Shown here: one piece after another, positions 1 to 64,000 of the stretch
Numbering within the stretch: position 1 is the stretch's first letter
Layout: every line of letters starts with the position of its first letter
DNA from: Aliarcobacter sp.
GTDB lineage: Bacteria > Campylobacterota > Campylobacteria > Campylobacterales > Arcobacteraceae
Reading direction: 5' to 3'
NCBI GenBank assembly: GCA_028688995.1
Contig: JAQTXB010000002.1
Location: forward strand, 186,001 to 250,000
DNA: 64,000 nt
Position numbers and translations under genes: made by a program
Notes under the pieces: generated by a model
What the model was told of the DNA's origin: nothing
Databases searched by the model: none
What the model saw: the letters and a program-made list of their open reading frames with translations, nothing else

Positions 1-544
1 TAAAAATATAAATATCTTTATACTTATAAAAACTTGTATTATAAATCTCTCTTACTGTTATATCTTTATCACTTCCTGTTTTATGAAAATATTTAAAATC
101 ATAAACTCCTATAAACTCTTTTATTGCTAGTTTTAATAACTCTTCATCAACAAAAGGAACATAAGTAATAAATTTATCATTAAAAGGAGTCGTTGGTTTT
201 GAAGTAATTATATACCTATAATCTCTTTTTTTTGCATGAAATCTTGAGTGAAAATCATCTTTTACTTTTGAGATTTTTAGTATTTTAATCGAAGTTGGCA
301 GATTTCTATTTAAAACCTCTTTTAGCTTAAAAAAATCACTCCAAAAATCAGGAACAATACAGTTAAAAACTTGTCCAGTTGCATGAACTTCTTTGTCAGT
401 TCTACCACTTAAAACTATATTTGTTTCAATATTTATTTTTCTAAAAGCAAATAAAAGTTTATCTTCGATAGTCAAACCATTTGGTTGTTTTTGACTTCCT
501 TGATACAAACTTCCATCATAAGAGATTACAAATTTTAGATTCAT
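1..544 (-). CDS. truA: tRNA pseudouridine synthase A (3' part missing)
   Basis: Makes pseudouridine at positions 38-40 of the tRNA anticodon arm. The reading frame starts with ATG at 544 and stays open to the window edge, so about 181 N-terminal residues are visible. The catalytic-Asp motif is present as GRTDKEVHA near residue 47, a variant of the usual GRTDAGVHA. The FHARFHAK-like segment is present as HSRFHAKKRDYRY. It follows the LptF/G-type permease with only a 7-base gap, as the last visible gene of a minus-strand run. The family call is secure; the C-terminal half cannot be judged. Confidence 0.93.
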   Translation of the reverse strand, partial: MNLKFVISYDGSLYQGSQKQPNGLTIEDKLLFAFRKINIETNIVLSGRTDKEVHATGQVFNCIVPDFWSDFFKLKEVLNRNLPTSIKILKISKVKDDFHSRFHAKKRDYRYIITSKPTTPFNDKFITYVPFVDEELLKLAIKEFIGVYDFKYFHKTGSDKDITVREIYNTSFYKYKDIYIF

Positions 545-551
545 TTATTGT

Positions 552-1568
552 TTAATACTCTTTTTGTATTGTTCTTGAATACAAAATGTATGTTCCAATA
601 ATCCAAATAGTTGGTACTATATATAAAGCATGTAGTAAAATCTTATCTCCAACTAATTTTATTAAAACATAATATAAAACAACTGTTAGCAAAGAGTAAA
701 AAACTGCCCTATTTTTCTCATATCTTGGGTTAAAATATCCAAAAGTAATTACTAAAAACAGTGATATTAATGGGAACAATGCAGTTAATACATAAAATGT
801 CAAATCATCAATATCAACATTATTTTTTATATTCTCTTTCCAAAAAGAGTAAGAATCTGTAAAAATTCCCAACTTACTATCAGCAATAGAGTCATTAATA
901 TACATTGATTTAAAATCAATTTGGTTAAACTCTTTTTCATCAATAATAAAAGCTTTTCCATCTATTAATCTAAAACTCAAAGAACCATTTTCATTGTCTA
1001 AAATTGCCGTTTGACTAACAATAAACTGATCCTCATTTTTTTCTGTTTTAAAAAGTTTTACTTGATCGTATACCTTATCATCTTTACCATCTATATAAAT
1101 TAACCAATCTCCAAACTTTTGTCCAAATTGACTTGGTTTTATATTAAAATTTGCCTCTTTTTTCTTTTTATCTAAAAATTGTTTTGTTAAAAACTTAGTT
1201 TTAGGAATTAAGCCCACAGAAATAACAAGTAACATTGCAGATAAAAGTAAAGTAACTGGGGCAAATATTTTTAAGATATTTACAGGATTTAAACCAAAAG
1301 AGGTAATTACCGTAAGTTCATATTCAGCTGCTAATTTAGCAAGACAAATAACCAACGATAAAAAAAATGAAATAGGCATAGTAAAAAATACAATTTGAGG
1401 AATAGCATAAGTAAATAATGTAAATAATTCTGCGAAATTAAGGGTTATTATTGAAGTTAGTGCTGCGATCTTAACTAAAAATATAACTGAAGTTATAAAA
1501 AAAAGTCCTAAAAATATAGGGAAAAATGTAATTGCTAATTGAGAGTGTAAATATTGTTTTAATTTCAA
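552..1568 (-). CDS. LptF/LptG-family permease
   Basis: A 338-residue inner-membrane protein of the YjgP/YjgQ family, whose members are the membrane subunits of the ABC system that moves lipopolysaccharide to the outer membrane. Hydrophobic segments lie near residues 10-35, 50-75 and 95-125, with three more in the last 80 residues. A soluble periplasmic-type domain lies between them (roughly 130-255). This six-helix layout with a central beta domain is typical of the family. Its start overlaps the prepilin peptidase stop by 4 bases, which suggests translational coupling. Sequence alone does not tell me whether it is the LptF or the LptG partner. Confidence 0.85.
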   Translation of the reverse strand: MKLKQYLHSQLAITFFPIFLGLFFITSVIFLVKIAALTSIITLNFAELFTLFTYAIPQIVFFTMPISFFLSLVICLAKLAAEYELTVITSFGLNPVNILKIFAPVTLLLSAMLLVISVGLIPKTKFLTKQFLDKKKKEANFNIKPSQFGQKFGDWLIYIDGKDDKVYDQVKLFKTEKNEDQFIVSQTAILDNENGSLSFRLIDGKAFIIDEKEFNQIDFKSMYINDSIADSKLGIFTDSYSFWKENIKNNVDIDDLTFYVLTALFPLISLFLVITFGYFNPRYEKNRAVFYSLLTVVLYYVLIKLVGDKILLHALYIVPTIWIIGTYILYSRTIQKEY

Positions 1569-2335
1569 TAAAAGGCCTTTATAATTGTTTCTAAATCAAA
1601 AAAGTATTCAGTAAAAAAGCCTAAAACTAAATAGGGAATAAATGGAGTTTGAATATCTTTTTTTACAAAATTTGAATAGATTGATGGTATTATAGCAAAA
1701 AAAGCAGCTAAAAATATAGCAAATACTCCACCACTTACTCCAAGTATAATTCCTAACATTGCAATTATTGGAATATCTCCCTCACCCAAAGCTTCCTGAT
1801 TTTTTAAACTTTCATCTTTGAGAAGCTTTGATTTTACATTTTGTATATAAAATGTAATTACAAAATTTAATAAAACAAAAGCACCTGCAAATAAAAATGC
1901 ATTTTTAAAAGATTCTATTATAGAAAAATTTGTAGCAAAAAAAGAGAGTATAAAAACTATCAAAAGTAGATAATCTGGTACTGCTTTATATTTTAAATCT
2001 ATAAATGACAAAACAATTAAAACATAAGATACCAAACACATAAAAATAAACTCTTGACTTAATCCAAGTTTTAAAAATAGAGCTAAAGTTATAATCCCAC
2101 TTATTAACTCAATAAAAAAATACAAAAATGATATTTTTCCCCCACAATAAGAGCATTTTGCCCTAAGGAATAAATATGAAAAGAGTGGAATATTATGATA
2201 CCAATAAATTAAATGATTACATTTTGGGCATCTGCTTCTATTTGTTACAACTGATTGATTTAATGGAAGTCTTAAAATTAGTACATTTAGAAATGAACCA
2301 AAGCAGATACCAAAAATAAAACTAAATAGCTCCAA
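1565..2335 (-). CDS. prepilin peptidase (A24 family)
   Basis: Bifunctional inner-membrane leader peptidase and N-methyltransferase for type IV pilin-like proteins. The N-terminal GSFLNVLI segment is followed by two zinc-type cysteine pairs (CPKC and CSYC) of the methyltransferase domain. The aspartyl-protease motifs are FIDLKYKAVPD and GEGD. I chose the TTG at 2335 (256 residues) because it sits just after GAGAGAAG and leaves a normal short N-terminus before the conserved segment. A GTG at 2362 in the same frame would add nine residues but has no ribosome binding site. Either start overlaps the end of uppS. No pilin gene is visible in the window. Confidence 0.85.
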   Translation of the reverse strand: MELFSFIFGICFGSFLNVLILRLPLNQSVVTNRSRCPKCNHLIYWYHNIPLFSYLFLRAKCSYCGGKISFLYFFIELISGIITLALFLKLGLSQEFIFMCLVSYVLIVLSFIDLKYKAVPDYLLLIVFILSFFATNFSIIESFKNAFLFAGAFVLLNFVITFYIQNVKSKLLKDESLKNQEALGEGDIPIIAMLGIILGVSGGVFAIFLAAFFAIIPSIYSNFVKKDIQTPFIPYLVLGFFTEYFFDLETIIKAFY

Positions 2336-3008
2336 ATCTTCTCTCACGATTACTAAAATCACTTAAGATATCATCTAACTCCGATTCATTAAAATCAGGC
2401 CAATAGGTTTGAGTAAAAAACATTTCCGCATAGGCATTTTGCCATAATAGATAGTTTGAAAGTCGTACTTCTCCGCTTGTTCGTATTAATATATCAACAT
2501 CACCCATTCCTGCTGTATCTAGACAAGTTTCAAAATTCTCTTCTGTGATTTCAAGATTTGATTCATTTAATTTTTTTATGGCTCTTATTATTTCATTTTT
2601 TGAACCATAATTTAAAGCTAATACCTGCGTGAGTCCTGTGCAACTTGCCGTTTTATTTTGAGTTTCATAAATTGTATTTTGCAACGTTTTTGAAAATCTG
2701 CTAATATCACCAATGGCTTTAAATTTAATATTATTTTCTAAATAGACACTTAACTCTTTTTTTAAATATCTATCAAGTAGTTTCATCAAAAACTCAACTT
2801 CTAATTTTGGTCTCTCCCAATTTTCCGTTGAAAATGCATATAAAGTCAAATATTTTATTCCTATATCTGAACAATAAGAAGTAATTTTTCGAACTGTTTT
2901 TGCTCCCTCTTCATGACCTGCAGTTCTATTTAGACCTCGCTCTTTTGCCCATCTTCCATTTCCATCCATGATTATGGCAACATGTTTAGGTATTTTAATT
3001 TCACTCAT
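2322..3008 (-). CDS. uppS: undecaprenyl diphosphate synthase (isoprenyl transferase)
   Basis: Builds the C55 lipid carrier used for peptidoglycan and surface glycans. The cis-prenyltransferase signature MDGNGRWA with the catalytic Asp is at residues 14-21. Further conserved blocks are the GHEEGA segment, YAFSTENW, and the C-terminal GDVDILIRTSGEVRLSN region. At 228 residues it has normal family length. The start overlaps coaBC by 8 bases and the end overlaps the prepilin peptidase. It is part of the minus-strand housekeeping run. Confidence 0.96.
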   Translation of the reverse strand: MSEIKIPKHVAIIMDGNGRWAKERGLNRTAGHEEGAKTVRKITSYCSDIGIKYLTLYAFSTENWERPKLEVEFLMKLLDRYLKKELSVYLENNIKFKAIGDISRFSKTLQNTIYETQNKTASCTGLTQVLALNYGSKNEIIRAIKKLNESNLEITEENFETCLDTAGMGDVDILIRTSGEVRLSNYLLWQNAYAEMFFTQTYWPDFNESELDDILSDFSNRERRFGAI

Positions 3009-4272
3009 AACTATTAAACTCTTCTTCTAATTTTTCTAAAATATTTAATGAAACATCTAATTTTGAACCTTTAAATTCAAAAGAGTTGTTTTTTAATATC
3101 AATTCTATATTATTATTTTCACTTCCAAAACTATTCTCTTCATTTAAAATATTCAAACAAACTCCATCAAGATTTTTATTTTCTAACATTCTAGTTGCAC
3201 TATTTAATGCAGTTGTTTCATCCATTTCTGCTTTAAAACCGATAGTTATAATTCCATCTTTTTCTAAAGACTTTAAAATATCCATATTTTGTTTTAATTC
3301 TAAATTCCAATGTGGGCCAATTAACTCTTTTTTTAATTTTCCTTCTTGTGGAAAAGCTGGAACATAATCACTAACCGCTGCCACCATAAACAAAAATGGT
3401 CGCTTCATAATTAAAGTTGGAGTTGAATTATCCATTAAAGTGGGTTTTGTTAAAACTCCTTTTTTCGCAACTCTAATAGAATCAACTAAATATTCATACA
3501 TCTCATTTGAACTTTCAACTTTTATTATGTGAATATCTTTTGGTAAGTTTTCATAACCTCTAGAACTAACCAAACAAACATCTGCACCTTTATAATATAA
3601 AGCACGTGCTAGATTTGAAGCCATTTTTCCAGATGAAAAGTTTGAAATATATCTTACTTCATCGATTTTTTCTATTGTTCCACCACCACTTAATACTACT
3701 TTTCTATTTATCCAATAATCATTTTTAAGTAATTCTTTACATGTTACATCAAAAATATCAGCTGGTTCTGCCATCGCTCCATCACCAACATCTTTACAAA
3801 CTAACTCTTTTGTTTGTGATGAGATAATCTCATAATTACAAAGTTTTAGCATTTTAAGACTTGCTTGTGTAATTGGATTTTTTAACATATTTGTATTTGC
3901 TGCTGGTGCAATTAATTTCATTCTTGGATAGGCAAGCGCTGTTTGTAAAAGCAAATTATTTCCTAGTCCATTTGCAAGAGCATTTATAGTATTTGCACTT
4001 GCTGGTGCAATTACAAAAATATCTGACCATTTCCCAATATCTATATGATTATAATCTTGAGATTTATCCCAATTTTCACTTGATTCATCTAAAACTCTGT
4101 TTTGAGAGATTGCTTCAAAAGTAATTGGATTTATAAACTTTTTTGCCCCATCAGTCATAATAACTCGTACTTGTGCACCAGCTTTTATATAAAGTCTAAT
4201 AAGCTCTAAAGTTTTATAAATAGCAATTGAGCCACAAACTCCAACTAATATTTTTTTATTTTTTAATAACAT
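3001..4272 (-). CDS. coaBC: bifunctional phosphopantothenoylcysteine decarboxylase / phosphopantothenate-cysteine ligase
   Basis: Carries out two consecutive steps of coenzyme A synthesis. The N-terminal flavoprotein half (about 1-185) contains the GSIAIYK segment, the HIDIGKW block with the active-site His, the PAANTNML stretch (PxMNxxMW-like) and a Cys in LVCKDVGDGAMAEP. The C-terminal ligase half shows SGGGTIEKIDEVRYISNFSSGKM and AAVSDYVP. It has 423 residues, slightly long for the family. It lies 10 bases downstream of glmU, and its end overlaps the uppS start. Confidence 0.95.
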   Translation of the reverse strand: MLLKNKKILVGVCGSIAIYKTLELIRLYIKAGAQVRVIMTDGAKKFINPITFEAISQNRVLDESSENWDKSQDYNHIDIGKWSDIFVIAPASANTINALANGLGNNLLLQTALAYPRMKLIAPAANTNMLKNPITQASLKMLKLCNYEIISSQTKELVCKDVGDGAMAEPADIFDVTCKELLKNDYWINRKVVLSGGGTIEKIDEVRYISNFSSGKMASNLARALYYKGADVCLVSSRGYENLPKDIHIIKVESSNEMYEYLVDSIRVAKKGVLTKPTLMDNSTPTLIMKRPFLFMVAAVSDYVPAFPQEGKLKKELIGPHWNLELKQNMDILKSLEKDGIITIGFKAEMDETTALNSATRMLENKNLDGVCLNILNEENSFGSENNNIELILKNNSFEFKGSKLDVSLNILEKLEEEFNSYE

Positions 4273-4282
4273 TTAGAATCTT

Positions 4283-5578
4283 TTATTTTTTACTTGAAAA
4301 ATGTTTGTAAAAATAACCTGCAATAGTTTTTGCTTTTGCTCTTGTTAAATATAACTCGCCTTTTTTCACATTTCCAGTTACAGTTGAACCAGCTCCGATT
4401 AATACATCATCTTCAATATTTACAGGTGCGACAAATTGTGTGTCAGAACCCACAAATACATTTTTACCTATAATTGTTTGATGTTTATTTACCCCATCAT
4501 AATTACAAGTAATTGTTCCACAACCAATATTTGTTCCCTCATCAATTGAACAATCTCCAAGATATGATAAATGACCAGCTTTTACACCATTTAAAATTGC
4601 TTTTTTTGTCTCTACAAAGTTTCCTATGTGCGTTTTATTTAGTTCACTTCCTGGTCTAATTCGTCCCATTGGTCCAACATCACTATCTTTTACAATTGAG
4701 TCTTCAACAACTGAGTTTGTTTTAATATGAGAGTTTATGATTTTTGAGTTTCCAAGAAGAGAAACTCCATTTTCAATGATAGATTCACCTTCAATCTCTA
4801 CTCCCTCTTCTATATAAATAGTATCAGGCAATCTCATAATAACGCCAGCTTTCATAAACTCTTTTTTGATTCTATTTTGATGAATCACCTCAGCATCTGC
4901 TAATTCTACTTTTGAGTTTACACCTTTAAAGTTTTCCTCATTTACAGCAAGTGGTTTTAAAACTTTATTTTGATTTATAGCCATTTCCACTAAATCAGTA
5001 ATGTAATACTCTTTTTGAGCATTGTTATTATTTAATTTTGGAAGATTCTCAAGTAAAAATTTTGTTTCAAATTGGTAAATTCCTGCATTTGCAGTTGTAA
5101 CTGCTAATTCAGTAGAATTTGCATCTTTTTGTTCAACTATTTTTTTAACATTTCCATTTTCAATTATTACTCTTCCATAACCATCTGCACTATCTAACTC
5201 TAAAACTGACATTACAATCGTTGCATCTATGTCAAATTTTTCTAATTCACTTGATTGAATCAAAGGCATATCACCATTTAAAACCAAAACTTTTTCATAT
5301 TTTGGAGTAATTCCCATAACTGCACCACCAGTTCCTGGATAATTAGCATGATCTTGAATTACAAAATTTATATTTGAAAAATATTTTTCCATTTCAGATT
5401 GAACTCTTTGTGCTTGATGAAATAAAACCACTGTAATATCATCACTTAATTTTAATGCTTCTTTTATTGAATAATATAACATTGGTTTTCCAGAAATCTT
5501 ATGTAATACCTTTGGAGTATCTGATTTCATTCTTGTACCTGCACCTGCTGCTAAAACTATAATTGATTTATTAAACAT
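4283..5578 (-). CDS. glmU: bifunctional UDP-N-acetylglucosamine diphosphorylase / glucosamine-1-phosphate acetyltransferase
   Basis: Supplies UDP-GlcNAc for peptidoglycan, LPS and also the pseudaminic acid pathway encoded at 35-41 kb. The N-terminal nucleotidyltransferase has LAAGAGTRMKSDTPKVLH at residues 9-26. The C-terminal part is a left-handed beta-helix of hexapeptide repeats, with the RPGSELNKTHIGNFVETK acetyltransferase region followed by NYDGVNKH. It has 431 residues, about the length seen in Campylobacter. The start codon is 11 bases from the ankyrin gene stop. Confidence 0.96.
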   Translation of the reverse strand: MFNKSIIVLAAGAGTRMKSDTPKVLHKISGKPMLYYSIKEALKLSDDITVVLFHQAQRVQSEMEKYFSNINFVIQDHANYPGTGGAVMGITPKYEKVLVLNGDMPLIQSSELEKFDIDATIVMSVLELDSADGYGRVIIENGNVKKIVEQKDANSTELAVTTANAGIYQFETKFLLENLPKLNNNNAQKEYYITDLVEMAINQNKVLKPLAVNEENFKGVNSKVELADAEVIHQNRIKKEFMKAGVIMRLPDTIYIEEGVEIEGESIIENGVSLLGNSKIINSHIKTNSVVEDSIVKDSDVGPMGRIRPGSELNKTHIGNFVETKKAILNGVKAGHLSYLGDCSIDEGTNIGCGTITCNYDGVNKHQTIIGKNVFVGSDTQFVAPVNIEDDVLIGAGSTVTGNVKKGELYLTRAKAKTIAGYFYKHFSSKK

Positions 5579-5589
5579 TCTTTTCCTTA

Positions 5590-7524
5590 TTATTGTAAAA
5601 CTTCATTTATCTCTTTTCTTAGGTTTTCAACAACCTCTTGAACTGCTAAGCGCATTTTATCATCATCAATATTACGTGATAATAATTTATCTAATTTATT
5701 ATCTCTATCCCTAAAAAATTGCGCAACTTTTACATTCTTTGGATTTCGGTTATACATTAAAACTCCAGAAGCAATTAAAGCAATAATTAATCTTGTATGT
5801 CCAAAAATAGCTGCATAATTTAATAATGTAAATCCAGAATTATCAGGTAAATTCATATCAGCACCAGCAGAAATTAGCCATCGTGCAATTTTGTAGTTTC
5901 CATGCCATTGGGTATGATGAAGAGCAGTTCTTCCATGAATATCTCTTATACTCAAATCAGCTTTTTTAGTTAAAAGTTTTTCAACAACAACTAAATCATT
6001 TGCAATTACAGCTTTATGAATTACAGTTCGTCCATCATTATCTTGAATATCAACACTTACTCTATATTTTAAGAAATAGACTAATCTTTCAATAAATGAG
6101 TCTTTCTCTTTTTTATCTTTTATTTTTAAACCCTCATCAACCATATGCATCAATGGGCTATAACCTCTTTTATCTTTGATATTTAAATTTATTCCATAAT
6201 TAATAATTGTTTTTAAAGTCTCAAAATCATTATATAAAACCATATCAAATAAGATATTTGTTCCATCTAATCTTTGTCTTTCAATATTTGGTCTAAATGT
6301 AAGAACTTTTTTTAGTAAAACATCATACTTTTCATCACCCTTAATCAAACCTAATAAAAATGGGCTCGCTTTTTTAAAACCCTTTGTTACTGCAATTATT
6401 TCTACAATATCATCAACAACAGTTTTTTCATCAAAATCTCGAGCATCAATATTTGCTCCATGAGACATTAAAAAGTCAATCATTTTATAATTTGAATAAC
6501 CTTTTAATATCTCTTTATAAATGATATTTTTATCATTTTCATCACAAATATTTACATCAGCTCCACAATTTAATAAAAATTCTATATTTGTAAAATTCTT
6601 ATTCTCAATTTCCCTTTGCAGAGTTGTTTTTCCATATTCATCCGCTCTATCAATTTCAATACCTTGCTCAATAAATAAAAATGCTAAAGGCATATACTCT
6701 TTTTCTGGTGTAATTGTTTTATATTTTCCCTCTAATTCAGTTATAGAGTTTTTTTGCAAATCAAACACATATAAAAGTTCATTGATAATATTTTTATGAG
6801 AATTATCAACAATATTTAAATTTATACCTTTTTTAATTAGAAGTTCAATAAAAGGAAGATTTTTAACACCTTGTAAAATTGCATTAAAAAGTACATTTTG
6901 GCCATCTTTATCTAAAAAGTTTACGTTTATTCCATGTAAAACTAATTCAGTTGCTAATGAAATATCATCTTTTAAAACTGCTCTAAAAAGTGCTGTTTGA
7001 TGATTCTCATCTAAAACATTTATGTTATTTATATTATTTATAATATCTTTTAAAATAACTAGGTTTCCACCTTCAACAGCATCAAATAATACTGTTTTAC
7101 CGTAATAATCTTTTTGGTTAAAATCTGCATTATAATTCATAAAGATTTGAAAAACTTTATTGTTTCCAAACAGTGCTACATCTTGAAATATGCTTCTACC
7201 TGCACTATTTTGGTGATTTATTGAATAACCATTATCCAATAAAAAACGAATCATAATTCCATCTGAGCGCTCAACTGCTTCATCTAAAACAGTTTTTCTA
7301 AAGTTATCTTCGATGGTTAAATCTGCCCCGTTTTTTATTAAAAGTTTAATAGCTTCAAGTTTTCTTTTAGCTACTAATGTGAAAAGAATAGTTTTACCCT
7401 TTTCATCTCTTTTATTTAGGTCAATACCTTTTTTTATGTACTTTTGGATTTTTGCACTATCAAAATTTTCAGACAGCAATTCTTTATAAAATAAATCTTC
7501 GTTGATTTTTAAAAATCCAAACAC
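5590..7524 (-). CDS. ankyrin-repeat protein, 644 residues
   Basis: Almost the whole chain is made of ankyrin repeats, at least a dozen by eye. Typical hairpin and helix segments are GKTILFTLVAKRKLEAIKLLIKNGAD-like, repeated from about residue 40 to 590. There is no signal peptide or membrane segment, so it is probably a cytoplasmic protein-binding scaffold. It starts with GTG at 7524, supported by AAGGA nine bases upstream. It lies between the SUV3-like helicase and glmU on the same strand. The partner and role are unknown. Confidence 0.88.
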   Translation of the reverse strand: MFGFLKINEDLFYKELLSENFDSAKIQKYIKKGIDLNKRDEKGKTILFTLVAKRKLEAIKLLIKNGADLTIEDNFRKTVLDEAVERSDGIMIRFLLDNGYSINHQNSAGRSIFQDVALFGNNKVFQIFMNYNADFNQKDYYGKTVLFDAVEGGNLVILKDIINNINNINVLDENHQTALFRAVLKDDISLATELVLHGINVNFLDKDGQNVLFNAILQGVKNLPFIELLIKKGINLNIVDNSHKNIINELLYVFDLQKNSITELEGKYKTITPEKEYMPLAFLFIEQGIEIDRADEYGKTTLQREIENKNFTNIEFLLNCGADVNICDENDKNIIYKEILKGYSNYKMIDFLMSHGANIDARDFDEKTVVDDIVEIIAVTKGFKKASPFLLGLIKGDEKYDVLLKKVLTFRPNIERQRLDGTNILFDMVLYNDFETLKTIINYGINLNIKDKRGYSPLMHMVDEGLKIKDKKEKDSFIERLVYFLKYRVSVDIQDNDGRTVIHKAVIANDLVVVEKLLTKKADLSIRDIHGRTALHHTQWHGNYKIARWLISAGADMNLPDNSGFTLLNYAAIFGHTRLIIALIASGVLMYNRNPKNVKVAQFFRDRDNKLDKLLSRNIDDDKMRLAVQEVVENLRKEINEVLQ

Positions 7525-7586
7525 GATATTAAATCCTTGTACATATTTTAGGGCTTTGAAAGTCTATAATTTTAGCTAATTTTTTA

Positions 7587-9167
7587 TTAAATTGTTTTTC
7601 GCCTTCTTGGTCTATAATCTTTTTTACGGTTTGTTGATTCTTTTGAATCATTCTCGCGTCTTGGAAATGGTTTTGAAAAAGGTTTTTTAGAGCTGTCTTC
7701 TTCTATTAAATTTCCTTTTAAAGATTTTTCAATAAAAGAGTTAAAAGAATTTCTTAAAATATACGCCTTATCATGGTCAGGAAAAAGTTCAGGAAGTTTA
7801 TATGAAAGCCATAAATATAAAGATATTTTTTTAACCTCATCTTCAACCAAAAGTAAATCCCTTTGAGTTATTGCTTTTTTGGGTAGTGTAATCGATGGTT
7901 TATAATGACAAACTTTTTTCTTAATAACACTTGCAATATAAGCTTCATAAGCTTGTAAAATAATAGTTGATTTTGTTGTTATTGGAGCTTGAGCTAAAAG
8001 ATATTTATCTTCAAGTTTTAAATTAAATCTAGTATCAACAATTTTTGCAGCTTCAATCATAGATGAAATATTTGCAGCTATAAATGGACCTGAAAAATAC
8101 ATATTATCAGCAAAAAACTTTAATACTTTTGTCAAAGAGTTGGTTTTTATGTGAGCTGCAAGTGCTTCCAGCTGATTATTATTTATTTTTACTTTAAAAG
8201 GAGGTTTTATAGTTTTTATTGGACTATCAAATTCAAGTCTAACATGATCTAAAACATCTCTTCTAGTTGCACCTAAATAACCAGCTTCAAAATGTCCATA
8301 ACGCCCTGCTCGACCTGCTATTTGAACTATTTCATTAACTGTAATTTTTCTTTTACTAACACCATCAAATTTTGTATCAGTTGTGAATAATATTGTTTTA
8401 ATAGGAAGATTTAATCCCATAGCAATTGCATCAGTTGCGATTAAAATTTGACTCTTTTTCTCTCTAAATCTTTGAGCTTCATCTCGTCTTACTTCTGGTG
8501 ATAAATTTCCATAAATTACTGAAACTGTATATTTTTTTTGAAGTTTTTGTTTTAACTGTAAAACATCTCTTCTTGAAAAAGCAATCAGTGCTGTCCCATC
8601 TTCTAATTTATCTAAAGATGTCCATTTTGGTAAAACTTTTAATTCATTTTTTCTTTGATGTTTTATTATTTCTAAATCTTCATCAAGATAAGTAGCAATT
8701 CTTTTAACTGCATCAAGAGCATTAACGCTTCCTGTCATAATAATTCTTTTAGCAGGACAACCAATAATTGCATTTACCCAAGCCCAACCTCGGTCACTAT
8801 CATCAAGCATTTGAACTTCATCGATAACTGCCACATCAACATCTAAATCAAAATCTATCATTTCAATTGTTGAGCAAACATGAGCTGCTTCTTCGTGCAG
8901 AATTTGTTCTTCACCAGTAATTAAACTAGCATTTATATTTGAAGCTTTTAAATCTTCATAACCTTCTAATGCCAAAAGTCGTAAAGGTGCTAAATAAAGT
9001 CCAGAATTTGCCTCTTTTAACTTTTGCATTGCATTATAGGTTTTACCTGAGTTTGTAGGTCCAACATAAAATTCTAATTTTCTATTTAGACTTCTAGCCA
9101 GTGGATATAAGGTTTTTAAATCACAATTTAATAGTGATTGTAGTTGTTGTTGCCAATTTTCTTTCAT
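7587..9167 (-). CDS. SUV3-like superfamily 2 RNA helicase
   Basis: The Walker A motif is VGPTNSGKT (about residues 35-43) and the Walker B motif is DEVQM, as in the mitochondrial SUV3 helicase family rather than DEAD-box or Ski2 types. Later motifs are ALIAFSRR, SVIYGNLSPEVRR, LIATDAIAMGLNLP and QIAGRAGRYG. The C-terminus is a basic, Ser/Lys/Arg-rich tail (last 40 residues). Mitochondrial SUV3 works with an exonuclease in RNA decay; a similar RNA-turnover role here is an inference. The start codon is ATG without a clear ribosome binding site, and a TATAAT lies six bases upstream of it. Confidence 0.88.
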   Translation of the reverse strand: MKENWQQQLQSLLNCDLKTLYPLARSLNRKLEFYVGPTNSGKTYNAMQKLKEANSGLYLAPLRLLALEGYEDLKASNINASLITGEEQILHEEAAHVCSTIEMIDFDLDVDVAVIDEVQMLDDSDRGWAWVNAIIGCPAKRIIMTGSVNALDAVKRIATYLDEDLEIIKHQRKNELKVLPKWTSLDKLEDGTALIAFSRRDVLQLKQKLQKKYTVSVIYGNLSPEVRRDEAQRFREKKSQILIATDAIAMGLNLPIKTILFTTDTKFDGVSKRKITVNEIVQIAGRAGRYGHFEAGYLGATRRDVLDHVRLEFDSPIKTIKPPFKVKINNNQLEALAAHIKTNSLTKVLKFFADNMYFSGPFIAANISSMIEAAKIVDTRFNLKLEDKYLLAQAPITTKSTIILQAYEAYIASVIKKKVCHYKPSITLPKKAITQRDLLLVEDEVKKISLYLWLSYKLPELFPDHDKAYILRNSFNSFIEKSLKGNLIEEDSSKKPFSKPFPRRENDSKESTNRKKDYRPRRRKTI

Positions 9168-9272
9168 GGTGCTATTATAATCAATTCAATATAATTCCAG
9201 ATTAAATATAAAATTGTAAATAAAAATATAATCAAAAGGAAATTTTATTAAAAAAATCAAAAAGGAAATTAT
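9168..9272. promoter_or_regulatory. divergent promoter region with duplicated ribosome-binding segment
   Basis: This 105-base gap separates the helicase (minus) from the TPR-glycosyltransferase (plus). On the plus strand TATAAT at 9227-9232 is a good -10 box. It is followed by two near-identical 19-base segments (9231-9249 and 9256-9274), each with an AAGGA. Only the second is followed by a start codon. On the minus strand TATAAT lies at 9174-9179, very close to the helicase ATG at 9167. No -35 element is clear, which is usual in this phylum. Confidence 0.55.
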
Positions 9273-10682
9273 TTGGATTTAATAAATAATTATAATAAAG
9301 CACTTAGCTTTTATAAAACAAAAAAATATAATGAAGCTATAACATTGTGTAATGAAATCCTTCAATTTGAACAAGAACACTATCTTACATGGAATTTGTT
9401 AGGAAATATCTTTTTTACTTTAAATGATTTTGAAAATGCAAAAAATTTTTTTTTAATGACTATAGATTTAAATCCAAAATTTATTGAAGCTTATTTTATG
9501 TTAGGTAATGTTTTATTCTCAATGCATATGTATGAAGATTCAATCAGTATTTGGGAAGAAGCATTGAAAATTGACAATTCTCATTCTATAATATATTCAA
9601 ATATTGCACTATCTTTTATAAAACTTAATAATACAAATAAAGCAATAGAATTTTTGGATTTATCTTTGAATATAAATCCTAATAATGAAGATGCTTATAT
9701 ATATTTATCTGAAATATATAAAAAAAAATCTGATATTATAAACTATAAAAATAATTTACTAAAAGCGATAAGTATCAATGCTAAAAATCCTAAAACTAAT
9801 TTTGATTTATCATATATTTACTTTTTAGAAAGAAACTATATAAAAGCTTATTCTTATTTTGAATCTAGAAAGAAGTTAATTGAAGAAAAACATAACTATA
9901 ACTATTTACCATTTAAAGAATATAACTTCCAAAATATTAAAAATAAATCTTTGCTTATCTATCATGAACAAGGATTTGGAGATAATATTCAATTCATTAG
10001 ATTTTTAAATAATATAAAATGTTCTGAATTATCTGTTGGTATACAAAATAGCTTAAATAAACTTTTTTCATATAATTACCCAAATATTAAATTTAAAGAT
10101 GTAATTCTTGCTCAAGATAAATATGATTATATGCTTCCAATGATGAGTATTCCTTATTTTTTTAAAATATATGATGTAAATGATTCAAAATATTTAAAAG
10201 TTGATGAAAAAGATATATTTGAATTCAGAAATAATTTTTTAAATAATGATAAATTAAATATAGGAATTGTTTGGAGTGGTTCAAAAACAAGTGAAGTTGC
10301 TGAATTAAAAAATTTAAGAATATCAGATTTCGAACCTCTTTTTAATAAAAAATACAATTTCTATTCTCTTCAAATCGATGGAAATGAAGAAATAAAAAAA
10401 TATAAAAATATAAAAATATTAGGAAATAATTTTAAGAATTTTTATGACACTGCCGTTGCGATATGTGCACTAGATTTAATAATTTCTATTGATACCTCAA
10501 TAGCTCACTTAACAGGTGCATTAGGTCAAAAAGGATTCGTATTAAGTAATAAAAATCAATTTGATTGGAGATGGGATAATGAAAATCATAAATCAATTTG
10601 GTACAATAGTATAAAAGTATTCAAATATTTTGATATTGGAGATGCGATTAAAATGATAAAAGAGGAAATAAATGAATTGTGA
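9273..10682 (+). CDS. TPR-repeat glycosyltransferase, FlmG-like
   Basis: Residues 1 to about 190 form tetratricopeptide repeats (for example LTWNLLGNIFFTLNDFENAK, then AYFMLGNVLFSMHMYEDSI). The C-terminal half is a GT-B-like glycosyltransferase domain with HEQGFGDNIQFIRF, GIVWSGS and the late SIDTSIAHLTGALG and DWRW blocks. This architecture matches the Caulobacter FlmG type, in which the TPR part binds flagellin and the C-terminal domain transfers pseudaminic acid. Location two genes before the flagellin fits that role. The start is TTG with AAAGGA upstream. The end overlaps trmA by 11 bases. A T9 run at 9446-9454 could slip. Sugar and target are inferred. Confidence 0.82.
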   Translation: MDLINNYNKALSFYKTKKYNEAITLCNEILQFEQEHYLTWNLLGNIFFTLNDFENAKNFFLMTIDLNPKFIEAYFMLGNVLFSMHMYEDSISIWEEALKIDNSHSIIYSNIALSFIKLNNTNKAIEFLDLSLNINPNNEDAYIYLSEIYKKKSDIINYKNNLLKAISINAKNPKTNFDLSYIYFLERNYIKAYSYFESRKKLIEEKHNYNYLPFKEYNFQNIKNKSLLIYHEQGFGDNIQFIRFLNNIKCSELSVGIQNSLNKLFSYNYPNIKFKDVILAQDKYDYMLPMMSIPYFFKIYDVNDSKYLKVDEKDIFEFRNNFLNNDKLNIGIVWSGSKTSEVAELKNLRISDFEPLFNKKYNFYSLQIDGNEEIKKYKNIKILGNNFKNFYDTAVAICALDLIISIDTSIAHLTGALGQKGFVLSNKNQFDWRWDNENHKSIWYNSIKVFKYFDIGDAIKMIKEEINEL

Positions 10683-11796
10683 ATATTTTGGTAAATGTGG
10701 CTCTTGTGTTTTATATGAAAAATCGTATGAAGAACAATTAAATTTTAAATTACAAAGAGAAAAAGAGAGATTTTTAGACTTTACAACTATGGATTTTGAC
10801 ATCATAAAAAGTGAAGAAAAAGCTTTTAGAAATAGAGCTGAATTTAGAATCTGGTGGGAAAAAGATAAAAATGGAAAAGAGATTTTATCTTATGCCATGA
10901 ATGATTTTAATAAAAACATTTTAGAAATAAACTCATGCCAAATTGTAAGTTCACATATCCAAGAAATCATGCCAAAACTTTTAGATTTATTGATGAGCGA
11001 ATTAACTCTTTCATACAAACTGTTTACTGTTGAATTTTTAGGAAGCACAACAAAAGATATGCTTGTGACTTTGATTTATCACAAAAAACTGGATGAAGAG
11101 TGGAATGAATTAGCAAAACAAATTGAAAAAAAGTTAAATATTAAAATCATGGGAAGAAGTAGAAAACAAAAAATAGTACTTAGTTCTGAAGCAATAAATG
11201 AAACATTAACTATTAATAACCAAAACTTCAGATTTGCCTACCAAGAAGGTGGATTTACACAACCAAATACAAATGTAAATATTCAAATGATTGAATGGGT
11301 TTTAAACAATATAGAAACTTCTTCAAATGATTTATGTGAACTTTATTGTGGTGGTGGAAATTTTACAATTCCCTTATCAACTAAATTTAATAAAGTTCTA
11401 GCAACAGAAATTTCAAAAACATCTATAAAATCAGCTTTAAAAAACTGTGAATTAAACAATGTAAATAAAATTCAATTTATAAGAATGAGTGCCGAAGAGT
11501 TCGTACAAGGGCTACAAGAAGTACGAGTCTTTAATAGATTAAAAGATGTAAATTTAAAAGATTATAAATTTGATACTATATTTATGGATCCTCCCAGATC
11601 AGGACTTGATGATACAACAAGAGCACTAGCAAAAGATTTTGAACAAATTATATATATTTCATGTAATCCTGAAACTTTACATAGAGATTTAAAAGAGCTT
11701 ACAAAAACCCATGAAATCGTAAGATTTGCATTGTTTGACCAATTTGCATATACTAACCATATTGAAAGTGGAGTAATCCTAAAAAAGATTAGATAA
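10672..11796 (+). CDS. trmA: tRNA (uracil-5-)-methyltransferase
   Basis: Methylates U54 of tRNA to ribothymidine. It has 374 residues, normal for TrmA. The N-terminus has CEYFGKCGSC, the SAM site LCELYCGGGNF is near residue 225, FMDPPRSG is the catalytic-loop motif, and ISCNPETLHRD contains the nucleophilic Cys. It starts inside the end of the TPR-glycosyltransferase gene (11-base overlap) behind GAGGAAAT, so the two are probably co-transcribed. The function is unrelated to flagella, and the neighbourhood may be incidental. Confidence 0.95.
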   Translation: MNCEYFGKCGSCVLYEKSYEEQLNFKLQREKERFLDFTTMDFDIIKSEEKAFRNRAEFRIWWEKDKNGKEILSYAMNDFNKNILEINSCQIVSSHIQEIMPKLLDLLMSELTLSYKLFTVEFLGSTTKDMLVTLIYHKKLDEEWNELAKQIEKKLNIKIMGRSRKQKIVLSSEAINETLTINNQNFRFAYQEGGFTQPNTNVNIQMIEWVLNNIETSSNDLCELYCGGGNFTIPLSTKFNKVLATEISKTSIKSALKNCELNNVNKIQFIRMSAEEFVQGLQEVRVFNRLKDVNLKDYKFDTIFMDPPRSGLDDTTRALAKDFEQIIYISCNPETLHRDLKELTKTHEIVRFALFDQFAYTNHIESGVILKKIR

Positions 11797-11810
11797 TTTA
11801 ATCTAATTTT
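11785..11810 (+). terminator. probable weak terminator overlapping the trmA stop
   Basis: ATTAGAT at 11788-11794 pairs with ATCTAAT at 11801-11807 across a six-base loop and is followed by TTTT. The stem is AT-rich and includes the last codons and stop of trmA. It would end the trmA transcript before the flagellin promoter, but the stem is weak. Confidence 0.5.
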
Positions 11811-11970
11811 AAGAAATGGTATGTAATACTTTCAATATAAAGATTAGGGGTCGATGGATTCCGAAGAGATGAAAAGATTTTCCTCTCTATGCTTGAGACT
11901 TTAAAAAAGAAACAAGAAGGTTATAGGCTGTGAGTCAAATCACAATGTGTCATAATTAAAAGGATTTATT
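11811..11970 (+). promoter_or_regulatory. flagellin promoter and structured 5' leader
   Basis: TATAAA at 11836-11841 is the best -10 candidate, giving a leader of about 120 bases. The leader holds AGAGA(T)GAAAA pairing with TTTTC(C)TCTCT (11865-11888) and a second hairpin TGTGA / TCACA (11929-11944). Two ANGGA motifs are present: ATGGA at about 11854-11858 and AAGGA next to the start codon. Campylobacter flagellin mRNA is known to be bound by CsrA at such GGA sites, with FliW as antagonist; CsrA control here is an inference. No match to sigma-28 (TAAA-N15-GCCGATAA) or sigma-54 (GG-N10-GC) spacing was found. Confidence 0.5.
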
Positions 11971-12816
11971 ATGAGAATTAATACTAACGTTTCATCATTA
12001 ACTGCTCAAGATGCAGCACAAAATACTAGTAAAACTTTAACTACTTCTTTAGAAAAGTTATCTACTGGTTTAAGAATTAATAAGGCTTCTGATGATGCTT
12101 CTGGTTTGGCAATTGCTGATAAACTTAGAACTCAAGCAACTTCTATCAATCAAGGTATCGCAAATGGTAATTCAGCTGTTTCTTTACTTCAAATTGCTGA
12201 TAAATCAATGGCTGAGCAATCAAATATTCTTGATACAATCAAAGCTAAATTAGTTCAAGCAAATACAGATACTACTTCTTCTGATGGTAGAGAGTCTATT
12301 AGAAAAGATATTAACAAACTTTTAACTCAATTAGATAATATTGCAAAACAAACAAACTATAATGGTACGACTTTATTACAAATGAGTTCAACAAGTACTT
12401 CTGCGTCTTCTGGATTAGCATTCCAAGTAGGTGAAAAATCAGCAGATACGATTACTAATGGATCAATCAAATCTAATACTTCAGGTCTTGGTGTTACATC
12501 ATTAAAAGGTCTTACAGCTAATGGATTAACACAAACAATTGCAGGAGCGCAACAAACAAAAATTGATGCTGCAATTGGAACATTAAATGGATATAGAGGG
12601 GATATAGGTTCTACTCAAAATCAAGTTGAATCTGCGGTTAGAAACTTAATGACTCAAGCTACAAATGTAAAAGCTGCTGAGTCAATTATCAGAGATGTTG
12701 ATTATGCTGCTGAGTCTGCAAACTTCAACAAACAAAACATTATTTCTCAAGCTGGTTCATATGCAATCAGTCAAGCAAATGCTGTTCAACAAAATGTACT
12801 AAGATTACTTCAATAG
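11971..12816 (+). CDS. flagellin, short form
   Basis: Filament subunit of the flagellum. Both conserved ends are present. Residues 1 to about 135 carry MRINTNVSSL, LSTGLRINKASDDASGLAIAD and the first long helical region. The last 90 residues carry RDVDYAAESANFNKQNI and end in QQNVLRLLQ. The variable middle (about 135-190) is very short and rich in Ser and Thr, which are potential glycosylation sites. It has 281 residues, against about 500-570 for Campylobacter flagellins. A clear AAAGGA precedes the ATG. It is the only flagellin in the window and is flanked by two types of flagellin glycosyltransferase. Confidence 0.97.
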   Translation: MRINTNVSSLTAQDAAQNTSKTLTTSLEKLSTGLRINKASDDASGLAIADKLRTQATSINQGIANGNSAVSLLQIADKSMAEQSNILDTIKAKLVQANTDTTSSDGRESIRKDINKLLTQLDNIAKQTNYNGTTLLQMSSTSTSASSGLAFQVGEKSADTITNGSIKSNTSGLGVTSLKGLTANGLTQTIAGAQQTKIDAAIGTLNGYRGDIGSTQNQVESAVRNLMTQATNVKAAESIIRDVDYAAESANFNKQNIISQAGSYAISQANAVQQNVLRLLQ

Positions 12817-12829
12817 TATTTTTTAGAGG

Positions 12830-12853
12830 AAGTAGAGATTTTTATCTCTACTT
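12830..12853 (+). terminator. rho-independent terminator after flagellin
   Basis: The stem AAGTAGAGAT pairs with ATCTCTACTT (10 bp, loop TTTT) and is followed by TTTC. It lies 14 bases after the flagellin stop codon. Its distal arm overlaps the stop end of the convergent maf gene (12848), so it may also slow transcription arriving from that side, although the minus-strand T run is poor. Confidence 0.88.
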
Positions 12854-14899
12854 TTCTACTTTTTCTAGAAACCCAATATAATCATTTATAAGTTGTTCTA
12901 TCTGTTTTACAAAGATTTTCTTTATTTTCTCTATATTCTTATTTTCATTTTTTACTTTTATATCATTAAAATGATAACTCAAATAAGGAAATATTATTTG
13001 TAGATAATTTCGTAAAATCTGAGCAATAGAACTTTTTATAAATTCATAATCTGTAATTAAAGATATTAGACTAATAACTGATTTAAAAAATTCATCATAA
13101 TCTTTAAAATCATTTTGAATAAAATCTACAAATTCTTTTTCTAAAATATTTTTTAAAAATCTAATTTCTTCACTTATATTTTCTTTAGATTCGATGCATA
13201 ATGATGTTGATGAACATTCTTGGAATAAATCCAATAGATCTTTATTCTTTAAATTTATTCTTTCAAAGCTACTAATTTTAATCTCTTCTACTCTTTTTGG
13301 AATAGAATTCTCAAAATAAGCTCCATGAGTCGATAAATTATATACATTTACATTTACATTTTTCATTGCCATAAATTTTTCTACATATTTAATTGAAGTA
13401 TGATATAAAGCTGTTGTATAAACTTCTTTTTCTAAATTCCCTTTAACTTTTATAGTCCCTTCTCTCAAACCAAAAAAATCTCTACTCTTATTCTCTTTTT
13501 TTAAATCATATTTACTTGATGCAAATGTTTCACCTGTAGAATGAGAATTACCAGTATTTTGATTTAATGCCATATCCAATCCTACTAAATATAAATCTTT
13601 TATATTCATATTTAATAATAAGAATAATGTAATTTCACCAACACTAAAACCAGTTACTGCATAATTATCTTTATGAAAAGGGATAAATACTTCATATAAA
13701 AAAAGATTACTCTGTTTAAATTTCTTTAGTATTCTATTATCAGTTATAACCGATGCCATGATTATAGTATCACTATTAATTAATGAAACATTATAATCAT
13801 CAAATTGATTTTTATTTAATTCTTCAAACTGTTCATCTAATGTAAATATCATATTTATTTTTACATTATTACGTAATAATTTTTTATATGCAGCTCCAAT
13901 TGTTACAATAAAAAACTTATCTTGATTTATTCTTATCCACTCAATATTTTCATCTAAAGATGGTCCTGCAGCTATAAATAGAATAGGAATATTTTCAAAG
14001 ATATTTATTTTATTTTTTACTTTATTTATCAATAGAGTTCTATATTTACTCTCTAAAACTTTTGTAGCTCTATTTATAAAAGTGTATAAATACCTATTAT
14101 AATCATATGAAGTAGGTTTAATACTCATAAAAGAAGAAAGTATTCTATCTATGTATTCATGAATATTTATTCCTGTTGTAGAAAACTTTATTAAATAATT
14201 ATCCAAAGGATTAATACTTAGAAAATTGAAAATCTTTTTTTCTTCATCTATAACTTCATCCATTATAGAAAAAATTACTCCATTTTTTTTAGCAAGAACA
14301 GTATAATCAACAGTAAATAAGGACAATCTAAATATTTCTAAATTTCTTTCACAAACTAAATATAAATCTGCATCTATCTTTGTAGCAATTTTAGGAATAT
14401 GTCTACCTAAAAGAGTACCTATAAATATAAATTTACTAATTCTTTTTAATCTTTTCTTCTTATGTTCTAAAAAATCTTTTAAAATATTTGTATAAGAATA
14501 AACATCTTTTTGAGTCAATTTACTCAATTGAATTAAATCTTGAATATCAAATTTCTGATTATCATCTATTTCTATTGGGTTTCTTATTGTAAAAATACTT
14601 TCTAACATAAAAATGGAATCTTTTTCATCAAATTCAACACACTTAATCAAATCATCATTTGTTCTTTTTGGTATTTTATTATATAAATATCGATTATTAA
14701 TTAAATCATATATGTCAAACTCTCCATTTTCTTGCACAAAATCCAAAGCATATCTTTCTTTATAACTGCCATCTTCAATCATCCTTGATAATTCATCTAT
14801 TCGATGAAATAAATCATTATCATATTCACTTAAAAAAGCTAAATTTCCAAGAAAAGTTGTTGTTAATGCATTTTGTAATTGTATTTGTGCATCATTCAT
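12848..14899 (-). CDS. maf: Maf-type flagellin glycosyltransferase (DUF115 / MAF_flag10)
   Basis: Motility accessory factors attach nonulosonic acids such as pseudaminic or legionaminic acid to Ser/Thr of flagellin in the cytoplasm. The central domain has FIAAGPSLDENI (about 308-319), TLDEQFEE, VTGFSVGEI (about 415) and LVGLDMALN followed by HSTGE (about 437-457). It has 683 residues, normal for the family. It is the last gene of a four-gene operon with the SIS, FkbM and Gfo/Idh genes and faces the flagellin gene tail to tail. Whether it transfers pseudaminic acid or the product of the neighbouring operon is not known. Confidence 0.9.
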   Translation of the reverse strand: MNDAQIQLQNALTTTFLGNLAFLSEYDNDLFHRIDELSRMIEDGSYKERYALDFVQENGEFDIYDLINNRYLYNKIPKRTNDDLIKCVEFDEKDSIFMLESIFTIRNPIEIDDNQKFDIQDLIQLSKLTQKDVYSYTNILKDFLEHKKKRLKRISKFIFIGTLLGRHIPKIATKIDADLYLVCERNLEIFRLSLFTVDYTVLAKKNGVIFSIMDEVIDEEKKIFNFLSINPLDNYLIKFSTTGINIHEYIDRILSSFMSIKPTSYDYNRYLYTFINRATKVLESKYRTLLINKVKNKINIFENIPILFIAAGPSLDENIEWIRINQDKFFIVTIGAAYKKLLRNNVKINMIFTLDEQFEELNKNQFDDYNVSLINSDTIIMASVITDNRILKKFKQSNLFLYEVFIPFHKDNYAVTGFSVGEITLFLLLNMNIKDLYLVGLDMALNQNTGNSHSTGETFASSKYDLKKENKSRDFFGLREGTIKVKGNLEKEVYTTALYHTSIKYVEKFMAMKNVNVNVYNLSTHGAYFENSIPKRVEEIKISSFERINLKNKDLLDLFQECSSTSLCIESKENISEEIRFLKNILEKEFVDFIQNDFKDYDEFFKSVISLISLITDYEFIKSSIAQILRNYLQIIFPYLSYHFNDIKVKNENKNIEKIKKIFVKQIEQLINDYIGFLEKVEK

Positions 14900-14908
14900 A
14901 ATTTATCC

Positions 14909-16021
14909 TTATATTAAATTATTATTTATCTGCCAATGCTGATTTTGATTTGAAATACTAGCATTGTGCAATAATTTTATTCCATTTTTTGCATGTTCAA
15001 ATCCAAAAACATAATTATTATTAAAACTTTTACTTAAGAAATAATCATCTAAACAATTAGCAATATCATTATAAAGATTTGCGAATGACTCAATGTATCC
15101 AGATGGATGTCCAGGAGTCATTCTATGATATAACGGATTTGGAACCATTTCAATATCACTACCTCTATCTATAATAGTTTTTTGTCCTGTAAAATATGAA
15201 AATTCTAATTTTTCAGGATTTTCTTGATGCCAAATAGCACTTGCTTTTGATCCATATATTTCAATATGTAAACCATTCCTGTTACCAAGAGCTGTTTTAC
15301 TTAACCAAAAACTACCTTTTATGCCACTTTCATATTCTAATAACATAGTAACATCATCAATTACATTATATTTTGAAAAACTATTATATGTAGCCATTAC
15401 TTTATTTGGTTCTTCAGCTAATAAAAAATAAGCTAAATGATGTAAATGAGCACCTAAATCTAAACTAATCATAGGAATAAAGCCATCTTGTAAACGCCAT
15501 TTTTGAGGATATTTTATACTTTTAGGAGGTCTTAGAAAACTCTCTTGAGGCATTTTTAATCTGATATGTAAAATATCTCCTAATTCATTATTTAAAATCT
15601 TTTGTTTTAGTTCACGAACCATGGGGTAACCACTATAATTATTAGTTACAACTAAAAAGCGTCTTTCTTCTTCTAAAATTTTTTCAATTTTTCTAATATC
15701 TTCATAAGAACTTACCAAAGGTTTTTCGCATATTATTGGAATATCTAATTTTAATAACTTTTCTAATGCTTGAATATGTATAGGAGTAGGCGTCAATATA
15801 GAAATTACATCAATATTATCTCTTTGATATTTAATTAAATCATCTATATCATCATAATATGACTTCACATTCCACTTTTGTGCTGTTCTTTTATTTGTTT
15901 CTTTATTTGAACTAAAAACTCCAGATACAACTTCAAATCTTCTATCCATTTGAGAGGCAATAAAATGTGGATATCCAGCTATAGACTCACAACTTCCTCC
16001 AATAAATGCTAATTTATACAT
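14909..16021 (-). CDS. Gfo/Idh/MocA-family oxidoreductase
   Basis: NAD(P)-dependent sugar oxidoreductase. The Rossmann N-terminus has IGGSCESIAGYPH (a GGxx..G variant). SILTPTPIHI precedes the family motif IICEKPLVSS at about residues 95-104, whose Lys is catalytic. The C-terminal part includes DLGAHLHHLAYFL and a GTFWLSK-like substrate-domain segment. It has 370 residues. It lies 2 bases after the FkbM gene and 9 bases before maf, so it probably modifies a sugar used by Maf. The exact substrate is not recognisable. Confidence 0.86.
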   Translation of the reverse strand: MYKLAFIGGSCESIAGYPHFIASQMDRRFEVVSGVFSSNKETNKRTAQKWNVKSYYDDIDDLIKYQRDNIDVISILTPTPIHIQALEKLLKLDIPIICEKPLVSSYEDIRKIEKILEEERRFLVVTNNYSGYPMVRELKQKILNNELGDILHIRLKMPQESFLRPPKSIKYPQKWRLQDGFIPMISLDLGAHLHHLAYFLLAEEPNKVMATYNSFSKYNVIDDVTMLLEYESGIKGSFWLSKTALGNRNGLHIEIYGSKASAIWHQENPEKLEFSYFTGQKTIIDRGSDIEMVPNPLYHRMTPGHPSGYIESFANLYNDIANCLDDYFLSKSFNNNYVFGFEHAKNGIKLLHNASISNQNQHWQINNNLI

Positions 16022-16023
16022 TT

Positions 16024-17076
16024 TTACTCCTTTTCTCTAGATATACAATAAAGAACTGTACTTAATCCCATATCCTCATGAACTCGCAGATACATATCAT
16101 ATGTTGGTTCTATAGATTTTATCAAAAGAGGTATTTCCCATAAATCTTCTGGTTTATGATAAAGACAAATCGCTAAATTTGGTTTATATTTCTTGATAGT
16201 TTTTTGTGCACCTAAAATAGCCTCTTTTTCTGCACCCTCTATATCCATTTTTATATAATTAGGATTTGAATTTAGAATTACATTATCGAGAGATACAACA
16301 AATACATTTGTATCTGAAGATTCAACTAAGGCTGCACTAGAATTAATACCTTTATTTGAAAAATTCAATATTTTATTTGAAGAATATACTCCAGCAGGAT
16401 ATACGAAAAAGTTTGTTTTAGGATAAGCTCTATTCAAGAGTTCTAATTGATTATTTAATTTATTCAAATTTTTTATATCTGGCTCAAAAGATATACAATA
16501 ATTTACATTTTTATTGTAGGTCATTAATTTATCTATTGTATCACCTGTATATGCACCACAATCTATAAAATTTATTTCTGATAAATTATCTAAAATAGGA
16601 ACATCAGTTGGAAAATATTCGCTATCAGAGGGATCAATATAATATTTCATATCTAATGTTTTTCTTAAATTTATAATTTGTTCTAAAATATTTTTACTTT
16701 TTTTATCAAATAAAAGGGCTTTAAATTCTAATAACTTTGATTCATCTAACATTTTATATCTGTCTTTTACAAGCCATAAATAATTACTATTTGATAATTC
16801 TTTTAATATATTTGGCATTTTTTTAACAGAATTTGTAAAACTAATTATATTTTTAAAACCTTTTTGAAGAAGTTGATTTTCAATTTTAACTGAATCTTGT
16901 AGCACTGAAATATAGATTATAGTTTCTTTAGGAATTTGCTCTATTTTTTTTATGGGTATATCAAATAACATAATCAAAGGAGAAAAATCATCTATAAAAA
17001 AATCAACTTTTCTATCAAGACATTTATAAAATATTTTTCCAAAAGCTCCTGCGCCATAAATAGCAAGCTTATTCAT
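16024..17076 (-). CDS. FkbM-family methyltransferase with N-terminal Rossmann-like domain
   Basis: The C-terminal half (about 165-350) is an FkbM methyltransferase: INFIDCGAYTGDT (SAM site), SFEPDIKN, and YIKMDIEGAEKEAILGA with the conserved Asp and Glu. The first 100 residues contain YGAGAFGK, a nucleotide-binding-like fold often fused to FkbM enzymes in surface-sugar clusters. It probably O-methylates a sugar or acyl hydroxyl of the flagellar glycan (inferred from context). The start overlaps the SIS gene end by 8 bases. Confidence 0.84.
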   Translation of the reverse strand: MNKLAIYGAGAFGKIFYKCLDRKVDFFIDDFSPLIMLFDIPIKKIEQIPKETIIYISVLQDSVKIENQLLQKGFKNIISFTNSVKKMPNILKELSNSNYLWLVKDRYKMLDESKLLEFKALLFDKKSKNILEQIINLRKTLDMKYYIDPSDSEYFPTDVPILDNLSEINFIDCGAYTGDTIDKLMTYNKNVNYCISFEPDIKNLNKLNNQLELLNRAYPKTNFFVYPAGVYSSNKILNFSNKGINSSAALVESSDTNVFVVSLDNVILNSNPNYIKMDIEGAEKEAILGAQKTIKKYKPNLAICLYHKPEDLWEIPLLIKSIEPTYDMYLRVHEDMGLSTVLYCISREKE

Positions 17077-17638
17077 TTGATTCTTCTATAAAATATGTAT
17101 ATAACATATGGTCTAATATCATATGAATATCTTCAACTAATCCATATTGACCTTTTTCTGTTTGGACGTGAAAACTTATATCAGATTTTTGTTTCAGAAT
17201 ACCACCATCAAAACCAGTGATACCAATAATTTTTGCTTCTTTTATTTTCCCATACTCAACTGCTTTTAAAATATTTAGAGAATTACCACTACATGATATA
17301 GCGATTAAAACATCTTCTTTTTTAATTTTTTCTTTAACTTGTTCGTAAAAAATATTCTCATAACCCATATCATTAGCAATAGCAGTACAAACAGGAACAT
17401 TATCAGCAAGACTTTCTATATTGAAATTTCTAATATTTCTTCTTTTTAATCCCACTCCTAAATCATTAACCATATGAGATGCTGTTGCTGCACTTCCTCC
17501 ATTGCCAATGATATATATCTTACCACCTTGCTTATTTGAAGCGTCAAGCGTATTAACTATTTCTTGTATAGTTTTATAATCAATTTCATCAACTAAAAAC
17601 TTTAATTTAGACTTATATTTTTCTACAAAATTCTGCAT
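17069..17638 (-). CDS. SIS-domain sugar isomerase, GmhA-like
   Basis: It has 189 residues, the length of sedoheptulose-7-phosphate isomerase. The phosphosugar-binding motif GNGGSAATASH is at 45-55, and AISCSGNSLNIL is the second phosphate loop. A His in VEDIHMILDH matches the region of the catalytic His. By eye, the catalytic Glu that follows the first loop in E. coli GmhA is an Asp here (MVNDLG), so activity or substrate may differ. It is the first gene of the maf operon. Together with the HldE-like gene at 31931 and the nucleotidyltransferase at 33349 it could feed a heptose-like branch. Confidence 0.82.
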   Translation of the reverse strand: MQNFVEKYKSKLKFLVDEIDYKTIQEIVNTLDASNKQGGKIYIIGNGGSAATASHMVNDLGVGLKRRNIRNFNIESLADNVPVCTAIANDMGYENIFYEQVKEKIKKEDVLIAISCSGNSLNILKAVEYGKIKEAKIIGITGFDGGILKQKSDISFHVQTEKGQYGLVEDIHMILDHMLYTYFIEESNE

Positions 17639-17698
17639 TGACTTACCACTTTTAAAGTTATTTTAGCTATTATATAATAGTTATACTTAGGAGAAAGA
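17639..17698. promoter_or_regulatory. bidirectional promoter built on a 14-bp palindrome
   Basis: CTATTATATAATAG at 17667-17680 is a perfect palindrome. It gives TATAAT on the plus strand (17673-17678) and TATAAT on the minus strand (complement of 17669-17674). It is the only region that can start the divergent operons at 17638 (minus) and 17699 (plus). The plus-strand GTG start is preceded by TAGGAGA. Because the two boxes overlap, RNA polymerase could occupy only one direction at a time. Confidence 0.7.
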
Positions 17699-19093
17699 GT
17701 GCGTAAAATTGAGGACATATATTTTGATAATTTTGATGAAGCATTAAAAATAGCTGAAGAACAAAATGTATTTGGTCCATATAATAATTTACAAATATGC
17801 TACTATGATGGTCCTATAAGAAAAAAAAATTTAAAAAATTTAATTCATTTACCTCTCAATAATTTTTCAGAAACTCTTATTCACTTAGGAACTAGAATTC
17901 CTACAAAAATTATTCATGATAATAAAAATTTAGTAGAGTTCGAACTAAATAATTTTTTAGAAAAAAAAGAAAAGATTCATTTAGATTTAAAAAATAAAAT
18001 TCTAAAAAAACATCTTAATTTTAATGAAAAACTTCGTATTTACATTAGTGCAGAATATGGTGGAAAAGTTGTTTTAAGAACTTATAAATTTTTATCTAAA
18101 TTATTTAATGAAAATGGCTTTGATGTCTATTTTGATATTAATGATGAATTAACTCTAATGGATGATTATAGAAGATCAAAATCTATCGAAGAATTTAATC
18201 CTCATTTAACATTTAATATTAACAGACTAAGAAATGAACAAATACATCCTGATACTTTTAATTTTATTTGGTTTATGGATCCAACTTTAATATTATTTGA
18301 TGATTCATCCCTTAATCTAAGAAAAAGAGATTATATATTTTATATAGGAAATGAAATATATAGTGCTTTAAAAAATAAAAAAATTCCAGAAGAAAAAATC
18401 ATACACCAATTTTTAACTCCTGATTATAATATATTTAAATTTTCTGGAAATATAAAAAAAGAGAATAAAGTTATATTTGTTGGACAAAATTATTTTGAAG
18501 TAATTGAACCTACTAAAAGTTATAAAAACCATCCTGTTGTAAATGATCTTACAAATTTATTTAATAATAATGAAATTACTTTTGAAAAATTAAATGAATT
18601 AAAAGAAAAATATTCATCAACAATTAAAAGAGATGAACATATAGAAGTATTTATATATCCAGCTGTTGTTCGACAAGAAATTGTCAAATGGATTTGCCAA
18701 CAAGATAAAATTAAAGTCGAAATATACGGTGAAGGTTGGAATAATATAGTTGAAACTAAAACTTTCTCAAAAGGAGTGATTAAATCAGAAGAAAAACTAA
18801 ATGAAATCTATAATAGTGCAAAATACTCATTAGTTGTACACTCAAGTTTTATGTACATTCCTAAATTATTTGAAAGTAGTGCAGCAAATTGTATCCCTTT
18901 AGTTTATAGAGGAATTACTACATTAGACGATTTTAAACATAATAAAAATGTTTTAACTTTTTCAGATAAAAAAAGTCTTTATAACTCTTTAGATAAAAAG
19001 ACGGAAGAATCACCCATAGAAATAAGTAAACAAATTTCAACAAAATCCATTTTAGATAAAATATTATCAATTATTCAAAAGGAATTCAAATAG
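17699..19093 (+). CDS. glycosyltransferase, CgeB / group 1-like
   Basis: A 464-residue protein. The C-terminal third looks like a GT-B nucleotide-sugar domain: VEIYGEGWNN, the NEIYNSAKYSLVVHSS segment, then PKLFESSAANCIPLVYRG, which matches the end-region of CgeB-like glycosyltransferases (E near the nucleotide site, then an AxGxxPL-like turn). The middle has RIYISAEYGGKVVLRTYKFL and NFIWFMDP. The start is GTG with AGGAGA upstream. It is the first gene of the long plus-strand operon. An A9 run at 17821-17829 lies early in the gene. Donor and acceptor are unknown. Confidence 0.72.
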   Translation: MRKIEDIYFDNFDEALKIAEEQNVFGPYNNLQICYYDGPIRKKNLKNLIHLPLNNFSETLIHLGTRIPTKIIHDNKNLVEFELNNFLEKKEKIHLDLKNKILKKHLNFNEKLRIYISAEYGGKVVLRTYKFLSKLFNENGFDVYFDINDELTLMDDYRRSKSIEEFNPHLTFNINRLRNEQIHPDTFNFIWFMDPTLILFDDSSLNLRKRDYIFYIGNEIYSALKNKKIPEEKIIHQFLTPDYNIFKFSGNIKKENKVIFVGQNYFEVIEPTKSYKNHPVVNDLTNLFNNNEITFEKLNELKEKYSSTIKRDEHIEVFIYPAVVRQEIVKWICQQDKIKVEIYGEGWNNIVETKTFSKGVIKSEEKLNEIYNSAKYSLVVHSSFMYIPKLFESSAANCIPLVYRGITTLDDFKHNKNVLTFSDKKSLYNSLDKKTEESPIEISKQISTKSILDKILSIIQKEFK

Positions 19094-20082
19094 TGAAAAA
19101 AATATTAATTGTAGGAAGTAACTCTTTTTCTGGTTCAAATTTTGTAAATAATCAATTGAATGAGGATTATGAAGTATTTGCAACAAGTAGGTCATCAGAA
19201 TTAAACAATGTATTTTTACCATATAAAAAGAATTCAAGATTAAATAATCTTCATTTCTCTCAACTTGATTTAAATAAAAATTTAGATGAATTAATGAATT
19301 TAATAAAAAAAGAAAAAATCTCTCAAATAGTAAACTTTGCTGCACAAAGTATGGTAGGACAAAGTTGGGATACACCTGAACATTGGTATATGACAAACAC
19401 TGTTTCAACAATAAAATTTCATAATCAATTAAAAAATTTAGATTTTTTGGATAAATACGTTCATATTTCTACTCCAGAGGTATATGGTTCATGTGAGGGT
19501 CTAATCAAAGAACATAGAAATTATAATCCAAGCACTCCTTATGCAACATCAAGAGCAGCTGCTGACATGAGTTTAAAAAATTTTTATGACACTTATAATT
19601 TCCCAGTAGTTTTTACAAGAGCTGCAAATGTATTTGGAGAACATCAACAACTATATAGAATCGTACCTAAGGCTATTATTTCTTTTTTAATTAAAGAAAA
19701 AGTACCTTTACATGGTGGAGGAAAATCTATTAGATCATTTATTCACATGGATGATGTATCAAAAGCAACAAACCTAATATTGAATAATGGAAATATAGGA
19801 GATATTTATCATATATCAACCAAACAAAATATTTCAATTAAATCATTAGTTGAAATGATTGCTAAACAATTAAATATACCTTTTGAAGAAAACGTAGAAA
19901 TTACAGAAGATAGAAAAGGAAAAGATAGTGCATATTTACTGGATAGTAGTAAATTAAGAGAATCACTTAATTGGCAAGACACAATATCTTTAGAAAAAGG
20001 TATTGAGAAAACTATTAGTTGGGTGAAAGATAATTTAGAAGAACTTTTAAAACAACCCATGAATTATATACATAAACAATAA
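19093..20082 (+). CDS. NAD-dependent epimerase/dehydratase, 4,6-dehydratase-like, with Arg in place of the catalytic Lys
   Basis: Extended SDR of the nucleotide-sugar type: VGSNSFSGSNF at the NAD site, NFAAQSMVGQSWDTP (as in dTDP-glucose or GDP-mannose dehydratases), and STPEVYGS. The YxxxK motif reads YATSR at residues 150-154 (codon 19552-19554 is AGA), so the catalytic Lys is replaced by Arg. RSFIHMDDVSKA is the usual C-terminal block. The start is GTG at 19093, overlapping the preceding TAG by one base, with AAAGGA upstream. It probably acts on an NDP-sugar of the flagellar glycan. Confidence 0.83.
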   Translation: MKKILIVGSNSFSGSNFVNNQLNEDYEVFATSRSSELNNVFLPYKKNSRLNNLHFSQLDLNKNLDELMNLIKKEKISQIVNFAAQSMVGQSWDTPEHWYMTNTVSTIKFHNQLKNLDFLDKYVHISTPEVYGSCEGLIKEHRNYNPSTPYATSRAAADMSLKNFYDTYNFPVVFTRAANVFGEHQQLYRIVPKAIISFLIKEKVPLHGGGKSIRSFIHMDDVSKATNLILNNGNIGDIYHISTKQNISIKSLVEMIAKQLNIPFEENVEITEDRKGKDSAYLLDSSKLRESLNWQDTISLEKGIEKTISWVKDNLEELLKQPMNYIHKQ

Positions 20083-20090
20083 GGTAAAAA

Positions 20091-21029
20091 ATGAAAAATA
20101 TATTAATAACTGGTGGAACAGGCTACGTTGGAACACTATTAACAGAAACTTTACTAAAAGAAGGTCATAAGATTACTGTTGTTGATACAATGTGGTTCGG
20201 TAACTATTTAGAGGAACATAAAAATCTAACTTTAATTAAAACTGATATTTTAGATATAGATTCTATTCCAATGGAAGGAATTGATACAATTTTTCATCTT
20301 GCAAATATTGCAAATGACCCAACAGGAGATTTAAATTCTAAACTTACATGGGAAGTAAATGTATTAGCTTCAAAATTATTAGTAGAAAAAGCAATAAAAA
20401 GTGGAGTTAAACAGTTTATCTATGCAAGTAGTGGAAGTGTTTATGGTGTTAAAGAAGAAGATCAAGTAACGGAAGATTTAGATTTAATACCAATTAGTGA
20501 TTACAATAAAACTAAAATGATTAGTGAAAGAGTATTTTTAAGTTATAAAGACCAGATAAATACTGTAATTATTAGACCTGCTACAGTTTGTGGTTATAGT
20601 AAAAGAATGAGACTAGATGTATCTGTAAATATGCTTACGATGCAAGCTTTAACAAATAAAAGAATTACCGTGTTTGGAGGAAATCAAACAAGACCAAATA
20701 TACATATACAAGATATGGTTAATGTATATTTACATTTTTTAAAAAATAATACTCTAACAGGAATATATAATGCTGGTTTTGAAAATATTTCTATTTTGGA
20801 TATAGCACAGAAAGTTGCTAATAAAATAAATGCTGAAATTATTGTTAGTGAATCTAATGATCCAAGGTCATATAGACTTAACTCAGATAAACTTCTTCTT
20901 ACAGGATTTAAACCTCAATTTACAGTTCAAACTGCAATTGATGAAATTAGTGAAAATTATAATAAAGGTATTTTAAAAGATGAAGATAAATATTATAATT
21001 TGAAAGTAATGAAAGAATTAGGATTATAA
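20091..21029 (+). CDS. NAD-dependent epimerase/dehydratase
   Basis: Extended SDR with TGGTGYVG at residues 7-14, FHLANIANDP, YASSGSVYG and an intact YNKTK catalytic motif. The C-terminal part has RPNIHIQDMVNVY. It has 312 residues. Similar proteins epimerise or reduce nucleotide-activated sugars. It is spaced 8 bases after the previous SDR and ends 1 base before the methyltransferase gene, so co-expression is clear. Substrate unknown. Confidence 0.86.
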   Translation: MKNILITGGTGYVGTLLTETLLKEGHKITVVDTMWFGNYLEEHKNLTLIKTDILDIDSIPMEGIDTIFHLANIANDPTGDLNSKLTWEVNVLASKLLVEKAIKSGVKQFIYASSGSVYGVKEEDQVTEDLDLIPISDYNKTKMISERVFLSYKDQINTVIIRPATVCGYSKRMRLDVSVNMLTMQALTNKRITVFGGNQTRPNIHIQDMVNVYLHFLKNNTLTGIYNAGFENISILDIAQKVANKINAEIIVSESNDPRSYRLNSDKLLLTGFKPQFTVQTAIDEISENYNKGILKDEDKYYNLKVMKELGL

Positions 21030-21030
21030 A

Positions 21031-21690
21031 ATGGGTATAGAAATTGATTTATTAGAAAATTATCCTAAAACAAAAAGAGATTTAAAACAAAGAGCTAATG
21101 AAAAAACGCAAGAAGATAGAAATATAGCTAGAAAGTTTGGTCAAGATTTTTTTGATGGTGATAGAAAACATGGTTATGGTGGGTTTAACTATATGAGTAG
21201 ATTTTGGCAACCTGTTATACCCACATTTATAAAACATTTTAATTTAAATGAAAATTCTAAAGTTTTAGATGTAGGTTGTGCAAAAGGTTTTATGCTTTTT
21301 GATATGAAAGAAGCTATTCCAAATATAACTATTGAAGGAATAGATATCTCTTCTTATGCCATTGAAAATGCAAAAGAAGAAATAAAACAATTTTTAAGAG
21401 TTGGAAATGCAAAAGAACTTCCTTATGAAGATAATTCATTTGATGTTGTAATTTCAATAAACACTATTCATAATCTAGAAAAAAAAGAATGTGCAAAAGC
21501 ATTACAAGAAATTCAAAGAGTTAGTAGAGGGAAAAGCTTTATTACAGTTGATGCATATAGAAATGAAGAAGAAAAAGAAGCTATGTATGCTTGGAATCTA
21601 ACTGCTAAAACTATTATGAGTGTGGATGAATGGATTGCTTTTTTTGAAGAAGTTGGATATACAGGTGATTACTATTGGTTCATCCCTTAA
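21031..21690 (+). CDS. class I SAM-dependent methyltransferase
   Basis: A 219-residue methyltransferase. SAM motif I is VLDVGCAKGFML (about 77-88), the acidic strand-2 motif is IEGIDIS, and ELPYEDNSFDVVISINTIHN is motif IV of the Methyltransf_11 type. The first 60 residues are charged and include RKFGQDFFDGDRKHGYGG, a leader seen in methyltransferases of glycan clusters. It lies between the SDR and the E1 alpha gene. It probably methylates a sugar or sugar-linked group; the position is unknown. Confidence 0.84.
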   Translation: MGIEIDLLENYPKTKRDLKQRANEKTQEDRNIARKFGQDFFDGDRKHGYGGFNYMSRFWQPVIPTFIKHFNLNENSKVLDVGCAKGFMLFDMKEAIPNITIEGIDISSYAIENAKEEIKQFLRVGNAKELPYEDNSFDVVISINTIHNLEKKECAKALQEIQRVSRGKSFITVDAYRNEEEKEAMYAWNLTAKTIMSVDEWIAFFEEVGYTGDYYWFIP

Positions 21691-21699
21691 AGAGTATAG

Positions 21700-22677
21700 A
21701 TGAATAATATAGATATTAAAGAATTAAAACAAATTTATTTAACTGCTTATAAAATAAGAAATACTGAAGAAAGAATTGCAAATAAATATCATGAACAAGA
21801 GATGAGATGCCCTACACATTTAAGTATAGGACAAGAATTAATTCCTGCTATTTATGCTCAATTTGTAGATAATTCAGATTATGCAGTAAGTACCCATCGA
21901 GCACATGCACACTATCTTGCAAAAGGTGGGGATTTAAATGCAATGATTGCTGAGATTTATGGAAAAAGAACTGGTTGTTCACATGGAATGGGTGGTTCAA
22001 TGCATTTAATTGATAAAAGTGTTGGATTTATGGGAAGTACAGCAATTGTAGGTGGTACTATACCAATTGGGGTAGGTCTTGCATTATCTATTCAAATAAA
22101 AAATGAAAATAGAATAAGTAGCATTTTTTTAGGTGATGGAGCAACAGAAGAAGGAGTCTTTTATGAGTCTGTTAATTTTTCTGTAGTAAGAGAACTTCCT
22201 GTAATTTTTATATGTGAAAATAATTTATATTCTGTATATTCAAATTTAGAAGTAAGACAACCTAAAAATAGAAAAATCTATGAACTTGTAAAAGCAATGG
22301 GTATAAAATCTTCACATGCAGATGGTTATGATATTGAAGATTCGTATTGTAAATTAAAAGAAGCACTTAATTATGTAAAAAATGAAAAAAAACCATTTTT
22401 TATTGAGCTGGATACGTATAGATTTAGAGAACATTGTGGTCCAAATTTTGACAATAATATTGGATATAGAGAGATTAGTGAATATGAAGAGTTTTTAAAA
22501 AAAGACCCTTTGTTAAGATTAAAAGAATATCTTGAAACTAACTCTTCAAAAAAGCTTTTAGCTGAAGAAGAAAATATCATAAACAAGAATATAGAAGAAG
22601 CATTTACTTTTGCTAAAAATTCTCCTTGGCCTCAATACAAAGATATAAATACTTATCTTTATAAGGATAATAAATGA
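21700..22677 (+). CDS. thiamine-diphosphate dehydrogenase E1 alpha-like subunit
   Basis: Resembles the alpha subunit of pyruvate or acetoin dehydrogenase. The cofactor motif runs from GDG at 145-147 to NN at 174-175. Other family blocks are STHRAHAHYLAKGGD, CSHGMGGSMHL and the IVGGTIPIGVG segment. It has 325 residues. The beta subunit follows with a 4-base ATGA overlap. No lipoyl E2 or E3 gene is near. In this sugar operon it may transfer a two-carbon acyl unit from pyruvate to a keto sugar, as the unrelated single-chain YerE does in yersiniose synthesis (inference). Confidence 0.87.
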   Translation: MNNIDIKELKQIYLTAYKIRNTEERIANKYHEQEMRCPTHLSIGQELIPAIYAQFVDNSDYAVSTHRAHAHYLAKGGDLNAMIAEIYGKRTGCSHGMGGSMHLIDKSVGFMGSTAIVGGTIPIGVGLALSIQIKNENRISSIFLGDGATEEGVFYESVNFSVVRELPVIFICENNLYSVYSNLEVRQPKNRKIYELVKAMGIKSSHADGYDIEDSYCKLKEALNYVKNEKKPFFIELDTYRFREHCGPNFDNNIGYREISEYEEFLKKDPLLRLKEYLETNSSKKLLAEEENIINKNIEEAFTFAKNSPWPQYKDINTYLYKDNK

Positions 22678-23726
22678 GAAGCTTAACTTTTGCACAAGCA
22701 ATAAATGAAGCATTAGAAACAGCTCTTAGAATTGATGAAACAGTAATAAAGTATGGACTAGGTGTTACTGATCCATATGGTGTGTTTGGAACAACAAAAA
22801 ATTTAGAAGACAAATTTGGTTCTTCAAGAGTTTTTGATATGCCTACATCTGAAAATGGAATGACTGGTGTTGCAATTGGTGCAGCAATTGGTGGATTAAA
22901 ACCTGTAATGACACATCAAAGATTAGACTTTTTCCTTCTCGCTATGGATCAAATTGTAAATAATGCTGCTAAATTCCATTTTATGTTTGGAAAAGAAGTT
23001 AATGTACCAATAACAATTAGATTAATTATTGGTCGAGGATGGGGACAAGGTCCAACCCATGCTCAAAGTTTACAATCTTGGTTTGCCCATATTCCAGGTC
23101 TTAAAGTAGTAATGCCAACAACAGTAAAAGATGCAAAAGGTTTATTACTTTCAAGTATATTTGATCCAAATCCTGTTATCTTTTTAGAACATCGATGGCT
23201 TCATAATATGATAGGAGAAGTTGATGAAAGTGATGATTTTAGAGTAGAAATAGGAAAAGCTGAAATATTAAAAGAAGGTAAAGATATAACTATTGTTTCT
23301 ATGTCATATATGAGTATAGAAGCAATTCATGCAGCTAAAGAACTTGAAAAATATAATATTTCATGTGAGATTATAGACTTAAAAACCATAAGCCCTATTG
23401 ATTGGAATACTATTCATAAATCAATTGAAAAAACGAAAAGATTAATTGTTTTAGATACAGCTAGCGAATTTGGTGCAATAGGAAATGATATTGTTGCAGA
23501 TATTTCTATGAAATATTTTAGTGTTTTAAAATCTGCTCCAAAAATCATTGCTTTACCAAATATTCATGCACCAACGAGTTATTCTTTAACTAAAGATTAT
23601 TACAAAGATGCAAAAGATATTATTCTTGAAATATCAAAAATATTTAATATGCAAATTAATTTGTATAATATGATGAATAAAGTTCATCATGATATACCAG
23701 GAGAATGGTTTAAAGGACCATTTTAA
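22674..23726 (+). CDS. thiamine-diphosphate dehydrogenase E1 beta-like subunit
   Basis: Partner of the alpha subunit encoded immediately upstream. SENGMTGVAIGAA holds the Glu that activates the thiamine ring. RGWGQGPTHAQSLQSWFAHIPGLKVVMP and the FLEHRWLHN block are typical of E1 beta chains. The transketolase C-terminal domain follows from about residue 200 (KDITIVSMSYM). It has 350 residues, a little longer than usual; the extra tail ends in PGEWFKGPF. The start overlaps the alpha stop, which suggests 1:1 translation. Confidence 0.87.
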   Translation: MRSLTFAQAINEALETALRIDETVIKYGLGVTDPYGVFGTTKNLEDKFGSSRVFDMPTSENGMTGVAIGAAIGGLKPVMTHQRLDFFLLAMDQIVNNAAKFHFMFGKEVNVPITIRLIIGRGWGQGPTHAQSLQSWFAHIPGLKVVMPTTVKDAKGLLLSSIFDPNPVIFLEHRWLHNMIGEVDESDDFRVEIGKAEILKEGKDITIVSMSYMSIEAIHAAKELEKYNISCEIIDLKTISPIDWNTIHKSIEKTKRLIVLDTASEFGAIGNDIVADISMKYFSVLKSAPKIIALPNIHAPTSYSLTKDYYKDAKDIILEISKIFNMQINLYNMMNKVHHDIPGEWFKGPF

Positions 23727-23745
23727 AATAAAATTAGGAGAAATT

Positions 23746-24417
23746 TTGAAAGCAAAAGAAGATCAAAACCAATGTCAATTTGATAATTATGAAGAAAATA
23801 AATTTTCATTTGGACCTTTTTCATCTCATATTTTAAGAGATGACCCTAGACATATAGTTTTTATGTTGTCTAGATATAAATTCGTTTCAAAAATGCTAGA
23901 TGGTAAAAAACGAGTTGTTGAAATTGGATGTGGAGATGCAATAGGAATGCCTATTATTACTCAAACAGTTGATTATGTTTTAGGATGTGATTGGGAAGAG
24001 TTATTAATGGAAGGTAATAAAAAAAGAAATAAAAATCTAAATTGTGATTTTTTCACATGCGATATTACAAATACTATTCCTGATATTTCAAAAGGTAAAT
24101 TTGATGCTGCCTTTTCATTAGATGTAATTGAACATATTCCAAATGAAAATGAACATAAATATTTTGAAAATATTACAAAAGCATTAAAAGAGGATGGAGT
24201 ATTTATTATTGGAACACCAAATATAACAGCTAATCAATATGCTTCTGTGTTAAGTAAAGCTGGTCATATAAATTTACATTCACATAAAACTTTAAAAGAA
24301 AAAATGGAAAAATATTTTAAAAATTGTTTTTGTTTTTCAATGAATGATGAAATGGTACATACAGGATTTGGACCAATGGCTCATTATATTTTTGTTATGG
24401 GTGTTGGGCTGAAATAA
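23746..24417 (+). CDS. class I SAM-dependent methyltransferase
   Basis: The SAM motif is VVEIGCGDAIGMPI, followed by LGCDWEE and FDAAFSLDVIEHIPNENEH; the VIEHI block is typical of Methyltransf_11/UbiE-like enzymes. I chose the TTG at 23746, four bases after AGGAGA and just behind the E1 beta stop, giving 223 residues. An ATG at 23689 in frame would start inside the E1 beta gene with no ribosome binding site. It is the second of three methyltransferases in the operon. The end is directly joined to the next ATG. Confidence 0.82.
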   Translation: MKAKEDQNQCQFDNYEENKFSFGPFSSHILRDDPRHIVFMLSRYKFVSKMLDGKKRVVEIGCGDAIGMPIITQTVDYVLGCDWEELLMEGNKKRNKNLNCDFFTCDITNTIPDISKGKFDAAFSLDVIEHIPNENEHKYFENITKALKEDGVFIIGTPNITANQYASVLSKAGHINLHSHKTLKEKMEKYFKNCFCFSMNDEMVHTGFGPMAHYIFVMGVGLK

Positions 24418-25578
24418 ATGATAATTAAGCAAAATAACAAATGTGCAGTTTGTTCCAATACAGTTGAAAGTATTATTAAATTACCTAACTTTCCTTTAAC
24501 TGGAATATTTTCAGATAAATTTGATGCAAATTTTCACACTTTTAATCAAGAACTGCAATATTGTGATAATTGTAAACATTGTCAATTAAAGAATATTATT
24601 GATCCTAATATTTTGTATAGTGATCAATATTCTTTTCTTACTTCAAATAGTTCAAATTCTAGAAATTCAACAAGTAAATTTATTAATTTTATAAATAAAA
24701 ATTTACATAATATCCATAGTATTTTAGAATTTGGGTGTAATGATTTATATTTTCTCAAACAATTTGAGAAAGAAGGAAAAGAATGTATAGGGATAGATCC
24801 CATTTTAAATAAAATCAACAATGATTCAACAATTAAAGTTATTGCAGATTATGTTGAAAATATAGATTTTAGTAATTATTTATTAAAACCTCCCTGCTTA
24901 ATTTGTTCTCAACATACAATTGAACATATACCAGATATAAGAAAAACTTTAGAAAAATTAAAAAGTATTTCAAATGATGAAACAGTTTTTGCTTTTGAAT
25001 TTCCTAATTTTGATTTGTTAATTCAAAATAGAAGATTTGACCAAATTTTTCATGAACATGTTCACTATTTTAGTTTAGACTCTTTTTTTTATCTTCTAAA
25101 AGAATTATCATTTGAAGTAATTGATTATGAGTTTAATTTTGATAAATGGGGAACTATTTATATTCTTTTTAAAAATTCTAAAAATAATAATTTTTCTCAT
25201 AAAACTAAGAATTTAAATAAAGAAGTAATATTAAATGCCTATAAAAATTTTAAAAGTAGTATTGAGAACTGTATAGATATATTAGAACAATTTAAACAAG
25301 AAGAAAAATATGCTTATGGCGCGTCACTGATGTTACCAAGTTTAAATTATCATTTTAACAATTATTTAACCAAATTAAATTGTATTTTAGATGATGATGA
25401 AAATAAAAAAAATAAAAAATATATCAATATAGATATTGACATAGACATTGAAAAAAACAATGTTCAATATGATAAATCTGTAATTCTAATTACAGCATTA
25501 GAACACACAAAAAATATAAGTAAAAAATTAATTAATAAAAATACTAAAAATATTATAGTGCCAATAAATATATACTGA
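24418..25578 (+). CDS. sugar C-methyltransferase-like protein (zinc-binding N-terminus)
   Basis: It has the three-part build of NDP-hexose C-methyltransferases such as TylCIII. First comes an N-terminal zinc knuckle with CAVCSN and YCDNCKHCQL. A SAM domain follows (ILEFGCNDLYFL, then SQHTIEHIPD). The signature IFHEHVHYFS contains the His implicated in catalysis in this family. The C-terminal domain (about 260-386) is the usual Methyltransf_14-like fold but is more divergent and Asn/Lys-rich, with a repeated ID stretch. It would add a methyl branch to a keto sugar. It follows the previous gene with no gap. Confidence 0.83.
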   Translation: MIIKQNNKCAVCSNTVESIIKLPNFPLTGIFSDKFDANFHTFNQELQYCDNCKHCQLKNIIDPNILYSDQYSFLTSNSSNSRNSTSKFINFINKNLHNIHSILEFGCNDLYFLKQFEKEGKECIGIDPILNKINNDSTIKVIADYVENIDFSNYLLKPPCLICSQHTIEHIPDIRKTLEKLKSISNDETVFAFEFPNFDLLIQNRRFDQIFHEHVHYFSLDSFFYLLKELSFEVIDYEFNFDKWGTIYILFKNSKNNNFSHKTKNLNKEVILNAYKNFKSSIENCIDILEQFKQEEKYAYGASLMLPSLNYHFNNYLTKLNCILDDDENKKNKKYINIDIDIDIEKNNVQYDKSVILITALEHTKNISKKLINKNTKNIIVPINIY

Positions 25579-25589
25579 GGATAGAAAAA

Positions 25590-26354
25590 ATGGATTTAAA
25601 TATAAAAAACAAGAAAGCGCTTATTACAGGAGCTAGTGGCGGATTGGGTAAAGCAATAGCTCATTCTTTAATTGAAGAAGGAGTAGAAGTTTGTATTGTA
25701 TCTAGAAGTTTAGAAAAAATGGAGAATTACTTAAAAAATTATAATGGTAAACACTTAGCATTAGAATATGACTTAATGGAAGAGAATGCACCAACGCAAA
25801 TGGTAAATGAAATGCTTGAAAAGTTTGGAACACCAGATATTATAATACATAATGTGGGTGGTACATTAGATATTAAAGACCCTTTTTGTAGCTTAGAAGA
25901 TTGGAGAAGGGTTTATAGATTTAATCTTGAAATAGCTCTAGAAATTAATCAAATTTTGATTCCAAAACTTCAAGAAAAGAAATGGGGAAGAGTTATTCAT
26001 ATATCTTCAATTGCATCATTAGAAAATCAAGGACCAATTACATATTGTTCAATAAAAGCAGCATTAACAGCTTATACAAGAAGTATTGGAAGAGTTGTAT
26101 CAGCTGATGGAGTTAGCGTGTCAGCAGTACTTCCAGGTGCTGTTTATACTGAAGGTGGCTATTGGGATTACACATCAAAAAATAATCCAGAACATGTAGA
26201 AAAATATTTAAATGAAAGAATGGCTATTAAAAGATTTGGAACATTGGAAGAAATTTCTAAAATTACTACATTCCTTGCATCTGATTACGCAGGGTTCATA
26301 GTTGGCTCATCTTTTGTTGTAGATGGTGGTCAAGGAAAATCATTTACTTACTAA
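25590..26354 (+). CDS. short-chain dehydrogenase/reductase, FabG-like
   Basis: Classical SDR of 254 residues. TGASGGLG binds NAD(P), HNVGG is the NNAG-equivalent, and the Ser-Tyr-Lys triad is in HISSIASLENQGPITYCSIKAA. The end has the usual SSFVVDGGQG. It lies between the C-methyltransferase and the split transketolase genes, so a sugar or short polyol substrate is more likely than a fatty acid. It has 26 bases of spacing to the next gene. Confidence 0.87.
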   Translation: MDLNIKNKKALITGASGGLGKAIAHSLIEEGVEVCIVSRSLEKMENYLKNYNGKHLALEYDLMEENAPTQMVNEMLEKFGTPDIIIHNVGGTLDIKDPFCSLEDWRRVYRFNLEIALEINQILIPKLQEKKWGRVIHISSIASLENQGPITYCSIKAALTAYTRSIGRVVSADGVSVSAVLPGAVYTEGGYWDYTSKNNPEHVEKYLNERMAIKRFGTLEEISKITTFLASDYAGFIVGSSFVVDGGQGKSFTY

Positions 26355-26380
26355 AAAAATTAAATTCACTAAGGTTTAAA

Positions 26381-27160
26381 ATGAATAACGATTTAAGAAA
26401 AAAAATTGTAGAACTGGTTTGTAAAGCAAAAGAAGGTCATATACCAAGCACATTCTCTATTGTTGATATTATTTCAACTTTATATAAAAATGTTTTAAAA
26501 GTTAATCCTAAAAATCCAAATTGGGAAGATAGAGATTATTTTATTTTAAGTAAAGGACATGGAGGATTAGCACTATTTGTTGTTTTACATAAATATGGAT
26601 TTTTAACGGATGAACAACTAGAATCATATTCTACTCTAGGAAGTATACTTGGTGGACATCCTGATGTTACAAAAGTTCCTGGGGCAGAAGCTTCAACAGG
26701 TAGCTTAGGACATGGATTATCATTTTCTCTTGGAATTGCATTAGGACATAAAATCAATAAAGCAGAGAATAGAGTTTTTACACTTATTGGAGATGGAGAA
26801 TCACAAGAAGGTACAATATGGGAAGCAGCACAAGTTGGAGTAAATCTAAAACTTGGGAACTTATGCATAATTGTTGATAATAATCAAAGTGCTGCGCAGT
26901 TAATGCCTTTACAAAATCCTGCAAAAAGATGGGAAGCATTTGGATGGAATGTATTTGAAATTGATGGACATGATGAACAAGAACTTATAAATATCATCAA
27001 TAAAATAGATTTTAAGGGAAATATTCCTAGCGTAATTATTGCAAATACAATAAAAGGAAAAGGTGTAAAAATGACTGAAGGTCATGGACAATGGCACCAT
27101 AAAATACCAAATAAAGAAGAATATAAAATTCTGATGGAGGAATTAAGTGGAAAAAATTAA
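26381..27160 (+). CDS. transketolase, N-terminal subunit (split enzyme)
   Basis: 259 residues covering only the thiamine-diphosphate-binding half of transketolase. Seen are a GH pair at 19-20, LSKGHGGLALF, STGSLGHGLSFSLG and the cofactor motif from IGDGESQEG to VDNNQ. The ending has GKGVKMTEGHGQWHHKIP. The C-terminal half is a separate gene that begins inside this one (14-base overlap). Split transketolases transfer or remove two-carbon ketol units; the apulose-4-phosphate enzyme is a known split example. Here it may build or trim a sugar in the glycan pathway. Confidence 0.88.
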   Translation: MNNDLRKKIVELVCKAKEGHIPSTFSIVDIISTLYKNVLKVNPKNPNWEDRDYFILSKGHGGLALFVVLHKYGFLTDEQLESYSTLGSILGGHPDVTKVPGAEASTGSLGHGLSFSLGIALGHKINKAENRVFTLIGDGESQEGTIWEAAQVGVNLKLGNLCIIVDNNQSAAQLMPLQNPAKRWEAFGWNVFEIDGHDEQELINIINKIDFKGNIPSVIIANTIKGKGVKMTEGHGQWHHKIPNKEEYKILMEELSGKN

Positions 27161-28067
27161 TATAAGAAAACAATTTGCAAACACTGTACTTGAAATTGGT
27201 AAAAAAGATGATAGATTAACTGTACTTCTTGGAGATATTGGTCATTTTAATATGATTCCTTTTGCAGAAGCATGTGAAGGGCGTTTTTATAATGTTGGAA
27301 TTTGTGAACCTACTATCATTAGCATGGGTGCAGGACTATCTCGAGTAGGTAAGATTCCTGTTATCCATACTATTAATCCATTTATTGTAGAAAGATCATT
27401 CGAACAACTTAAATTAGATTTTGTTTATCAAAAACTTGCAGGGAATATTATAACAGTTGGTAGTTTGTTTGATTATAGCCAACTGGGATGTACACATCAC
27501 TGTTATGGTGATTTTGCATTATTAAAAACTCTATTTGATGTACAGATTATTTATCCTGCAACAAATGAAGAATTTGATACTTTATTTAAACAAACGTATA
27601 ACAATGATAAATTAACATTCTTTAGAATTCCTGAGATTTCTCATAATATTCATATTAATGAACCTATAAAATTTGGGAAAGCTATAAAAATAACAGAAGG
27701 TAAAGATTTAACAATTGTAGTTACAGGTTCACAATTAAATAATGTAAAAAAAGTTCAAGAAAAATTAAAAGAGAGTAACATAGAAGTAGAAATTATTTAT
27801 ATTCATACTATTAGACCTTTAGATAAAGAATCTATATTTTCAAGTGTTAATAAAACTAAAAAGGTTGTTGTTGTTGAAGAGCATGGTGAAAATGGAGGAT
27901 TAGGAGAAGATGTTTTAAAAGAAATATATAAAATAAATGATTTACAATTTGAACATATCTGTGTTAAAGGTGGTTTTATTCATCAATATGGAACATTTGA
28001 TGAACTATTAAATATTGCTGGACTAACTTATGAAAATATTTTAAAAGTTAGTAAAACTCTTTTATAA
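27147..28067 (+). CDS. transketolase, C-terminal subunit (split enzyme)
   Basis: 306 residues matching the pyrimidine-binding and C-terminal domains. VLLGDIGHFN opens the pyrimidine domain. GICEPTIISMGAGLS contains the Glu that activates the cofactor. The C-terminal regulatory fold starts near residue 180 (DLTIVVTGSQ) and contains VVVEEHGENGGLGE. The GTG start at 27147 has an excellent GGAGG seven bases upstream, inside the N-terminal subunit gene. Active enzyme should need both chains. Confidence 0.88.
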   Translation: MEKINIRKQFANTVLEIGKKDDRLTVLLGDIGHFNMIPFAEACEGRFYNVGICEPTIISMGAGLSRVGKIPVIHTINPFIVERSFEQLKLDFVYQKLAGNIITVGSLFDYSQLGCTHHCYGDFALLKTLFDVQIIYPATNEEFDTLFKQTYNNDKLTFFRIPEISHNIHINEPIKFGKAIKITEGKDLTIVVTGSQLNNVKKVQEKLKESNIEVEIIYIHTIRPLDKESIFSSVNKTKKVVVVEEHGENGGLGEDVLKEIYKINDLQFEHICVKGGFIHQYGTFDELLNIAGLTYENILKVSKTLL

Positions 28068-28086
28068 TAAAAAGGAATAATTTTTT

Positions 28087-29136
28087 ATGGCAACAAGCAC
28101 ATCATTTCACCAAAATCACGAACTATTTACGGAACAAGCTTATAAAAATAATAATTTATTACCCGATAGATATGTTTTTGTTTTAACTAATCAATGTAAT
28201 TTAAGATGTGAATTTTGTTTTCAAGAAAAAGCCAAAATAAGTACAAACTTAACAACTCAAGAATGGTTAAACTTTGTTGATGAAATACCAGATTATGCAA
28301 GAATAACTTTTACAGGAGGAGAACCCTTTATGTTTGAAGGTTTTGAAGAAATATTTAAAAAAGTTGCTTCAAAACATACTTGTAATGTAATATCTAATGG
28401 GTTACTTTTAAGTGACAAAATTATAGATTTATTACTTTCTTATGAAAATTTCAAAGTTCTATCTATCTCTTTAGAAGATAAATATAATAAAACTAGAGAC
28501 GTTAGATTAAAGAAATGGCAGGAAGCAGAGATTCAAATTAAAAAATTTACTAAATTAAAAAAAGAAAGAAATTTAGAAACGCTTCTCGATATAAAAACTG
28601 TAGTTCTTGATGAAAATGCAAACTCATTATACGAGATGTATAAATATGCAAAAGAAGAGTTAGGTTGTGATACCCACTCTTTTCAATTCTTAAAAGGTTC
28701 TCCATTACAACATTCGGATAAAATGTATGCGCTAGATACAATATATGTACCTAATTTGGCTTACGAATATAAGAATTTTGATATTATTAAAAAAGAATTA
28801 GAAAAAATTGCTAAAGAAAATCCACCTAGTGTATTCGTACATCCTAAATTTATAGAATTAAAAGAAGATGAAGACTTTTCTAAATTGGATATTATAAATA
28901 ATCCTATTCTAAAAAAAGAATATTTTCAAGCTTGTAAATTCCCATGGTCTAGTGTACATATTAATTATGATGGAAGCCTTTACCCTTGTATGTCTATATC
29001 AATGGGAAATATAAAAAACCTATCTCTAAAAAATATAATTTTTGGAAAAGACTTCACTAATTTTAAGAATATTATAAAAAAAGAAGAATTGGTAAATGGC
29101 TGTAATAGATGTGGATGGTTAAGGCTAAAGAAATGA
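28087..29136 (+). CDS. radical SAM protein with SPASM-like C-terminus
   Basis: The 4Fe-4S site CxxxCxxC is at Cys37, Cys41 and Cys44 (CNLRCEFC), and FTGGEPFMF is the SAM-binding GGE motif. The C-terminal part has CKFPWSSVHINYDGSLYPC and then NGCNRCGW, a cysteine pattern of auxiliary cluster (SPASM/twitch) domains. It has 349 residues. Its position between the split transketolase and an SDR suggests radical chemistry on a sugar or on a peptide-linked group, but the reaction cannot be told. Oxygen-sensitive, as are all members. Confidence 0.85.
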   Translation: MATSTSFHQNHELFTEQAYKNNNLLPDRYVFVLTNQCNLRCEFCFQEKAKISTNLTTQEWLNFVDEIPDYARITFTGGEPFMFEGFEEIFKKVASKHTCNVISNGLLLSDKIIDLLLSYENFKVLSISLEDKYNKTRDVRLKKWQEAEIQIKKFTKLKKERNLETLLDIKTVVLDENANSLYEMYKYAKEELGCDTHSFQFLKGSPLQHSDKMYALDTIYVPNLAYEYKNFDIIKKELEKIAKENPPSVFVHPKFIELKEDEDFSKLDIINNPILKKEYFQACKFPWSSVHINYDGSLYPCMSISMGNIKNLSLKNIIFGKDFTNFKNIIKKEELVNGCNRCGWLRLKK

Positions 29137-29990
29137 AAAATATAGTTATATTAGGGGATAGTAGCTTTATTGGATGCAATATCTCTAAAAAACTTAATAA
29201 TGAATTTAATATATTTGGGTTTAATTCTAAAAATTGTAATTTATTAGAGTATAAACATATTGAAAAAACTCTAAGAACTATAGAGAATATTGATTGTATA
29301 ATATTTTGTTCTTCAATAACAAGACTCAAAGAAAATACTATATTTAGTTTAGAAAAAAATGTTCTAATGTCTATAAATGTAGCAAAATTTATAGAAAATT
29401 ATCCCATAAAACAATTAATATTTTTAAGTAGCATTGATATATATGGTAATACAGAAGAAGAATATACTGAGGACTTAGTACCTAATCCTAACGATTATTA
29501 TGCAAAGTCTAAAAGTATTTCCGAAATAATTCTAAAAGAAGCAATAAAAAAACATAATACAAAACTATTTATTCCAAGATTAAGTGGAGTATTTGGTAAA
29601 AATGACAATAATAAAAGCACAATATATGATTTAGTATCTTCGGCATTAAATAAAAAAGAGATAACTCTTTTTAATAATGGGGAAGATACACGAGATTATA
29701 TATATATTGATTTTTTGATTGAAATAATAAGAAATGCTATAAATAGAGAATATGAGGGTATCTTAAATATTGCAACAGGAAAAAGTTATTCAATTAAAAC
29801 CATATCTCAATTAATTATTAATTTAATTGATAATAATGTTAAATTAATCCTAAAAAATGATAAAAATAATTCACGAAATAAAAAAATTAATTTTAATATA
29901 TCAAAATTAAAAAATAGTAATTTAATTACTAATAATCTAGATATTAAAGATTATATCAAATTATACATAGGGTGTTTTAATGAAAAATAA
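29133..29990 (+). CDS. NAD-dependent epimerase/dehydratase
   Basis: Extended SDR, 285 residues from the ATG at 29133, which overlaps the preceding TGA as ATGA and has AAGG upstream. An in-frame ATG at 29109 would add eight residues but lies deeper in the radical SAM gene. Motifs: ILGDSSFIGCN, LSSIDIYG, and YYAKSK with an intact catalytic Tyr and Lys. The protein is Asn/Lys-rich and very AT-biased towards its end. It probably acts on a nucleotide sugar; substrate unknown. Confidence 0.82.
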   Translation: MKNIVILGDSSFIGCNISKKLNNEFNIFGFNSKNCNLLEYKHIEKTLRTIENIDCIIFCSSITRLKENTIFSLEKNVLMSINVAKFIENYPIKQLIFLSSIDIYGNTEEEYTEDLVPNPNDYYAKSKSISEIILKEAIKKHNTKLFIPRLSGVFGKNDNNKSTIYDLVSSALNKKEITLFNNGEDTRDYIYIDFLIEIIRNAINREYEGILNIATGKSYSIKTISQLIINLIDNNVKLILKNDKNNSRNKKINFNISKLKNSNLITNNLDIKDYIKLYIGCFNEK

Positions 29991-30888
29991 TATTCAAAGT
30001 ATTCATTTAGAACTTATTTCAAAATGTAATTTAAAATGTGTTCACTGTGAATTAAACAGAAACTCTTATGAATCAAAAGGTAATAAAATTAATTTTGAAG
30101 ATACAATTAATCTACTAAAAGAATTAAAGCCTAAAGAAAAAAATAGTATAAGTCTTATCTTACAAGGAGTAGGAGAAGCTACTTTACATCCTCAATTTGA
30201 AGAATTCTTAAAAATCGGTATTGAATTAGGATACAGAGTTTCTACAACATCAAATCTTCTTGCTTGGAAAAAGAATAAATATAAATCTTTCTTAGATATA
30301 GGATTAAATTTACTAACTGTTTCTGTTGATACAATTAATCAAGAACTTACAGAAAAAACAAGAAAAGGGACTAATGTTGAGAAATTAAAAGAAAATTTAA
30401 TTTACCTTTCTCAATATTATTCAGAAAAACTCTATATTTATACAGTGGTAAGTGATATTACTATTGATTATATTGATGAACTTTATGAATTTATTAAACA
30501 ACTTAATGTACAAAAGTGGCAATTTATCTATTTGTTGAATGAAAATGGAACTCAAGGTATTTCAAAAGAAAATAAAAATAAGCTAGCAAAAAAAGTTGAT
30601 AAATTTAAGGATATTAATAATTTAGTATTACCAATAGAACAAAATGAGAGTTATTGTCAACAACCATTTAATATATTACATATCAATGCAATGGGTTATA
30701 TCATGCCATGTTGCCTTTATTGGGATCATAATTTAATTAATTTTGGAAATATACGAGATAAAAATATAAATCTTCAATTTAATTCTATTAAATTTAACAC
30801 ATTTAGAAAAGAAATGTCATTGGGCAAAGCTGAAATATGTACCACATGTACCCTATATAAACCTTATGCAAAAAATATGGATAATTAA
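29980..30888 (+). CDS. radical SAM/SPASM protein
   Basis: Second radical SAM gene of the operon. The cluster site is Cys16, Cys20 and Cys23 (CNLKCVHC), with LQGVGEATLHP as the SAM-binding region. The C-terminal cysteines include the YIMPCCLYW block and CTTCTLY, as in SPASM domains. It has 302 residues. It overlaps the previous gene by 11 bases and the next by 1. The two radical SAM proteins are not close copies of each other, so they probably perform different steps. Confidence 0.85.
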   Translation: MKNNIQSIHLELISKCNLKCVHCELNRNSYESKGNKINFEDTINLLKELKPKEKNSISLILQGVGEATLHPQFEEFLKIGIELGYRVSTTSNLLAWKKNKYKSFLDIGLNLLTVSVDTINQELTEKTRKGTNVEKLKENLIYLSQYYSEKLYIYTVVSDITIDYIDELYEFIKQLNVQKWQFIYLLNENGTQGISKENKNKLAKKVDKFKDINNLVLPIEQNESYCQQPFNILHINAMGYIMPCCLYWDHNLINFGNIRDKNINLQFNSIKFNTFRKEMSLGKAEICTTCTLYKPYAKNMDN

Positions 30889-31934
30889 TGAAAGCAGCTG
30901 TTTTAAATAATACAAATACTCCGCTAAAGATAGAAAGAATAAAATTTAATACGTTACAAAGAGGCCAAGTTCTTGTTAGAATTGCCTATAGTGGGGTTTG
31001 TCACTCTCAACTAATGGAAGTACGAGGGAAAAGAGGTGAAGACAAATGGTTACCTCATTTATTAGGTCATGAAGCAACAGGAATAGTAGAAGAGATAGGG
31101 GAAGGTGTAACTAAAGTTAAACTTGGTGATAAAGTTGTTCTGGGTTGGATTGAGTCAGAAGGAATTGATGCACAATGTGCTATATATAATAATGGAGATA
31201 AAATCATTAATTCAGGAAAAGTAACAACTTTCAATGAATTATCAGTTATATCTGAAAATAGAATAATAAAACTTCCAGACACAATTCCAATGGATGTAGG
31301 TGTTTTATTTGGTTGTGCAATACCAACTGGTGCAGGAATAGTAATAAATGAAATTAAACCAAAAGAAAATACAACTATTGCTATTTTTGGATTAGGGGGG
31401 ATAGGTCTTAGTGCACTTATGGCTACTAAACTTTACAATTTTGAAAAAATAATCGCAATAGATGTTGAAGAAAAAAAACTTCAATTAGCAATAGATTTTG
31501 GAGCAACACATACAATTAATTCAAAAAAACAAAATATAAAAGATGAAATCAATAAATTAACAAATAATTGTGGAGTTGATTATAGTGTTGAAGCAACTGG
31601 ACTATCAACTATAATAGAACTTGCATTCAAAAGTGTAAAAAATAATGGTGGATTATGTGTATTTGCTTCTCATCCTCAAAAAGGAGATTTAATATCAATT
31701 GATCCCTTTGATTTAATTTGTGGAAAAAATATAAAAGGAACTTGGGGTGGTGCGTGTAAACCAGATATAGACTTACCAATGTTTTTTAAACTGTATGAAG
31801 AGGGAAAACTTCCATTAGAAAAACTTCTTGAAAAAAAGTACACTTTAGATGAAATAAATATAGCATTGGATGATTTAGAAAATAGAAAAGTTACAAGACC
31901 TTTAATTGAAATAAATAAAAGTTTGGGAAAATGA
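30888..31934 (+). CDS. zinc-dependent alcohol dehydrogenase without the structural zinc site
   Basis: Medium-chain dehydrogenase. The catalytic-zinc residues Cys38 (GVCHSQ), His61-Glu62 (LLGHEATG) and a later Cys in FGCAIPTGAG are present. NAD is bound by GLGGIGLSALM. The four-cysteine lobe for the structural zinc, usually just after the catalytic half-site, is absent: the region GWIESEGIDAQCAIYN has a single Cys. It has 348 residues. It would oxidise or reduce a sugar or polyol carbonyl in the pathway (inferred). The start overlaps the previous stop by one base. Confidence 0.86.
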   Translation: MKAAVLNNTNTPLKIERIKFNTLQRGQVLVRIAYSGVCHSQLMEVRGKRGEDKWLPHLLGHEATGIVEEIGEGVTKVKLGDKVVLGWIESEGIDAQCAIYNNGDKIINSGKVTTFNELSVISENRIIKLPDTIPMDVGVLFGCAIPTGAGIVINEIKPKENTTIAIFGLGGIGLSALMATKLYNFEKIIAIDVEEKKLQLAIDFGATHTINSKKQNIKDEINKLTNNCGVDYSVEATGLSTIIELAFKSVKNNGGLCVFASHPQKGDLISIDPFDLICGKNIKGTWGGACKPDIDLPMFFKLYEEGKLPLEKLLEKKYTLDEINIALDDLENRKVTRPLIEINKSLGK

Positions 31935-33352
31935 AAAAGACTTCATTAGTATATGGAAATTTTAATATCCTTCATCCAGGTCATTTAAGATTACTAAAAT
32001 TTGCAAAAGAGAGTTCTGATTACTTAATAGTAGCTATAAATTCAAATAAAACAACTAAAGATCTTAATTTATTTGATGAACAAACTAGATTAGAATCAAT
32101 AAAAGCAACTTCCTATGTAGATGAAGCTTTTATATTAAATGAAGATATTCTTGAATATATAAAAAGAGAAAAACCTTTTTTTATAGTTAAAGGAAAAGAA
32201 CATGAAAATGAAGAAAATTTAGAAGAAGAAATATTAAAAGAATATGGGGGAAAACTCCTTTTCACATCAGGAGAAATTGGATTTTCATCACTTGACTTAC
32301 TAAATAAAGATTTTGAAATAAACTATTCTTTTATTAATCATTCAAATGAATATATAAAAAGACATAACATTAACAAAAAACAACTTGAAAGATATATAGA
32401 AGATTTCTCAAAACTTAATATACTAGTAATCGGTGATACAATTGTTGATGAATATATTACTTGTAATCCAATAGGAATGAGTCAAGAAGACCCTACAATA
32501 GTTGTAACACCTATATCAAGTAAGAAATTTATTGGTGGAGCAGCAATTGTAGCATCTCATGCTAAAACTTTAGGAGCAAAGGTTTCTTATATTTCAGTAT
32601 TAGGAGATGACGATAATTTCAAATTTACAAATACTTATTTAGAAGAATTAAATATAAATGCTTTATTATATAAAGATTCAACTAGACCCACTACCCTAAA
32701 ACAAAGATTTAGAGCCCATAATAAAACTCTTCTTAGAGTAAATCACTTAAAACAGCACTACATAAATAAAGAATTTGAAAAAAAAATAATTAGTAAAATA
32801 AAAAAAATAAAAAATTTAGACCTTATTATATTTTCAGATTTTTCCTACGGGGTATTAACAAAAAATTTAATTGATACTATTTCAGAATTTGCAAAAAAAG
32901 AATCTATAAAAATTGTTGCTGATTCCCAAAGTTCTTCTCAAACTGGAGATATTTCGAAATTTAAAGATATGGATATTGTTACTCCTACAGAAAGAGAAAT
33001 TAGATTAGCATTAAATAATTTTGAATCAGGATTAGTTATTTTATCAAAGAAATTACATAAAAAATCAAATCCAAAATATATTTTTACTACTTTAGGAAGT
33101 GAAGGTATCATGATTTATAATTCTCAAGAAAATGATTTATTAACAGATAATATTTTAGCATTAAATACAAATGCAAAAGATGTAAGTGGGGCAGGAGATT
33201 CTTTATTAACTTGCTCCTCAATGGCATTAGCAGTAGGAGCTACTATTTGGCAGAGTGCTTATTTAGGCTCAATTGCAGCAGCAATTCAAGTAAGTAGAGT
33301 AGGTAATACTCCTATAAAAAAAGAAGAAATTTTAAAGGAACTAAACTTTTGA
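31931..33352 (+). CDS. nucleotidyltransferase / PfkB sugar kinase fusion (HldE domains in reversed order)
   Basis: Residues 1 to about 130 are a cytidylyltransferase-fold domain with GNFNILHPGH (9-18), like the C-terminal half of HldE. Residues about 155-473 are a PfkB/ribokinase-type kinase with GGAAIVASHAKTLGAKV and the anion-hole motif DVSGAGDSL, like the N-terminal half of HldE. Classical HldE (RfaE) has the kinase first. The protein should phosphorylate a sugar phosphate at C1 and then activate it with a nucleotide. It overlaps the ADH gene by 4 bases. A heptose or heptose-like substrate is an inference from the family. Confidence 0.85.
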   Translation: MKKTSLVYGNFNILHPGHLRLLKFAKESSDYLIVAINSNKTTKDLNLFDEQTRLESIKATSYVDEAFILNEDILEYIKREKPFFIVKGKEHENEENLEEEILKEYGGKLLFTSGEIGFSSLDLLNKDFEINYSFINHSNEYIKRHNINKKQLERYIEDFSKLNILVIGDTIVDEYITCNPIGMSQEDPTIVVTPISSKKFIGGAAIVASHAKTLGAKVSYISVLGDDDNFKFTNTYLEELNINALLYKDSTRPTTLKQRFRAHNKTLLRVNHLKQHYINKEFEKKIISKIKKIKNLDLIIFSDFSYGVLTKNLIDTISEFAKKESIKIVADSQSSSQTGDISKFKDMDIVTPTEREIRLALNNFESGLVILSKKLHKKSNPKYIFTTLGSEGIMIYNSQENDLLTDNILALNTNAKDVSGAGDSLLTCSSMALAVGATIWQSAYLGSIAAAIQVSRVGNTPIKKEEILKELNF

Positions 33353-34056
33353 AAGCAATTTTATTAGCTGCAGGATTAGGTACAAGATTAAAGCCAATAA
33401 CAAATAGTATTCCAAAATGTTTAGTTCCCATAAATGGGAAACCACTTCTGCAATATTGGTTAGAAAATCTAAATAAAGTAGGAGTAAATGAATTCTTAAT
33501 TAATACTCATTACTTTAATGAACAAGTCGAGAAATTTATAGAGGATTCACCTTTCAAAAATAAAATTACTTTAGTTTATGAAAAAGAATTATTAAATACA
33601 GGAGGAACTATTTTAAACAATAAAAATTTTATTAATAATGAACCTTTTTTATTAATACATGCGGATAATTTATCTTTTTGTGATTATGACAAATTTATAA
33701 AAAGTTATTTTAACAGACCTAAAAACTGTGAATTAACCATGATGTTATTTAGAACTGATTCTCCAAAAAATTGTGGAATTGTAGAATTGAACAATAACAA
33801 TATAGTAGAAAAATTTTATGAGAAAGTTGAAAATCCTCCCTCAAACCTTGCAAATGCAGCTGTATATATTTGTAATCCTTCAATAATAAAGTTTATGGAA
33901 ACTTTAAATAAAAGAAATATTGATTTTAGTAATGATGTCCTACCAAATTTTATGAATAAAATCAATACATATATTAACAATACTTATCATAGAGATATTG
34001 GCTCAATTGAAAGTTATGCAATTGCACAAATTGAAATTCTAGATTTTATTCAATAA
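33349..34056 (+). CDS. sugar-phosphate nucleotidylyltransferase, HddC-like
   Basis: 235 residues of the NTP-transferase family. LAAGLGTRLKPITNSIPKCL is the nucleotide-binding signature, followed by KPLLQYW, LLNTGGTI and LIHADNLS. It resembles D-glycero-alpha-D-manno-heptose-1-phosphate guanylyltransferase and mannose-1-phosphate guanylyltransferases. The start is TTG, overlapping the preceding TGA, with AAAGGA upstream. It is the last gene of the long plus operon, and its 3' end overlaps the convergent ATP-grasp gene by 11 bases. The sugar is unknown. Confidence 0.84.
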   Translation: MKAILLAAGLGTRLKPITNSIPKCLVPINGKPLLQYWLENLNKVGVNEFLINTHYFNEQVEKFIEDSPFKNKITLVYEKELLNTGGTILNNKNFINNEPFLLIHADNLSFCDYDKFIKSYFNRPKNCELTMMLFRTDSPKNCGIVELNNNNIVEKFYEKVENPPSNLANAAVYICNPSIIKFMETLNKRNIDFSNDVLPNFMNKINTYINNTYHRDIGSIESYAIAQIEILDFIQ

Positions 34057-35200
34057 TTGGATAAATTAAATTATTTATATCATCTATAGTCATTTTGTCT
34101 AATTCATCAAATTGCACAAATATAATAGCAACTTGAGTTGATAAATAATCCTCTACCATACTATTTTTATCTAATAATTCAAGTTTATATAAAACTTTAT
34201 CTTTTAATCTCTCTGATATATAAATATCTTTATAAATTCCATTTTTATTTGGCATTACACAATGTCTAATGATAAATTTTTGTTTATCATATTTTCTATC
34301 AAATTCATCACTAATAGTACCTATAGTATAAGCTTTTACTACTGCTTTAGAATAATCAACTCCATCACAGTATTCTATTAAATATGGATATAAATCTCCA
34401 GGAATTCGTCTAGTTATATCTATAATATATGGAATATCATTTTTTATTAGAACTTGTAAATGAAACATACCATTTACTAAATTTAATAATCCTGCTATTT
34501 TCTCAATATCACTTTTTAGCTTAGTAAGAGTATTGTTTCTTATATTTGTTGGAAACGCAGAAGCAATCAAATATTTGTTTAAATAAGTTTTATCCTCACC
34601 TAAAAATCCATAAATGATTTTCTGATTCACTATAAAAATAGAATAAGCAATAAGCTTACCTTCTATAAATTCTTCTAAAAATATTTCATCTGATACTTTT
34701 AGTGATTCGGATAAAGAGGAATTTAATTCTTTTTCATTATAAACAATATCAACCCCTCTTCCACCTGACAAATTTGTTGGTTTTATAACTACTGGATAAC
34801 TTAAATTCTTGATGGAATTATTATCTTTATAAAAAATTCCTTTAGGTGTAGAAATATCATTTTTCAAACAAAACTCTTTAAATTTCCACTTATTATGTAA
34901 CAATTTTGCTGTTTCTAAATCATCGAAATTACCTATTTTTAATTCATGAGAAAGTTTCACTGTATTTAAATATGATTCTTCCCCACAGCCTGGAATTAAA
35001 AAATCTATATTTTCTTCTTTTATAATTCTTTTGACCTCATCTAAATCATTAAAATTTATTTTATACGATTTATTAGAATATTTGTGTCCCAAATAATAAT
35101 CTCTATCTCCTAATGTAATTACATAATATCCTAATTCTTGAGAAGCTTTAATTAAAGGAATGTCTCTATGACTTCCTCCTAATACTAATATTTTTTTCAT
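34046..35200 (-). CDS. ATP-grasp ligase
   Basis: 384 residues with a carbamoyl-phosphate-synthase-like ATP-grasp fold: an N-terminal Rossmann-like part (LVLGGSHRDIPLIKAS), YPVVIKPTNLSGGRGV as the ATP lid, and DITRRIPGDLYPYLIEY near the metal-binding site. Such enzymes join a carboxylate to an amine or thiol through an acyl phosphate. It is the last gene of the pse operon and overlaps the second pseG-like gene by 4 bases. It may add an amino acid or other acyl group to a pseudaminic acid intermediate (inference). Confidence 0.83.
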   Translation of the reverse strand: MKKILVLGGSHRDIPLIKASQELGYYVITLGDRDYYLGHKYSNKSYKINFNDLDEVKRIIKEENIDFLIPGCGEESYLNTVKLSHELKIGNFDDLETAKLLHNKWKFKEFCLKNDISTPKGIFYKDNNSIKNLSYPVVIKPTNLSGGRGVDIVYNEKELNSSLSESLKVSDEIFLEEFIEGKLIAYSIFIVNQKIIYGFLGEDKTYLNKYLIASAFPTNIRNNTLTKLKSDIEKIAGLLNLVNGMFHLQVLIKNDIPYIIDITRRIPGDLYPYLIEYCDGVDYSKAVVKAYTIGTISDEFDRKYDKQKFIIRHCVMPNKNGIYKDIYISERLKDKVLYKLELLDKNSMVEDYLSTQVAIIFVQFDELDKMTIDDINNLIYPIIE

Positions 35201-36135
35201 TCCATTGCCAACTTTATTATTTTATCTACAATTCTTTGAGTTCCTCTTCCATCGACTATTTTATTGGAAGGAAGAGCAGATTTAATTAATTCATTTACTT
35301 TTATCTCAATATTATTTTTCCAAGTAATTGATTTTATATCTATAAAACTAACAGCTAATTTATACTTTATTAGTTGTTTAGCCCCTAATTCCTGATTTTT
35401 ATCAACAGCTAAAATTATAGTTGGTATTTGACAATATGCTAATTCGTATATTGTCATACTTGCCGTTGAAATAGCGAATTTACTAATTGACATTTTTTTT
35501 ATAAGCTCTATATCATTCGGCTTATAAAGAACTTCAACATTTTTATAACTACTTAATTTATTTTTTATTAATTCATTATTTGAAACTATTATTTTCTTTA
35601 TATCTACATTTTTTAAAATATCTATTATTTCTAAAGATAAATTTGCAACATCACTTCCACCCAACATAATAAAAAGTTGATTTTCTTTTTTTATATTAGT
35701 ATTTAAAAATTCTTCTCTTAAAGGAATAAAATTTAATCCTAAAAGATAATGATAATTCTCTTTTCTAAATTTAAAAAACTTCCTTGCTTCAGGTGCAAAA
35801 TTTATAATTAAACCCCGTGGATAATCTAATCTCTCATAATCATCAATGTAAACAGGAACTTTTACACATTTTGAAATTTTATTATAAAGTTCAATATCAG
35901 CTTCATAGCTATCTATAAATAGGATATTTACTCCATTATCAAATATAAATTCTTCCCATTTAAAATATTCAATATCATTAAATTTATATCTATAATCAAC
36001 ATCACTATCTAAAAAAAAAGCAGCTTTTATACCTATATCCTTTAACTTCTGATATATTGTATAACATCTAATTAAATGCCCCATTCCTCTTTTTGAACCA
36101 GCTTCTGTATAAAAAGAAACTTGTAAATTATTCAT
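35197..36135 (-). CDS. PseG-like nucleotide-sugar hydrolase or transferase (second copy)
   Basis: 312 residues of the PseG family, a GT-B fold that removes UDP from 2,4-diacetamido-2,4,6-trideoxy-altropyranose. GSKRGMGHLIRC carries the His20 expected for catalysis. LGGSDVANLSLEII and ISTASMTIYELAY are the nucleotide-binding loops. The end has DGRGTQRIVDKI. It is clearly divergent from the PseG encoded at 40071. It sits between pseI and the ATP-grasp gene, so it may act on a modified intermediate. Confidence 0.8.
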   Translation of the reverse strand: MNNLQVSFYTEAGSKRGMGHLIRCYTIYQKLKDIGIKAAFFLDSDVDYRYKFNDIEYFKWEEFIFDNGVNILFIDSYEADIELYNKISKCVKVPVYIDDYERLDYPRGLIINFAPEARKFFKFRKENYHYLLGLNFIPLREEFLNTNIKKENQLFIMLGGSDVANLSLEIIDILKNVDIKKIIVSNNELIKNKLSSYKNVEVLYKPNDIELIKKMSISKFAISTASMTIYELAYCQIPTIILAVDKNQELGAKQLIKYKLAVSFIDIKSITWKNNIEIKVNELIKSALPSNKIVDGRGTQRIVDKIIKLAME

Positions 36136-37188
36136 TTAATTTAGCTCTCCCACCATTTCCCACTTTAGCAATGTTCCCCTTTCTAAAAAACAAGCAGCCT
36201 TTCTATTAATTACTTTATCAATATCATTTGATTTAAGTCCTCCACCTGGTCTAATACTTCTTATATTATCATTTGTAAATAATTCACCTTTCTTAATCTC
36301 TTTTACAACAATTAAAGAACGTTGATCTTTTTTTGCAATTATGGGATAATCTATTGTTCCTAATGCTTTATATACCATTTTTGAACCATCAACAATTAAT
36401 TTTAATTCTTCTGGTGTTGCAGAAAAAAAACTATCTGCGGTTATATCTGTTCTATTAACAATAAAATGTTTTTCAACAACAGATGCACCTAATGCAATGC
36501 TTGCTATAGGGATTGAACTACCTATTGTATGATCAGATAAACCTACAGGACATTTAAATATATCTTTTAAATTCTGAATTGTTTTTAAATTAATATTTTC
36601 CGGAGGAGCTGGATATTCACTAGTACATTTAAGAATAATTAAATCTTTTACATTTTCTTCTATCATTATGGCAACAGCATCATTTATTTGAGACAATGTC
36701 GCATTTCCTGTAGACATTATTATTGGTTTTTTTGTTTGAGCGACTCTTCTTACAAAAGGTAAATCGATAAGTTCAGGTGATGCAATCTTATATGCAGGCA
36801 TATTTAATTTTTCAAGAAATTCAATTGAACTAAAATCAAAAGGCGATGAAAATAAAATAATACCCTCTTCTTGTGCAATATTTTGTAAAATAGGAGTCCA
36901 TTCCCAAGGCATAGAAGCATCTAAATATAAATCATAAAGATATTGTCCCTCCCAAGCTCCTTTTGCCTCAAAAGGTTCTCTTTTACAATCTATCGTCAAA
37001 GTATCTGCTGTGTACGTCTGTATTTTTATAGCATCTGCACCAGATTTTTTAGCTTCTTTAATTATCTCTATTGCTTTATTAATATCATTCCCATGATTTG
37101 CCGACATTTCAGCTATTATAAAAGGTTCACAACCTTCTCCTACTAATTTATCTGCTATCTTAAAAGATTTATTAAATAAAACATTCAC
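36136..37188 (-). CDS. pseI: pseudaminic acid synthase
   Basis: Condenses phosphoenolpyruvate with the trideoxy-altrose intermediate to give pseudaminic acid. NeuB family, 350 residues: FIIAEMSANHG, KIQTYTADT and the PseI-type segment GQYLYDLY. ILKCTSEYPAP, GLSDHT and VVEKHF are the catalytic-barrel motifs. A C-terminal SAF domain begins near 290 (RSLIVVKEIKKGE). It follows pseF by 3 bases and abuts the second pseG-like gene. Confidence 0.95.
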   Translation of the reverse strand: MNVLFNKSFKIADKLVGEGCEPFIIAEMSANHGNDINKAIEIIKEAKKSGADAIKIQTYTADTLTIDCKREPFEAKGAWEGQYLYDLYLDASMPWEWTPILQNIAQEEGIILFSSPFDFSSIEFLEKLNMPAYKIASPELIDLPFVRRVAQTKKPIIMSTGNATLSQINDAVAIMIEENVKDLIILKCTSEYPAPPENINLKTIQNLKDIFKCPVGLSDHTIGSSIPIASIALGASVVEKHFIVNRTDITADSFFSATPEELKLIVDGSKMVYKALGTIDYPIIAKKDQRSLIVVKEIKKGELFTNDNIRSIRPGGGLKSNDIDKVINRKAACFLERGTLLKWEMVGELN

Positions 37189-37191
37189 TAT

Positions 37192-37896
37192 TTATTCCTC
37201 GTTCTTAAATTTATTAATAACTTCGAACATATATTCTGCCCTTTGCCAATCTTCTAAAGTATCTATATCTTGAACTAAATATCGAGGTAAAACGATTGGA
37301 ATACTATCTTTTCCAAAAGGAATATCAGAAAATTTATTATTTAAGTTCTCCCAATAAAACTGCCCTGCATCTTGATAAGCCTCTTCTAAATCTTGGCTTC
37401 TTGTTTGAAAATATTCTGGAAAAAACATTTCACATCTTTTGTCTGAAGTTATTTTAAAAGTTCTCTGAATTGGAAAAGGCATAGATGTAACACCAAAAGA
37501 TTGGTGAGCATCACTATTTCTTAATCTCTCAAATCCTTCAATCAAATATTTTTCTTTCAAAAATGGAGCTGTTGCATAAATAGTACATACAAAATTATAT
37601 TTTTCTCCTTTATTGCTTAAATAATCTATTGCATGATTAACGGCTAAACCTGAACTAGAATAATCATCACTTAACTCTTTAGGTCTTAAAAAAGGGACAA
37701 CTGCACCATATTCAACTGCTATTTTAGCTATCTCTTCATCATCGGTTGAAACAATAACTTTATCGAAAAGATTAGATTTTAAAGCAATTTCTATACTATA
37801 GGCAATTAGTGGTTTACCATGAAATAATTTTATATTTTTTCTAGGAATTCTTTTGCTTCCACCACGAGCTGGAATTATAGCAACGGCTTTTTTCAC
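37192..37896 (-). CDS. pseF: pseudaminic acid cytidylyltransferase
   Basis: Activates pseudaminic acid to CMP-Pse, the donor for flagellin glycosyltransferases. AIIPARGGSKRIPRKNI is the CMP-sugar synthetase signature. VSTDDEEIA and the late YQDAGQFYW block, typical of PseF rather than NeuA, are present. It has 234 residues. The start overlaps the pseC stop by 4 bases. Confidence 0.94.
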   Translation of the reverse strand: MKKAVAIIPARGGSKRIPRKNIKLFHGKPLIAYSIEIALKSNLFDKVIVSTDDEEIAKIAVEYGAVVPFLRPKELSDDYSSSGLAVNHAIDYLSNKGEKYNFVCTIYATAPFLKEKYLIEGFERLRNSDAHQSFGVTSMPFPIQRTFKITSDKRCEMFFPEYFQTRSQDLEEAYQDAGQFYWENLNNKFSDIPFGKDSIPIVLPRYLVQDIDTLEDWQRAEYMFEVINKFKNEE

Positions 37897-39020
37897 TTTA
37901 AAATTTCCAATATTTTTTCACAAACATAATTTTGTTCTTCATGGCTTAAATTTGGATAAATAGGTAAACTTATAGCTTTTTTATAATATTCATCCATAAG
38001 AGGTGTAATTTCATTTCCATAACCTAAATTTTTATAATATGGTTGTTTGTTTATAGGAATATAATGAAGCTGTAAACCTATACTGTTTTCTCTCATTTTT
38101 AAGACAAACTCTTTTTTATTTATATTAAGTTTTTCAAAATCTATTTTAATTACATACAGATGATAAGCACTATTATTTGTAAAAGTATATAAAGGTTTTA
38201 TAAAATCTATTTTAGAAAAAAAGTCATCATATCTTTTAGCAATTGAGCGTCTTAAATATAAAAAACTATCAAGCTTTTTTAGTTGAGATAAACCCAAAGC
38301 ACATGAAATATCTGTAAGTCTATAATTAAACCCAAGTTCAATCATATCATATTGCCAAGGAGCAACATCAACTCTTGGAGTCATCCCATGTCCTCTTAAA
38401 AGTAAAAGTTTTTCATATAACTCTTTTGAGTTTGTTGTAATTGCACCACCCTCACCTGTAGTTATATGTTTTACTGGATGAAAAGAAAATATTGAAATAT
38501 CGCTATTAACACAACTTCCTGCTTTTATTCCCTCAAATGTTGCACCAATTGAATGGGCACAATCTTCTAAAATTTTTATTTTGTATGTTTCTTTTAAATA
38601 TTTTAGTTTTTTTTGACTTACAGGATTTCCTGAAAAATGAACAGTATAAATGGCTTTTATTGAAGAGTCTTTTTTTAACTCCTCTTCACATAAGTCTAAA
38701 TCAATGTTTCCATCTTCTTGGATATCTACAAAAATTGGTTTTGCATTAACATATAAAATAGAGTTTGATGTTGCTAAAAAAGAGTTTGGTGTAGTTAATA
38801 CTTTATCATTTACATTTAATAAAACAATAGAAGCTAAATGCAAAGCTGCTGTTCCATTTGATACAGCCACACAATATTTAGAACCACAATAAGAAGCAAT
38901 TTTTTCTTCAAATTCTTTTACTTTTGGACCAGTTGTCAAAAAATCAGATTTTAGAACTTCAATGACTGCATTAATATCATCTTCACTAATTATTTGTTTT
39001 CCATATGGTATGAAATTCAT
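37893..39020 (-). CDS. pseC: UDP-4-keto sugar aminotransferase of the pseudaminic acid pathway
   Basis: PLP-dependent DegT/DnrJ/EryC1-family enzyme, 375 residues. VSNGTAALHLA binds the phosphate, EDCAHSIGA stacks on the ring, and FHPVKHITTGEGG holds the PLP-binding Lys. LGFNYRLTDISCALG is conserved in PseC. It makes UDP-4-amino-4,6-dideoxy-AltNAc from the PseB product. It starts right after pseB (adjacent at 39020/39021). Confidence 0.94.
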   Translation of the reverse strand: MNFIPYGKQIISEDDINAVIEVLKSDFLTTGPKVKEFEEKIASYCGSKYCVAVSNGTAALHLASIVLLNVNDKVLTTPNSFLATSNSILYVNAKPIFVDIQEDGNIDLDLCEEELKKDSSIKAIYTVHFSGNPVSQKKLKYLKETYKIKILEDCAHSIGATFEGIKAGSCVNSDISIFSFHPVKHITTGEGGAITTNSKELYEKLLLLRGHGMTPRVDVAPWQYDMIELGFNYRLTDISCALGLSQLKKLDSFLYLRRSIAKRYDDFFSKIDFIKPLYTFTNNSAYHLYVIKIDFEKLNINKKEFVLKMRENSIGLQLHYIPINKQPYYKNLGYGNEITPLMDEYYKKAISLPIYPNLSHEEQNYVCEKILEILK

Positions 39021-40064
<1,044 letters not shown>

Positions 40065-40070
40065 TTACAT

Positions 40071-41054
40071 TTATTTTAACTCTTTAAGTATCTTTTTTAC
40101 CAATCTATTTTTGGTAAATTTCAAAGTTAATTTTTTATAACAATTACTTTTTTTTACATAATCTATTTTAGTTTTTAGAACTTCTTTTGTTAAATCTTTT
40201 GCTTTTATTGTTGTTTTTATACCCTTATTCTTCAAAAACTTATCTACAACTTTTTGATTAGAGGCAACTTCAATATTTATAAACTTCTTCTTTAAAGCTA
40301 AAACTTCAAACAAAGTTCCTCCACTTGCAGTTATCACAAAACTTTTTGTTGCAATTACTGAAGCCATATTATTTATATCAACTAAAAGTTCAATATTTTT
40401 ATTCTCTTTTAACTCATTGATATTTGGATTTACACTTGTTGTTATAACTGTAATTTTATATTTTTTATTAATTTCCAAAAGTAAATCAGCAATTTTTGAA
40501 GAAAGATTTAAAATATCATTTCCACCTAAAATAACTGCAACACTATTTCTTGTAACTTTTACTCTTTTTGCTTCCAAAAATTCATCCCTTAAAAGTGTAT
40601 ATTCACTTCCACAAAATAGTTTTGTCTTTTTTGGAAGCAATTTTTTATACTCTTTTTCTTGAACTTGAACTCCATGATTTAGAACCATATCTGATTTATG
40701 AGGATTAATAGTGTCATCAAAACTTAGCATTTTTAGAGTTGGATTTTTTATTTTTAGTTGTTCTTCTAAAACATAATCTATATCATAAGAATCAATAATC
40801 AAAAGATTTATTTGTAAACCTTTTACAAAATAATCCAACATTTCCACACTATTATCTTTAATAGAATAGATAGAAAATCCAGATTTTAAAATCTCTTGAT
40901 TTATATTTCCGTGTAAATTCTGCGTTGCAAAAAGAATTTTTATGTTTTTATCATACTCTTTTAATCTTTTTGCTAAAATCAAACATCTTTTAACATGTCC
41001 TAAACCAATAGTTGATGAGGAATCACATCTAAAAAGTATTTTCTTTGTTTTCAT
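40071..41054 (-). CDS. pseG: UDP-2,4-diacetamido-2,4,6-trideoxy-altropyranose hydrolase
   Basis: First gene of the pse operon, 327 residues. FRCDSSSTIGLGHVKRC matches the PseG N-terminal signature, with His20 as the catalytic His. LLIIDSYDID and the ILGGNDILNLSSKI loop follow, and ITASGGTLFEVLAL is the nucleotide-binding site. It releases UDP before PseI acts. It is a better match to the family signature than the paralogue at 35197. A TATAAA-rich stretch at about 41081-41100 may be its promoter. Confidence 0.87.
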   Translation of the reverse strand: MKTKKILFRCDSSSTIGLGHVKRCLILAKRLKEYDKNIKILFATQNLHGNINQEILKSGFSIYSIKDNSVEMLDYFVKGLQINLLIIDSYDIDYVLEEQLKIKNPTLKMLSFDDTINPHKSDMVLNHGVQVQEKEYKKLLPKKTKLFCGSEYTLLRDEFLEAKRVKVTRNSVAVILGGNDILNLSSKIADLLLEINKKYKITVITTSVNPNINELKENKNIELLVDINNMASVIATKSFVITASGGTLFEVLALKKKFINIEVASNQKVVDKFLKNKGIKTTIKAKDLTKEVLKTKIDYVKKSNCYKKLTLKFTKNRLVKKILKELK

Positions 41055-41211
41055 ATTTTATTCTTTAGAAATAAGCTATTTTTTTATATTTTATAAAAAT
41101 TATACCATTCTATTCCAAAACTTTATTTAAATATTTAAAATCAATTCTACATCAAATTCTCATGATTTTTCTGATAGAATTTAAAAAAATTAAAAAAAGG
41201 CTTTTTTTATT

Positions 41212-41424
41212 ATGATAAATAACTCTATTCCAGAAGATATTATAAAAATACAAAAAAAATTAGCATCTTTAGAAAAAGATTCTAGAAACTATAAAAAATA
41301 TACAAAAATATTAGCAAAACATATCAAATCTCATACAATGAAAAAAAGAGTAAATTCACATATAAAAACTATTGAAAAAATTGAAAAAATTGAAAAAAAG
41401 GGCTTAGAAGAAGTTTTAAAATAA
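41212..41424 (+). CDS. small basic helical protein, unknown
   Basis: 70 residues, very rich in Lys, Ile and Glu, with no Cys, signal peptide or membrane segment. It looks like a two-helix or coiled-coil protein: an N-terminal helix with IQKKLASLEKDSRNYKK and a C-terminal KIEKIEKIEKK stretch. An AAAGG lies about ten bases before the ATG. It stands alone between the divergent pse operon and recA. I do not recognise it. Its good ribosome binding site and isolated position suggest it is real. Confidence 0.6.
   Translation: MINNSIPEDIIKIQKKLASLEKDSRNYKKYTKILAKHIKSHTMKKRVNSHIKTIEKIEKIEKKGLEEVLK
41371..41397 (+). repeat. three tandem copies of ATTGAAAAA
   Basis: Three exact 9-base units (41371-41379, 41380-41388, 41389-41397) lie inside the small orphan gene and encode the IEK repeats. 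A change in unit number would keep the reading frame and only lengthen or shorten the helix. Confidence 0.9.
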
Positions 41425-41428
41425 AAAA

Positions 41429-41445
41429 TATTACAATTTGTAATA
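41429..41445. promoter_or_regulatory. near-palindrome upstream of recA
   Basis: TATTACAA and TTGTAATA are perfect 8-base arms around a single central T, in the 93-base gap between the orphan gene and recA. It could be a weak hairpin ending the small transcript or an operator for a dimeric repressor. No regulator is assigned. Confidence 0.35.
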
Positions 41446-41517
41446 AAAATCTTCGCTTCAAAAAAAACCTGCTAAAATTCCAACATAAAATAAGAACAAA
41501 CCAATATAGGAAATAAT

Positions 41518-42567
41518 ATGGATGAGAATCAAAGAAAATCATTAGACTTGGCAATTAAACAAATAGACAAAACATTTGGAAAAGGTACTCTAATTAGACT
41601 TGGAGATAAAGTCGTAGTTCCAACTGAAACTATTAGTACAGGTTCTTTAGGACTTGATTTAGCACTTGGTGTTGGAGGTCTTCCAAAAGGAAGAGTTATT
41701 GAAATTTATGGACCTGAATCTTCAGGGAAAACAACTCTTACACTTCATGCAATTGCAGAAGCACAAAAAGCTGGTGGTGTTTGTGCCTTTATTGATGCAG
41801 AACATGCATTAGATGTTGGTTATGCAAAAAATCTAGGAGTTGATACAGATAATTTACTTGTTTCTCAACCAGATTTTGGTGAACAAGCTTTAGAAATTTT
41901 AGAAACTGTAATTAGAAGTGGTGCTGTTGATTTAGTTGTAATTGACTCAGTTGCTGCTCTTACTCCAAAAGTAGAAATTGATGGAGATATGGATGACCAA
42001 CAAGTTGGTGTTCAAGCAAGACTTATGTCAAAAGCATTAAGAAAAATCACTGGTTTATTAAATAAAATGAACTGTACAGTAATTTTCATCAACCAAATAA
42101 GAATGAAAATTGGTATGACGGGTTACGGAAGTCCAGAAACAACAACTGGTGGAAATGCACTTAAATTCTATTCATCAGTAAGACTTGACATTAGAAGAAT
42201 TGCAACTTTAAAACAAGGTGAAAATTCAATTGGAAATAGAGTAAAAGTAAAAGTTGTAAAAAATAAAGTTGCAGCACCATTTAAACAAGCAGAATTTGAC
42301 ATTATGTTTGGAGAAGGAATCTCTAAAACTGGAGAATTAGTTGATTATGGTGTTAAACTTGATATTGTTGATAAAGCTGGTGCTTGGTTCTCTTATGGAG
42401 ATTCAAAAATTGGACAAGGTAGAGAAAACTCAAAAGTGTTCTTAAGAGATAATCCAGAAATAGCAAAAGAAATAGAAAATAAAATCTTAAATTCAATGGG
42501 TATTAATGATGCTTTAATTGGAGCTAGTTTAGATGATGCTGAAGATGCAGCAGATTTAGACGATTAA
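41518..42567 (+). CDS. recA: recombinase RecA
   Basis: DNA strand-exchange protein for homologous recombination, 349 residues. The Walker A is GPESSGKTT, followed by [33 protein letters not shown] (Walker B), the L1 loop region and [27 protein letters not shown] (motif region of L2 and beyond). The end is acidic ([11 protein letters not shown]), as is usual. ATG with TAGGAA upstream. The gene stands alone, not in an operon. Confidence 0.98.
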
Positions 42568-42575
42568 AAAACTAT

Positions 42576-42597
42576 TCAAAGGAATCTCTTCCTTTGA
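42576..42597 (+). terminator. hairpin after recA
   Basis: TCAAAGGAA pairs perfectly with TTCCTTTGA across the loop TCTC, nine bases after the recA stop. It is not followed by a T run on the plus strand, so termination or 3'-end stabilisation may depend on other factors. Confidence 0.6.
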
Positions 42598-42654
42598 TAC
42601 AAAACTCTCAAATTTTAAACTCTTAAAAATATCAAAAAAGCAAACAACAAATTT

Positions 42655-42698
42655 ATTTTAGCTATAATCTATACAAATTATGAAAATAGGAGACCTAA
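42655..42698 (+). promoter_or_regulatory. eno promoter and ribosome binding site
   Basis: TATAAT at 42663-42668, preceded by a T-rich TTATTTTAGC stretch as is common in Campylobacterota promoters, gives an expected start near 42675. AGGAGA at 42688-42693 precedes the GTG start of eno. Confidence 0.7.
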
Positions 42699-43973
<1,275 letters not shown>

Positions 43974-43982
43974 TAATGATTA

Positions 43983-44225
43983 ATGAAGCAAAAAATGCGT
44001 GCATATAATAAATTTATATCAATAGTGCTATTTTCAATAGCACTTACCGTTTATCTTTCATATCACGCAACAAATGTTCTCTTCGGAGATAACTCTTTAC
44101 AAGTATATAATTCATTGAAATATAAAAAAGAGTATCTCGAAGGGGAAATCTTAAGATTGCAGAAAGAGAATGCTTACTTACAAAAAGAGTATTTTGAATT
44201 AAAAAACTTGGAGCCAGAAGAATGA
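43983..44225 (+). CDS. FtsB/DivIC-like septum protein
   Basis: 80 residues: a short cytoplasmic N-terminus, one membrane segment (about 11-32) and a coiled-coil region (EYLEGEILRLQKENAYLQKEYF-like, about 48-72). This is the layout of FtsB/DivIC, which links early and late divisome proteins. The location directly after eno matches ftsB in many proteobacteria (eno-ftsB). No clear ribosome binding site, so it may rely on coupling to eno. Confidence 0.75.
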   Translation: MKQKMRAYNKFISIVLFSIALTVYLSYHATNVLFGDNSLQVYNSLKYKKEYLEGEILRLQKENAYLQKEYFELKNLEPEE

Positions 44226-44950
44226 AAACTTTATTTTTATTTACATTAACATCTATTTTAGCCTTAAGCTTAAGTGCAAGAGAAAATCCTTTTGAAGTTA
44301 CTAATGTCTTTGAAGAAGAGGTTGGGAAAATTGTAGAAATGGATGAAAAAGCTGTAAAAAAATCTATGGAAGATACGCCATATATTAAAGAAATGCAAGA
44401 AAAAATGTCAAATGTTGGTCAAAATGAGAATAAAAATAAAGTTGAAGAGAATAAAGTTACGCCAACTCCTGAAGAAAAATCATATTCTAAAAAAGAAGTT
44501 GATAGCTTAATACAAAAAACTCAAAAACAAACTGAACAAAAAGCAAAAGAATTAGTTAAAAAAGAGGTTCAAAAAACAACTGAACCAACTCAAGTGGTTT
44601 ATGTAAAACCAAGACCTGATGTAGGTGATGATGAAGCTTTATTAACAAAAAATATATTACCATTTATTAAACTTGAATATAATGACAATAAATTAATTAT
44701 CAATACTACTCATCCTGTTTCAAAAAAGTTTTCTGTTGATAAAGAAAATAAACTTATTATTGACTACAAAGCTTTACTTGAATTCAACACAAAAACAGAT
44801 ACTTTAGAATCAAAAAACTTTAAAAGAGTTGCAGTGGGAAATCACAAAAAAGAGGGATATTTCAGAATTGCAATTGAATTAATAGATAAACCATCAAAAT
44901 ATGATGTTACTTATGTTGATAATTCAATTACTATTTCTAAAATACACTAA
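44222..44950 (+). CDS. exported AMIN-domain protein
   Basis: A signal peptide covers residues 1 to about 19 (hydrophobic LFLFTLTSILALSLSA then RE). A charged, Lys/Glu-rich linker runs to about 140. The last 100 residues form an AMIN-like beta domain (NKLIINTTHPVSKKF, LIIDY, FRIAIELID), a fold that targets proteins to peptidoglycan or outer-membrane secretins. ATGA overlap with the FtsB-like gene suggests a cell-envelope or division role. The 3' end overlaps the convergent antiporter gene by 27 bases. Confidence 0.75.
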   Translation: MKTLFLFTLTSILALSLSARENPFEVTNVFEEEVGKIVEMDEKAVKKSMEDTPYIKEMQEKMSNVGQNENKNKVEENKVTPTPEEKSYSKKEVDSLIQKTQKQTEQKAKELVKKEVQKTTEPTQVVYVKPRPDVGDDEALLTKNILPFIKLEYNDNKLIINTTHPVSKKFSVDKENKLIIDYKALLEFNTKTDTLESKNFKRVAVGNHKKEGYFRIAIELIDKPSKYDVTYVDNSITISKIH

Positions 44951-46084
44951 ACTTGTTATTATTCTTATAACAACCATTACAAGGAATACTTCTAAAATTG
45001 ATGCTAGAATAAAAGCATAGTAGTATTCTTGTGTAATAGTATGATTATCATAGGCGATTGTTGTAACTGCAATTAAAAGTGTTAATGGCATTGAATGTGA
45101 TAAACCTAACATAAAAAACTTATTCCAACCCATCTCTTTTACAAATAACAAAGAAGCTATTAATCTAATTACAACCATTGCTAGCGTTATTAATAATGCT
45201 TTAATTACTAAATCCATATTTAATAAAGCTTCTATCTGCAATGATGAACCAACTGAAATAAAGAAAATAGGAACTAACCAACCAAAACCAAAATGTTCTA
45301 ATTTATGAGGTAATTGTTTATTATGCTCTTCAAAAAAAGTTGTAATAAAAATACCAGCAATAAATGCACCAAAAGCAATCTCAAGATGCAAATACATCAT
45401 TACTGTTATCATCAAAAAGAATATTGCCATAGAGATTCTAATATCTTGTTCTTGATGATCTTTTTCTGGCATTAGATAATTCTTAATCTCTGGAAACCAC
45501 CATATAAAATTGTGGAATAATTTGTAAACAAGCATCATTGCAAATAAAAATAGTACAAATAAACTCATTGTTCTATAGAAATCTGCACCTACTCCAAACT
45601 CTAAAGCAGCAGAAATAGTTGTTAATGCAAATATTGATAATATTTCACCAATAAGTCCTACAATAAAAGCTATTCTAATCCACTCCGTATCGCCATACTC
45701 TTTTTTAAGTGCTGCTAACACTCCAATTGAAATTAATGGCAATATAACTATGAATATTTTACTTAAATCAAAATATAGGGTTATAAACACGGAGTTTGAA
45801 ATTAAAACAGCATTGTATAAAAGAGATTTCTTCAACATTGTAGAAGAGATTGATAAAAGTTTTTTCAAATCAATTTCTAAACCTGCTAAAAACATTAAAT
45901 ATAAAAAGCCAAGTTTAGCAACTAAATGAAGAATAGGATGGTCTACAATAAATGCTAAATAAGCAGCAATTGCTCCCATCAAAATTTCAACTGGGATTGT
46001 AGGAAGTTTTAAAAGTTTCGAAACTAATGGTGAAGTAAATATTATTAATGATATTGATATTATTATTAGTATTTCTTCACTCAT
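44924..46084 (-). CDS. cation/proton antiporter, CPA2 family
   Basis: 386 residues with about 11-12 hydrophobic segments, matching the Na+/H+ exchanger domain of KefB/NapA-type transporters. LGFLYLMFLAGLEIDLKKL and the IAFGAFIAGIFI block correspond to the conserved helices. There is no C-terminal TrkA-N regulatory domain, so it is a membrane-only form. The C-terminal coding end overlaps the AMIN gene on the other strand. Confidence 0.84.
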   Translation of the reverse strand: MSEEILIIISISLIIFTSPLVSKLLKLPTIPVEILMGAIAAYLAFIVDHPILHLVAKLGFLYLMFLAGLEIDLKKLLSISSTMLKKSLLYNAVLISNSVFITLYFDLSKIFIVILPLISIGVLAALKKEYGDTEWIRIAFIVGLIGEILSIFALTTISAALEFGVGADFYRTMSLFVLFLFAMMLVYKLFHNFIWWFPEIKNYLMPEKDHQEQDIRISMAIFFLMITVMMYLHLEIAFGAFIAGIFITTFFEEHNKQLPHKLEHFGFGWLVPIFFISVGSSLQIEALLNMDLVIKALLITLAMVVIRLIASLLFVKEMGWNKFFMLGLSHSMPLTLLIAVTTIAYDNHTITQEYYYAFILASILEVFLVMVVIRIITSLVYFRNSN

Positions 46085-46096
46085 TAATCTACCTTA

Positions 46097-46948
46097 TTAA
46101 TCTCTTTCTCTTTTTATTTTATACCCATGTTTTTCAAGTTCTGCAATATCATCAGCTGGTGTTTTTCCTTGTGTTGTTAAATAATCTCCAATAACAAAGG
46201 CATTTGCACCTTTTTCAAAAATTTTATATTGCTCATCACCAAACATTACTTCACGTCCTCCTGCAACCATAATTTTCATTGCGTTTGGAATCATTTTTCT
46301 TGCAAGTGTGATTAATTCAAAAGCTTCTTCTCTTGTAATTGTATTTTTTACAATTGGTAAAGCTTCATTTGGATGGAAAAAGTTTAAAGGCACATTCATA
46401 GGCTCTAAAGATGCAATTGATTCAAGCATTGAAATTCTTTGTTCTTGAGTTTCACCCATTCCAAAAATTCCACCACATACAAGTCTTAAACCAACCTCTT
46501 TTACATTTAAACAAGTTTGGTATCTATCATCCCAAGGATGTGTTGTACAGATTTCATCATAGAAATCTCTTGCTGTTTCTAAGTTGTGGTTATATGCATC
46601 AACTCCTGCGTCTTTTAAAGTTTGAAGGTCTTCAACTGTTGCAATTCCATTACATGCAATTAAAATTAAACCTAAATTCTCTTTTTTAATTGCCTTTGCA
46701 GCTTCACAAACATACTCTAATCTTTTTGGAGTTAATCCTTTTCCAGCAGTTACTAAACAAAATCCATTTGCATTATTTGCTCTTGCTCTTTTTGCTTCTT
46801 CAACAATTTGTGCAATCTCTTTTTGTTTATATCTTTGAATATCTGCTTTATACTTTACACTTTGTGTACAGAATTTACAGTCTTCATTACATGTCCCACT
46901 CTCTATATTGCAAATGGCACATAAAAAAATCTCGTCATTATTTTTCAT
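46097..46948 (-). CDS. bioB: biotin synthase
   Basis: Radical SAM enzyme that inserts sulphur into dethiobiotin. The cluster site is Cys20, Cys24 and Cys27 (CNEDCKFC). Further blocks are CLVTAGKGLT, YNHNLETARDFY, CGGIFGMGET and PLNFFHPNEALP. It has 283 residues, like the short Campylobacter BioB. The last segment has MVAGGREVMFG. It overlaps the phosphodiesterase gene by 11 bases. Confidence 0.94.
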   Translation of the reverse strand: MKNNDEIFLCAICNIESGTCNEDCKFCTQSVKYKADIQRYKQKEIAQIVEEAKRARANNANGFCLVTAGKGLTPKRLEYVCEAAKAIKKENLGLILIACNGIATVEDLQTLKDAGVDAYNHNLETARDFYDEICTTHPWDDRYQTCLNVKEVGLRLVCGGIFGMGETQEQRISMLESIASLEPMNVPLNFFHPNEALPIVKNTITREEAFELITLARKMIPNAMKIMVAGGREVMFGDEQYKIFEKGANAFVIGDYLTTQGKTPADDIAELEKHGYKIKRERD

Positions 46949-47450
46949 AAATTATCTCTTCTTTCTTAAATAAATTTTCATTAATATTTTTAAAATAGCG
47001 CGAGATTATATACTCATTTTCATTAATCTCTAGTTGTAGACACTCAATCAAAGGTTTTTCTCGCGCACAAACTTCCCCTGGATTTAAATAAAGTGTATTA
47101 TTTTTATAATCACTTTCAAATATATGTGTATGTCCAAAAATCACCACTTCACTATCAGGAGCTAGGTGATAAGGTAGATGCATTAGCTTAAATGTTGTCT
47201 CTTTAATTTTAAAATAATATGGTTCTTGTTTTATATTATATTTTGATGACATTTGTAATAAATTTCTATCATTATTTCCAAAAACAGCCACATATTTTAA
47301 TCCTGATTCTTCTAAAAGTTCAAGATTTTTTTCAATACATAAATCACCTGCATGGACTAAATATTCACAATTAATCTCTTTTAAGAAATCAATAACTTCT
47401 TTAGTATAGTCACTTTTTAGGTGACTATCTGATAGTATGCCGATTTTCAT
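46938..47450 (-). CDS. metallophosphoesterase, YfcE/MJ0936 type
   Basis: 170 residues with the full calcineurin-like metal set: SDSHLKSD (D-x-H), HAGDLC (GD), FGNND (GNxD) and FGHTHIFE (GHTH). The single-domain form usually hydrolyses phosphodiesters or nucleotides. It lies between topA (2 bases away) and bioB. The cellular substrate is not predictable. Confidence 0.88.
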   Translation of the reverse strand: MKIGILSDSHLKSDYTKEVIDFLKEINCEYLVHAGDLCIEKNLELLEESGLKYVAVFGNNDRNLLQMSSKYNIKQEPYYFKIKETTFKLMHLPYHLAPDSEVVIFGHTHIFESDYKNNTLYLNPGEVCAREKPLIECLQLEINENEYIISRYFKNINENLFKKEEIIYEK

Positions 47451-47452
47451 TA

Positions 47453-49825
47453 TTATTTATCGGCGCTCTTTTTAGCTGTTGTTTTTTTTGCCGTAGTTTT
47501 TTTAACGGTTGGCTCTTTTTTTGTAGTTGTTTTTTTAGCCGTTGTCGTTTTTGATGATGACTTAGGAGATTTAGAATCTTTTGCAATTATTTCTAAACAC
47601 TGTTCAAGTGTTAAATCATTTGCTTCCATTCCTTTTGGAATTTTAAAATTCTTTCTACCTTGTTTTATATAAGCTCCATATTGACCTATTAAAATCTGGA
47701 TTTTTTCTTTATCAAACGATTTAATAGTTGATTTCTCTTTTGCTTCATCTAAATCTTTTATAATTTCTAGCGCTCTATTTAAATCAACAGTATAAGGATC
47801 ATCAGTTTTTAATGAATAATATTTTGTTTTTACTTGTAAATATGGGCCAAATCTCCCAATATTTGCCTTAATTTCATCACCATTTGCATCAACACCCACA
47901 ACCCTTGGAAGCGTAAATAAAAACATTGCTTCTTCAAATGTAATTGTATCCATATTTAAATGATCAGGAATTGCCACAAATTTTGGTTTCTCTTCATCAT
48001 CTTTTGTTCCAATTTGAATAAATGGACCAAATCTTCCAACTCTAGCACTTACAGGTTTTCCTGATTTTGGATCAATTCCAATTTCTCTCACTTGTAAATA
48101 ATCTTCTTTATTTACACTTGTCTCTTTTTCATCTATAGTTTTTTTGAAACTTCCATAAAAATCTTTCATCACTTGTTCCCAAGCAATTTTTCCCTCGGCA
48201 ATTTCATCGAACTCTTCTTCAATTTTTGCTGTAAATCCTAAATCTACAATATAAGAAAAATGGTCAACTAAAAAACTATTTACAACTTCACCTGTTGGTG
48301 TTGGAATTAATTTTTTATCTTCTGTTTTTGTTACATATTCCCTTGCTTGAATTGTTGAAATTGTTGGAGCATAAGTTGATGGACGACCTATTCCTTCACT
48401 TTCAAGTTTTTTTACTAAAGAAGCTTCTGTATAACGAGCTGGCGGTTTTGTAAAATTTTGTTCACACTCAAGATTTTCTAACTCTAAAATAGTTCCCACT
48501 TCAATATTTGGTAAGATTTTTTCAGTGCTATCAAGTGCAGATTCTGGATTATCACTACCTTCAGTATAAGCTTTCATAAATCCAGCAAAAATAATTCTTT
48601 GACCTTTTACTTGAAATTCAAATTCTTTATTTTTCCCTGCTTCAATTTTATATGTTGTATTTGCAATTTTTGCAACTGCCATTTGAGTAGCTAGTGTTCT
48701 TTTCCAAATCAAACTATAAAGTTTATATTGAATATTTTCAACATATGGTTTTATTTCACTTGGTTTTAAAGCTAAATTTACAGGTCTTATTGCTTCATGG
48801 GCTTCTTGTGCACCTTTTGCTTTTGATTTGTAAACTCTAGGTTTTGGAAGCGAATACTCTTTCCCATACTCTTCTTCAATAACAGCTTTAGCAGCAGTTG
48901 TAGCAACTGTTGAAAGATTTAGCGAATCAGTTCTCATATAAGTAATTAAACCGCCTGTGTGGCCAGGAATATTGCCTACATTACCTTCATAAAGTTGTTG
49001 AGCAACAATCATTGTTTGTTTTACTGAAAGTCCAAGTTTTCTACTTGCTTCTTGTTGTAAAGTTGAAGTTGTAAATGGAGCTGCTGGATTTCTTGTGCTA
49101 TCTTTTTCTTCAATATCAACAAGTTTATAAATACCTTGATTTAATGAAGCTTCAATTTTTAATGCTTGCTCCTCATTTTCAACCTTTGAAGTTTTTCCAT
49201 CTATTTTTGCTAACTCAGCTTTCAATTCTGGATTTATAAAATCAGCTTTTACTCTCCAATACTCTTCTGGAATAAAAGCTCTAATTTCATTCTCTCTATC
49301 TACTATGATTCTAACTGCAACTGATTGAACACGTCCAGCACTTAAACCATATCTTACTTTTTTCCATAAAAGTGGTGAAAGTTCATATCCTACTGCTCTA
49401 TCTAAAATTCTTCTTGCTTGTTGAGCATCAACTAAATTTTGATCAACATCCCTTGGATGTGCAAGAGCTGCTAAAATTGCATCTTTTGTAATTTCATGAA
49501 ATACAATTCTTTTAATAGGATTTTTTTCGATTTTTAATGCAGGAATTAAATGCCAAGCAATAGCTTCCCCTTCCCTATCCTCATCGGCCGCTAGGTAAAT
49601 GGTTGTATCTTTGTTAATATGTTTTTTTAAATCGCTTATTACTTTTTTCTTATCTGTTGATACTAAATATTTTGGTTTAAAGTTATCATCTGGGTCAAAA
49701 CCTAATTGAGATTTTGGTAAGTCTCTTACATGCCCCATTGAGGCCATTACTGTGTAATCACTACCTAAAAATTTCGATATTGTTTTCGCTTTTGCTGGGG
49801 ACTCCACTATTACTAAATTCTTCAC
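47453..49825 (-). CDS. topA: DNA topoisomerase I with Lys-rich tail
   Basis: Relaxes negative supercoils. The Toprim domain starts VIVESPAKAKTISKFLG, with AADEDREGEAIAWHL as the acidic metal site. The catalytic Tyr is in GLITYMRTDS. Four-cysteine zinc fingers are not seen; instead there are repeated beta modules (ARVGRFGPFIQ, ANIGRFGPYLQ, LIGQYGAYIK). The last about 40 residues are a basic Lys/Thr/Ala tail resembling histone H1-like repeats. 790 residues. Starts with GTG behind AAGG. Confidence 0.96.
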   Translation of the reverse strand: MKNLVIVESPAKAKTISKFLGSDYTVMASMGHVRDLPKSQLGFDPDDNFKPKYLVSTDKKKVISDLKKHINKDTTIYLAADEDREGEAIAWHLIPALKIEKNPIKRIVFHEITKDAILAALAHPRDVDQNLVDAQQARRILDRAVGYELSPLLWKKVRYGLSAGRVQSVAVRIIVDRENEIRAFIPEEYWRVKADFINPELKAELAKIDGKTSKVENEEQALKIEASLNQGIYKLVDIEEKDSTRNPAAPFTTSTLQQEASRKLGLSVKQTMIVAQQLYEGNVGNIPGHTGGLITYMRTDSLNLSTVATTAAKAVIEEEYGKEYSLPKPRVYKSKAKGAQEAHEAIRPVNLALKPSEIKPYVENIQYKLYSLIWKRTLATQMAVAKIANTTYKIEAGKNKEFEFQVKGQRIIFAGFMKAYTEGSDNPESALDSTEKILPNIEVGTILELENLECEQNFTKPPARYTEASLVKKLESEGIGRPSTYAPTISTIQAREYVTKTEDKKLIPTPTGEVVNSFLVDHFSYIVDLGFTAKIEEEFDEIAEGKIAWEQVMKDFYGSFKKTIDEKETSVNKEDYLQVREIGIDPKSGKPVSARVGRFGPFIQIGTKDDEEKPKFVAIPDHLNMDTITFEEAMFLFTLPRVVGVDANGDEIKANIGRFGPYLQVKTKYYSLKTDDPYTVDLNRALEIIKDLDEAKEKSTIKSFDKEKIQILIGQYGAYIKQGRKNFKIPKGMEANDLTLEQCLEIIAKDSKSPKSSSKTTTAKKTTTKKEPTVKKTTAKKTTAKKSADK

Positions 49826-49878
49826 TAAAAAACCTTACATTATTTTTAAAGTTTGCATTCTAACATAAATAAATTAAT

Positions 49879-50664
49879 TTACTTGTAAATTATAATCTCT
49901 TCTTCTATATCTATATTAAACTGTTCTTTTATTTTTTTCTTTGCTTTTTCTATTAAATAAATCGCATCTTCAAATGAACCTGAACCATAATTTACTAAGA
50001 AATTTGCATGTTGTTCTGAAAAGCTCATATCACCTTGTCGTTTACCTTTTAATCCAACTGCTTCTATTAATCTTCCTGCAAAATCACCTTTTGGGTTTTT
50101 AAAACAGCTTCCAGCACTAGGAACATGAGGTTGATTATCTCTCATTTTATTAAACTCTTTTAACATCTCTTTACTAAAACCATACTCAATATTAAAAACT
50201 ACTTCATAAACAATAGTATCGATTTTAGTCTCTCTATAAGAGAAATCTACATCTTCTTTTTTAATATATCCATCTTTTGTTTTTATACTATTAATATAGT
50301 TAAACATTTCCCAAGATTTAAGTCCTGCATTCATTTTAACTAAACCACCTAAATTTCCAGGTAATTTTGCTAAAAACTCTAAGTTTGCGATATCATTATT
50401 TCTAGTATATGTTAAAAGTTTGCCTGATGTAGTTGCGCATCCTACAAAAAGTAAATTTCCTTCTTGCTTAATATAGTCAAATTCTTCACCTAAAATTGCA
50501 AATTTTTTATTTATATTTGGAGAAATGAGAAGATTGTTACCTCTTCCTATAATTTGATAATCACTATAGTCACCTATTTCATTTATCTCTAAAACATCTA
50601 AAACAGGACCTATTTTAATTGAAGAGTATTTTTTAAAATCAATTGTTCTTATACTGTTTTGCAT
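49879..50664 (-). CDS. murB: UDP-N-acetylenolpyruvoylglucosamine reductase
   Basis: Makes UDP-MurNAc for peptidoglycan. FAD-binding segment IIGRGNNLLISPN, LAKLPGNLGGLVKMNAG, PSAGSCFKNPKG with the catalytic Ser, and GLKGKRQGDMSFSEQHANFLVN. It has 261 residues, the short form typical of Campylobacterota. It follows mqnD by 3 bases. Confidence 0.95.
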   Translation of the reverse strand: MQNSIRTIDFKKYSSIKIGPVLDVLEINEIGDYSDYQIIGRGNNLLISPNINKKFAILGEEFDYIKQEGNLLFVGCATTSGKLLTYTRNNDIANLEFLAKLPGNLGGLVKMNAGLKSWEMFNYINSIKTKDGYIKKEDVDFSYRETKIDTIVYEVVFNIEYGFSKEMLKEFNKMRDNQPHVPSAGSCFKNPKGDFAGRLIEAVGLKGKRQGDMSFSEQHANFLVNYGSGSFEDAIYLIEKAKKKIKEQFNIDIEEEIIIYK

Positions 50665-50667
50665 CTA

Positions 50668-51531
50668 TTATTTTGCTCTTAACTCTTCATACTCATTTGG
50701 AATTAAAAAATCTTCTGCTTTTATTAAATTCTCATAAAAACCATTTTTATAACCTAACTCATACAATTTATCTAAGGCTTTATACTGAATATCACTCATT
50801 TTTACTGAGTTATCATTTGCATATAAATCTAAATATTTATCCAATGTTGCAGCATCTACTCTAATCAATCCTTTTTCTAATAACATCGGAGCTAATACAC
50901 GTCTGTTTTTATTTGCAACTTCAACTGCTTTTATTAATGTATTTTCATAGTTTATTGCACTATGAAGTGGAATTGAACGTCTTAAACACATTCCACCAAG
51001 TGGTAAGGGTAAATCTCCACCACTTAATTCCACCCAAATATCCCACATTTCACGCTCAACTTCTAACTCATTATTATAAGTTAAAATTGATTCATGAATT
51101 AATACACCAGCATCTACAGTTTCATTTAAAACTGCTTCTTCTATTTCTAAAAAATTCATATAAGTAATTCTGGCATTTGGATATGCAATTTTAAATAAAA
51201 GTGCATTTGTAGTAAATTCACCACTAAGAGCTACTTTAAAATTTTTCTTTAAAACTGTCCCTTTTTTCTTAATAAGTTTTGGCCCGTATCCTTCACCAAA
51301 AGAAACAGCAGTTTTTAATAGGGCATAATCATCTTTAACAAAAGGATATAAAGCAAAAGAGATTGCACAAATATCATACTCACCTTTTAAAGTTGCTTGA
51401 TTTAAACTCTCTATATCATCTGCAATATTTTCAAATTTTGCGTCCGTTGGAGTAACCCAACCAAACTTTATCGCATAATACATAAAAATATCATCAGCAT
51501 CTGGTGAATGGGCAACACTTATAGTTTTCAA
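50668..51531 (-). CDS. mqnD: 1,4-dihydroxy-6-naphthoate synthase (futalosine menaquinone pathway)
   Basis: Periplasmic-binding-protein fold enzyme of the futalosine route to menaquinone. VAHSPDADDIFM at the N-terminus, SFALYPFV, GEGYGPKLI and ELSGGDLPLPLGGMC are MqnD hallmarks. I chose the TTG at 51531, which follows AAGGATATAAT, giving MKTISVAHSPD and 288 residues. An in-frame TTG at 51567 adds twelve non-conserved residues and has no ribosome binding site. The presence of the pathway fits Campylobacterota. Confidence 0.91.
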   Translation of the reverse strand: MKTISVAHSPDADDIFMYYAIKFGWVTPTDAKFENIADDIESLNQATLKGEYDICAISFALYPFVKDDYALLKTAVSFGEGYGPKLIKKKGTVLKKNFKVALSGEFTTNALLFKIAYPNARITYMNFLEIEEAVLNETVDAGVLIHESILTYNNELEVEREMWDIWVELSGGDLPLPLGGMCLRRSIPLHSAINYENTLIKAVEVANKNRRVLAPMLLEKGLIRVDAATLDKYLDLYANDNSVKMSDIQYKALDKLYELGYKNGFYENLIKAEDFLIPNEYEELRAK

Positions 51532-51603
51532 ATTATATCCTTGATTTTTTCTGGTGGATTGTAACAAGTTATGGTTTATTTTTTGGTTATATAGGATTTT
51601 ATT

Positions 51604-52092
51604 TTACAAATTGTATTCAAATTTGAGTTTCTTAATAATATCAAAAACAGAAGTTGCATAACTTAAACCATCATCACTTACATACTTCCAACCTGTATTA
51701 TAACTAGCCCAAATTTTTATCCAATTATCTTTATGAACTTTTCTCCAAAAATCTATTTCAACAATTGCATTTGCTGTTGAAAAAGCTACATCATATACTA
51801 ACTTCTGAGAATAATATCTTCTATTAAACATATTATCTGGGACTTTTTGTCTTCTAATTACACTTTTTATATTTGATTGAAAAAGTCCATAATCATTGCT
51901 TATTGGATTTACAAGATTTTTACCAACCGATGACTCTTTTATTGCTAAAGCCATCAAAGTATATTTCATATAATTATCATCTGTTAGGGATTTAATTTTT
52001 TTTAGAATTACTATATCAGTATTTGTTAATCCTAATGAATTAGAAAAAGAAAAAGTAAACAATAGGAAAAATAATATAAGAAGTTTTTTCAT
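51604..52092 (-). CDS. exported lytic-transglycosylase-like (SLT fold) protein
   Basis: 162 residues. A signal peptide covers about 1-18 (LLILFFLLFTFSFS). ALAIKESSVGKNLVNP carries the catalytic Glu of lysozyme-like SLT domains, and NDYGLFQ and WASYNTGW are the other conserved blocks. It probably cuts peptidoglycan in the periplasm, for example for assembly of envelope machines; the partner is unknown. It stands alone between mqnD and the nuo terminator. Confidence 0.83.
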   Translation of the reverse strand: MKKLLILFFLLFTFSFSNSLGLTNTDIVILKKIKSLTDDNYMKYTLMALAIKESSVGKNLVNPISNDYGLFQSNIKSVIRRQKVPDNMFNRRYYSQKLVYDVAFSTANAIVEIDFWRKVHKDNWIKIWASYNTGWKYVSDDGLSYATSVFDIIKKLKFEYNL

Positions 52093-52108
52093 GGATTCAT
52101 TTTACAAT

Positions 52109-52143
52109 AAATTCTAATCATTTTTAATAAATGATTAGAATTT
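52109..52143 (-). terminator. strong hairpin at the end of the nuo operon
   Basis: A 15-bp perfect stem (AAATTCTAATCATTT with its complement) around the loop TTAAT lies about 10 bases after the nuoN stop. On the minus strand it is followed by only TT then ATTG; on the plus strand by TT then AAAC, so the T run is part of the stem itself. It separates complex I from the transglycosylase gene and is the strongest hairpin seen in the window. Confidence 0.8.
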
Positions 52144-52151
52144 TTAAACTA

Positions 52152-53654
52152 TTAAAACCCTGAATTTGTTACGTAAGTTGAAATTATATTTAAAAGTGGA
52201 TCAACTAAAAAAATAGAAATTAGTGTTAAGAAAACAGCAAATCCAACAACTGATTTCATTGGTGTTGTTGCATTTTGCATAAATTTAGTATTAGCACCTT
52301 GTTCTGGATTTCGTAAGAACATATATGAAACTGGTCTTAAATAATAATATGCAGAGATAACTGAGTTTAAAACAATTATAACAGCTAATGCAATATGTCC
52401 AGCATTTACAGCACTTGCAACTAAATACATTTTACCCCAAAATAGTGCAAATGGTGGCAGTCCAGTTAATGCGAATAAAAACATTCCTAAAATTGAAGCT
52501 GTAAATGGAGATATTTGAGCAAGTCCTGAGAACTTTTTAAATGTATACGGTGACTCATAATCTACAAACTCTTTCCCTCTATTAAGCCATAACATACCAA
52601 AAGCACCAAAGTTTGTTATTGTAAATAAAATCCAATATAAAAATAGTGCATTTGTTGATTGATGTGTACCAATTACAATTGCAGCCATTGCCATACCAGC
52701 ATTTGAAATAGATGAATAAGCAAGCATTCTTTTAATATCTTTTTGCTGTAGTGCAATTAAATTTGGAATAGTCATTGTTAAAACAACTGTTACATAAAGC
52801 ATTGTTTGAACTATAATATCATTTGCATGAATAAAAATCTCAAAGAATCTTAAAGCAACTACAAAACCTGCCATTTTTGGAATAACTGATAAAAATCCTG
52901 CCATTGCAGAAGTTGATCCTTGATAAACATCTGGAACCCAAATATGATATGGAAATAAAGATAGTTTAAATCCAATAGCTGCAAACATAAATATAAACCC
53001 TACTAAAACTAAAACATAATTAGAGTAGTTTTCAAGAGATAAGAATCCATCTTCTGTTAAAACTTGTGCCATTTGACCTAATTCTACACTACCTGTTATT
53101 GCATAAAATATCATTGCACCAAATACATAAAAAGCAGCAGCAAGTGCACCCATTGTAAAATATTTAATTGCAGCTTCAATTGATACCATTCTATTATGCA
53201 TTGCAATCATTGTATATAAAGCAAGTGATGATGTTTCAAGTCCAACAAATATTAAAATCAAAGAATCAGAACTCACCATAAATTGGAATCCTGCAACTGT
53301 GAATAAATATAAGGCAAAATATTCAGCGTATCTAAACTCTTGAAGTCTTAATTTTGATAATCCTAGGAAAACAAAAAGGATTGAACCTCCAATTATTATA
53401 CATTGAGATAAAACTGCTATTCCATCTAATAACATTAAATCAAACATTCCTCTTTGTTCACCATGGAAAGCTAAAAGGGTAAATAAGTCAAAAATTAAAA
53501 ATAGAACTACTAAAATTACATAAAGTGATTTATGTTTATTTTTATTAAAAATATCAGTTAATAAAATTCCTAAAGCTCCAATAATTGCTATTGAAACTGG
53601 CGCCATTGTTCCTAGATTAAGAGTTTCTAGGCTTATTTTAATTGGCTCAAGCAT
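52152..53654 (-). CDS. nuoN: NADH-quinone oxidoreductase subunit N
   Basis: Antiporter-like membrane subunit of complex I, 500 residues, about 14 hydrophobic helices. VGLETSSLALYTMIA holds the conserved Glu of the proton channel, and FKLSLFPYHIWVPDVYQGS the channel Lys region. It is the last gene of the operon. Its ATG shares one base with the nuoM stop (TAATG). Confidence 0.96.
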   Translation of the reverse strand: MLEPIKISLETLNLGTMAPVSIAIIGALGILLTDIFNKNKHKSLYVILVVLFLIFDLFTLLAFHGEQRGMFDLMLLDGIAVLSQCIIIGGSILFVFLGLSKLRLQEFRYAEYFALYLFTVAGFQFMVSSDSLILIFVGLETSSLALYTMIAMHNRMVSIEAAIKYFTMGALAAAFYVFGAMIFYAITGSVELGQMAQVLTEDGFLSLENYSNYVLVLVGFIFMFAAIGFKLSLFPYHIWVPDVYQGSTSAMAGFLSVIPKMAGFVVALRFFEIFIHANDIIVQTMLYVTVVLTMTIPNLIALQQKDIKRMLAYSSISNAGMAMAAIVIGTHQSTNALFLYWILFTITNFGAFGMLWLNRGKEFVDYESPYTFKKFSGLAQISPFTASILGMFLFALTGLPPFALFWGKMYLVASAVNAGHIALAVIIVLNSVISAYYYLRPVSYMFLRNPEQGANTKFMQNATTPMKSVVGFAVFLTLISIFLVDPLLNIISTYVTNSGF

Positions 53655-55180
53655 TATTTAACCTCCCCTATAGAGTTTAAAGCTTTTAATTTAACTTTTG
53701 TATCATCATTAACTGCTTTGATTTCCATTACTTTTGTAAGTTGAGTAACTGTAGTATTTAATGGATCTAATATAATTTTTGGATAAATTCCTAAAGCAAT
53801 AATTAAAGCTACCAATGAACCAAGAGCCACTAACTCTCTTCCTCTAATATCACTCATAATTTTATTCTCAGGTTTTGTTAATTTTCCAAAAAATGTTCTT
53901 TTGTACATAGCTAACATATAAACAGCACTTAAAACAATAGTTAAAGATGCAACAAATGTTAAAATTGGAGAGTATTTAAAGAATCCTAATAATGATAAGA
54001 ATTCACCAATAAATCCTATTGTTAATGGTAATCCAATTGATGCCATTAATACAATTGCATAAACAAGTGCAAACATTGGCATATTATGTGCTAAACCACC
54101 AAACTCTTTTATCATTTTAGTTTTTCTTCTATCGTATAAAACTCCTACACTCATAAATAGTGCTCCTGAAACTACCCCATGTCCAATCATTAAATAAACA
54201 GCTCCTGAAATTCCTTCTACATTTAATGCAAATACCCCAAGAGTAATAACACCCATGTGAGAAATAGATGAGTATGCAATCATCTGTTTCATGTCTTCTT
54301 GAGCATATGCAATCATTGCTGTATAAATAATCGCAATTAGACCTAATGTTGCCATAAAACCTGCAAAATAAACGCTCGCATCTGGAAATAATGGAAGTGA
54401 AAATCTAATAAATCCATAAGTTTCCATTTTTAGTAAAACTGCTGCTAACATAATTGAACCAATAGTTGGTGCTTGTCCATGAGCTAAGGGAAGCCAAGTA
54501 TGGAAAGGAAACATAGGAACTTTTACAGCAAAGGCCATAAAGAATGCAATAAATAACCATAACTGCAAATCAAATGGAAGAATTGTATTATTCCAATCTA
54601 ATACACTAAAACTCCAATTACCTGTTGCTTGGAAATATATATATCCAAAATATAAAATTCCAATAAGCATAATTAATGAACCTGTAAATGTATATAAAAA
54701 GAATTTAATAGCAGCATAAAATCTTTTTTCTGCTCCCCAAAATCCAATAACATAAAACATAGGAATAAGTGTTAATTCCCAGAAAACATAAAATAAAATT
54801 AAATCTAAAGATACAAAAACCCCAACCATTGTCATTTCTAAAAATAACATTGTAATGATTAAATTTTTTACATCTTTTTTCTCAGTTAAACCTATTAAGG
54901 CAATCATTGTCATAAAAGTAATCATAATTACTAAAAATAGACTTACCCCATCAATACCAACTAAATAATTAATCCCATAAGAACTTATAAGAGGTAGACT
55001 TTGTACAAACTGCATACCAGCAACGTTTGTATCAAAATAGTACCAAAGTAAAAGTGACAATACAAATTCAACAACCGTTACAACAACCCCAAATTGTCTC
55101 ATCGAATCTTTATCAATTAAAAATCCAACAACAGCTGCTGCTGCTGGAAAGAATATCAACATAGATAAAATATTTTCCAT
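53654..55180 (-). CDS. nuoM: NADH-quinone oxidoreductase subunit M
   Basis: Second antiporter-like subunit, 508 residues. FWELTLIPMFYVIGFWG contains the conserved Glu, and AVKVPMFPFHTWLPLAHGQAP the Lys and quinone-linked helix. YSSISHMGVITLG matches the conserved Mrp-type region. It lies 12 bases after nuoL. Confidence 0.97.
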   Translation of the reverse strand: MENILSMLIFFPAAAAVVGFLIDKDSMRQFGVVVTVVEFVLSLLLWYYFDTNVAGMQFVQSLPLISSYGINYLVGIDGVSLFLVIMITFMTMIALIGLTEKKDVKNLIITMLFLEMTMVGVFVSLDLILFYVFWELTLIPMFYVIGFWGAEKRFYAAIKFFLYTFTGSLIMLIGILYFGYIYFQATGNWSFSVLDWNNTILPFDLQLWLFIAFFMAFAVKVPMFPFHTWLPLAHGQAPTIGSIMLAAVLLKMETYGFIRFSLPLFPDASVYFAGFMATLGLIAIIYTAMIAYAQEDMKQMIAYSSISHMGVITLGVFALNVEGISGAVYLMIGHGVVSGALFMSVGVLYDRRKTKMIKEFGGLAHNMPMFALVYAIVLMASIGLPLTIGFIGEFLSLLGFFKYSPILTFVASLTIVLSAVYMLAMYKRTFFGKLTKPENKIMSDIRGRELVALGSLVALIIALGIYPKIILDPLNTTVTQLTKVMEIKAVNDDTKVKLKALNSIGEVK

Positions 55181-55192
55181 TTACATAACCCC

Positions 55193-57052
55193 TTAAAGTA
55201 CCGATAAAACTAAGGCAAAGATTAATCCTAAAATTAATCCAAGTGCCATAAGTCTTAACGATGATGATAAATTACCAGATTGAATTGGTCTTGCTTTTAC
55301 ACCTAATTTATTAACAAAGTGAGCTAAACCATCAATTGACGCATCAATTAATTTTATTTCTATTGTTTTCCATGCCCAAACTGAGAATTTATAATATGGT
55401 TTTGAAATAGCTACTTCATAAAATTTAGGAATAAAATATTGATTACTTAATAATTTATAAATTGAAGTCTCTTCCCAAGATTTACTAAATCCACCATTTT
55501 TATATTTGAATACTGCAACTAAAATACCAAATATAGCAACAGCACTTGTTACTAATATTAATATCCAAGAAGTTGAATGATTAATGTGTTCAGCTTCCCA
55601 AGTTGGTAAAACTTTTGTTACAAACTCTACAAATGAGTGTTCAAACCAACCAGCAATTACAGCTAAAACAGCAAGTGGAATCATTGCAGCAATTACAAAG
55701 TTTTTAGCTTCATGAGGATGATGCTCTTCATTTGAATAGTTTTGTTCTCCAAAGAAGATTTTCATTACAAGTCTAAATGAATAAAATGCTGTTAAACCAG
55801 CAGTTATCCATAAAATTGCCCATAAAATAGTCGCGTTTGAATTAAATGCAACTTCAAGAATTTTATCTTTTGAGAAGAATCCTGCAAGTGGGAAAATTCC
55901 AGCAAGGGCTAAAGAAGCAAGGGTCATAATAATTGAAGTTGCCTTCATTTTATTATGTAATGCTCCCATTTTTCTAATATCTAATTCTTCATCCATTGCA
56001 TGCATAACATTTCCAGCACCTAAGAATAAAACTGATTTAAAGAAAGCGTGAGCAGCTAAATGGAAAAGTGCAACCCAATAAGCTCCAAGACCAGCAGCTA
56101 CGAACATATATCCTAATTGCGATAATGTTGAATATGCAATGATTCTTTTCATATCATTATTTACTAAAGCCATCGAAGCTGCAAAAATAGCTACAAAAGC
56201 TCCAAGAGCAGCTATTGCATACCCAACTTCAGGAATTAAAGTATAAAGTTCATTTGATCTTACAACTAAATAAACCCCAGCTGTTACCATTGTTGCTGCG
56301 TGAATTAAAGCTGAAACTGGTGTTGGTCCTTCCATTGCATCTGCCAACCATGTGTGAAGTGGAAATTGTGCTGATTTTCCCATTGCTCCTAGGAATAATA
56401 AAGCACCAATCCAAACTAAAATAGTGTTATCTAAAGTTGAAATTTTTGCAAATACGATTTCATATTGTAAACTTCCAATATTCCAATAAATAACAAACAT
56501 TCCAAGAAGTAGTCCTAAATCTCCAATTCTATTCATAATGAAAGCTTCATTTGCAGCCCATGTTGCTGATTCTTTGTGGTACCAAAAACCAATTAGTAAC
56601 CATGAACAAACTCCAACACCTTCCCATCCTATAAATAAAACAGCAAAGTTATCACTCATTACTAAAACTAACATTGAGAATACGAATGCAGATAAATAAG
56701 AGAAATATCTGTTAAATCCTTTGTCATGATCCATATATCCAATTGAGTGAATATGAACCATTGTTGAAACCACCGTAACCACAGACATCATTACAACACT
56801 TACTTCATCAACTACAAAACCGAAAGGAATATTTAATCCACCTATTACAATCCAATCAAAAAGATTTACATGTAAAGTTGTTTCTGTTGTATAAACAAAA
56901 TACAATAAATATAAAGAAGAATACATAGAAACAGCTAACATAAAAGATGTAAATAATCCAGTAAATAGTGTTTTTTTCTGCATTGAAAATAGTGCAGCTA
57001 CTAAAGAACCTACCAGTGGGGCAAAAAGTGCAATATATATATATTTTTCCAT
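55193..57052 (-). CDS. nuoL: NADH-quinone oxidoreductase subunit L
   Basis: Distal antiporter-like subunit with the long lateral helix, 619 residues. WEGVGVCSWLLIGFWYHKE, GKSAQFPLHTWLADAMEGPTP and STLSQLGYMFVAAGLG are the classic motifs. The C-terminal 120 residues include the piston helix and end in a hydrophobic segment. It is 2 bases from nuoK. Confidence 0.97.
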   Translation of the reverse strand: MEKYIYIALFAPLVGSLVAALFSMQKKTLFTGLFTSFMLAVSMYSSLYLLYFVYTTETTLHVNLFDWIVIGGLNIPFGFVVDEVSVVMMSVVTVVSTMVHIHSIGYMDHDKGFNRYFSYLSAFVFSMLVLVMSDNFAVLFIGWEGVGVCSWLLIGFWYHKESATWAANEAFIMNRIGDLGLLLGMFVIYWNIGSLQYEIVFAKISTLDNTILVWIGALLFLGAMGKSAQFPLHTWLADAMEGPTPVSALIHAATMVTAGVYLVVRSNELYTLIPEVGYAIAALGAFVAIFAASMALVNNDMKRIIAYSTLSQLGYMFVAAGLGAYWVALFHLAAHAFFKSVLFLGAGNVMHAMDEELDIRKMGALHNKMKATSIIMTLASLALAGIFPLAGFFSKDKILEVAFNSNATILWAILWITAGLTAFYSFRLVMKIFFGEQNYSNEEHHPHEAKNFVIAAMIPLAVLAVIAGWFEHSFVEFVTKVLPTWEAEHINHSTSWILILVTSAVAIFGILVAVFKYKNGGFSKSWEETSIYKLLSNQYFIPKFYEVAISKPYYKFSVWAWKTIEIKLIDASIDGLAHFVNKLGVKARPIQSGNLSSSLRLMALGLILGLIFALVLSVL

Positions 57053-57054
57053 GC

Positions 57055-57354
57055 TTATCCTTTCATCCCTGCAATATCATCTAAATTAATAGAACCTGTT
57101 CTTTTGTACCATAGAATTAATAGTCCAAGACCAATAGCAACTTCACTTGCAGCAACTGCTATAATAAAAAATGCAAACATTTGTCCTGTTAAATCTCCAT
57201 GAAATTTTGAAATAGCTGCAAATCCTACATTTACAGCATTTAACATGATTTCTGTTGAGAAAAACAACATTAAAACATTTTTTCTTCTAATTACACCAAT
57301 TAAACCTATACAAAATAGAATTGTTGATAGTATTAAATATGCGTTAAGAGTCAT
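57055..57354 (-). CDS. nuoK: NADH-quinone oxidoreductase subunit K
   Basis: 99 residues, three helices, with the membrane-buried Glu in FSTEIMLNAVN and a second in AASEVAIGL. The start overlaps the nuoJ stop by 4 bases. Confidence 0.96.
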   Translation of the reverse strand: MTLNAYLILSTILFCIGLIGVIRRKNVLMLFFSTEIMLNAVNVGFAAISKFHGDLTGQMFAFFIIAVAASEVAIGLGLLILWYKRTGSINLDDIAGMKG

Positions 57355-57932
57355 TTAAGATCCTTTGAAGATGCTTCATCAAGTCTGATTTTTTCATCTA
57401 TTTCTTCTTCTTTCATTTCAGAATATGATTCATTCATTTTTTTCCCTGCCAATACAATTCCACCAACCATTGCAACAAGAAGCATGATGGCTGCTAATTC
57501 AAATGCTAATAAATATTTAGTAAATAATACATATCCTACATCAACTGTATTTCCATATTCTGGATGAACTGGATAATTTGCTTCCATGTTTTGTCCAATA
57601 ATTGGAGCTAAAAATACAACTACTAAGATTAATGCTAACATTCCAGAAAGTAAAAATACTAATCTTGGATTATTGATTTTATCTTTTACTTCTGATAATG
57701 AGTCAAAAAACATCATTCCAAATGCATATAAAGCCATGATGGCACCTGTATAAACCACAATTTGAACAGCACCTAAAAAATCTGCATTTAATAAAAAGAA
57801 AAATGCTGAGATAAAAATCATTCCAGCTGCAAGGGAACTTAATGCATATAAAGCATTGTTTGTTAAAACTGTAATACTAAACATACTAATAGTTAACACA
57901 GAAAATATTATAAAAGCTATAACTTCAAACAT
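57351..57932 (-). CDS. nuoJ: NADH-quinone oxidoreductase subunit J
   Basis: 193 residues, five hydrophobic helices, with the conserved AVQIVVYTGAIMALYAFGMMFF block in helix 3. The C-terminal tail is long and acidic (EMKEEEIDEKIRLDEA). It lies 11 bases after nuoI. Confidence 0.94.
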   Translation of the reverse strand: MFEVIAFIIFSVLTISMFSITVLTNNALYALSSLAAGMIFISAFFFLLNADFLGAVQIVVYTGAIMALYAFGMMFFDSLSEVKDKINNPRLVFLLSGMLALILVVVFLAPIIGQNMEANYPVHPEYGNTVDVGYVLFTKYLLAFELAAIMLLVAMVGGIVLAGKKMNESYSEMKEEEIDEKIRLDEASSKDLK

Positions 57933-57943
57933 CTAGACTCCTC

Positions 57944-58564
57944 TTAGTATGATAATGGTGTTTTTTTAATTTTTTTATCTGCATCAGGTGACACCGAACC
58001 ATATCCATCAAATTCAAGTTGTGCACCTAAACCATTTGCTGATGTTAAAATATCTTCTTTAAGTGAGAAATGTGCTCTTTGTTCACTTGAATTTTCATAT
58101 CTTCCACCATGAACGATTGCTAGTTCTGGACAAACCTCAGCACAATATCCACAGAAAATACATCTTCCCATGTTTATTGTATATTGCATTACTTCTTTTC
58201 TAGAATTTTCATCAATTCTTGTTTCCATTCTAATACAGTTTGAAATACAAATTTTTTCACAAAGTCCACAGCCAATACATCTCTCTTCACCTGACTCTAA
58301 AAGTCTTAGAAGTTTATGTACTGCTCTATATCTTGGACCAATTGGTAATTTTTCTTTTGGATATTGAACTGTTGCCATTTCACCTTTAAATAATGCTCTA
58401 TACATTATTCCAAAAGTAATTTTCATACCAACAAAAAGTTCACCTTTTACAGATCTTGATAATACTTGTTTGAACATATCCCAAGAAGTTTTAGGATAAT
58501 TATCCTCTTGAACCGTAACGTATCCATCTGATACATTTCTATTTTTAAAATCTTTTAGTTCCAT
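57944..58564 (-). CDS. nuoI: NADH-quinone oxidoreductase subunit I
   Basis: Ferredoxin-like arm subunit, 206 residues, carrying two 4Fe-4S clusters: CIGCGLCEKIC with a Cys four residues later, and CIFCGYCAEVCPELA. In the first cluster the usual Pro after the third spacing is missing (CISNC), a small departure. It passes electrons to N2 in NuoB, which would be encoded beyond the window. It lies 9 bases after nuoH. Confidence 0.95.
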   Translation of the reverse strand: MELKDFKNRNVSDGYVTVQEDNYPKTSWDMFKQVLSRSVKGELFVGMKITFGIMYRALFKGEMATVQYPKEKLPIGPRYRAVHKLLRLLESGEERCIGCGLCEKICISNCIRMETRIDENSRKEVMQYTINMGRCIFCGYCAEVCPELAIVHGGRYENSSEQRAHFSLKEDILTSANGLGAQLEFDGYGSVSPDADKKIKKTPLSY

Positions 58565-58573
58565 TCTAACTCC

Positions 58574-59566
58574 CTAAAACATCATCACAAAACCAGTAAC
58601 TAAAATATTTAGTACTGCAAGTGGCATTAATATTTTCCAACATAACCACATTAATTGATCAGGTCTAATATGAGGCCAAGAAGCTCTTGTCCATAAGAAA
58701 ACAAAAATCAAAGCCATAACTTTTAATACAATTGCTAATCCACCTGGGATAAACCATAAATCATTAAATCCACCTAAGAAGATAAGTGTTATTAAAAATG
58801 AAATTGTAAAAAGGTTAGCATACTCTCCAATAAAGAACATTCCCCATCTCATACCTGAATACTCTGTTGCATAACCAGCAACTAATTCTGCTTCATGTTC
58901 AAGTAAGTCAAATGGTGTTCTGTTTGTCTCTGCAAATCCAGCAATTGTAAATAAAATAAAAGCTAATGGTTGAGACCAAATAATCCAGTCAGTAACTCCA
59001 CCTGATTGATAGTTATTAATATCAATTAAAGATAAACTTCCAACCATCATAAGTGGAGCTAAAAGTGAAAGTCCAGATACAACTTCATAAGATAAAAGTT
59101 GGATTGCAGTTCTTGCACCCCCAAGTAATGCCCATTTATTTGCAGAACTCATACCACCAAGTAATGGTCCATAAAGTCCAACTGCTCCAACTGACATTAC
59201 AAATAAAACACCAACATTAATATCTGAAATAATTGGTCTTACTGTATATCCAAACATCTCAAATTCTGGGAAAAATGGAACTGCACTCATTGCAATAAAT
59301 GCAGTTGCAGCTGTGATTAAAGGTGCCACCATAAAAATAGGTCTATTTGCATTTGCTGGAATAAAGTCCTCTTTACAAAATAGTTTAATTCCATCTGCTG
59401 CAATTTGTAATAATCCATAAGGCCCAACATTTGTAGGCCCCAATCTTCTTTGCATAAATGCTAAAACTTTTCTTTCAATATAAGTTGTAAATCCTGCAAG
59501 TGCTGAGAAAACTGCAAGAACAACTACTACTTTGATTACTGTTTCTAATATGATACTTGTTTCCAT
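58574..59566 (-). CDS. nuoH: NADH-quinone oxidoreductase subunit H
   Basis: Quinone-site membrane subunit, 330 residues, eight helices. ERKVLAFMQRRLGPTNVGPYGLLQ, AETNRTPFDLLEHEAELVAGYATEYSGMR-type loop and RASWPHIRPDQLM are conserved. The Glu/Asp-rich loop at the quinone entrance is intact. It follows nuoG by 1 base. Confidence 0.97.
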   Translation of the reverse strand: METSIILETVIKVVVVLAVFSALAGFTTYIERKVLAFMQRRLGPTNVGPYGLLQIAADGIKLFCKEDFIPANANRPIFMVAPLITAATAFIAMSAVPFFPEFEMFGYTVRPIISDINVGVLFVMSVGAVGLYGPLLGGMSSANKWALLGGARTAIQLLSYEVVSGLSLLAPLMMVGSLSLIDINNYQSGGVTDWIIWSQPLAFILFTIAGFAETNRTPFDLLEHEAELVAGYATEYSGMRWGMFFIGEYANLFTISFLITLIFLGGFNDLWFIPGGLAIVLKVMALIFVFLWTRASWPHIRPDQLMWLCWKILMPLAVLNILVTGFVMMF

Positions 59567-59567
59567 A

Positions 59568-62042
59568 CTATGCCTTTACTACTGTTGCTTTATTAAATCT
59601 GTAAGTGTTAAATAAAACATTTGATGCACTATTTTTCATAAATGTTGATACATAAGGAATGTTTCCATCAATTTGTATATCAACAAAAGCATTTAATACT
59701 AACTCTTGATTATTAGCATTTACTTTTACTTTATCACCCTCAGATAATTGAAGTTTTTCAAACATAGCTTTTGAGAAGAAAATTCCATCTTGTAAATTTT
59801 CTTTAAATTCATGGCTAATTGCTGTAAATTCATTAAATTGATTAATTGGATTTGCTTTATAAATTAAAATCTCATCATCAGCTAAAGTGATTTTTTCTAC
59901 ATCAATCTGTTTTGTTGTATCTTGAGTTAAAGTATCATTTGAAGTTAATTCATAACCTCTATATTCAACTTGGTCATTCCCAAATCTGTTTGGTAAATCA
60001 TCAAATGCAAGAGCTTTATAACCTTTTTCAAGAGGAAGTTTTGCTGTATATTCAATAGTATATTCAACATCTTCATTTAAAAGTTCATTTGCAATTTCAT
60101 TTAATGTATAACCTTTAAACTCTAAAGCTGCATTTGTAGGAATTACTTTTTTGTCAATATTTGTAAAAGTTCCCTCTTGTTGATTAAGTGCAGGAATATC
60201 TAAATCTCCATCACCTAAAGCTGAAAGCTCAAAATCAGCTTTTACGTTATATCCAACACTAAATCCTGATTCTTCTTGTGAAAGTGTACAAATTTGTGCA
60301 ACACCTAAAGTATTAGTTTGAGATGGAATGATTACCACATCAAAAGCTGAGTATTTATCAACTAAACCACAAAGTTTTGCAAGATTCTCTGCATTTGGAT
60401 GAGTTATTAAATCTTCTCCAACCATTAAAGAGAAAGTATCTTTTTTAGCTAACATCTCATCAACTAAATCAAGGAATTTTTCATCTTTTCCAAAAGCCTC
60501 AACTAGTCTTGTATATTCATACTCCACTTCTTTTGAAACTTTATTAGTTACAACTTTTTTAACTTCTTTCTCTTCACCTGTTGCTTCATCAACAACTATT
60601 TCAACAACTGTTTCTTTAACATCTTCAGTAACAGTTTTTGTTTTCATTTCTTTAAATGAATCAATATATGATTGAACTTCTGTTGGTAAATCTTTTGCAA
60701 ATTTATATAAAATAAAGTATAAAATTGATTCTTCAACCATTGCATCATGGTAAATAAACTCTGTCGTTTTACCTTTTTTACCAATTTTTTCCATAATTGG
60801 ATCTGCAACTGGATGGAAATATAAACCGCTTCCTTTATTCATTGAAACTGAGTTATTAAAGGCATATCTAGCATTTGGTAAATCTGATTTTAAATAAGAA
60901 CCCACAGAAATTACAAAGTTTGAGTTATGAACATCTGATAATTTTGAAGAATAAAGTGATTTTCCAGATGTTTTAGAGTAGTTTCTTAAAAATTCTTGGT
61001 ATCTTCTTGCATCTTCATTTACAAGGTTTGCTCCCATTTTAGAAGCTATTTTTTGTAATATTAAAGCTTCTTCATTTGTTATAAAAGAATTAAATTTGAT
61101 ATTTTTTGCTTTTTTAAAGGCTTCAAGTGCTTTTGCAAAAGCATCTTTATCTTTTGATTGAACTTTATTTTCAAAATCATAAGCAAATCTTCCTGCTCCA
61201 TTTACAGTTGAAAAATGTGGTTCACTATTTACTCTATAAATTTTTTTAGTTGCATGTTTGTCTATTGATTCATGTTTTACATCATAATATAAAAATGCAC
61301 AATCAGATGAATGAGGATTAGCTGCTGGTATTTTTTTAAGTTCCCAAGCATTTGAAGTATATTGGAAATCGTGACTTACTAAAGCTCCAACTGGACAGGC
61401 ACTAATACACTCTCCACAATTTGTACAGGCATCAGCATCATAACCAATAAGTGATTTATTAAGTTTATTCCACATAGCATAAGCATCTTTTGGCATTTCA
61501 TCTTTAAATACTTTATCAATATTATCTGAATCTCTTTTTACAGTACTAAGTGCACTTGAACCAACCATATCTTCACATACAGTTACACATCTTTCACAAA
61601 CAATACATAAAGCTGGGTCATAATTCATAACTCCCCAATGAGCAGTTGGTCTGTGAATATCTTTGATACTATAAGATTGAGAATCAACTTTCATATATAA
61701 AGAGTAATTTTGTAATTCACACTCACCACTTTGGTCACAAACACCACATTGTAATGGATGGTTTACATCGTAAACTTCCATTATTGCTCGTCTTTCTTTT
61801 TCAATGTTTTCTGTAACTGTAGTGATATTCATATCAGCTTTAACTTTTGTGTTACAACCGTATACTTGTTTTCCATCTGCTTCAACTAAACAAAGTCTAC
61901 AAGCAAGTGTTGGTGAACATCTTGTTAAATAACAAACAGCAGGAACAAAAACATCGTTTGCCCTTGCTACATTTAAAATTGATTCACCATCTTTGGCTTG
62001 AACACTTTTACCATCAATTGTTAGTGTAATCATATCGCTCAT
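59568..62042 (-). CDS. nuoG: NADH-quinone oxidoreductase subunit G
   Basis: 824 residues. The N-terminus has the 2Fe-2S set (CYLTRCSPTLACRLC), then HPLQCGVCDQSGEC, CIVCERCVTVC and CTNCGECISACP. The C-terminal two thirds are a degenerate molybdopterin-oxidoreductase domain. An acidic insertion near residues 470-505 is unusual. In Campylobacter the matching complex takes electrons from flavodoxin, not NADH. Its start shares one base with the previous stop. Confidence 0.94.
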   Translation of the reverse strand: MSDMITLTIDGKSVQAKDGESILNVARANDVFVPAVCYLTRCSPTLACRLCLVEADGKQVYGCNTKVKADMNITTVTENIEKERRAIMEVYDVNHPLQCGVCDQSGECELQNYSLYMKVDSQSYSIKDIHRPTAHWGVMNYDPALCIVCERCVTVCEDMVGSSALSTVKRDSDNIDKVFKDEMPKDAYAMWNKLNKSLIGYDADACTNCGECISACPVGALVSHDFQYTSNAWELKKIPAANPHSSDCAFLYYDVKHESIDKHATKKIYRVNSEPHFSTVNGAGRFAYDFENKVQSKDKDAFAKALEAFKKAKNIKFNSFITNEEALILQKIASKMGANLVNEDARRYQEFLRNYSKTSGKSLYSSKLSDVHNSNFVISVGSYLKSDLPNARYAFNNSVSMNKGSGLYFHPVADPIMEKIGKKGKTTEFIYHDAMVEESILYFILYKFAKDLPTEVQSYIDSFKEMKTKTVTEDVKETVVEIVVDEATGEEKEVKKVVTNKVSKEVEYEYTRLVEAFGKDEKFLDLVDEMLAKKDTFSLMVGEDLITHPNAENLAKLCGLVDKYSAFDVVIIPSQTNTLGVAQICTLSQEESGFSVGYNVKADFELSALGDGDLDIPALNQQEGTFTNIDKKVIPTNAALEFKGYTLNEIANELLNEDVEYTIEYTAKLPLEKGYKALAFDDLPNRFGNDQVEYRGYELTSNDTLTQDTTKQIDVEKITLADDEILIYKANPINQFNEFTAISHEFKENLQDGIFFSKAMFEKLQLSEGDKVKVNANNQELVLNAFVDIQIDGNIPYVSTFMKNSASNVLFNTYRFNKATVVKA

Positions 62043-62839
62043 TATGCTTCTACCTTTTCAATTTTTACTTGCTTATATTCATATCCATTAAAAATATCTT
62101 CATCTATTTTTACTTTTAAAATTGCAATTGTTCCATGTAAGTTTTCATCAATTTTTAATACTCTTTTGATTTTTTCATTTTTAGATATTACGAAAACTTC
62201 ATTACCATTCGATACCTTTGCTATATTTGCAAAAGTTTGACTTGCTATTAATTCACTATTTTGTTCATCTACTAATTTGTAAACTAATGTTCCATTAAAT
62301 GATTTTAATTCTTCTAGCTCTTCTAAATCAAAATCTTCACAAGAATCTATTTTTTTCTCTAATTCTTCATTTAGAACAACTAAATTAAAATCTGAATATT
62401 TTTTAAATATTGCTAATAATTTAACAATATTTTCTACTCTTTCATGATTTATTAGATCATTTCCAATAATTAATGTTTTAACTTTAGTGTTTTGCGAGTT
62501 TTCAAGAGCCTCTTCAAATTCCTCTTCTCCAGCACTACTTTCAGCACTAATATAACCTAAGTCTAAATCATCTAAAAAATTGTTAGTTTTTTCATCACAA
62601 TTTGAAGCAAAACTATTTAATAATAAAGCACAAATTCCCTCTTCACTTCCAACTTCATATTTTATTAGTTGAGAATAAAATGGTTTTAAATTTGCATTAT
62701 CAATTGGATGCATATAAACAAATTTTACATTATTGTTAATTACAGCTTGTTCAACAGAATCTTTTAATTTTTCATTTTCAAGAAAAGTTGCAATTGAGAT
62801 TATAAAATCACTATTTAAAATCTGTTGGATTTTATTCAT
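62042..62839 (-). CDS. NuoF-position protein of the Campylobacter type
   Basis: 265 residues from the ATG at 62839; a TTG at 62857 is a possible alternative. It has no FMN or NADH motif and no 4Fe-4S cysteine set of a true NuoF (GRGGAGFP and the late four Cys are absent). It lies exactly where nuoF should be, and corresponds to the Helicobacter/Campylobacter proteins that replace NuoF and are thought to receive electrons from a flavodoxin or ferredoxin. It is Glu/Asp-rich. It overlaps the previous gene. Confidence 0.78.
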   Translation of the reverse strand: MNKIQQILNSDFIISIATFLENEKLKDSVEQAVINNNVKFVYMHPIDNANLKPFYSQLIKYEVGSEEGICALLLNSFASNCDEKTNNFLDDLDLGYISAESSAGEEEFEEALENSQNTKVKTLIIGNDLINHERVENIVKLLAIFKKYSDFNLVVLNEELEKKIDSCEDFDLEELEELKSFNGTLVYKLVDEQNSELIASQTFANIAKVSNGNEVFVISKNEKIKRVLKIDENLHGTIAILKVKIDEDIFNGYEYKQVKIEKVEA

Positions 62840-63104
62840 CTTTTGCACTTTCTTCAACCATAGGTCTTGGCTCTGGTTTTACTTTTTTTACAACTAATGT
62901 CCAATCAACTTCATTAAATTTAATTGAATTCATCAATGTGTAACCAGCTTCATAAATCACATCAGCTGATTTTTGGATATTAGAGAAATCTCCAATTTCA
63001 AACATAATAATTGCTGTCTCTTCAGGAGCAATTTGTTTATCCATTAACTCTAACATTCTAGTGTAGAAGTCATTTTTTAAGTGTCTTAAATCAAATCTTT
63101 TCAT
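62832..63104 (-). CDS. NuoE-position small protein of the Campylobacter type
   Basis: 90 residues, no Cys at all, so it cannot bind the 2Fe-2S cluster of true NuoE. Notable segments are MKRFDLRHLKNDFYTRMLELM and the central IIMFEIGDFSNI. It is placed between nuoD and the NuoF-position gene, as in Helicobacter and Campylobacter nuo operons. Function in the complex is unknown beyond this synteny. Confidence 0.8.
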   Translation of the reverse strand: MKRFDLRHLKNDFYTRMLELMDKQIAPEETAIIMFEIGDFSNIQKSADVIYEAGYTLMNSIKFNEVDWTLVVKKVKPEPRPMVEESAKDE

Positions 63105-63116
63105 AACTTCATTCCC

Positions 63117-64000
63117 CTATCTATCTATTTCACCAAACACGATGTTTAAGTTACCAATAATTGTAACCACATCGGCTAATTGACATCCAACTAAAAGCTC
63201 TTCTAAAATTGCTGTGTGTTGAAAACTAGGAGTTCTAAGTTTCATTCTATACGCATATGGACTTCCATCACTCACTACAAAATAACCAAGTTCTCCTTTT
63301 GGAGATTCAGTTGCCACATAAACTTCACCAACTGGTGGTCTCATACCTTGAGTTACTAAAACAAAATGTTGCATTAAAGAGTAGTTTTGAGTCATAATTT
63401 GCTCTTTTGGAGCTGAGATATAATTTGGAGCATGAGCCATAAGTTGAGTATCTGACTCTTCATACATAGGAACTAATTGTTTTAAAATTTTTGCGGATTC
63501 TTTCATTTCAGCTATACAGATTTTATATCTTCCGTAAGAGTCATTAGTATATGAAACTGGAACATCAAAATCAAGTTCAGGATAAATACCATAAGGCATC
63601 TCTTTTCTTAAATCCCATTTGATTCCTGAACCTCTTAACGCAATTCCTGAGCATCCCCAATCTTTTGCCATTTCAGGTGTTATAACTCCAACATTTTCAA
63701 GTCTCATTTTCCAGATTCTATTTTCTGTTAAAAGACCTTCATAAGTTTTAAGTTCTGTTTCTAATACATCTAAAAATGATAAACAATCAGCTGTCCAATT
63801 AGCTGGTAAATCCAAAGGAACTCCACCAATTCTAACAGCACTATGAGTAAGTCTTGCTCCACAATAGTCCTCAATTAAGTCCATTGCATATTCTCTTTCT
63901 CTAAAACAGTAAAGAAACATAGACATTGCACCAACATCAAGGGCGTGAGTTGCTAACCAGAAAAGATGTGAAGTAATTCTATTTAGTTCTAAAAGCATTG
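63117..64000 (-). CDS. nuoD: NADH-quinone oxidoreductase subunit D (5' part missing)
   Basis: About 294 C-terminal residues are visible; the family has about 410, so the start lies past the window end. [21 protein letters not shown] is the conserved helix near the quinone cavity. [25 protein letters not shown] and [21 protein letters not shown] are NuoD signatures. The end, [12 protein letters not shown], is typical. The next gene starts 12 bases downstream. Confidence 0.95.

Follow-up and report, generated by a model that had tools for sequence, protein, structure and literature searches.

Why should one flagellin gene lie between two different classes of flagellin glycosyltransferase, and do both enzymes act on its product? 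This question is raised by the window analysed here, a stretch of 64,000 nucleotides on contig C22 of an Aliarcobacter genome of 2.95 Mb (G000). The original prediction described a single flagellin gene flanked by a TPR-bearing glycosyltransferase (TPR-GT) of the FlmG type and by a Maf, with two sugar pathways nearby. The features concerned are as follows.

7587..9167, minus strand: helicase-like gene, assigned by inspection of the sequence; conserved boundary of the TPR-GT site
9273..10682, plus strand: TPR-GT of 469 aa with a TTG start (Pfam TPR matches; structure model)
10672..11796, plus strand: TrmA-type tRNA/rRNA uracil-5 methyltransferase (PF05958, E 2.6e-129)
11971..12816, plus strand: flagellin of 281 aa (PF00669 and PF00700)
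12848..14899, minus strand: Maf-type flagellin nonulosonate transferase (PF01973, 7e-28, and PF20157; PDB 5mu5)
17069..34056, no single strand assigned: heptose-type sugar island
34046..41054, minus strand: pseudaminic-acid pathway (ATP-grasp, PseG-like, PseI, PseF, PseC, PseB, PseG)

The flagellin locus and its two glycosyltransferases

The TPR-GT, flagellin and Maf genes were all intact at the positions predicted for them. The flanking arrangement held for Maf, which lies directly downstream of the flagellin gene, convergent to it and 31 bp apart, but not fully for the TPR-GT gene, which lies 1.3 kb from flagellin with trmA in between, a gene that the original prediction missed; the TPR-GT and TrmA genes overlap by 11 bp, and a gap of 174 bp separates TrmA from flagellin. 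Similarly, the flagellin is the sole one at the locus but not in the genome, since a second, unlinked flagellin, 46% identical to it, is encoded on contig C1; a further, weaker match is FlgL-like. The genome encodes exactly one TPR-GT and one Maf, and the absence of significant sequence similarity between the two (best E 0.20) agrees with their description as unrelated classes.

The TPR-GT and Maf genes have GC contents of 21% and 22%, respectively, and those of helicase, TrmA and flagellin range from 27 to 33%. A chimeric or contaminant contig was ruled out, as genes on both flanks are up to 99% identical to those of G021, a genome of the same genus. The Rfam search of the window yielded no RNA families. 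A long ankyrin-repeat-like protein, identified by eye at 5590-7524, adjoins the helicase gene and is kept across the family.

Searches of the TPR-GT against Pfam (E up to 0.001) and NCBIfam returned TPR-type and related repeat models only, with no GT41 sequence model among the Pfam matches at this threshold, and the GT domain by itself gave zero matches to PDB sequences. Folded as a single sequence, the GT domain reached a pLDDT of about 25, and it was resolved once relatives from viral contigs were aligned; the resulting model (42 such relatives; pLDDT 91.9, pTM 0.87) predicts a TPR superhelix (residues ~1-205) followed by a C-terminal GT-B-type domain (~205-469). Foldseek placed SPINDLY and OGT at or near the top, and VIA-align aligned OGT chains over the whole model, with full-length matches for both OGT and SPINDLY; these scores refer to the whole model and are largely driven by the TPRs, with a whole-chain rmsd of about 12-19 A. 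Across the 43 proteins, 16 positions are invariant (e.g., E232, Q233, D237, R243, D407, H412 and W434), and G234, W443 and Y444 are further conserved residues, so that conservation covers the C-terminal domain too. A pattern scan over named genomes gave one match only, a weak one in Chloroherpeton. The confident model points to an OGT/SPINDLY-like architecture, that is, TPRs joined to a GT-B fold.

Distribution of TPR-GT genes and their link to flagellin

Among 31 genomes of the genus (the window's own and G001-G030), only that of the window carries a TPR-GT at the flagellin locus. In most of the genus relatives examined, the order is helicase, TrmA, flagellin and Maf, with helicase and TrmA directly adjacent. 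The helicase-like protein is 59-99% identical across the family and adjoins TrmA where the TPR-GT is absent, TrmA is a conserved neighbour of flagellin among relatives, and a flagellin with a nearby Maf is kept throughout the genus. Other TPR-GTs of the genus (G004, G018, G022, G023 and G025) are 34-37% identical to that of the window, and all four that were looked at belong to the type linked to type I secretion systems (T1SS).

The order helicase, TPR-GT, TrmA and flagellin was found in G000 and in two other genera (G085 and G102), and in a third genus (G076) a TPR-GT occurs with an FkbM-type gene and TrmA at the end of a short contig. The TPR-GTs of these three are close kin of the window's (41-48% identical), a class to which the 397 genomes sampled across the phylum added no further member. 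Together with that of the window, they group in a single clade (SH-aLRT 99), separate from the TPR-GTs linked to T1SS, and 13 residues invariant in this clade are rare elsewhere. The pairing of the two enzymes at flagellin is real and recurs among related bacteria.

In the helicase and TrmA trees, the window nests inside its genus and the other TPR-GT carriers branch outside its group. As the nearest genus relatives also lack the TPR-GT, simple vertical retention is not favoured, and the gene may have returned to this site through recombination, or it may have been lost many times. In one relative, an AAA_14/DUF4143 ATPase gene (L063:8734-10020) lies between TrmA and flagellin, indicating that this spot takes up insertions. 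The locus flagellin shares 91% identity with its counterpart in G012, where no TPR-GT was found; therefore, no obvious co-adaptation of flagellin and TPR-GT is seen.

The premise that usually only one of the two enzymes is needed proved weak: Maf was present in 68 of the 71 TPR-GT-carrying Campylobacterota genomes of other families, and flagellar islands with several glycosyltransferases are not new, as cases in Clostridium (PMC13317340) and in Aeromonas (PMC7874193) have been documented or predicted. Owning both classes is common, and the linkage is what stands out. In G051, a flagellin gene has a TPR-GT gene 373 bp away, which belongs to another branch and encodes 743 aa. The seven genomes checked in family f2 (six from g56 and one from g59; loci L241-L254) all pair a flagellin with a following Maf at one locus and its paralogue with a following TPR-GT, at a spacing of 5-103 bp, at another; the two paralogues within one genome are 61-70% identical, and among the g56 genomes the Maf-linked flagellins are 91-97% and the TPR-GT-linked ones 87-96% identical. 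In four genomes of family f7, the TPR-GT lies between PseC and PseF in the pseudaminic-acid operon, and three of these also have a Maf within the stretch examined. On the TPR-GT tree, the flagellin-linkage label requires four changes compared with 7.8 when shuffled, and at least two of the four are forced by well-supported branches. These changes, with the G051 and f2 cases, indicate that flagellin linkage of TPR-GTs recurs, although, with several long branches in the tree, it is unsure how many times it arose.

The other large TPR-GT clade is found next to ABC/HlyD genes of type I secretion and to giant ORFs of 2.3-5.4 thousand aa (L040, L046-L055, L078 and L080), and its members are candidate glycosylation partners of secreted adhesins. 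One of them, on an Arcobacter plasmid (L078), shares 83-84% identity with the T1SS-linked TPR-GTs found in the window's genus, from which the window's family is taken to be Arcobacteraceae. On an Azospirillum plasmid, a TPR protein likewise adjoins T1SS genes.

Sugar pathways and the possible division of labour

Both pathways expected near the locus, a pseudaminic-acid and a heptose-type one, are encoded in the window. For the former, PseB, PseC, PseF, PseI and PseG (40071-41054) scored over curated NCBIfam cut-offs, and the PseG-like gene at 35197-36135 scored under its cut-off. The presence of an ATP-grasp gene and this second, diverged PseG-like gene inside the operon (34046-36135) suggests a modified pseudaminic acid. 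NeuB was found in 18 of the 19 genomes tested, with one copy each in the window's genome and in the seven f2 genomes; with its one NeuB, the window's genome encodes pseudaminic acid as its sole nonulosonate.

The heptose-type island encodes a GmhA-like SIS protein, SDRs, a split transketolase, radical-SAM enzymes, a nucleotidyltransferase-heptokinase fusion and an HddC-like nucleotidyltransferase, where the GmhA-like, fusion and HddC-like assignments all scored under NCBIfam equivalog cut-offs. The fusion (31931-33352) joins a cytidylyltransferase-like domain to a PfkB heptokinase domain, the two domains of HldE in an order reversed from that in E. coli HldE. Pairs of E1 dehydrogenase/split transketolase genes and two radical-SAM/SPASM enzymes occupy 21700-30888 of the same island. 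Of 104 family genomes, 14 have the heptose kinase marker. It tracks the TPR-GT of the flagellin locus weakly: the clade at that locus has it in two of its four genomes (Fisher p 0.087), and three of five have it once G051 is added (Fisher p 0.017), a grouping chosen post hoc. The heptose pathway as an obligate partner of the TPR-GT was rejected, since neither G085 (99% complete) nor G076 (74% complete) yielded the kinase.

The analysis establishes the gene identities, the predicted fold, the conserved linkage, the separation of the clades and the sugar pathways; flagellin as the acceptor, the donor and the division of labour are inferred. On balance, the TPR-GT probably acts on flagellin as a dedicated cytoplasmic O-glycosyltransferase of FlmG-like architecture, working beside Maf. 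Its TPR superhelix would hold flagellin ahead of export, and its GT-B domain would put a sugar on Ser/Thr in the central region of flagellin, where residues 111-200 of the locus protein include 25 Ser/Thr; the neighbouring Maf would add a nonulosonate, pseudaminic acid, as its standard job. This reading is based on the same-site gene order in G000, G085 and G102, the TPR-GT with TrmA in G076, the separate clade, the linkage in G051, f2 and f7, the OGT/SPINDLY-like model and the FlmG precedent. Conserved linkage and separate clades support, at the level of sequence, the view that both enzymes would glycosylate flagellin. The carriage in one of 31 genus genomes and the TPR-GTs that elsewhere lie by secreted giant proteins speak against it, and because TrmA is interposed and the helicase-TrmA-flagellin order is conserved without the TPR-GT, the proximity could be hitchhiking.

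The TPR-GT and Maf plausibly differ in donor or site, and that both act on this one flagellin with different sugars is a guess. We doubt the particular form in which pseudaminic acid is attached by Maf, and a nucleotide-activated heptose derivative from the adjacent island by the TPR-GT as a flagellin O-heptosyltransferase. A special case of the preferred reading, which we regard as a substantial possibility though short of even chances, is that CMP-pseudaminic acid serves as the donor for both enzymes, which would differ in their acceptor, either a site or a flagellin paralogue; on paralogues, Maf would modify the locus flagellin, and the TPR-GT the locus or the unlinked one. The single NeuB of G000 and of each f2 genome with both classes, the TPR-GT inside the f7 Pse operons, the use of pseudaminic acid by FlmG (PMC7591256) and the f2 arrangement of one class beside each paralogue are consistent with this case, but the extra sugar pathway in the window's island and the position of the linked flagellin between both enzymes argue against it.

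It is rather unlikely that the TPR-GT modifies another protein and owes its position to an accident of a permissive helicase/trmA site. Such an accident would fit the conservation of the site without the TPR-GT, its A+T-rich sequence and the proximity of other TPR-GT clades to type I secretion systems and to giant ORFs; however, Maf is equally A+T-rich, this is the genome's only TPR-GT and has no adjoining T1SS, the flagellin-linked clade is separate, and the linkage is also found in G051 and f2. Sequential action, with the first sugar added by Maf and extended by the TPR-GT, is improbable: the GT2 enzyme Fgi-1, needed for the extension of pseudaminic acid in Aeromonas (PMC7874193), provides a precedent, but it is a short enzyme without TPRs, and FlmG, OGT and SPINDLY, which resemble the TPR-GT in architecture, target protein side chains. 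We give hardly any weight to a functional pairing of the TPR-GT with TrmA in translation, as suggested by the 11-bp overlap and the order conserved in three genera, since TrmA adjoins flagellin in many genomes that lack a TPR-GT, and elsewhere TPR-GTs mostly occur without TrmA next to them.

Comparison with known glycosylation systems

In the open-licence literature, we found no description of an OGT-like TPR-GT linked to a Maf, nor of a split of glycosyltransferase classes between flagellin paralogues. Bacteria with both classes beside flagellin are a natural test case for the way in which acceptors and donors are divided among cytoplasmic O-glycosyltransferases; in the f2 genomes, which have one class per paralogue and only one NeuB, acceptor specificity can be tested directly.

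The window's Maf has PF01973 with PF20157, is linked to flagellin and is accompanied by a nonulosonate pathway in the genome. It shares its domains, flagellin adjacency and a nearby nonulosonate pathway with the Maf proteins of Aeromonas and Campylobacter (PDB 5mu5); it is ordinary for this family, and no unusual features were found. A comparable island is that of Clostridium sporogenes, with a Maf and a pair of TPR-bearing GT2 enzymes (PMC13317340), so that a Maf and another TPR-bearing class are predicted at one flagellar island with two sugars; their catalytic domains are GT2, whereas that of the window's TPR-GT is GT-B/OGT-like. Eukaryotic OGT and SPINDLY (GT41) join a TPR superhelix to a GT-B domain as in the predicted TPR-GT model, but the TPR-GT is much smaller, shares about 10-16% identity with them and has no GT41 Pfam match. 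In Caulobacter crescentus, the TPR domain of FlmG binds flagellin, and FlmG is required for flagellin glycosylation with pseudaminic acid (PMC7591256). FlmG and the TPR-GT are likened by architecture, an N-terminal TPR part with a C-terminal GT-B-type glycosyltransferase, and both systems have a pseudaminic-acid pathway in the genome and a link to flagellin. FlmG is the larger, with 596 aa and a TPR part of ~310 aa compared with 469 aa and ~205 aa, and it comes from a bacterium that has no Maf (PMC7591256), whereas the locus analysed here has a linked one.

Follow-up and report, generated by a model that had tools for sequence, protein, structure and literature searches.

A 17-gene operon (g01 to g17) and the divergently transcribed gene n1 of a member of the Arcobacteraceae (Campylobacterota) probably direct the synthesis of a nucleotide-activated, C-branched and methylated heptose derivative, with flagellin as its most likely acceptor; we assign this reading a probability of about 0.65. 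The genes lie in a stretch of 64,000 nucleotides, here called the window, from a genome of 2.95 Mb that is 96.5% complete. The original prediction of a sugar that is nucleotide-activated and extended by carbon branches is supported, and a probable heptose backbone and a glycosyltransferase of the operon's own (g01) are added to it.

The 17 intact ORFs are arranged head to tail on the plus strand (17699-34056) with intergenic distances of -38 to +26 bp, which agrees with the earlier description of an array on one strand with overlaps or short gaps. The enzyme classes named at that time were likewise recovered with Pfam and NCBIfam profiles: four SDRs (g02, g03, g09 and g13), three methyltransferases (g04, g07 and g08), two two-gene ThDP enzymes, two radical SAM/SPASM proteins, one zinc-family alcohol dehydrogenase, one nucleotidyltransferase-PfkB fusion and one NTP transferase. 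The profiles also identified g01 as a glycosyltransferase. The four thiamine genes make up two enzymes, g05/g06 and g10/g11. Catalytic motifs were present in both ThDP enzymes, the radical SAM proteins, g08, g16 and g17. On the minus strand, 60 bp from the g01 operon, n1 is the first gene of a divergent operon that also encodes, in this order, an FkbM methyltransferase, an oxidoreductase of the Gfo/Idh/MocA type and Maf. Beyond it lie the genes for flagellin and a TPR protein. The pathway had been equated with the 17 plus-strand genes, all of which are retained, but its extent has to be widened by the GmhA-like gene n1. A single promoter for the 17 genes is plausible, the candidate being TTTAAA-16-TATAAT at 17651-17678 inside the 60-bp divergent gap; sigma-70 promoter-like sites were not enriched in the region (120 versus 136.5 in shuffled sequences). 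On the 3' side of g17 a pseudaminic acid (Pse) cluster is located, followed by recA and enolase. The tail of this cluster is an ATP-grasp gene on the minus strand (34046-35200) that overlaps g17 by 11 bp.

Coordinates and assignments of the operon genes, n1 and the flagellar genes in the window.
Feature	Assignment	Position	Strand	Basis
n1	GmhA-like SIS-domain sugar-phosphate isomerase, core member	17069..17638	-	TIGR00441 112 bits; PDB best matches
g01	GT-B fold glycosyltransferase (PF13524)	17699..19093	+	Pfam; AlphaFold; Foldseek
g02	RmlB-like NDP-sugar 4,6-dehydratase, STPE motif, YxxxR replacing YxxxK	19093..20082	+	
g03	SDR epimerase/reductase, linked to E1 module	20091..21029	+	
g04	SAM methyltransferase	21031..21690	+	
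g05	PDH-E1-alpha-like ThDP subunit (aKADH2), sugar-type clade	21700..22677	+	
g06	PDH-E1-beta-like ThDP subunit	22674..23726	+	
g07	SAM methyltransferase	23689..24417	+	
g08	TcaB9/TylC3-type NDP-sugar C-methyltransferase	24418..25578	+	
g09	Classical SDR (FabG-like), ketoreductase candidate	25590..26354	+	
g10	Split-gene transketolase (type B), N-terminal half	26381..27160	+	
g11	Split-gene transketolase, C-terminal half (pyr + C domains)	27147..28067	+	
g12	Radical SAM/SPASM enzyme	28087..29136	+	
g13	SDR epimerase/reductase	29109..29990	+	
g14	Radical SAM/SPASM enzyme	29980..30888	+	
g15	Zinc-family alcohol dehydrogenase	30888..31934	+	
g16	HldE-like bifunctional protein, reversed order: nucleotidyltransferase (N), PfkB kinase (C); core marker	31931..33352	+	
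g17	Sugar-1-phosphate nucleotidylyltransferase	33349..34056	+	
n4	Maf flagellin glycosyltransferase	12848..14899	-	
flagellin	Likely acceptor	11971..12816	+	
TPR protein	TPR glycosyltransferase (FlmG/OGT/SPY-like architecture)	9273..10682	+	

A heptose is most likely the backbone sugar, since heptose enzymes are the best solved relatives of n1, g16 and g17. The best PDB matches of n1, in which the SIS motifs are present, are phosphoheptose isomerases (E 6e-23). The kinase half of g16 is closest to heptose-7-phosphate kinase (E 4e-21), and g17 to a putative 6-deoxy-D-manno-heptose pathway protein (E 7e-27). The nearest relatives of g02 are dTDP-glucose 4,6-dehydratases, whose T-x-E motif is kept. 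All scores against the curated profiles of the namesakes remained below cut-off, both for n1 (112 versus 209.45 bits, TIGR00441 gmhA) and for g16 (216 versus 345 and 61.6 versus 181.5 bits, HldE) and g02 (214.8 versus 365.1 bits, RmlB), so that the substrates may differ from those of GmhA, HldE and RmlB. This counts against our reading, as does the fact that the catalytic K normally found in YxxxK is an R in g02. The sequence YATSR at this site was seen in three of three Campylobacterota copies of the E1-type 4,6-dehydratases (window 19093-20082, L050:15526 and L052:451), while the copies of transketolase-type and Chlamydiales loci retain K. Canonical HldE and GmhB are encoded separately on another contig of the window genome, and the missing 1,7-bisphosphatase step can therefore be supplied by GmhB.

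In the first ThDP enzyme the motif GDG..NN of g05 (at 145) and the catalytic Glu60 of g06 are intact. Matches of the two subunits to TIGR03182 and PRK09212, both under cut-off, would be expected if they belonged to a central metabolic dehydrogenase complex, for pyruvate or acetoin, whose place in the operon was accidental. An E2 acyltransferase (PF00198) was absent from the 96.5% complete window genome, while the identical search was positive in 10 of 14 control genomes; without E2, g05/g06 are not a pyruvate dehydrogenase, and the pyruvate/acetoin dehydrogenase role was rejected. More distant E1 pairs (36-39%) in genomes G050, G239 and G341 do adjoin an E2 gene. In a tree of E1 alpha subunits, which has long branches and is uncertain in its deep branching, g05 grouped with copies from G080, G103, Chlamydiales and Magnetococcales in a clade with 100/100 support, separate from the PDH-type E1. 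Members of this sugar-type clade have two extra residues in the loop where PDH has its phosphorylation site, and close relatives of g05/g06 occur among sugar genes. Taken with the lack of E2, these features make a dehydrogenase complex extremely improbable. The pair is best read as an enzyme that would transfer an acetyl group to a keto-sugar, the reaction suggested for AviB1/AviB2. Both AviB1/AviB2 and Pau11/Pau12 (= Plm8/Plm9) are PDH-E1 pairs that have been proposed to attach an acetyl branch to a keto-sugar (PMC4425429, PMC4802897, PMC12247030).

The second ThDP enzyme consists of the adjacent N and C halves of a transketolase (Tkt), with the ThDP motif and the catalytic Glu present; its best PDB match is the split-chain transketolase 6yak. 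A 2025 review lists three ThDP superfamilies with a known or proposed activity on keto-sugars: the YerE-like decarboxylases of LPS biosynthesis, the aKADH2 pairs of antibiotic pathways, among them AviB1/AviB2, and the split transketolases (PMC12247030). The split-transketolase candidates comprise 13 sequences, all from Streptomycetes and none of them characterised (PMC12247030). Further literature on sugar branching was drawn from PMC4425429, PMC4802897 and PMC4753412.

Related islands were collected with g16 as bait, irrespective of ThDP genes. This gave 25 Campylobacterota loci, 15 of them in 14 of 104 genomes of the family and 10 in other families of the phylum. A ThDP carboligase was found nearby in 23 loci: split transketolase alone in 19, an E1 pair alone in one (G080), a YerE-like enzyme alone in one (G425), and two kinds together in the window (E1 and split transketolase) and in G103 (E1 and a YerE-like enzyme whose best solved relative is JanthE; 8rph; PMC12188165). 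As for the exceptions, another contig of G051 encodes two split transketolases together with SIS, flagellin and Maf and breaks inside the second TktC, and the g16 locus of G052 is cut by its 8.5-kb contig. In 13 of the 25 loci the retrieved sequence also contained a homologue of n1. Most islands have the order rSAM6-TktN-short TktC at the place that is taken by SDR03-E1a-E1b in G080, G103 and the window; SIS, SDR02, MT04, ADH, g16 and g17 are constant across this swap. Relatives of the window's second module (g07-g14) were seen in G051 (TktN 77%, rSAM2-like end 49%) and G102 (rSAM1 50%, SDR09 40%). The Chlamydiales contig L055 carries SIS, g16-like, E1 pair, g02, g04, YerE-like, g07 and g15 homologues in a single run, and in three Magnetococcales contigs the E1 pair adjoins a g16-like gene and a split transketolase is encoded close by; these loci were found via E1a and are thus not independent of it. 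The E1a contig scan used few peptide patterns and for this reason yielded only six loci, so that the range of E1a over phyla is a lower bound. Movement of all 17 genes together was not supported: the complete set was absent from every other locus compared, and the operon is built from recombining modules.

The frequency of the split transketolase, the commonest partner of the core, could also mean that it provides n1 with a C7 (or C8) ketose phosphate as backbone and leaves branching to the E1 pair alone, given that transketolase and a GmhA-like isomerase catalyse successive steps of normal heptose supply. However, the window genome already encodes an ordinary full-length transketolase (C12:27706), and the cores of G080, G103 and G425 are accompanied by E1 or YerE-like enzymes with no split transketolase in the locus. 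The split transketolase thus behaves as one of several interchangeable carboligases. Backbone supply was rejected as its role because E1 or YerE replaces it at the same core, and we regard it as improbable.

Several further observations were made in the related loci. Two ATPase_2/AAA genes of G051 (contig C51; L081:14051-15172 and 17348-18487) stand in core order at the TktN/TktC place of the related island L036; they were rejected as substitute carboligases because their Pfam assignment is ATPase_2. In G103 (L052:9414-10847), B12-binding and radical SAM halves resemble one split cobalamin radical SAM gene, of which an intact homologue is found at L037:17689-19200. A single Magnetococcales protein (L056:13767-16034) combines TPR, B12-binding and radical SAM domains beside the E1 pair and the g16-like gene. 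Most split-transketolase islands (L034-L045, L125-L132) contain the radical SAM/SPASM families rSAM6, near TktN, and rSAM9, beside g16, and their short TktC has no C-terminal domain. Sugar clusters with a split transketolase but without g16 were also seen (L028, L029, L033, L038, L041 and L042); several of them have DegT-type aminotransferases and other nucleotidyltransferases, and L028 also a YerE/ALS-like enzyme.

With respect to tailoring, g08 is similar to sugar C-methyltransferases of the TcaB9 type (E 4e-20) and has the zinc-binding N domain and the FDQIFxEH segment of TylC3/TcaB9 proteins, and g04 and g07 are candidates for O-methyltransferases. The CxxxCxxC motif is intact in the SPASM radical SAM proteins g12 and g14. 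Enzymes of this type, such as AviX12 and BtrN, catalyse epimerisations or oxidations at carbons of sugars or cyclitols, and by analogy g12/g14 could open a second carbonyl for g10/g11. In paulomycin biosynthesis the aldo-keto reductase Pau7 reduces the acetyl branch to hydroxyethyl (PMC4753412); g15 or g09 could act likewise here. The glycosyltransferase g01 is of the GT-B type by Pfam and by fold (AlphaFold pLDDT 78.7), with GT4/BshA-like Foldseek matches.

From these relationships the following pathway is proposed, in which the reactions, their order and the positions modified are predictions. Sedoheptulose-7-phosphate would be isomerised by n1 and phosphorylated at C1 by the kinase domain of g16; the 7-phosphate would be removed by the housekeeping GmhB, and the nucleotide added by g17 (or the N domain of g16). 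A 4-keto-6-deoxy sugar would then be formed by g02. After decarboxylation of pyruvate, g05/g06 would add the two-carbon acetyl group to the ketone to give a tertiary alcohol. Next, g10/g11 would use a ketose phosphate as donor of a glycolaldehyde unit (two carbons) for a second carbonyl, which the radical SAM chemistry of g12/g14 may have opened. A C-methyl group from g08, O-methyl groups from g04/g07, and reduction or epimerisation by g03, g09, g13 and g15 would follow. For the final attachment of the sugar the candidates are g01, Maf and the TPR glycosyltransferase.

Flagellin is the likely acceptor because the genes for flagellin, Maf and the TPR glycosyltransferase lie alongside. They flank the operon, flagellin and Maf being adjacent, which confirms the location given in the original prediction. 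In the TPR protein the C-terminal domain is conserved, and the predicted structure (pLDDT 88) matches SPY and OGT, both of them TPR O-glycosyltransferases; FlmG has the same architecture (PMC7591256). Alternatively, the same branched sugar may go to LPS, capsule or another surface glycan and not, or not only, to flagellin. This would suit L055, where SIS, g16-like, E1, YerE-like, g02, g04 and g15 genes have an ABC transporter and glycosyltransferase-like genes as neighbours while flagellin and Maf were absent across 21 kb, and the 14 of 25 g16 loci in which neither was seen in the fetched stretch. On the other hand, flagellin or Maf was found in the stretches of the remaining 11 loci, and recA stands at the border of several islands, just as it does in the window. 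Together with the flagellar genes beside the window operon, this makes another surface acceptor rather unlikely. The L055 locus nevertheless weighs against our reading, and the neighbouring Pse pathway could feed Maf alone. No GNAT (PseH) was seen among the scanned Pse genes of the window, and Pse may therefore carry an unusual substituent. With flagellin retained as the probable acceptor, the operon contributes its own GT-B glycosyltransferase (g01) besides Maf and the TPR glycosyltransferase.

More tentatively, and with less confidence than we place in the product of the operon, the Campylobacterota may possess combinatorial surface-glycan islands that join one heptose-activation core to interchangeable ThDP enzymes forming carbon-carbon bonds, from all three of the superfamilies listed above; in the window this would lead to a flagellin sugar bearing a C-methyl group and two unlike branches of two carbons each, hence at least ten skeleton carbons. 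The enzyme kinds are known singly; what appears to be new is how they are combined, the exchange of three ThDP superfamilies at a single core, and their occurrence in a flagellar setting. In the open-licence literature no paper was found that joins flagellin glycosylation, transketolase and radical SAM, and an earlier description is possible. E1-like and split-transketolase branching enzymes are known mainly from antibiotic biosynthesis (PMC12247030); if our reading is true, they would gain a protein-glycan setting. The split transketolases that stand alone at 19 g16 loci would by themselves be new candidates for deciding whether transketolases branch keto-sugars. The swaps suggest that flagellar surfaces may diversify through exchange of carboligase modules.

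The system resembles several known ones in part. Enzymes of the same families isomerise, phosphorylate and nucleotidylate the sugar in the GDP-/ADP-heptose pathway (GmhA, HldE, GmhB, HddC), but the domains of g16 are reversed relative to HldE, where the kinase is N-terminal and the adenylyltransferase C-terminal, the scores lie below the equivalog cut-offs, and housekeeping HldE and GmhB are separate. As in the window, the aKADH2 sugar-branching pairs of avilamycin, paulomycin and kibdelomycin are encoded as E1 alpha/beta among nucleotide-sugar genes; those pairs come from antibiotic clusters and their sugars are mostly hexose-derived, whereas here a heptose-type core lies beside flagellin genes in Campylobacterota. 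The split-gene transketolases of the miharamycin and amipurimycin clusters belong to a kind for which all 13 candidates in the review come from Streptomycetes; here such enzymes occur frequently in glycosylation islands of Campylobacterota. In G103, G425 and Chlamydiales the core is joined by a third carboligase kind, the YerE-like enzymes (yersiniose A; JanthE, PDB 8rph), whose known role is in branched sugars of LPS; the window itself is without one. Finally, flagellin glycosylation islands (Pse/Leg with Maf, FlmG) are alike in position, Maf, TPR glycosyltransferase and Pse genes, to which the window adds a second, non-nonulosonate pathway for a branched sugar.

Follow-up and report, generated by a model that had tools for sequence, protein, structure and literature searches.

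Why would one sugar operon encode two different two-subunit thiamine diphosphate (ThDP) enzymes, and onto what would they place their carbon units? The question is raised by an E1-alpha/beta pair (21700-23726) and a split transketolase (26381-28067) encoded in the same operon in Aliarcobacter sp., within the window studied here (a 64,000-nucleotide stretch of DNA). The operon is tight, with 17 plus-strand genes (17699-34056) separated by intergenic gaps of -38 to +26 bp, and it sits in a flagellin-glycosylation island. A preliminary description of the sequence proposed that both enzymes use a carbonyl acceptor other than lipoate and could create carbon-carbon bonds on a sugar. The first proposal remains the best reading of the locus; the second is a step that we infer from the genes.

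Two ThDP enzymes without a lipoyl partner

The two pairs are as originally described, since open reading frames, Pfam domains and motifs agree. The E1-alpha-like, ThDP-binding protein (21700-22677, plus strand; PF00676, E=1.6e-59) has a GDG...NN motif beginning at residue 145, and the E1-beta-like protein (22674-23726, plus strand; PF02779 and PF02780) keeps the activating Glu60. In the split transketolase, the N-terminal, ThDP pyrophosphate half (TK-N; 26381-27160, plus strand; PF00456, E=7.8e-46; best PDB match 6yak) has its GDG...NN motif from residue 137, and the C-terminal half (TK-C; 27147-28067, plus strand; PF02779 and PF02780; best PDB match 6yaj) keeps the activating Glu54.

The claim that no E2 or E3 gene lies near also holds, as none is found among the operon's Pfam matches. 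Furthermore, the E2 family PF00198 has no match anywhere in the source genome (96.5% complete), in a search validated on ten control genomes that all gave matches. The preliminary description had named two findings that would speak against it, a functional E2/E3 elsewhere that pairs with this E1, and ordinary transketolase activity, with full complementation of a tkt mutant, in a genome that has no other transketolase gene. The same search found no such E2, and an ordinary transketolase carrying the canonical THDSIGVGEDGPTHQ is encoded on contig C12. Only four Transket_pyr proteins are present in the genome, namely E1-beta, TK-C, this ordinary transketolase and DXS, and POR-family genes are found as well. 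With no E2 present, and with ordinary transketolase, DXS and POR-family genes elsewhere, neither pyruvate dehydrogenase (PDH) function nor the pentose phosphate pathway depends on these pairs.

A clade apart from dehydrogenase E1 proteins

The window E1 shares its domains, GDG...NN motif and activating Glu with pyruvate and branched-chain dehydrogenase E1 proteins, and is ~35-40% identical to Campylobacterota PDH-type pairs. It differs from them in having no E2, in ~50 clade-specific residues, in a changed loop and in an extra C-terminal tail. The preliminary description had suggested a search for E1 pairs beside sugar short-chain dehydrogenase/reductase (SDR) genes and lacking E2. Genome comparison placed the window E1 in a cross-phylum clade (43-83% identity). 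Its members occur in Campylobacterota, Neomarinimicrobiota, Proteobacteria and one Actinomycetota MAG, and no lipoyl E2 was seen beside their E1 loci. The residues that set the clade apart from PDH E1 include an HCGP loop, part of the E1-alpha signature along with THRxHAHYLAKGG, and a unique, conserved C-terminal ...GPF tail on E1-beta. An AlphaFold2 model of E1-beta made with 13 clade sequences has a good core (mean pLDDT 82), and the conserved tail (336-350) scores <50.

Some evidence could be taken to place the E1 pair in a dehydrogenase complex for pyruvate or another 2-oxoacid, with the E2 encoded elsewhere, because its domains and motifs are complete and the genome's degree of completeness makes a missed E2 conceivable. 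Opposing this are the lack of an E2 in a genome that carries POR-family genes, and the replacement of the PDH E1-alpha phospho-loop HSMSD by HCGP. Also, G241, which alone in the phylum sample carries a close relative of this E1 (83% identity), has its E2 solely in a complete aceE-aceF-lpd locus, far from the E1 cassette, where that E2 pairs with aceE. The E1 scores likewise fall under the curated PDH E1 cut-offs (TIGR03182, 274.6 vs 393.85; NF006667, 284.1 vs 321). We therefore reject a PDH-complex role, which the missing E2 largely refutes, and consider any dehydrogenase-complex role very improbable.

More distant sequences were also encountered. Matches from Opitutales/Verrucomicrobia (L059, L061) are of a fused type, with one open reading frame of ~700 aa, and fall outside the clade. 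A scan of viral contigs with E1-beta as the query found no relative, and phage records held nothing beyond distant AcoA-like and transketolase-like matches.

A recurring cassette of heptose-type genes

The genes around the E1 pair point to nucleotide-sugar chemistry. SDR1 (19093..20082, plus strand) is a relative of RmlB-like nucleotide-sugar 4,6-dehydratases, and its best PDB relatives are dTDP-glucose 4,6-dehydratases. Its TPEVYG motif, invariant in a 9-member alignment, keeps the Glu but has Pro in place of Asp, so that the acidic residue usually found in 4,6-dehydratases is missing, which counts against the route proposed below. SDR2 (20091..21029, plus strand), a sugar-nucleotide epimerase/dehydratase relative, is 61-86% identical across six distant cassettes; its best PDB match is 6vo6 (E=1.1e-37), which we take to be the Campylobacter jejuni heptose C4-dehydrogenase Cj1427. 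The SAM methyltransferase MT1 (21031..21690, plus strand) is conserved beside E1, with 60-89% full-length identity at 7 loci.

Three further genes suggest a heptose backbone. A GmhA-like SIS-domain sugar-phosphate isomerase is encoded by a divergent neighbor (17069..17638, minus strand; TIGR00441, 112 bits against a cut-off of 209). NT-PfkB (31931..33352, plus strand; PF01467 and PF00294) joins an N-terminal nucleotidyltransferase to a C-terminal PfkB kinase, making it HldE-like with inverted domain order (TIGR02198, 216 bits, under the cut-off of 345). The HddC-like sugar-1-phosphate nucleotidyltransferase (33349..34056, plus strand; NF049965, under cut-off) best matches PDB entries 5xhw/6jq8, a 6-deoxy-D-mannoheptose pathway protein. 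Because all three matches fall under curated cut-offs, the backbone could be a sugar other than a heptose.

The other operon genes, all on the plus strand, begin with a glycosyltransferase (17699..19093; PF13524). Downstream of E1 lie the SAM methyltransferase MT2 (23689..24417; PF08241; relatives at 38-44% in L035, L082 and L100) and a methyltransferase of the sugar C-methyltransferase type with an N-terminal zinc-binding domain (24418..25578; PF13489 and PF08421), a 37% relative of which adjoins E1-beta in L051. SDR3 (25590..26354; PF13561), a short-chain reductase of the classical type whose gene immediately precedes the transketolase, has a 62% identical counterpart at the same position in L051. 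Then follow two radical SAM/SPASM proteins (28087..29136 and 29980..30888; both PF04055 and PF13186), the first with a 44% relative within the L074 E1 cluster, SDR4 of the nucleotide-sugar epimerase/dehydratase type (29109..29990; PF01370), and a zinc-type alcohol dehydrogenase that is a candidate carbonyl reductase (30888..31934; PF08240 and PF00107). A promoter and terminator scan found the region no richer in such signals than shuffled sequences.

Much of this set recurs with E1 in distant bacteria, where the recurring neighbors are a GmhA-like isomerase, an HldE-like kinase/nucleotidyltransferase, an HddC-like transferase, an RmlB-like SDR, a Cj1427-like SDR and a methyltransferase. At least two cassette genes lie near 11 of the 14 other clade E1 loci versus 0 of 13 PDH-type E1 loci, all of the latter from Campylobacterota (p=2.8e-5, a value that overstates independence because clade members share ancestry). 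GmhA-like genes are found near 9/14 clade loci and zinc-type alcohol dehydrogenases in 6/14. The order SDR1-SDR2-MT1-E1 is common to Campylobacterota and Neomarinimicrobiota, and in G241 a GmhA-like gene lies directly upstream of SDR1.

Precedents for the proposed E1-type sugar acetylation

The principle of sugar C-acetylation by E1-type enzymes is already known from antibiotic pathways. For the E1-like pairs AviB1/AviB2 of avilamycin and Pau11/Pau12 of paulomycin, the proposed role is acetylation of 4-keto sugars with pyruvate as donor (PMC4425429, PMC4753412), and EvdU5/EvdS3 of everninomicin is a further two-subunit pair of this type (PMC10338323); all are encoded beside nucleotide-sugar genes. 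Knock-out of pau11 abolishes paulomycin, whose branch is later reduced by the aldo-keto reductase Pau7. By description, the window E1 resembles the AviB1/AviB2 type in having two E1-like subunits, a place among nucleotide-sugar genes and no E2 partner. The known pairs belong to Gram-positive antibiotic clusters and are associated with hexose- or pentose-derived sugars, whereas clade E1 genes lie mostly in Gram-negative surface-glycan islands with heptose-type genes.

These pairs are closer precedents than YerE of yersiniose synthesis, which was the one first offered. YerE does use ThDP to add an acetyl branch to a 4-keto NDP-sugar, and does so for a Gram-negative O-antigen, but it is a single-chain, acetolactate-synthase-type flavoprotein, whereas the window E1 has two separate E1-type chains. 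Caryophyllose was considered and rejected as a precedent, as the available excerpts describe no ThDP enzyme. For the acceptor, C. jejuni GDP-heptose pathways (Cj1427, a 4,6-dehydratase and a guanosyltransferase) are instructive, since they give GDP-4-keto-heptoses, Cj1427 itself yielding GDP-4-keto-heptose, which is the likely acceptor type; unlike the window, no ThDP step is described for them in the portions of the source available, which nowhere mentions thiamin (PMC10680097). The literature searched on O-antigen or heptose clusters contains no description of E1 pairs, nor did the searches find a match for the heptose setting, the cross-phylum cassette or the exchange of E1 and transketolase described below.

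The acceptor of the E1 pair might instead be some other carbonyl compound to which a 2-oxoacid is coupled. The pair could lengthen an open-chain aldehyde or a sugar phosphate, work on a glycan that is already attached, or produce a small acyloin or acyl group that serves as a decoration. For avilamycin and paulomycin, addition of the two-carbon unit has been proposed to follow attachment of the sugar (PMC4425429). The L054 and L083 cassettes each have two aminotransferases, which could consume a 4-ketone, between SDR1 and E1. On a Streptomyces plasmid, a distant E1 relative has genes for adenylation, condensation and ketosynthase proteins nearby rather than sugar genes. All three observations favor such an acceptor; against it, the most conserved neighbors of clade E1 are nucleotide-sugar enzymes, and we regard it as a doubtful alternative to an activated keto-heptose.

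The role of the split transketolase

The closest solved relative of the second enzyme is the Carboxydothermus hydrogenoformans split transketolase (6yaj/6yak), which has the same two-gene split. The preliminary description also cited a split transketolase that handles apulose phosphate (AptA/AptB, apulose-4-phosphate transketolase); in the window, the operon neighbors are nucleotide-sugar genes. One reading is that the window enzyme is an ordinary, locally placed transketolase that provides the GmhA-like isomerase with sedoheptulose 7-phosphate or pentose phosphate. The membership of a GmhA-like gene in the cassette fits this. So does the nature of the nearest solved relatives of the window enzyme, which are split transketolases with activity, as reported for that of Carboxydothermus (PMC7661550). 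The genome already has an ordinary transketolase gene, however, and a substrate/phosphate-site His present in the human and Carboxydothermus enzymes is absent, by alignment, from 9/9 sugar-linked TK-C halves (the window and eight relatives). The window TK-C also departs from the Carboxydothermus enzyme in having neither the His nor the Asp of the THAGLTVGEDG segment, and in its setting among genes of nucleotide-sugar biosynthesis.

A gammaproteobacterial locus (L100) provides another clue. There the order is SDR2-GmhA-SDR1-TKn-TKc-(2 genes)-MT1-ADH, so that a split transketolase occupies the place of the E1 pair in other cassettes, and no clade E1 was found in that genome. This replacement, the sole exchange seen, suggests that the two enzymes carry out comparable two-carbon transfers to a keto-heptose; formation of sedoheptulose 7-phosphate is not an activity expected of an E1. 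Overall, an ordinary local transketolase seems rather improbable.

The arrangement of both enzymes in one operon holds for the window but is not fixed, as the G241 cassette has E1 only and another genome has the transketolase only. The two occur together in only two loci, and a search for TK-C in 120 relatives gave a match solely in the window's own genome. They might serve unrelated sugar pathways that share one glycan island, an idea favored by the frequent shuffling of such islands and by G241, whose E1 cassette is without the window's split transketolase, SDR3 and radical SAM genes. It is opposed by a Neomarinimicrobiota MAG that repeats the order E1-alpha, E1-beta, methyltransferase, SDR3, TK-N, TK-C at 37-62% identity. 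We consider separate pathways unlikely, if somewhat less so than the other alternatives.

A proposed pathway and its meaning

The lack of an E2 to serve E1, the ordinary transketolase elsewhere, the nucleotide-sugar context and the cassette comparison together argue for a non-lipoate carbonyl acceptor. We give slight preference to the view that the E1 pair is an orphan ThDP carboligase, outside any 2-oxoacid dehydrogenase complex, that joins C2 units to a sugar. In the proposed scheme, the GmhA-like isomerase, NT-PfkB, the HddC-like transferase, SDR1 and SDR2 would make a nucleotide-activated keto-heptose. The E1 pair would decarboxylate, most likely, pyruvate, and its acyl carbanion would pass the C2 unit as acetyl to the ketone of the keto-heptose. 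The split transketolase would most likely perform the sister transfer, taking a glycolyl (hydroxyacetyl) unit off a ketose and placing it on a similar keto-sugar. SDR3, the zinc alcohol dehydrogenase (L051 carries an aldo-keto reductase) and the methyltransferases would finish a branched or lengthened sugar, which in the window would become part of the decoration on flagellin or on another surface glycan. The donors, acceptors, heptose backbone, branch position and final glycan are deduced from the genes, and the scheme as a whole, with an orphan E1 acetylating a keto-heptose and a sister glycolyl transfer by the split transketolase, stands at a little better than even in our judgment.

A broader and only tentative proposal is that split ThDP modules are exchangeable within a mobile, multi-phylum cassette, with E1 giving acetyl and transketolase giving glycolyl branches on the same keto-heptose scaffold, to yield nine- or eleven-carbon surface sugars. 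Eleven-carbon sugars would apply where both ThDP pairs act on one sugar.

If the pathway is true, E1-type sugar C-acylation would reach from a few actinobacterial antibiotics to many Gram-negative surface glycans, and undescribed branched, higher-carbon sugars are predicted. Genes of this kind, routinely annotated as pyruvate dehydrogenase or transketolase, would also need corrected labels. Finally, the cassette permits a direct genetic test of whether the resident split ThDP enzyme by itself determines the C2 donor.

Two ThDP enzymes in one sugar operon

The E1 pair (E1-alpha, 21700-22677, PF00676; E1-beta, 22674-23726, PF02779 and PF02780) and the split transketolase (N-half TK-N, 26381-27160, PF00456; C-half TK-C, 27147-28067, PF02779 and PF02780) lie at the coordinates given in the preliminary description and have the domains expected of them, as ORF reading and Pfam matches confirm. 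Its claim that both enzymes keep the GDG...NN cofactor motif and the activating glutamate is also borne out (GDGATEEG...CENN and E1-beta Glu60; GDGESQEG...VDNN and TK-C Glu54). The surrounding operon (17699-34056) comprises 17 genes on a single strand with intergenic gaps of -38 to +26 bp, and includes a glycosyltransferase, four SDRs, three methyltransferases, two radical SAM/SPASM proteins, a zinc alcohol dehydrogenase, an HldE-like protein with inverted domain order, and a sugar-1-phosphate nucleotidyltransferase. The HldE-like fusion (31931-33352; nucleotidyltransferase first, PfkB kinase second) returns in cassettes elsewhere. A sugar epimerase or dehydrogenase role is a possibility for the radical SAM/SPASM proteins (28087-29136 and 29980-30888), the first of which is 44% identical to a protein encoded in a second E1 cluster (L074).

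No E2 gene (PF00198) was found in the window's genome (2.95 Mb, 31 contigs, 96.5% complete), and all ten control genomes were positive. Only four Transket_pyr proteins are present, namely those of the E1 pair, the split transketolase, an ordinary transketolase of ~640 aa that carries THDSIGVGEDGPTHQ, and DXS; POR-family oxidoreductase genes were also found. The nearest E1 relative in the phylum sample (E1-beta 83% identical) belongs to a genome of the same family, G241, whose E2 lies ~0.87 Mb from its E1 pair and adjoins an 890-aa and a 476-aa ORF, apparently aceE and lpd. In both genomes, the E1 pair thus appears to be an orphan, and the E2 partner that the preliminary description had named as grounds for refutation did not emerge. 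Membership of the E1 pair in a normal dehydrogenase complex is accordingly very improbable.

A distinct clade of E1 pairs

A single scan of genome contigs, together with drawn surveys and a search of plasmids, yielded 14 further E1 pairs that align along the whole E1-beta length, including its tail. They come from G241 (L035), a Neomarinimicrobiota MAG (L051) and two genomes of its class (L082, L083), a Rhodocyclaceae MAG (L052), an Actinomycetota MAG (L053), Planctobacterium (L054) and its class (L073-L077), Polynucleobacter (L056), and an Azospirillum plasmid (L086, 43%). Among genomes sampled from the class of G373, 6/369 had such an E1 at E<=1e-90, as did 3/171 from the class of G370; the gene thus occurs broadly but at low frequency.

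In a maximum-likelihood tree of joined E1-alpha/E1-beta sequences, which also held 13 Campylobacterota PDH-type pairs and three more distant plasmid pairs, the 15 clade pairs split from all others (support 99/99), as did the PDH-type branch (100/100). At approximately 50 alignment columns, 14 or more of the 15 members share a residue that no PDH-type protein has. Among the clade residues are E1-alpha His66 (Tyr in PDH) and Tyr180 (Gly or Ala), the loop EHCGP in place of the PDH phospho-loop GHSMSD, and E1-beta HQR at 81-83 and WGQ at 123-125. The E1-beta C-terminal extension terminates in an invariant Gly-Pro-Phe yet is unstructured in an AlphaFold2 model of the lone subunit, which suggests that it may pack against a partner.

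One gammaproteobacterial cluster (L073, genome G391) has two E1-beta genes ~9 kb apart (537-1670 and 9961-11016; 40% and 60% identity to E1-beta of the window), an arrangement that may serve two different C2 acceptors or donors. Streptomyces griseofuscus plasmid pSGRIFU1 carries a distant, orphan-looking pair (L088, 14989-17035; 38-39%; tail GPY) among regulator, condensation, acyl carrier, and ketosynthase genes of a natural-product cluster, and an E1-beta gene ~44% identical occurs on twelve Clostridioides difficile plasmids.

A recurrent cassette and its probable heptose

Near clade E1 genes (14 loci) recur a GmhA-like isomerase (9), the HldE-like protein (9), the RmlB-like SDR1 (10), SDR2 (10), methyltransferase MT1 (7), zinc alcohol dehydrogenase (6), and an HddC-like transferase (6), some weak SDR1/SDR2 matches being one generic SDR counted twice. 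At least two cassette genes accompany 11/14 clade loci and none accompanies the 13 PDH-type loci (Fisher p=2.8e-5), with the clade loci related by descent and transfer and the controls all from one phylum. The strong matches across phyla are non-generic, judging from identity (SDR2 57-86%, MT1 60-89%, SDR1 47-80%). The order SDR1-SDR2-MT1-E1alpha-E1beta is common to Campylobacterota and Neomarinimicrobiota-class genomes, and public annotation likewise associates E1 with SIS, kinase, and SDR genes on plasmids of Azospirillum and Solidesulfovibrio.

The closest PDB relatives of the window nucleotidyltransferase are 6-deoxy-D-mannoheptose pathway proteins. SDR2 best matches the sugar-nucleotide epimerase/dehydratase 6vo6, which we take to be C. 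jejuni Cj1427, and SDR1 is closest to dTDP-glucose 4,6-dehydratases, keeping the Glu of the catalytic pair with Pro replacing Asp in 9/9 members. Judging from these relatives, the cassette appears capable of producing a 4-keto NDP-heptose, and a 4-keto NDP-sugar is the acceptor type of ThDP acetyl-branching enzymes. A heptose backbone is only probable because the GmhA-like, HldE-like, and HddC-like matches all fall below curated cut-offs, and we consider it unlikely that the E1 pair uses an acceptor other than a keto-heptose.

Exchange of E1 for a split transketolase

Both the window and L051 have a split transketolase close to E1; after E1 in L051 come a methyltransferase, SDR3, TK-N, and TK-C, as in the window (37-62% identity). 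The E1 cassette of G241 has no split transketolase. TK-N relatives (42-44%) occur in 6/350 gammaproteobacterial genomes, and nucleotide-sugar SDR, glycosyltransferase, or nucleotidyltransferase genes surround all five of these loci whose neighborhoods were read, as well as two plasmid loci. That the two enzymes act in two unrelated sugar pathways, a reading that overlaps with the other alternatives, seems rather doubtful.

L100 (G614 contig 27, 5238-13743) is a cassette with the transketolase at the position occupied by E1 in others: SDR2 (61%)-GmhA (33%)-SDR1 (56%)-TK-N-TK-C-203-aa ORF-APH-like-MT1 (44%)-ADH (41%)-MT2 (38%). Its genome has no clade E1 (best match 34%).

The His of the THAG/SHCG segment, presumably E. 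coli transketolase His461 (donor phosphate), is missing in 9/9 sugar-linked TK-C proteins and kept in the human and Carboxydothermus enzymes; the window TK-C also lacks a nearby Asp, which we take to be Asp469 (acceptor 2-OH). Altered substrates are therefore likely. A role as precursor supplier is improbable for the split transketolase, since an ordinary transketolase gene exists elsewhere in the window's genome; that gene also runs counter to the second ground for refutation in the preliminary description, tkt complementation in a genome with no other transketolase.

In L102 (G630 contig 20), two small ORFs at 8661-9789 adjoin another split transketolase. The one of 196 aa matches E1_dh and the one of 188 aa falls where E1-beta gave a weak hit; together they may form a miniature ThDP enzyme that lacks the third domain. 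A Desulfobaculum plasmid (L090) has a similar extra small ThDP pair.

Proposed function and setting

On balance, we favor an orphan ThDP carboligase: E1-alpha/beta would most likely transfer acetyl from pyruvate onto a keto-heptose, the split transketolase would perform a sister transfer of a glycolyl unit, and the coupled product would then be reduced. In paulomycin biosynthesis, the reduction step belongs to the aldo-keto reductase Pau7 (PMC4753412); an aldo-keto reductase gene lies beside the L051 cassette.

The operon is flanked by a flagellin ORF (11971-12816, identified by its sequence) with a Maf-type glycosyltransferase (12848-14899, PF20157), and by a pseudaminic acid cluster whose PseI and PseB score above NCBIfam cut-offs, and thus looks like a piece of a flagellin-glycosylation island. 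By sequence reading, that cluster holds two PseG-like proteins (35197-36135 and 40071-41054); an ATP-grasp enzyme (34046-35200) is also present.

Two-subunit E1-like enzymes have been proposed for sugar acetyl branching in avilamycin, paulomycin, and everninomicin clusters (PMC4425429, PMC10338323). According to PMC4753412, Gram-negative bacteria differ from Gram-positive producers in recruiting the single-chain YerE for yersiniose. Neither an E1 pair at heptose or flagellar glycan loci nor an E1/transketolase exchange came up in the literature searched, which covered few subscription journals.
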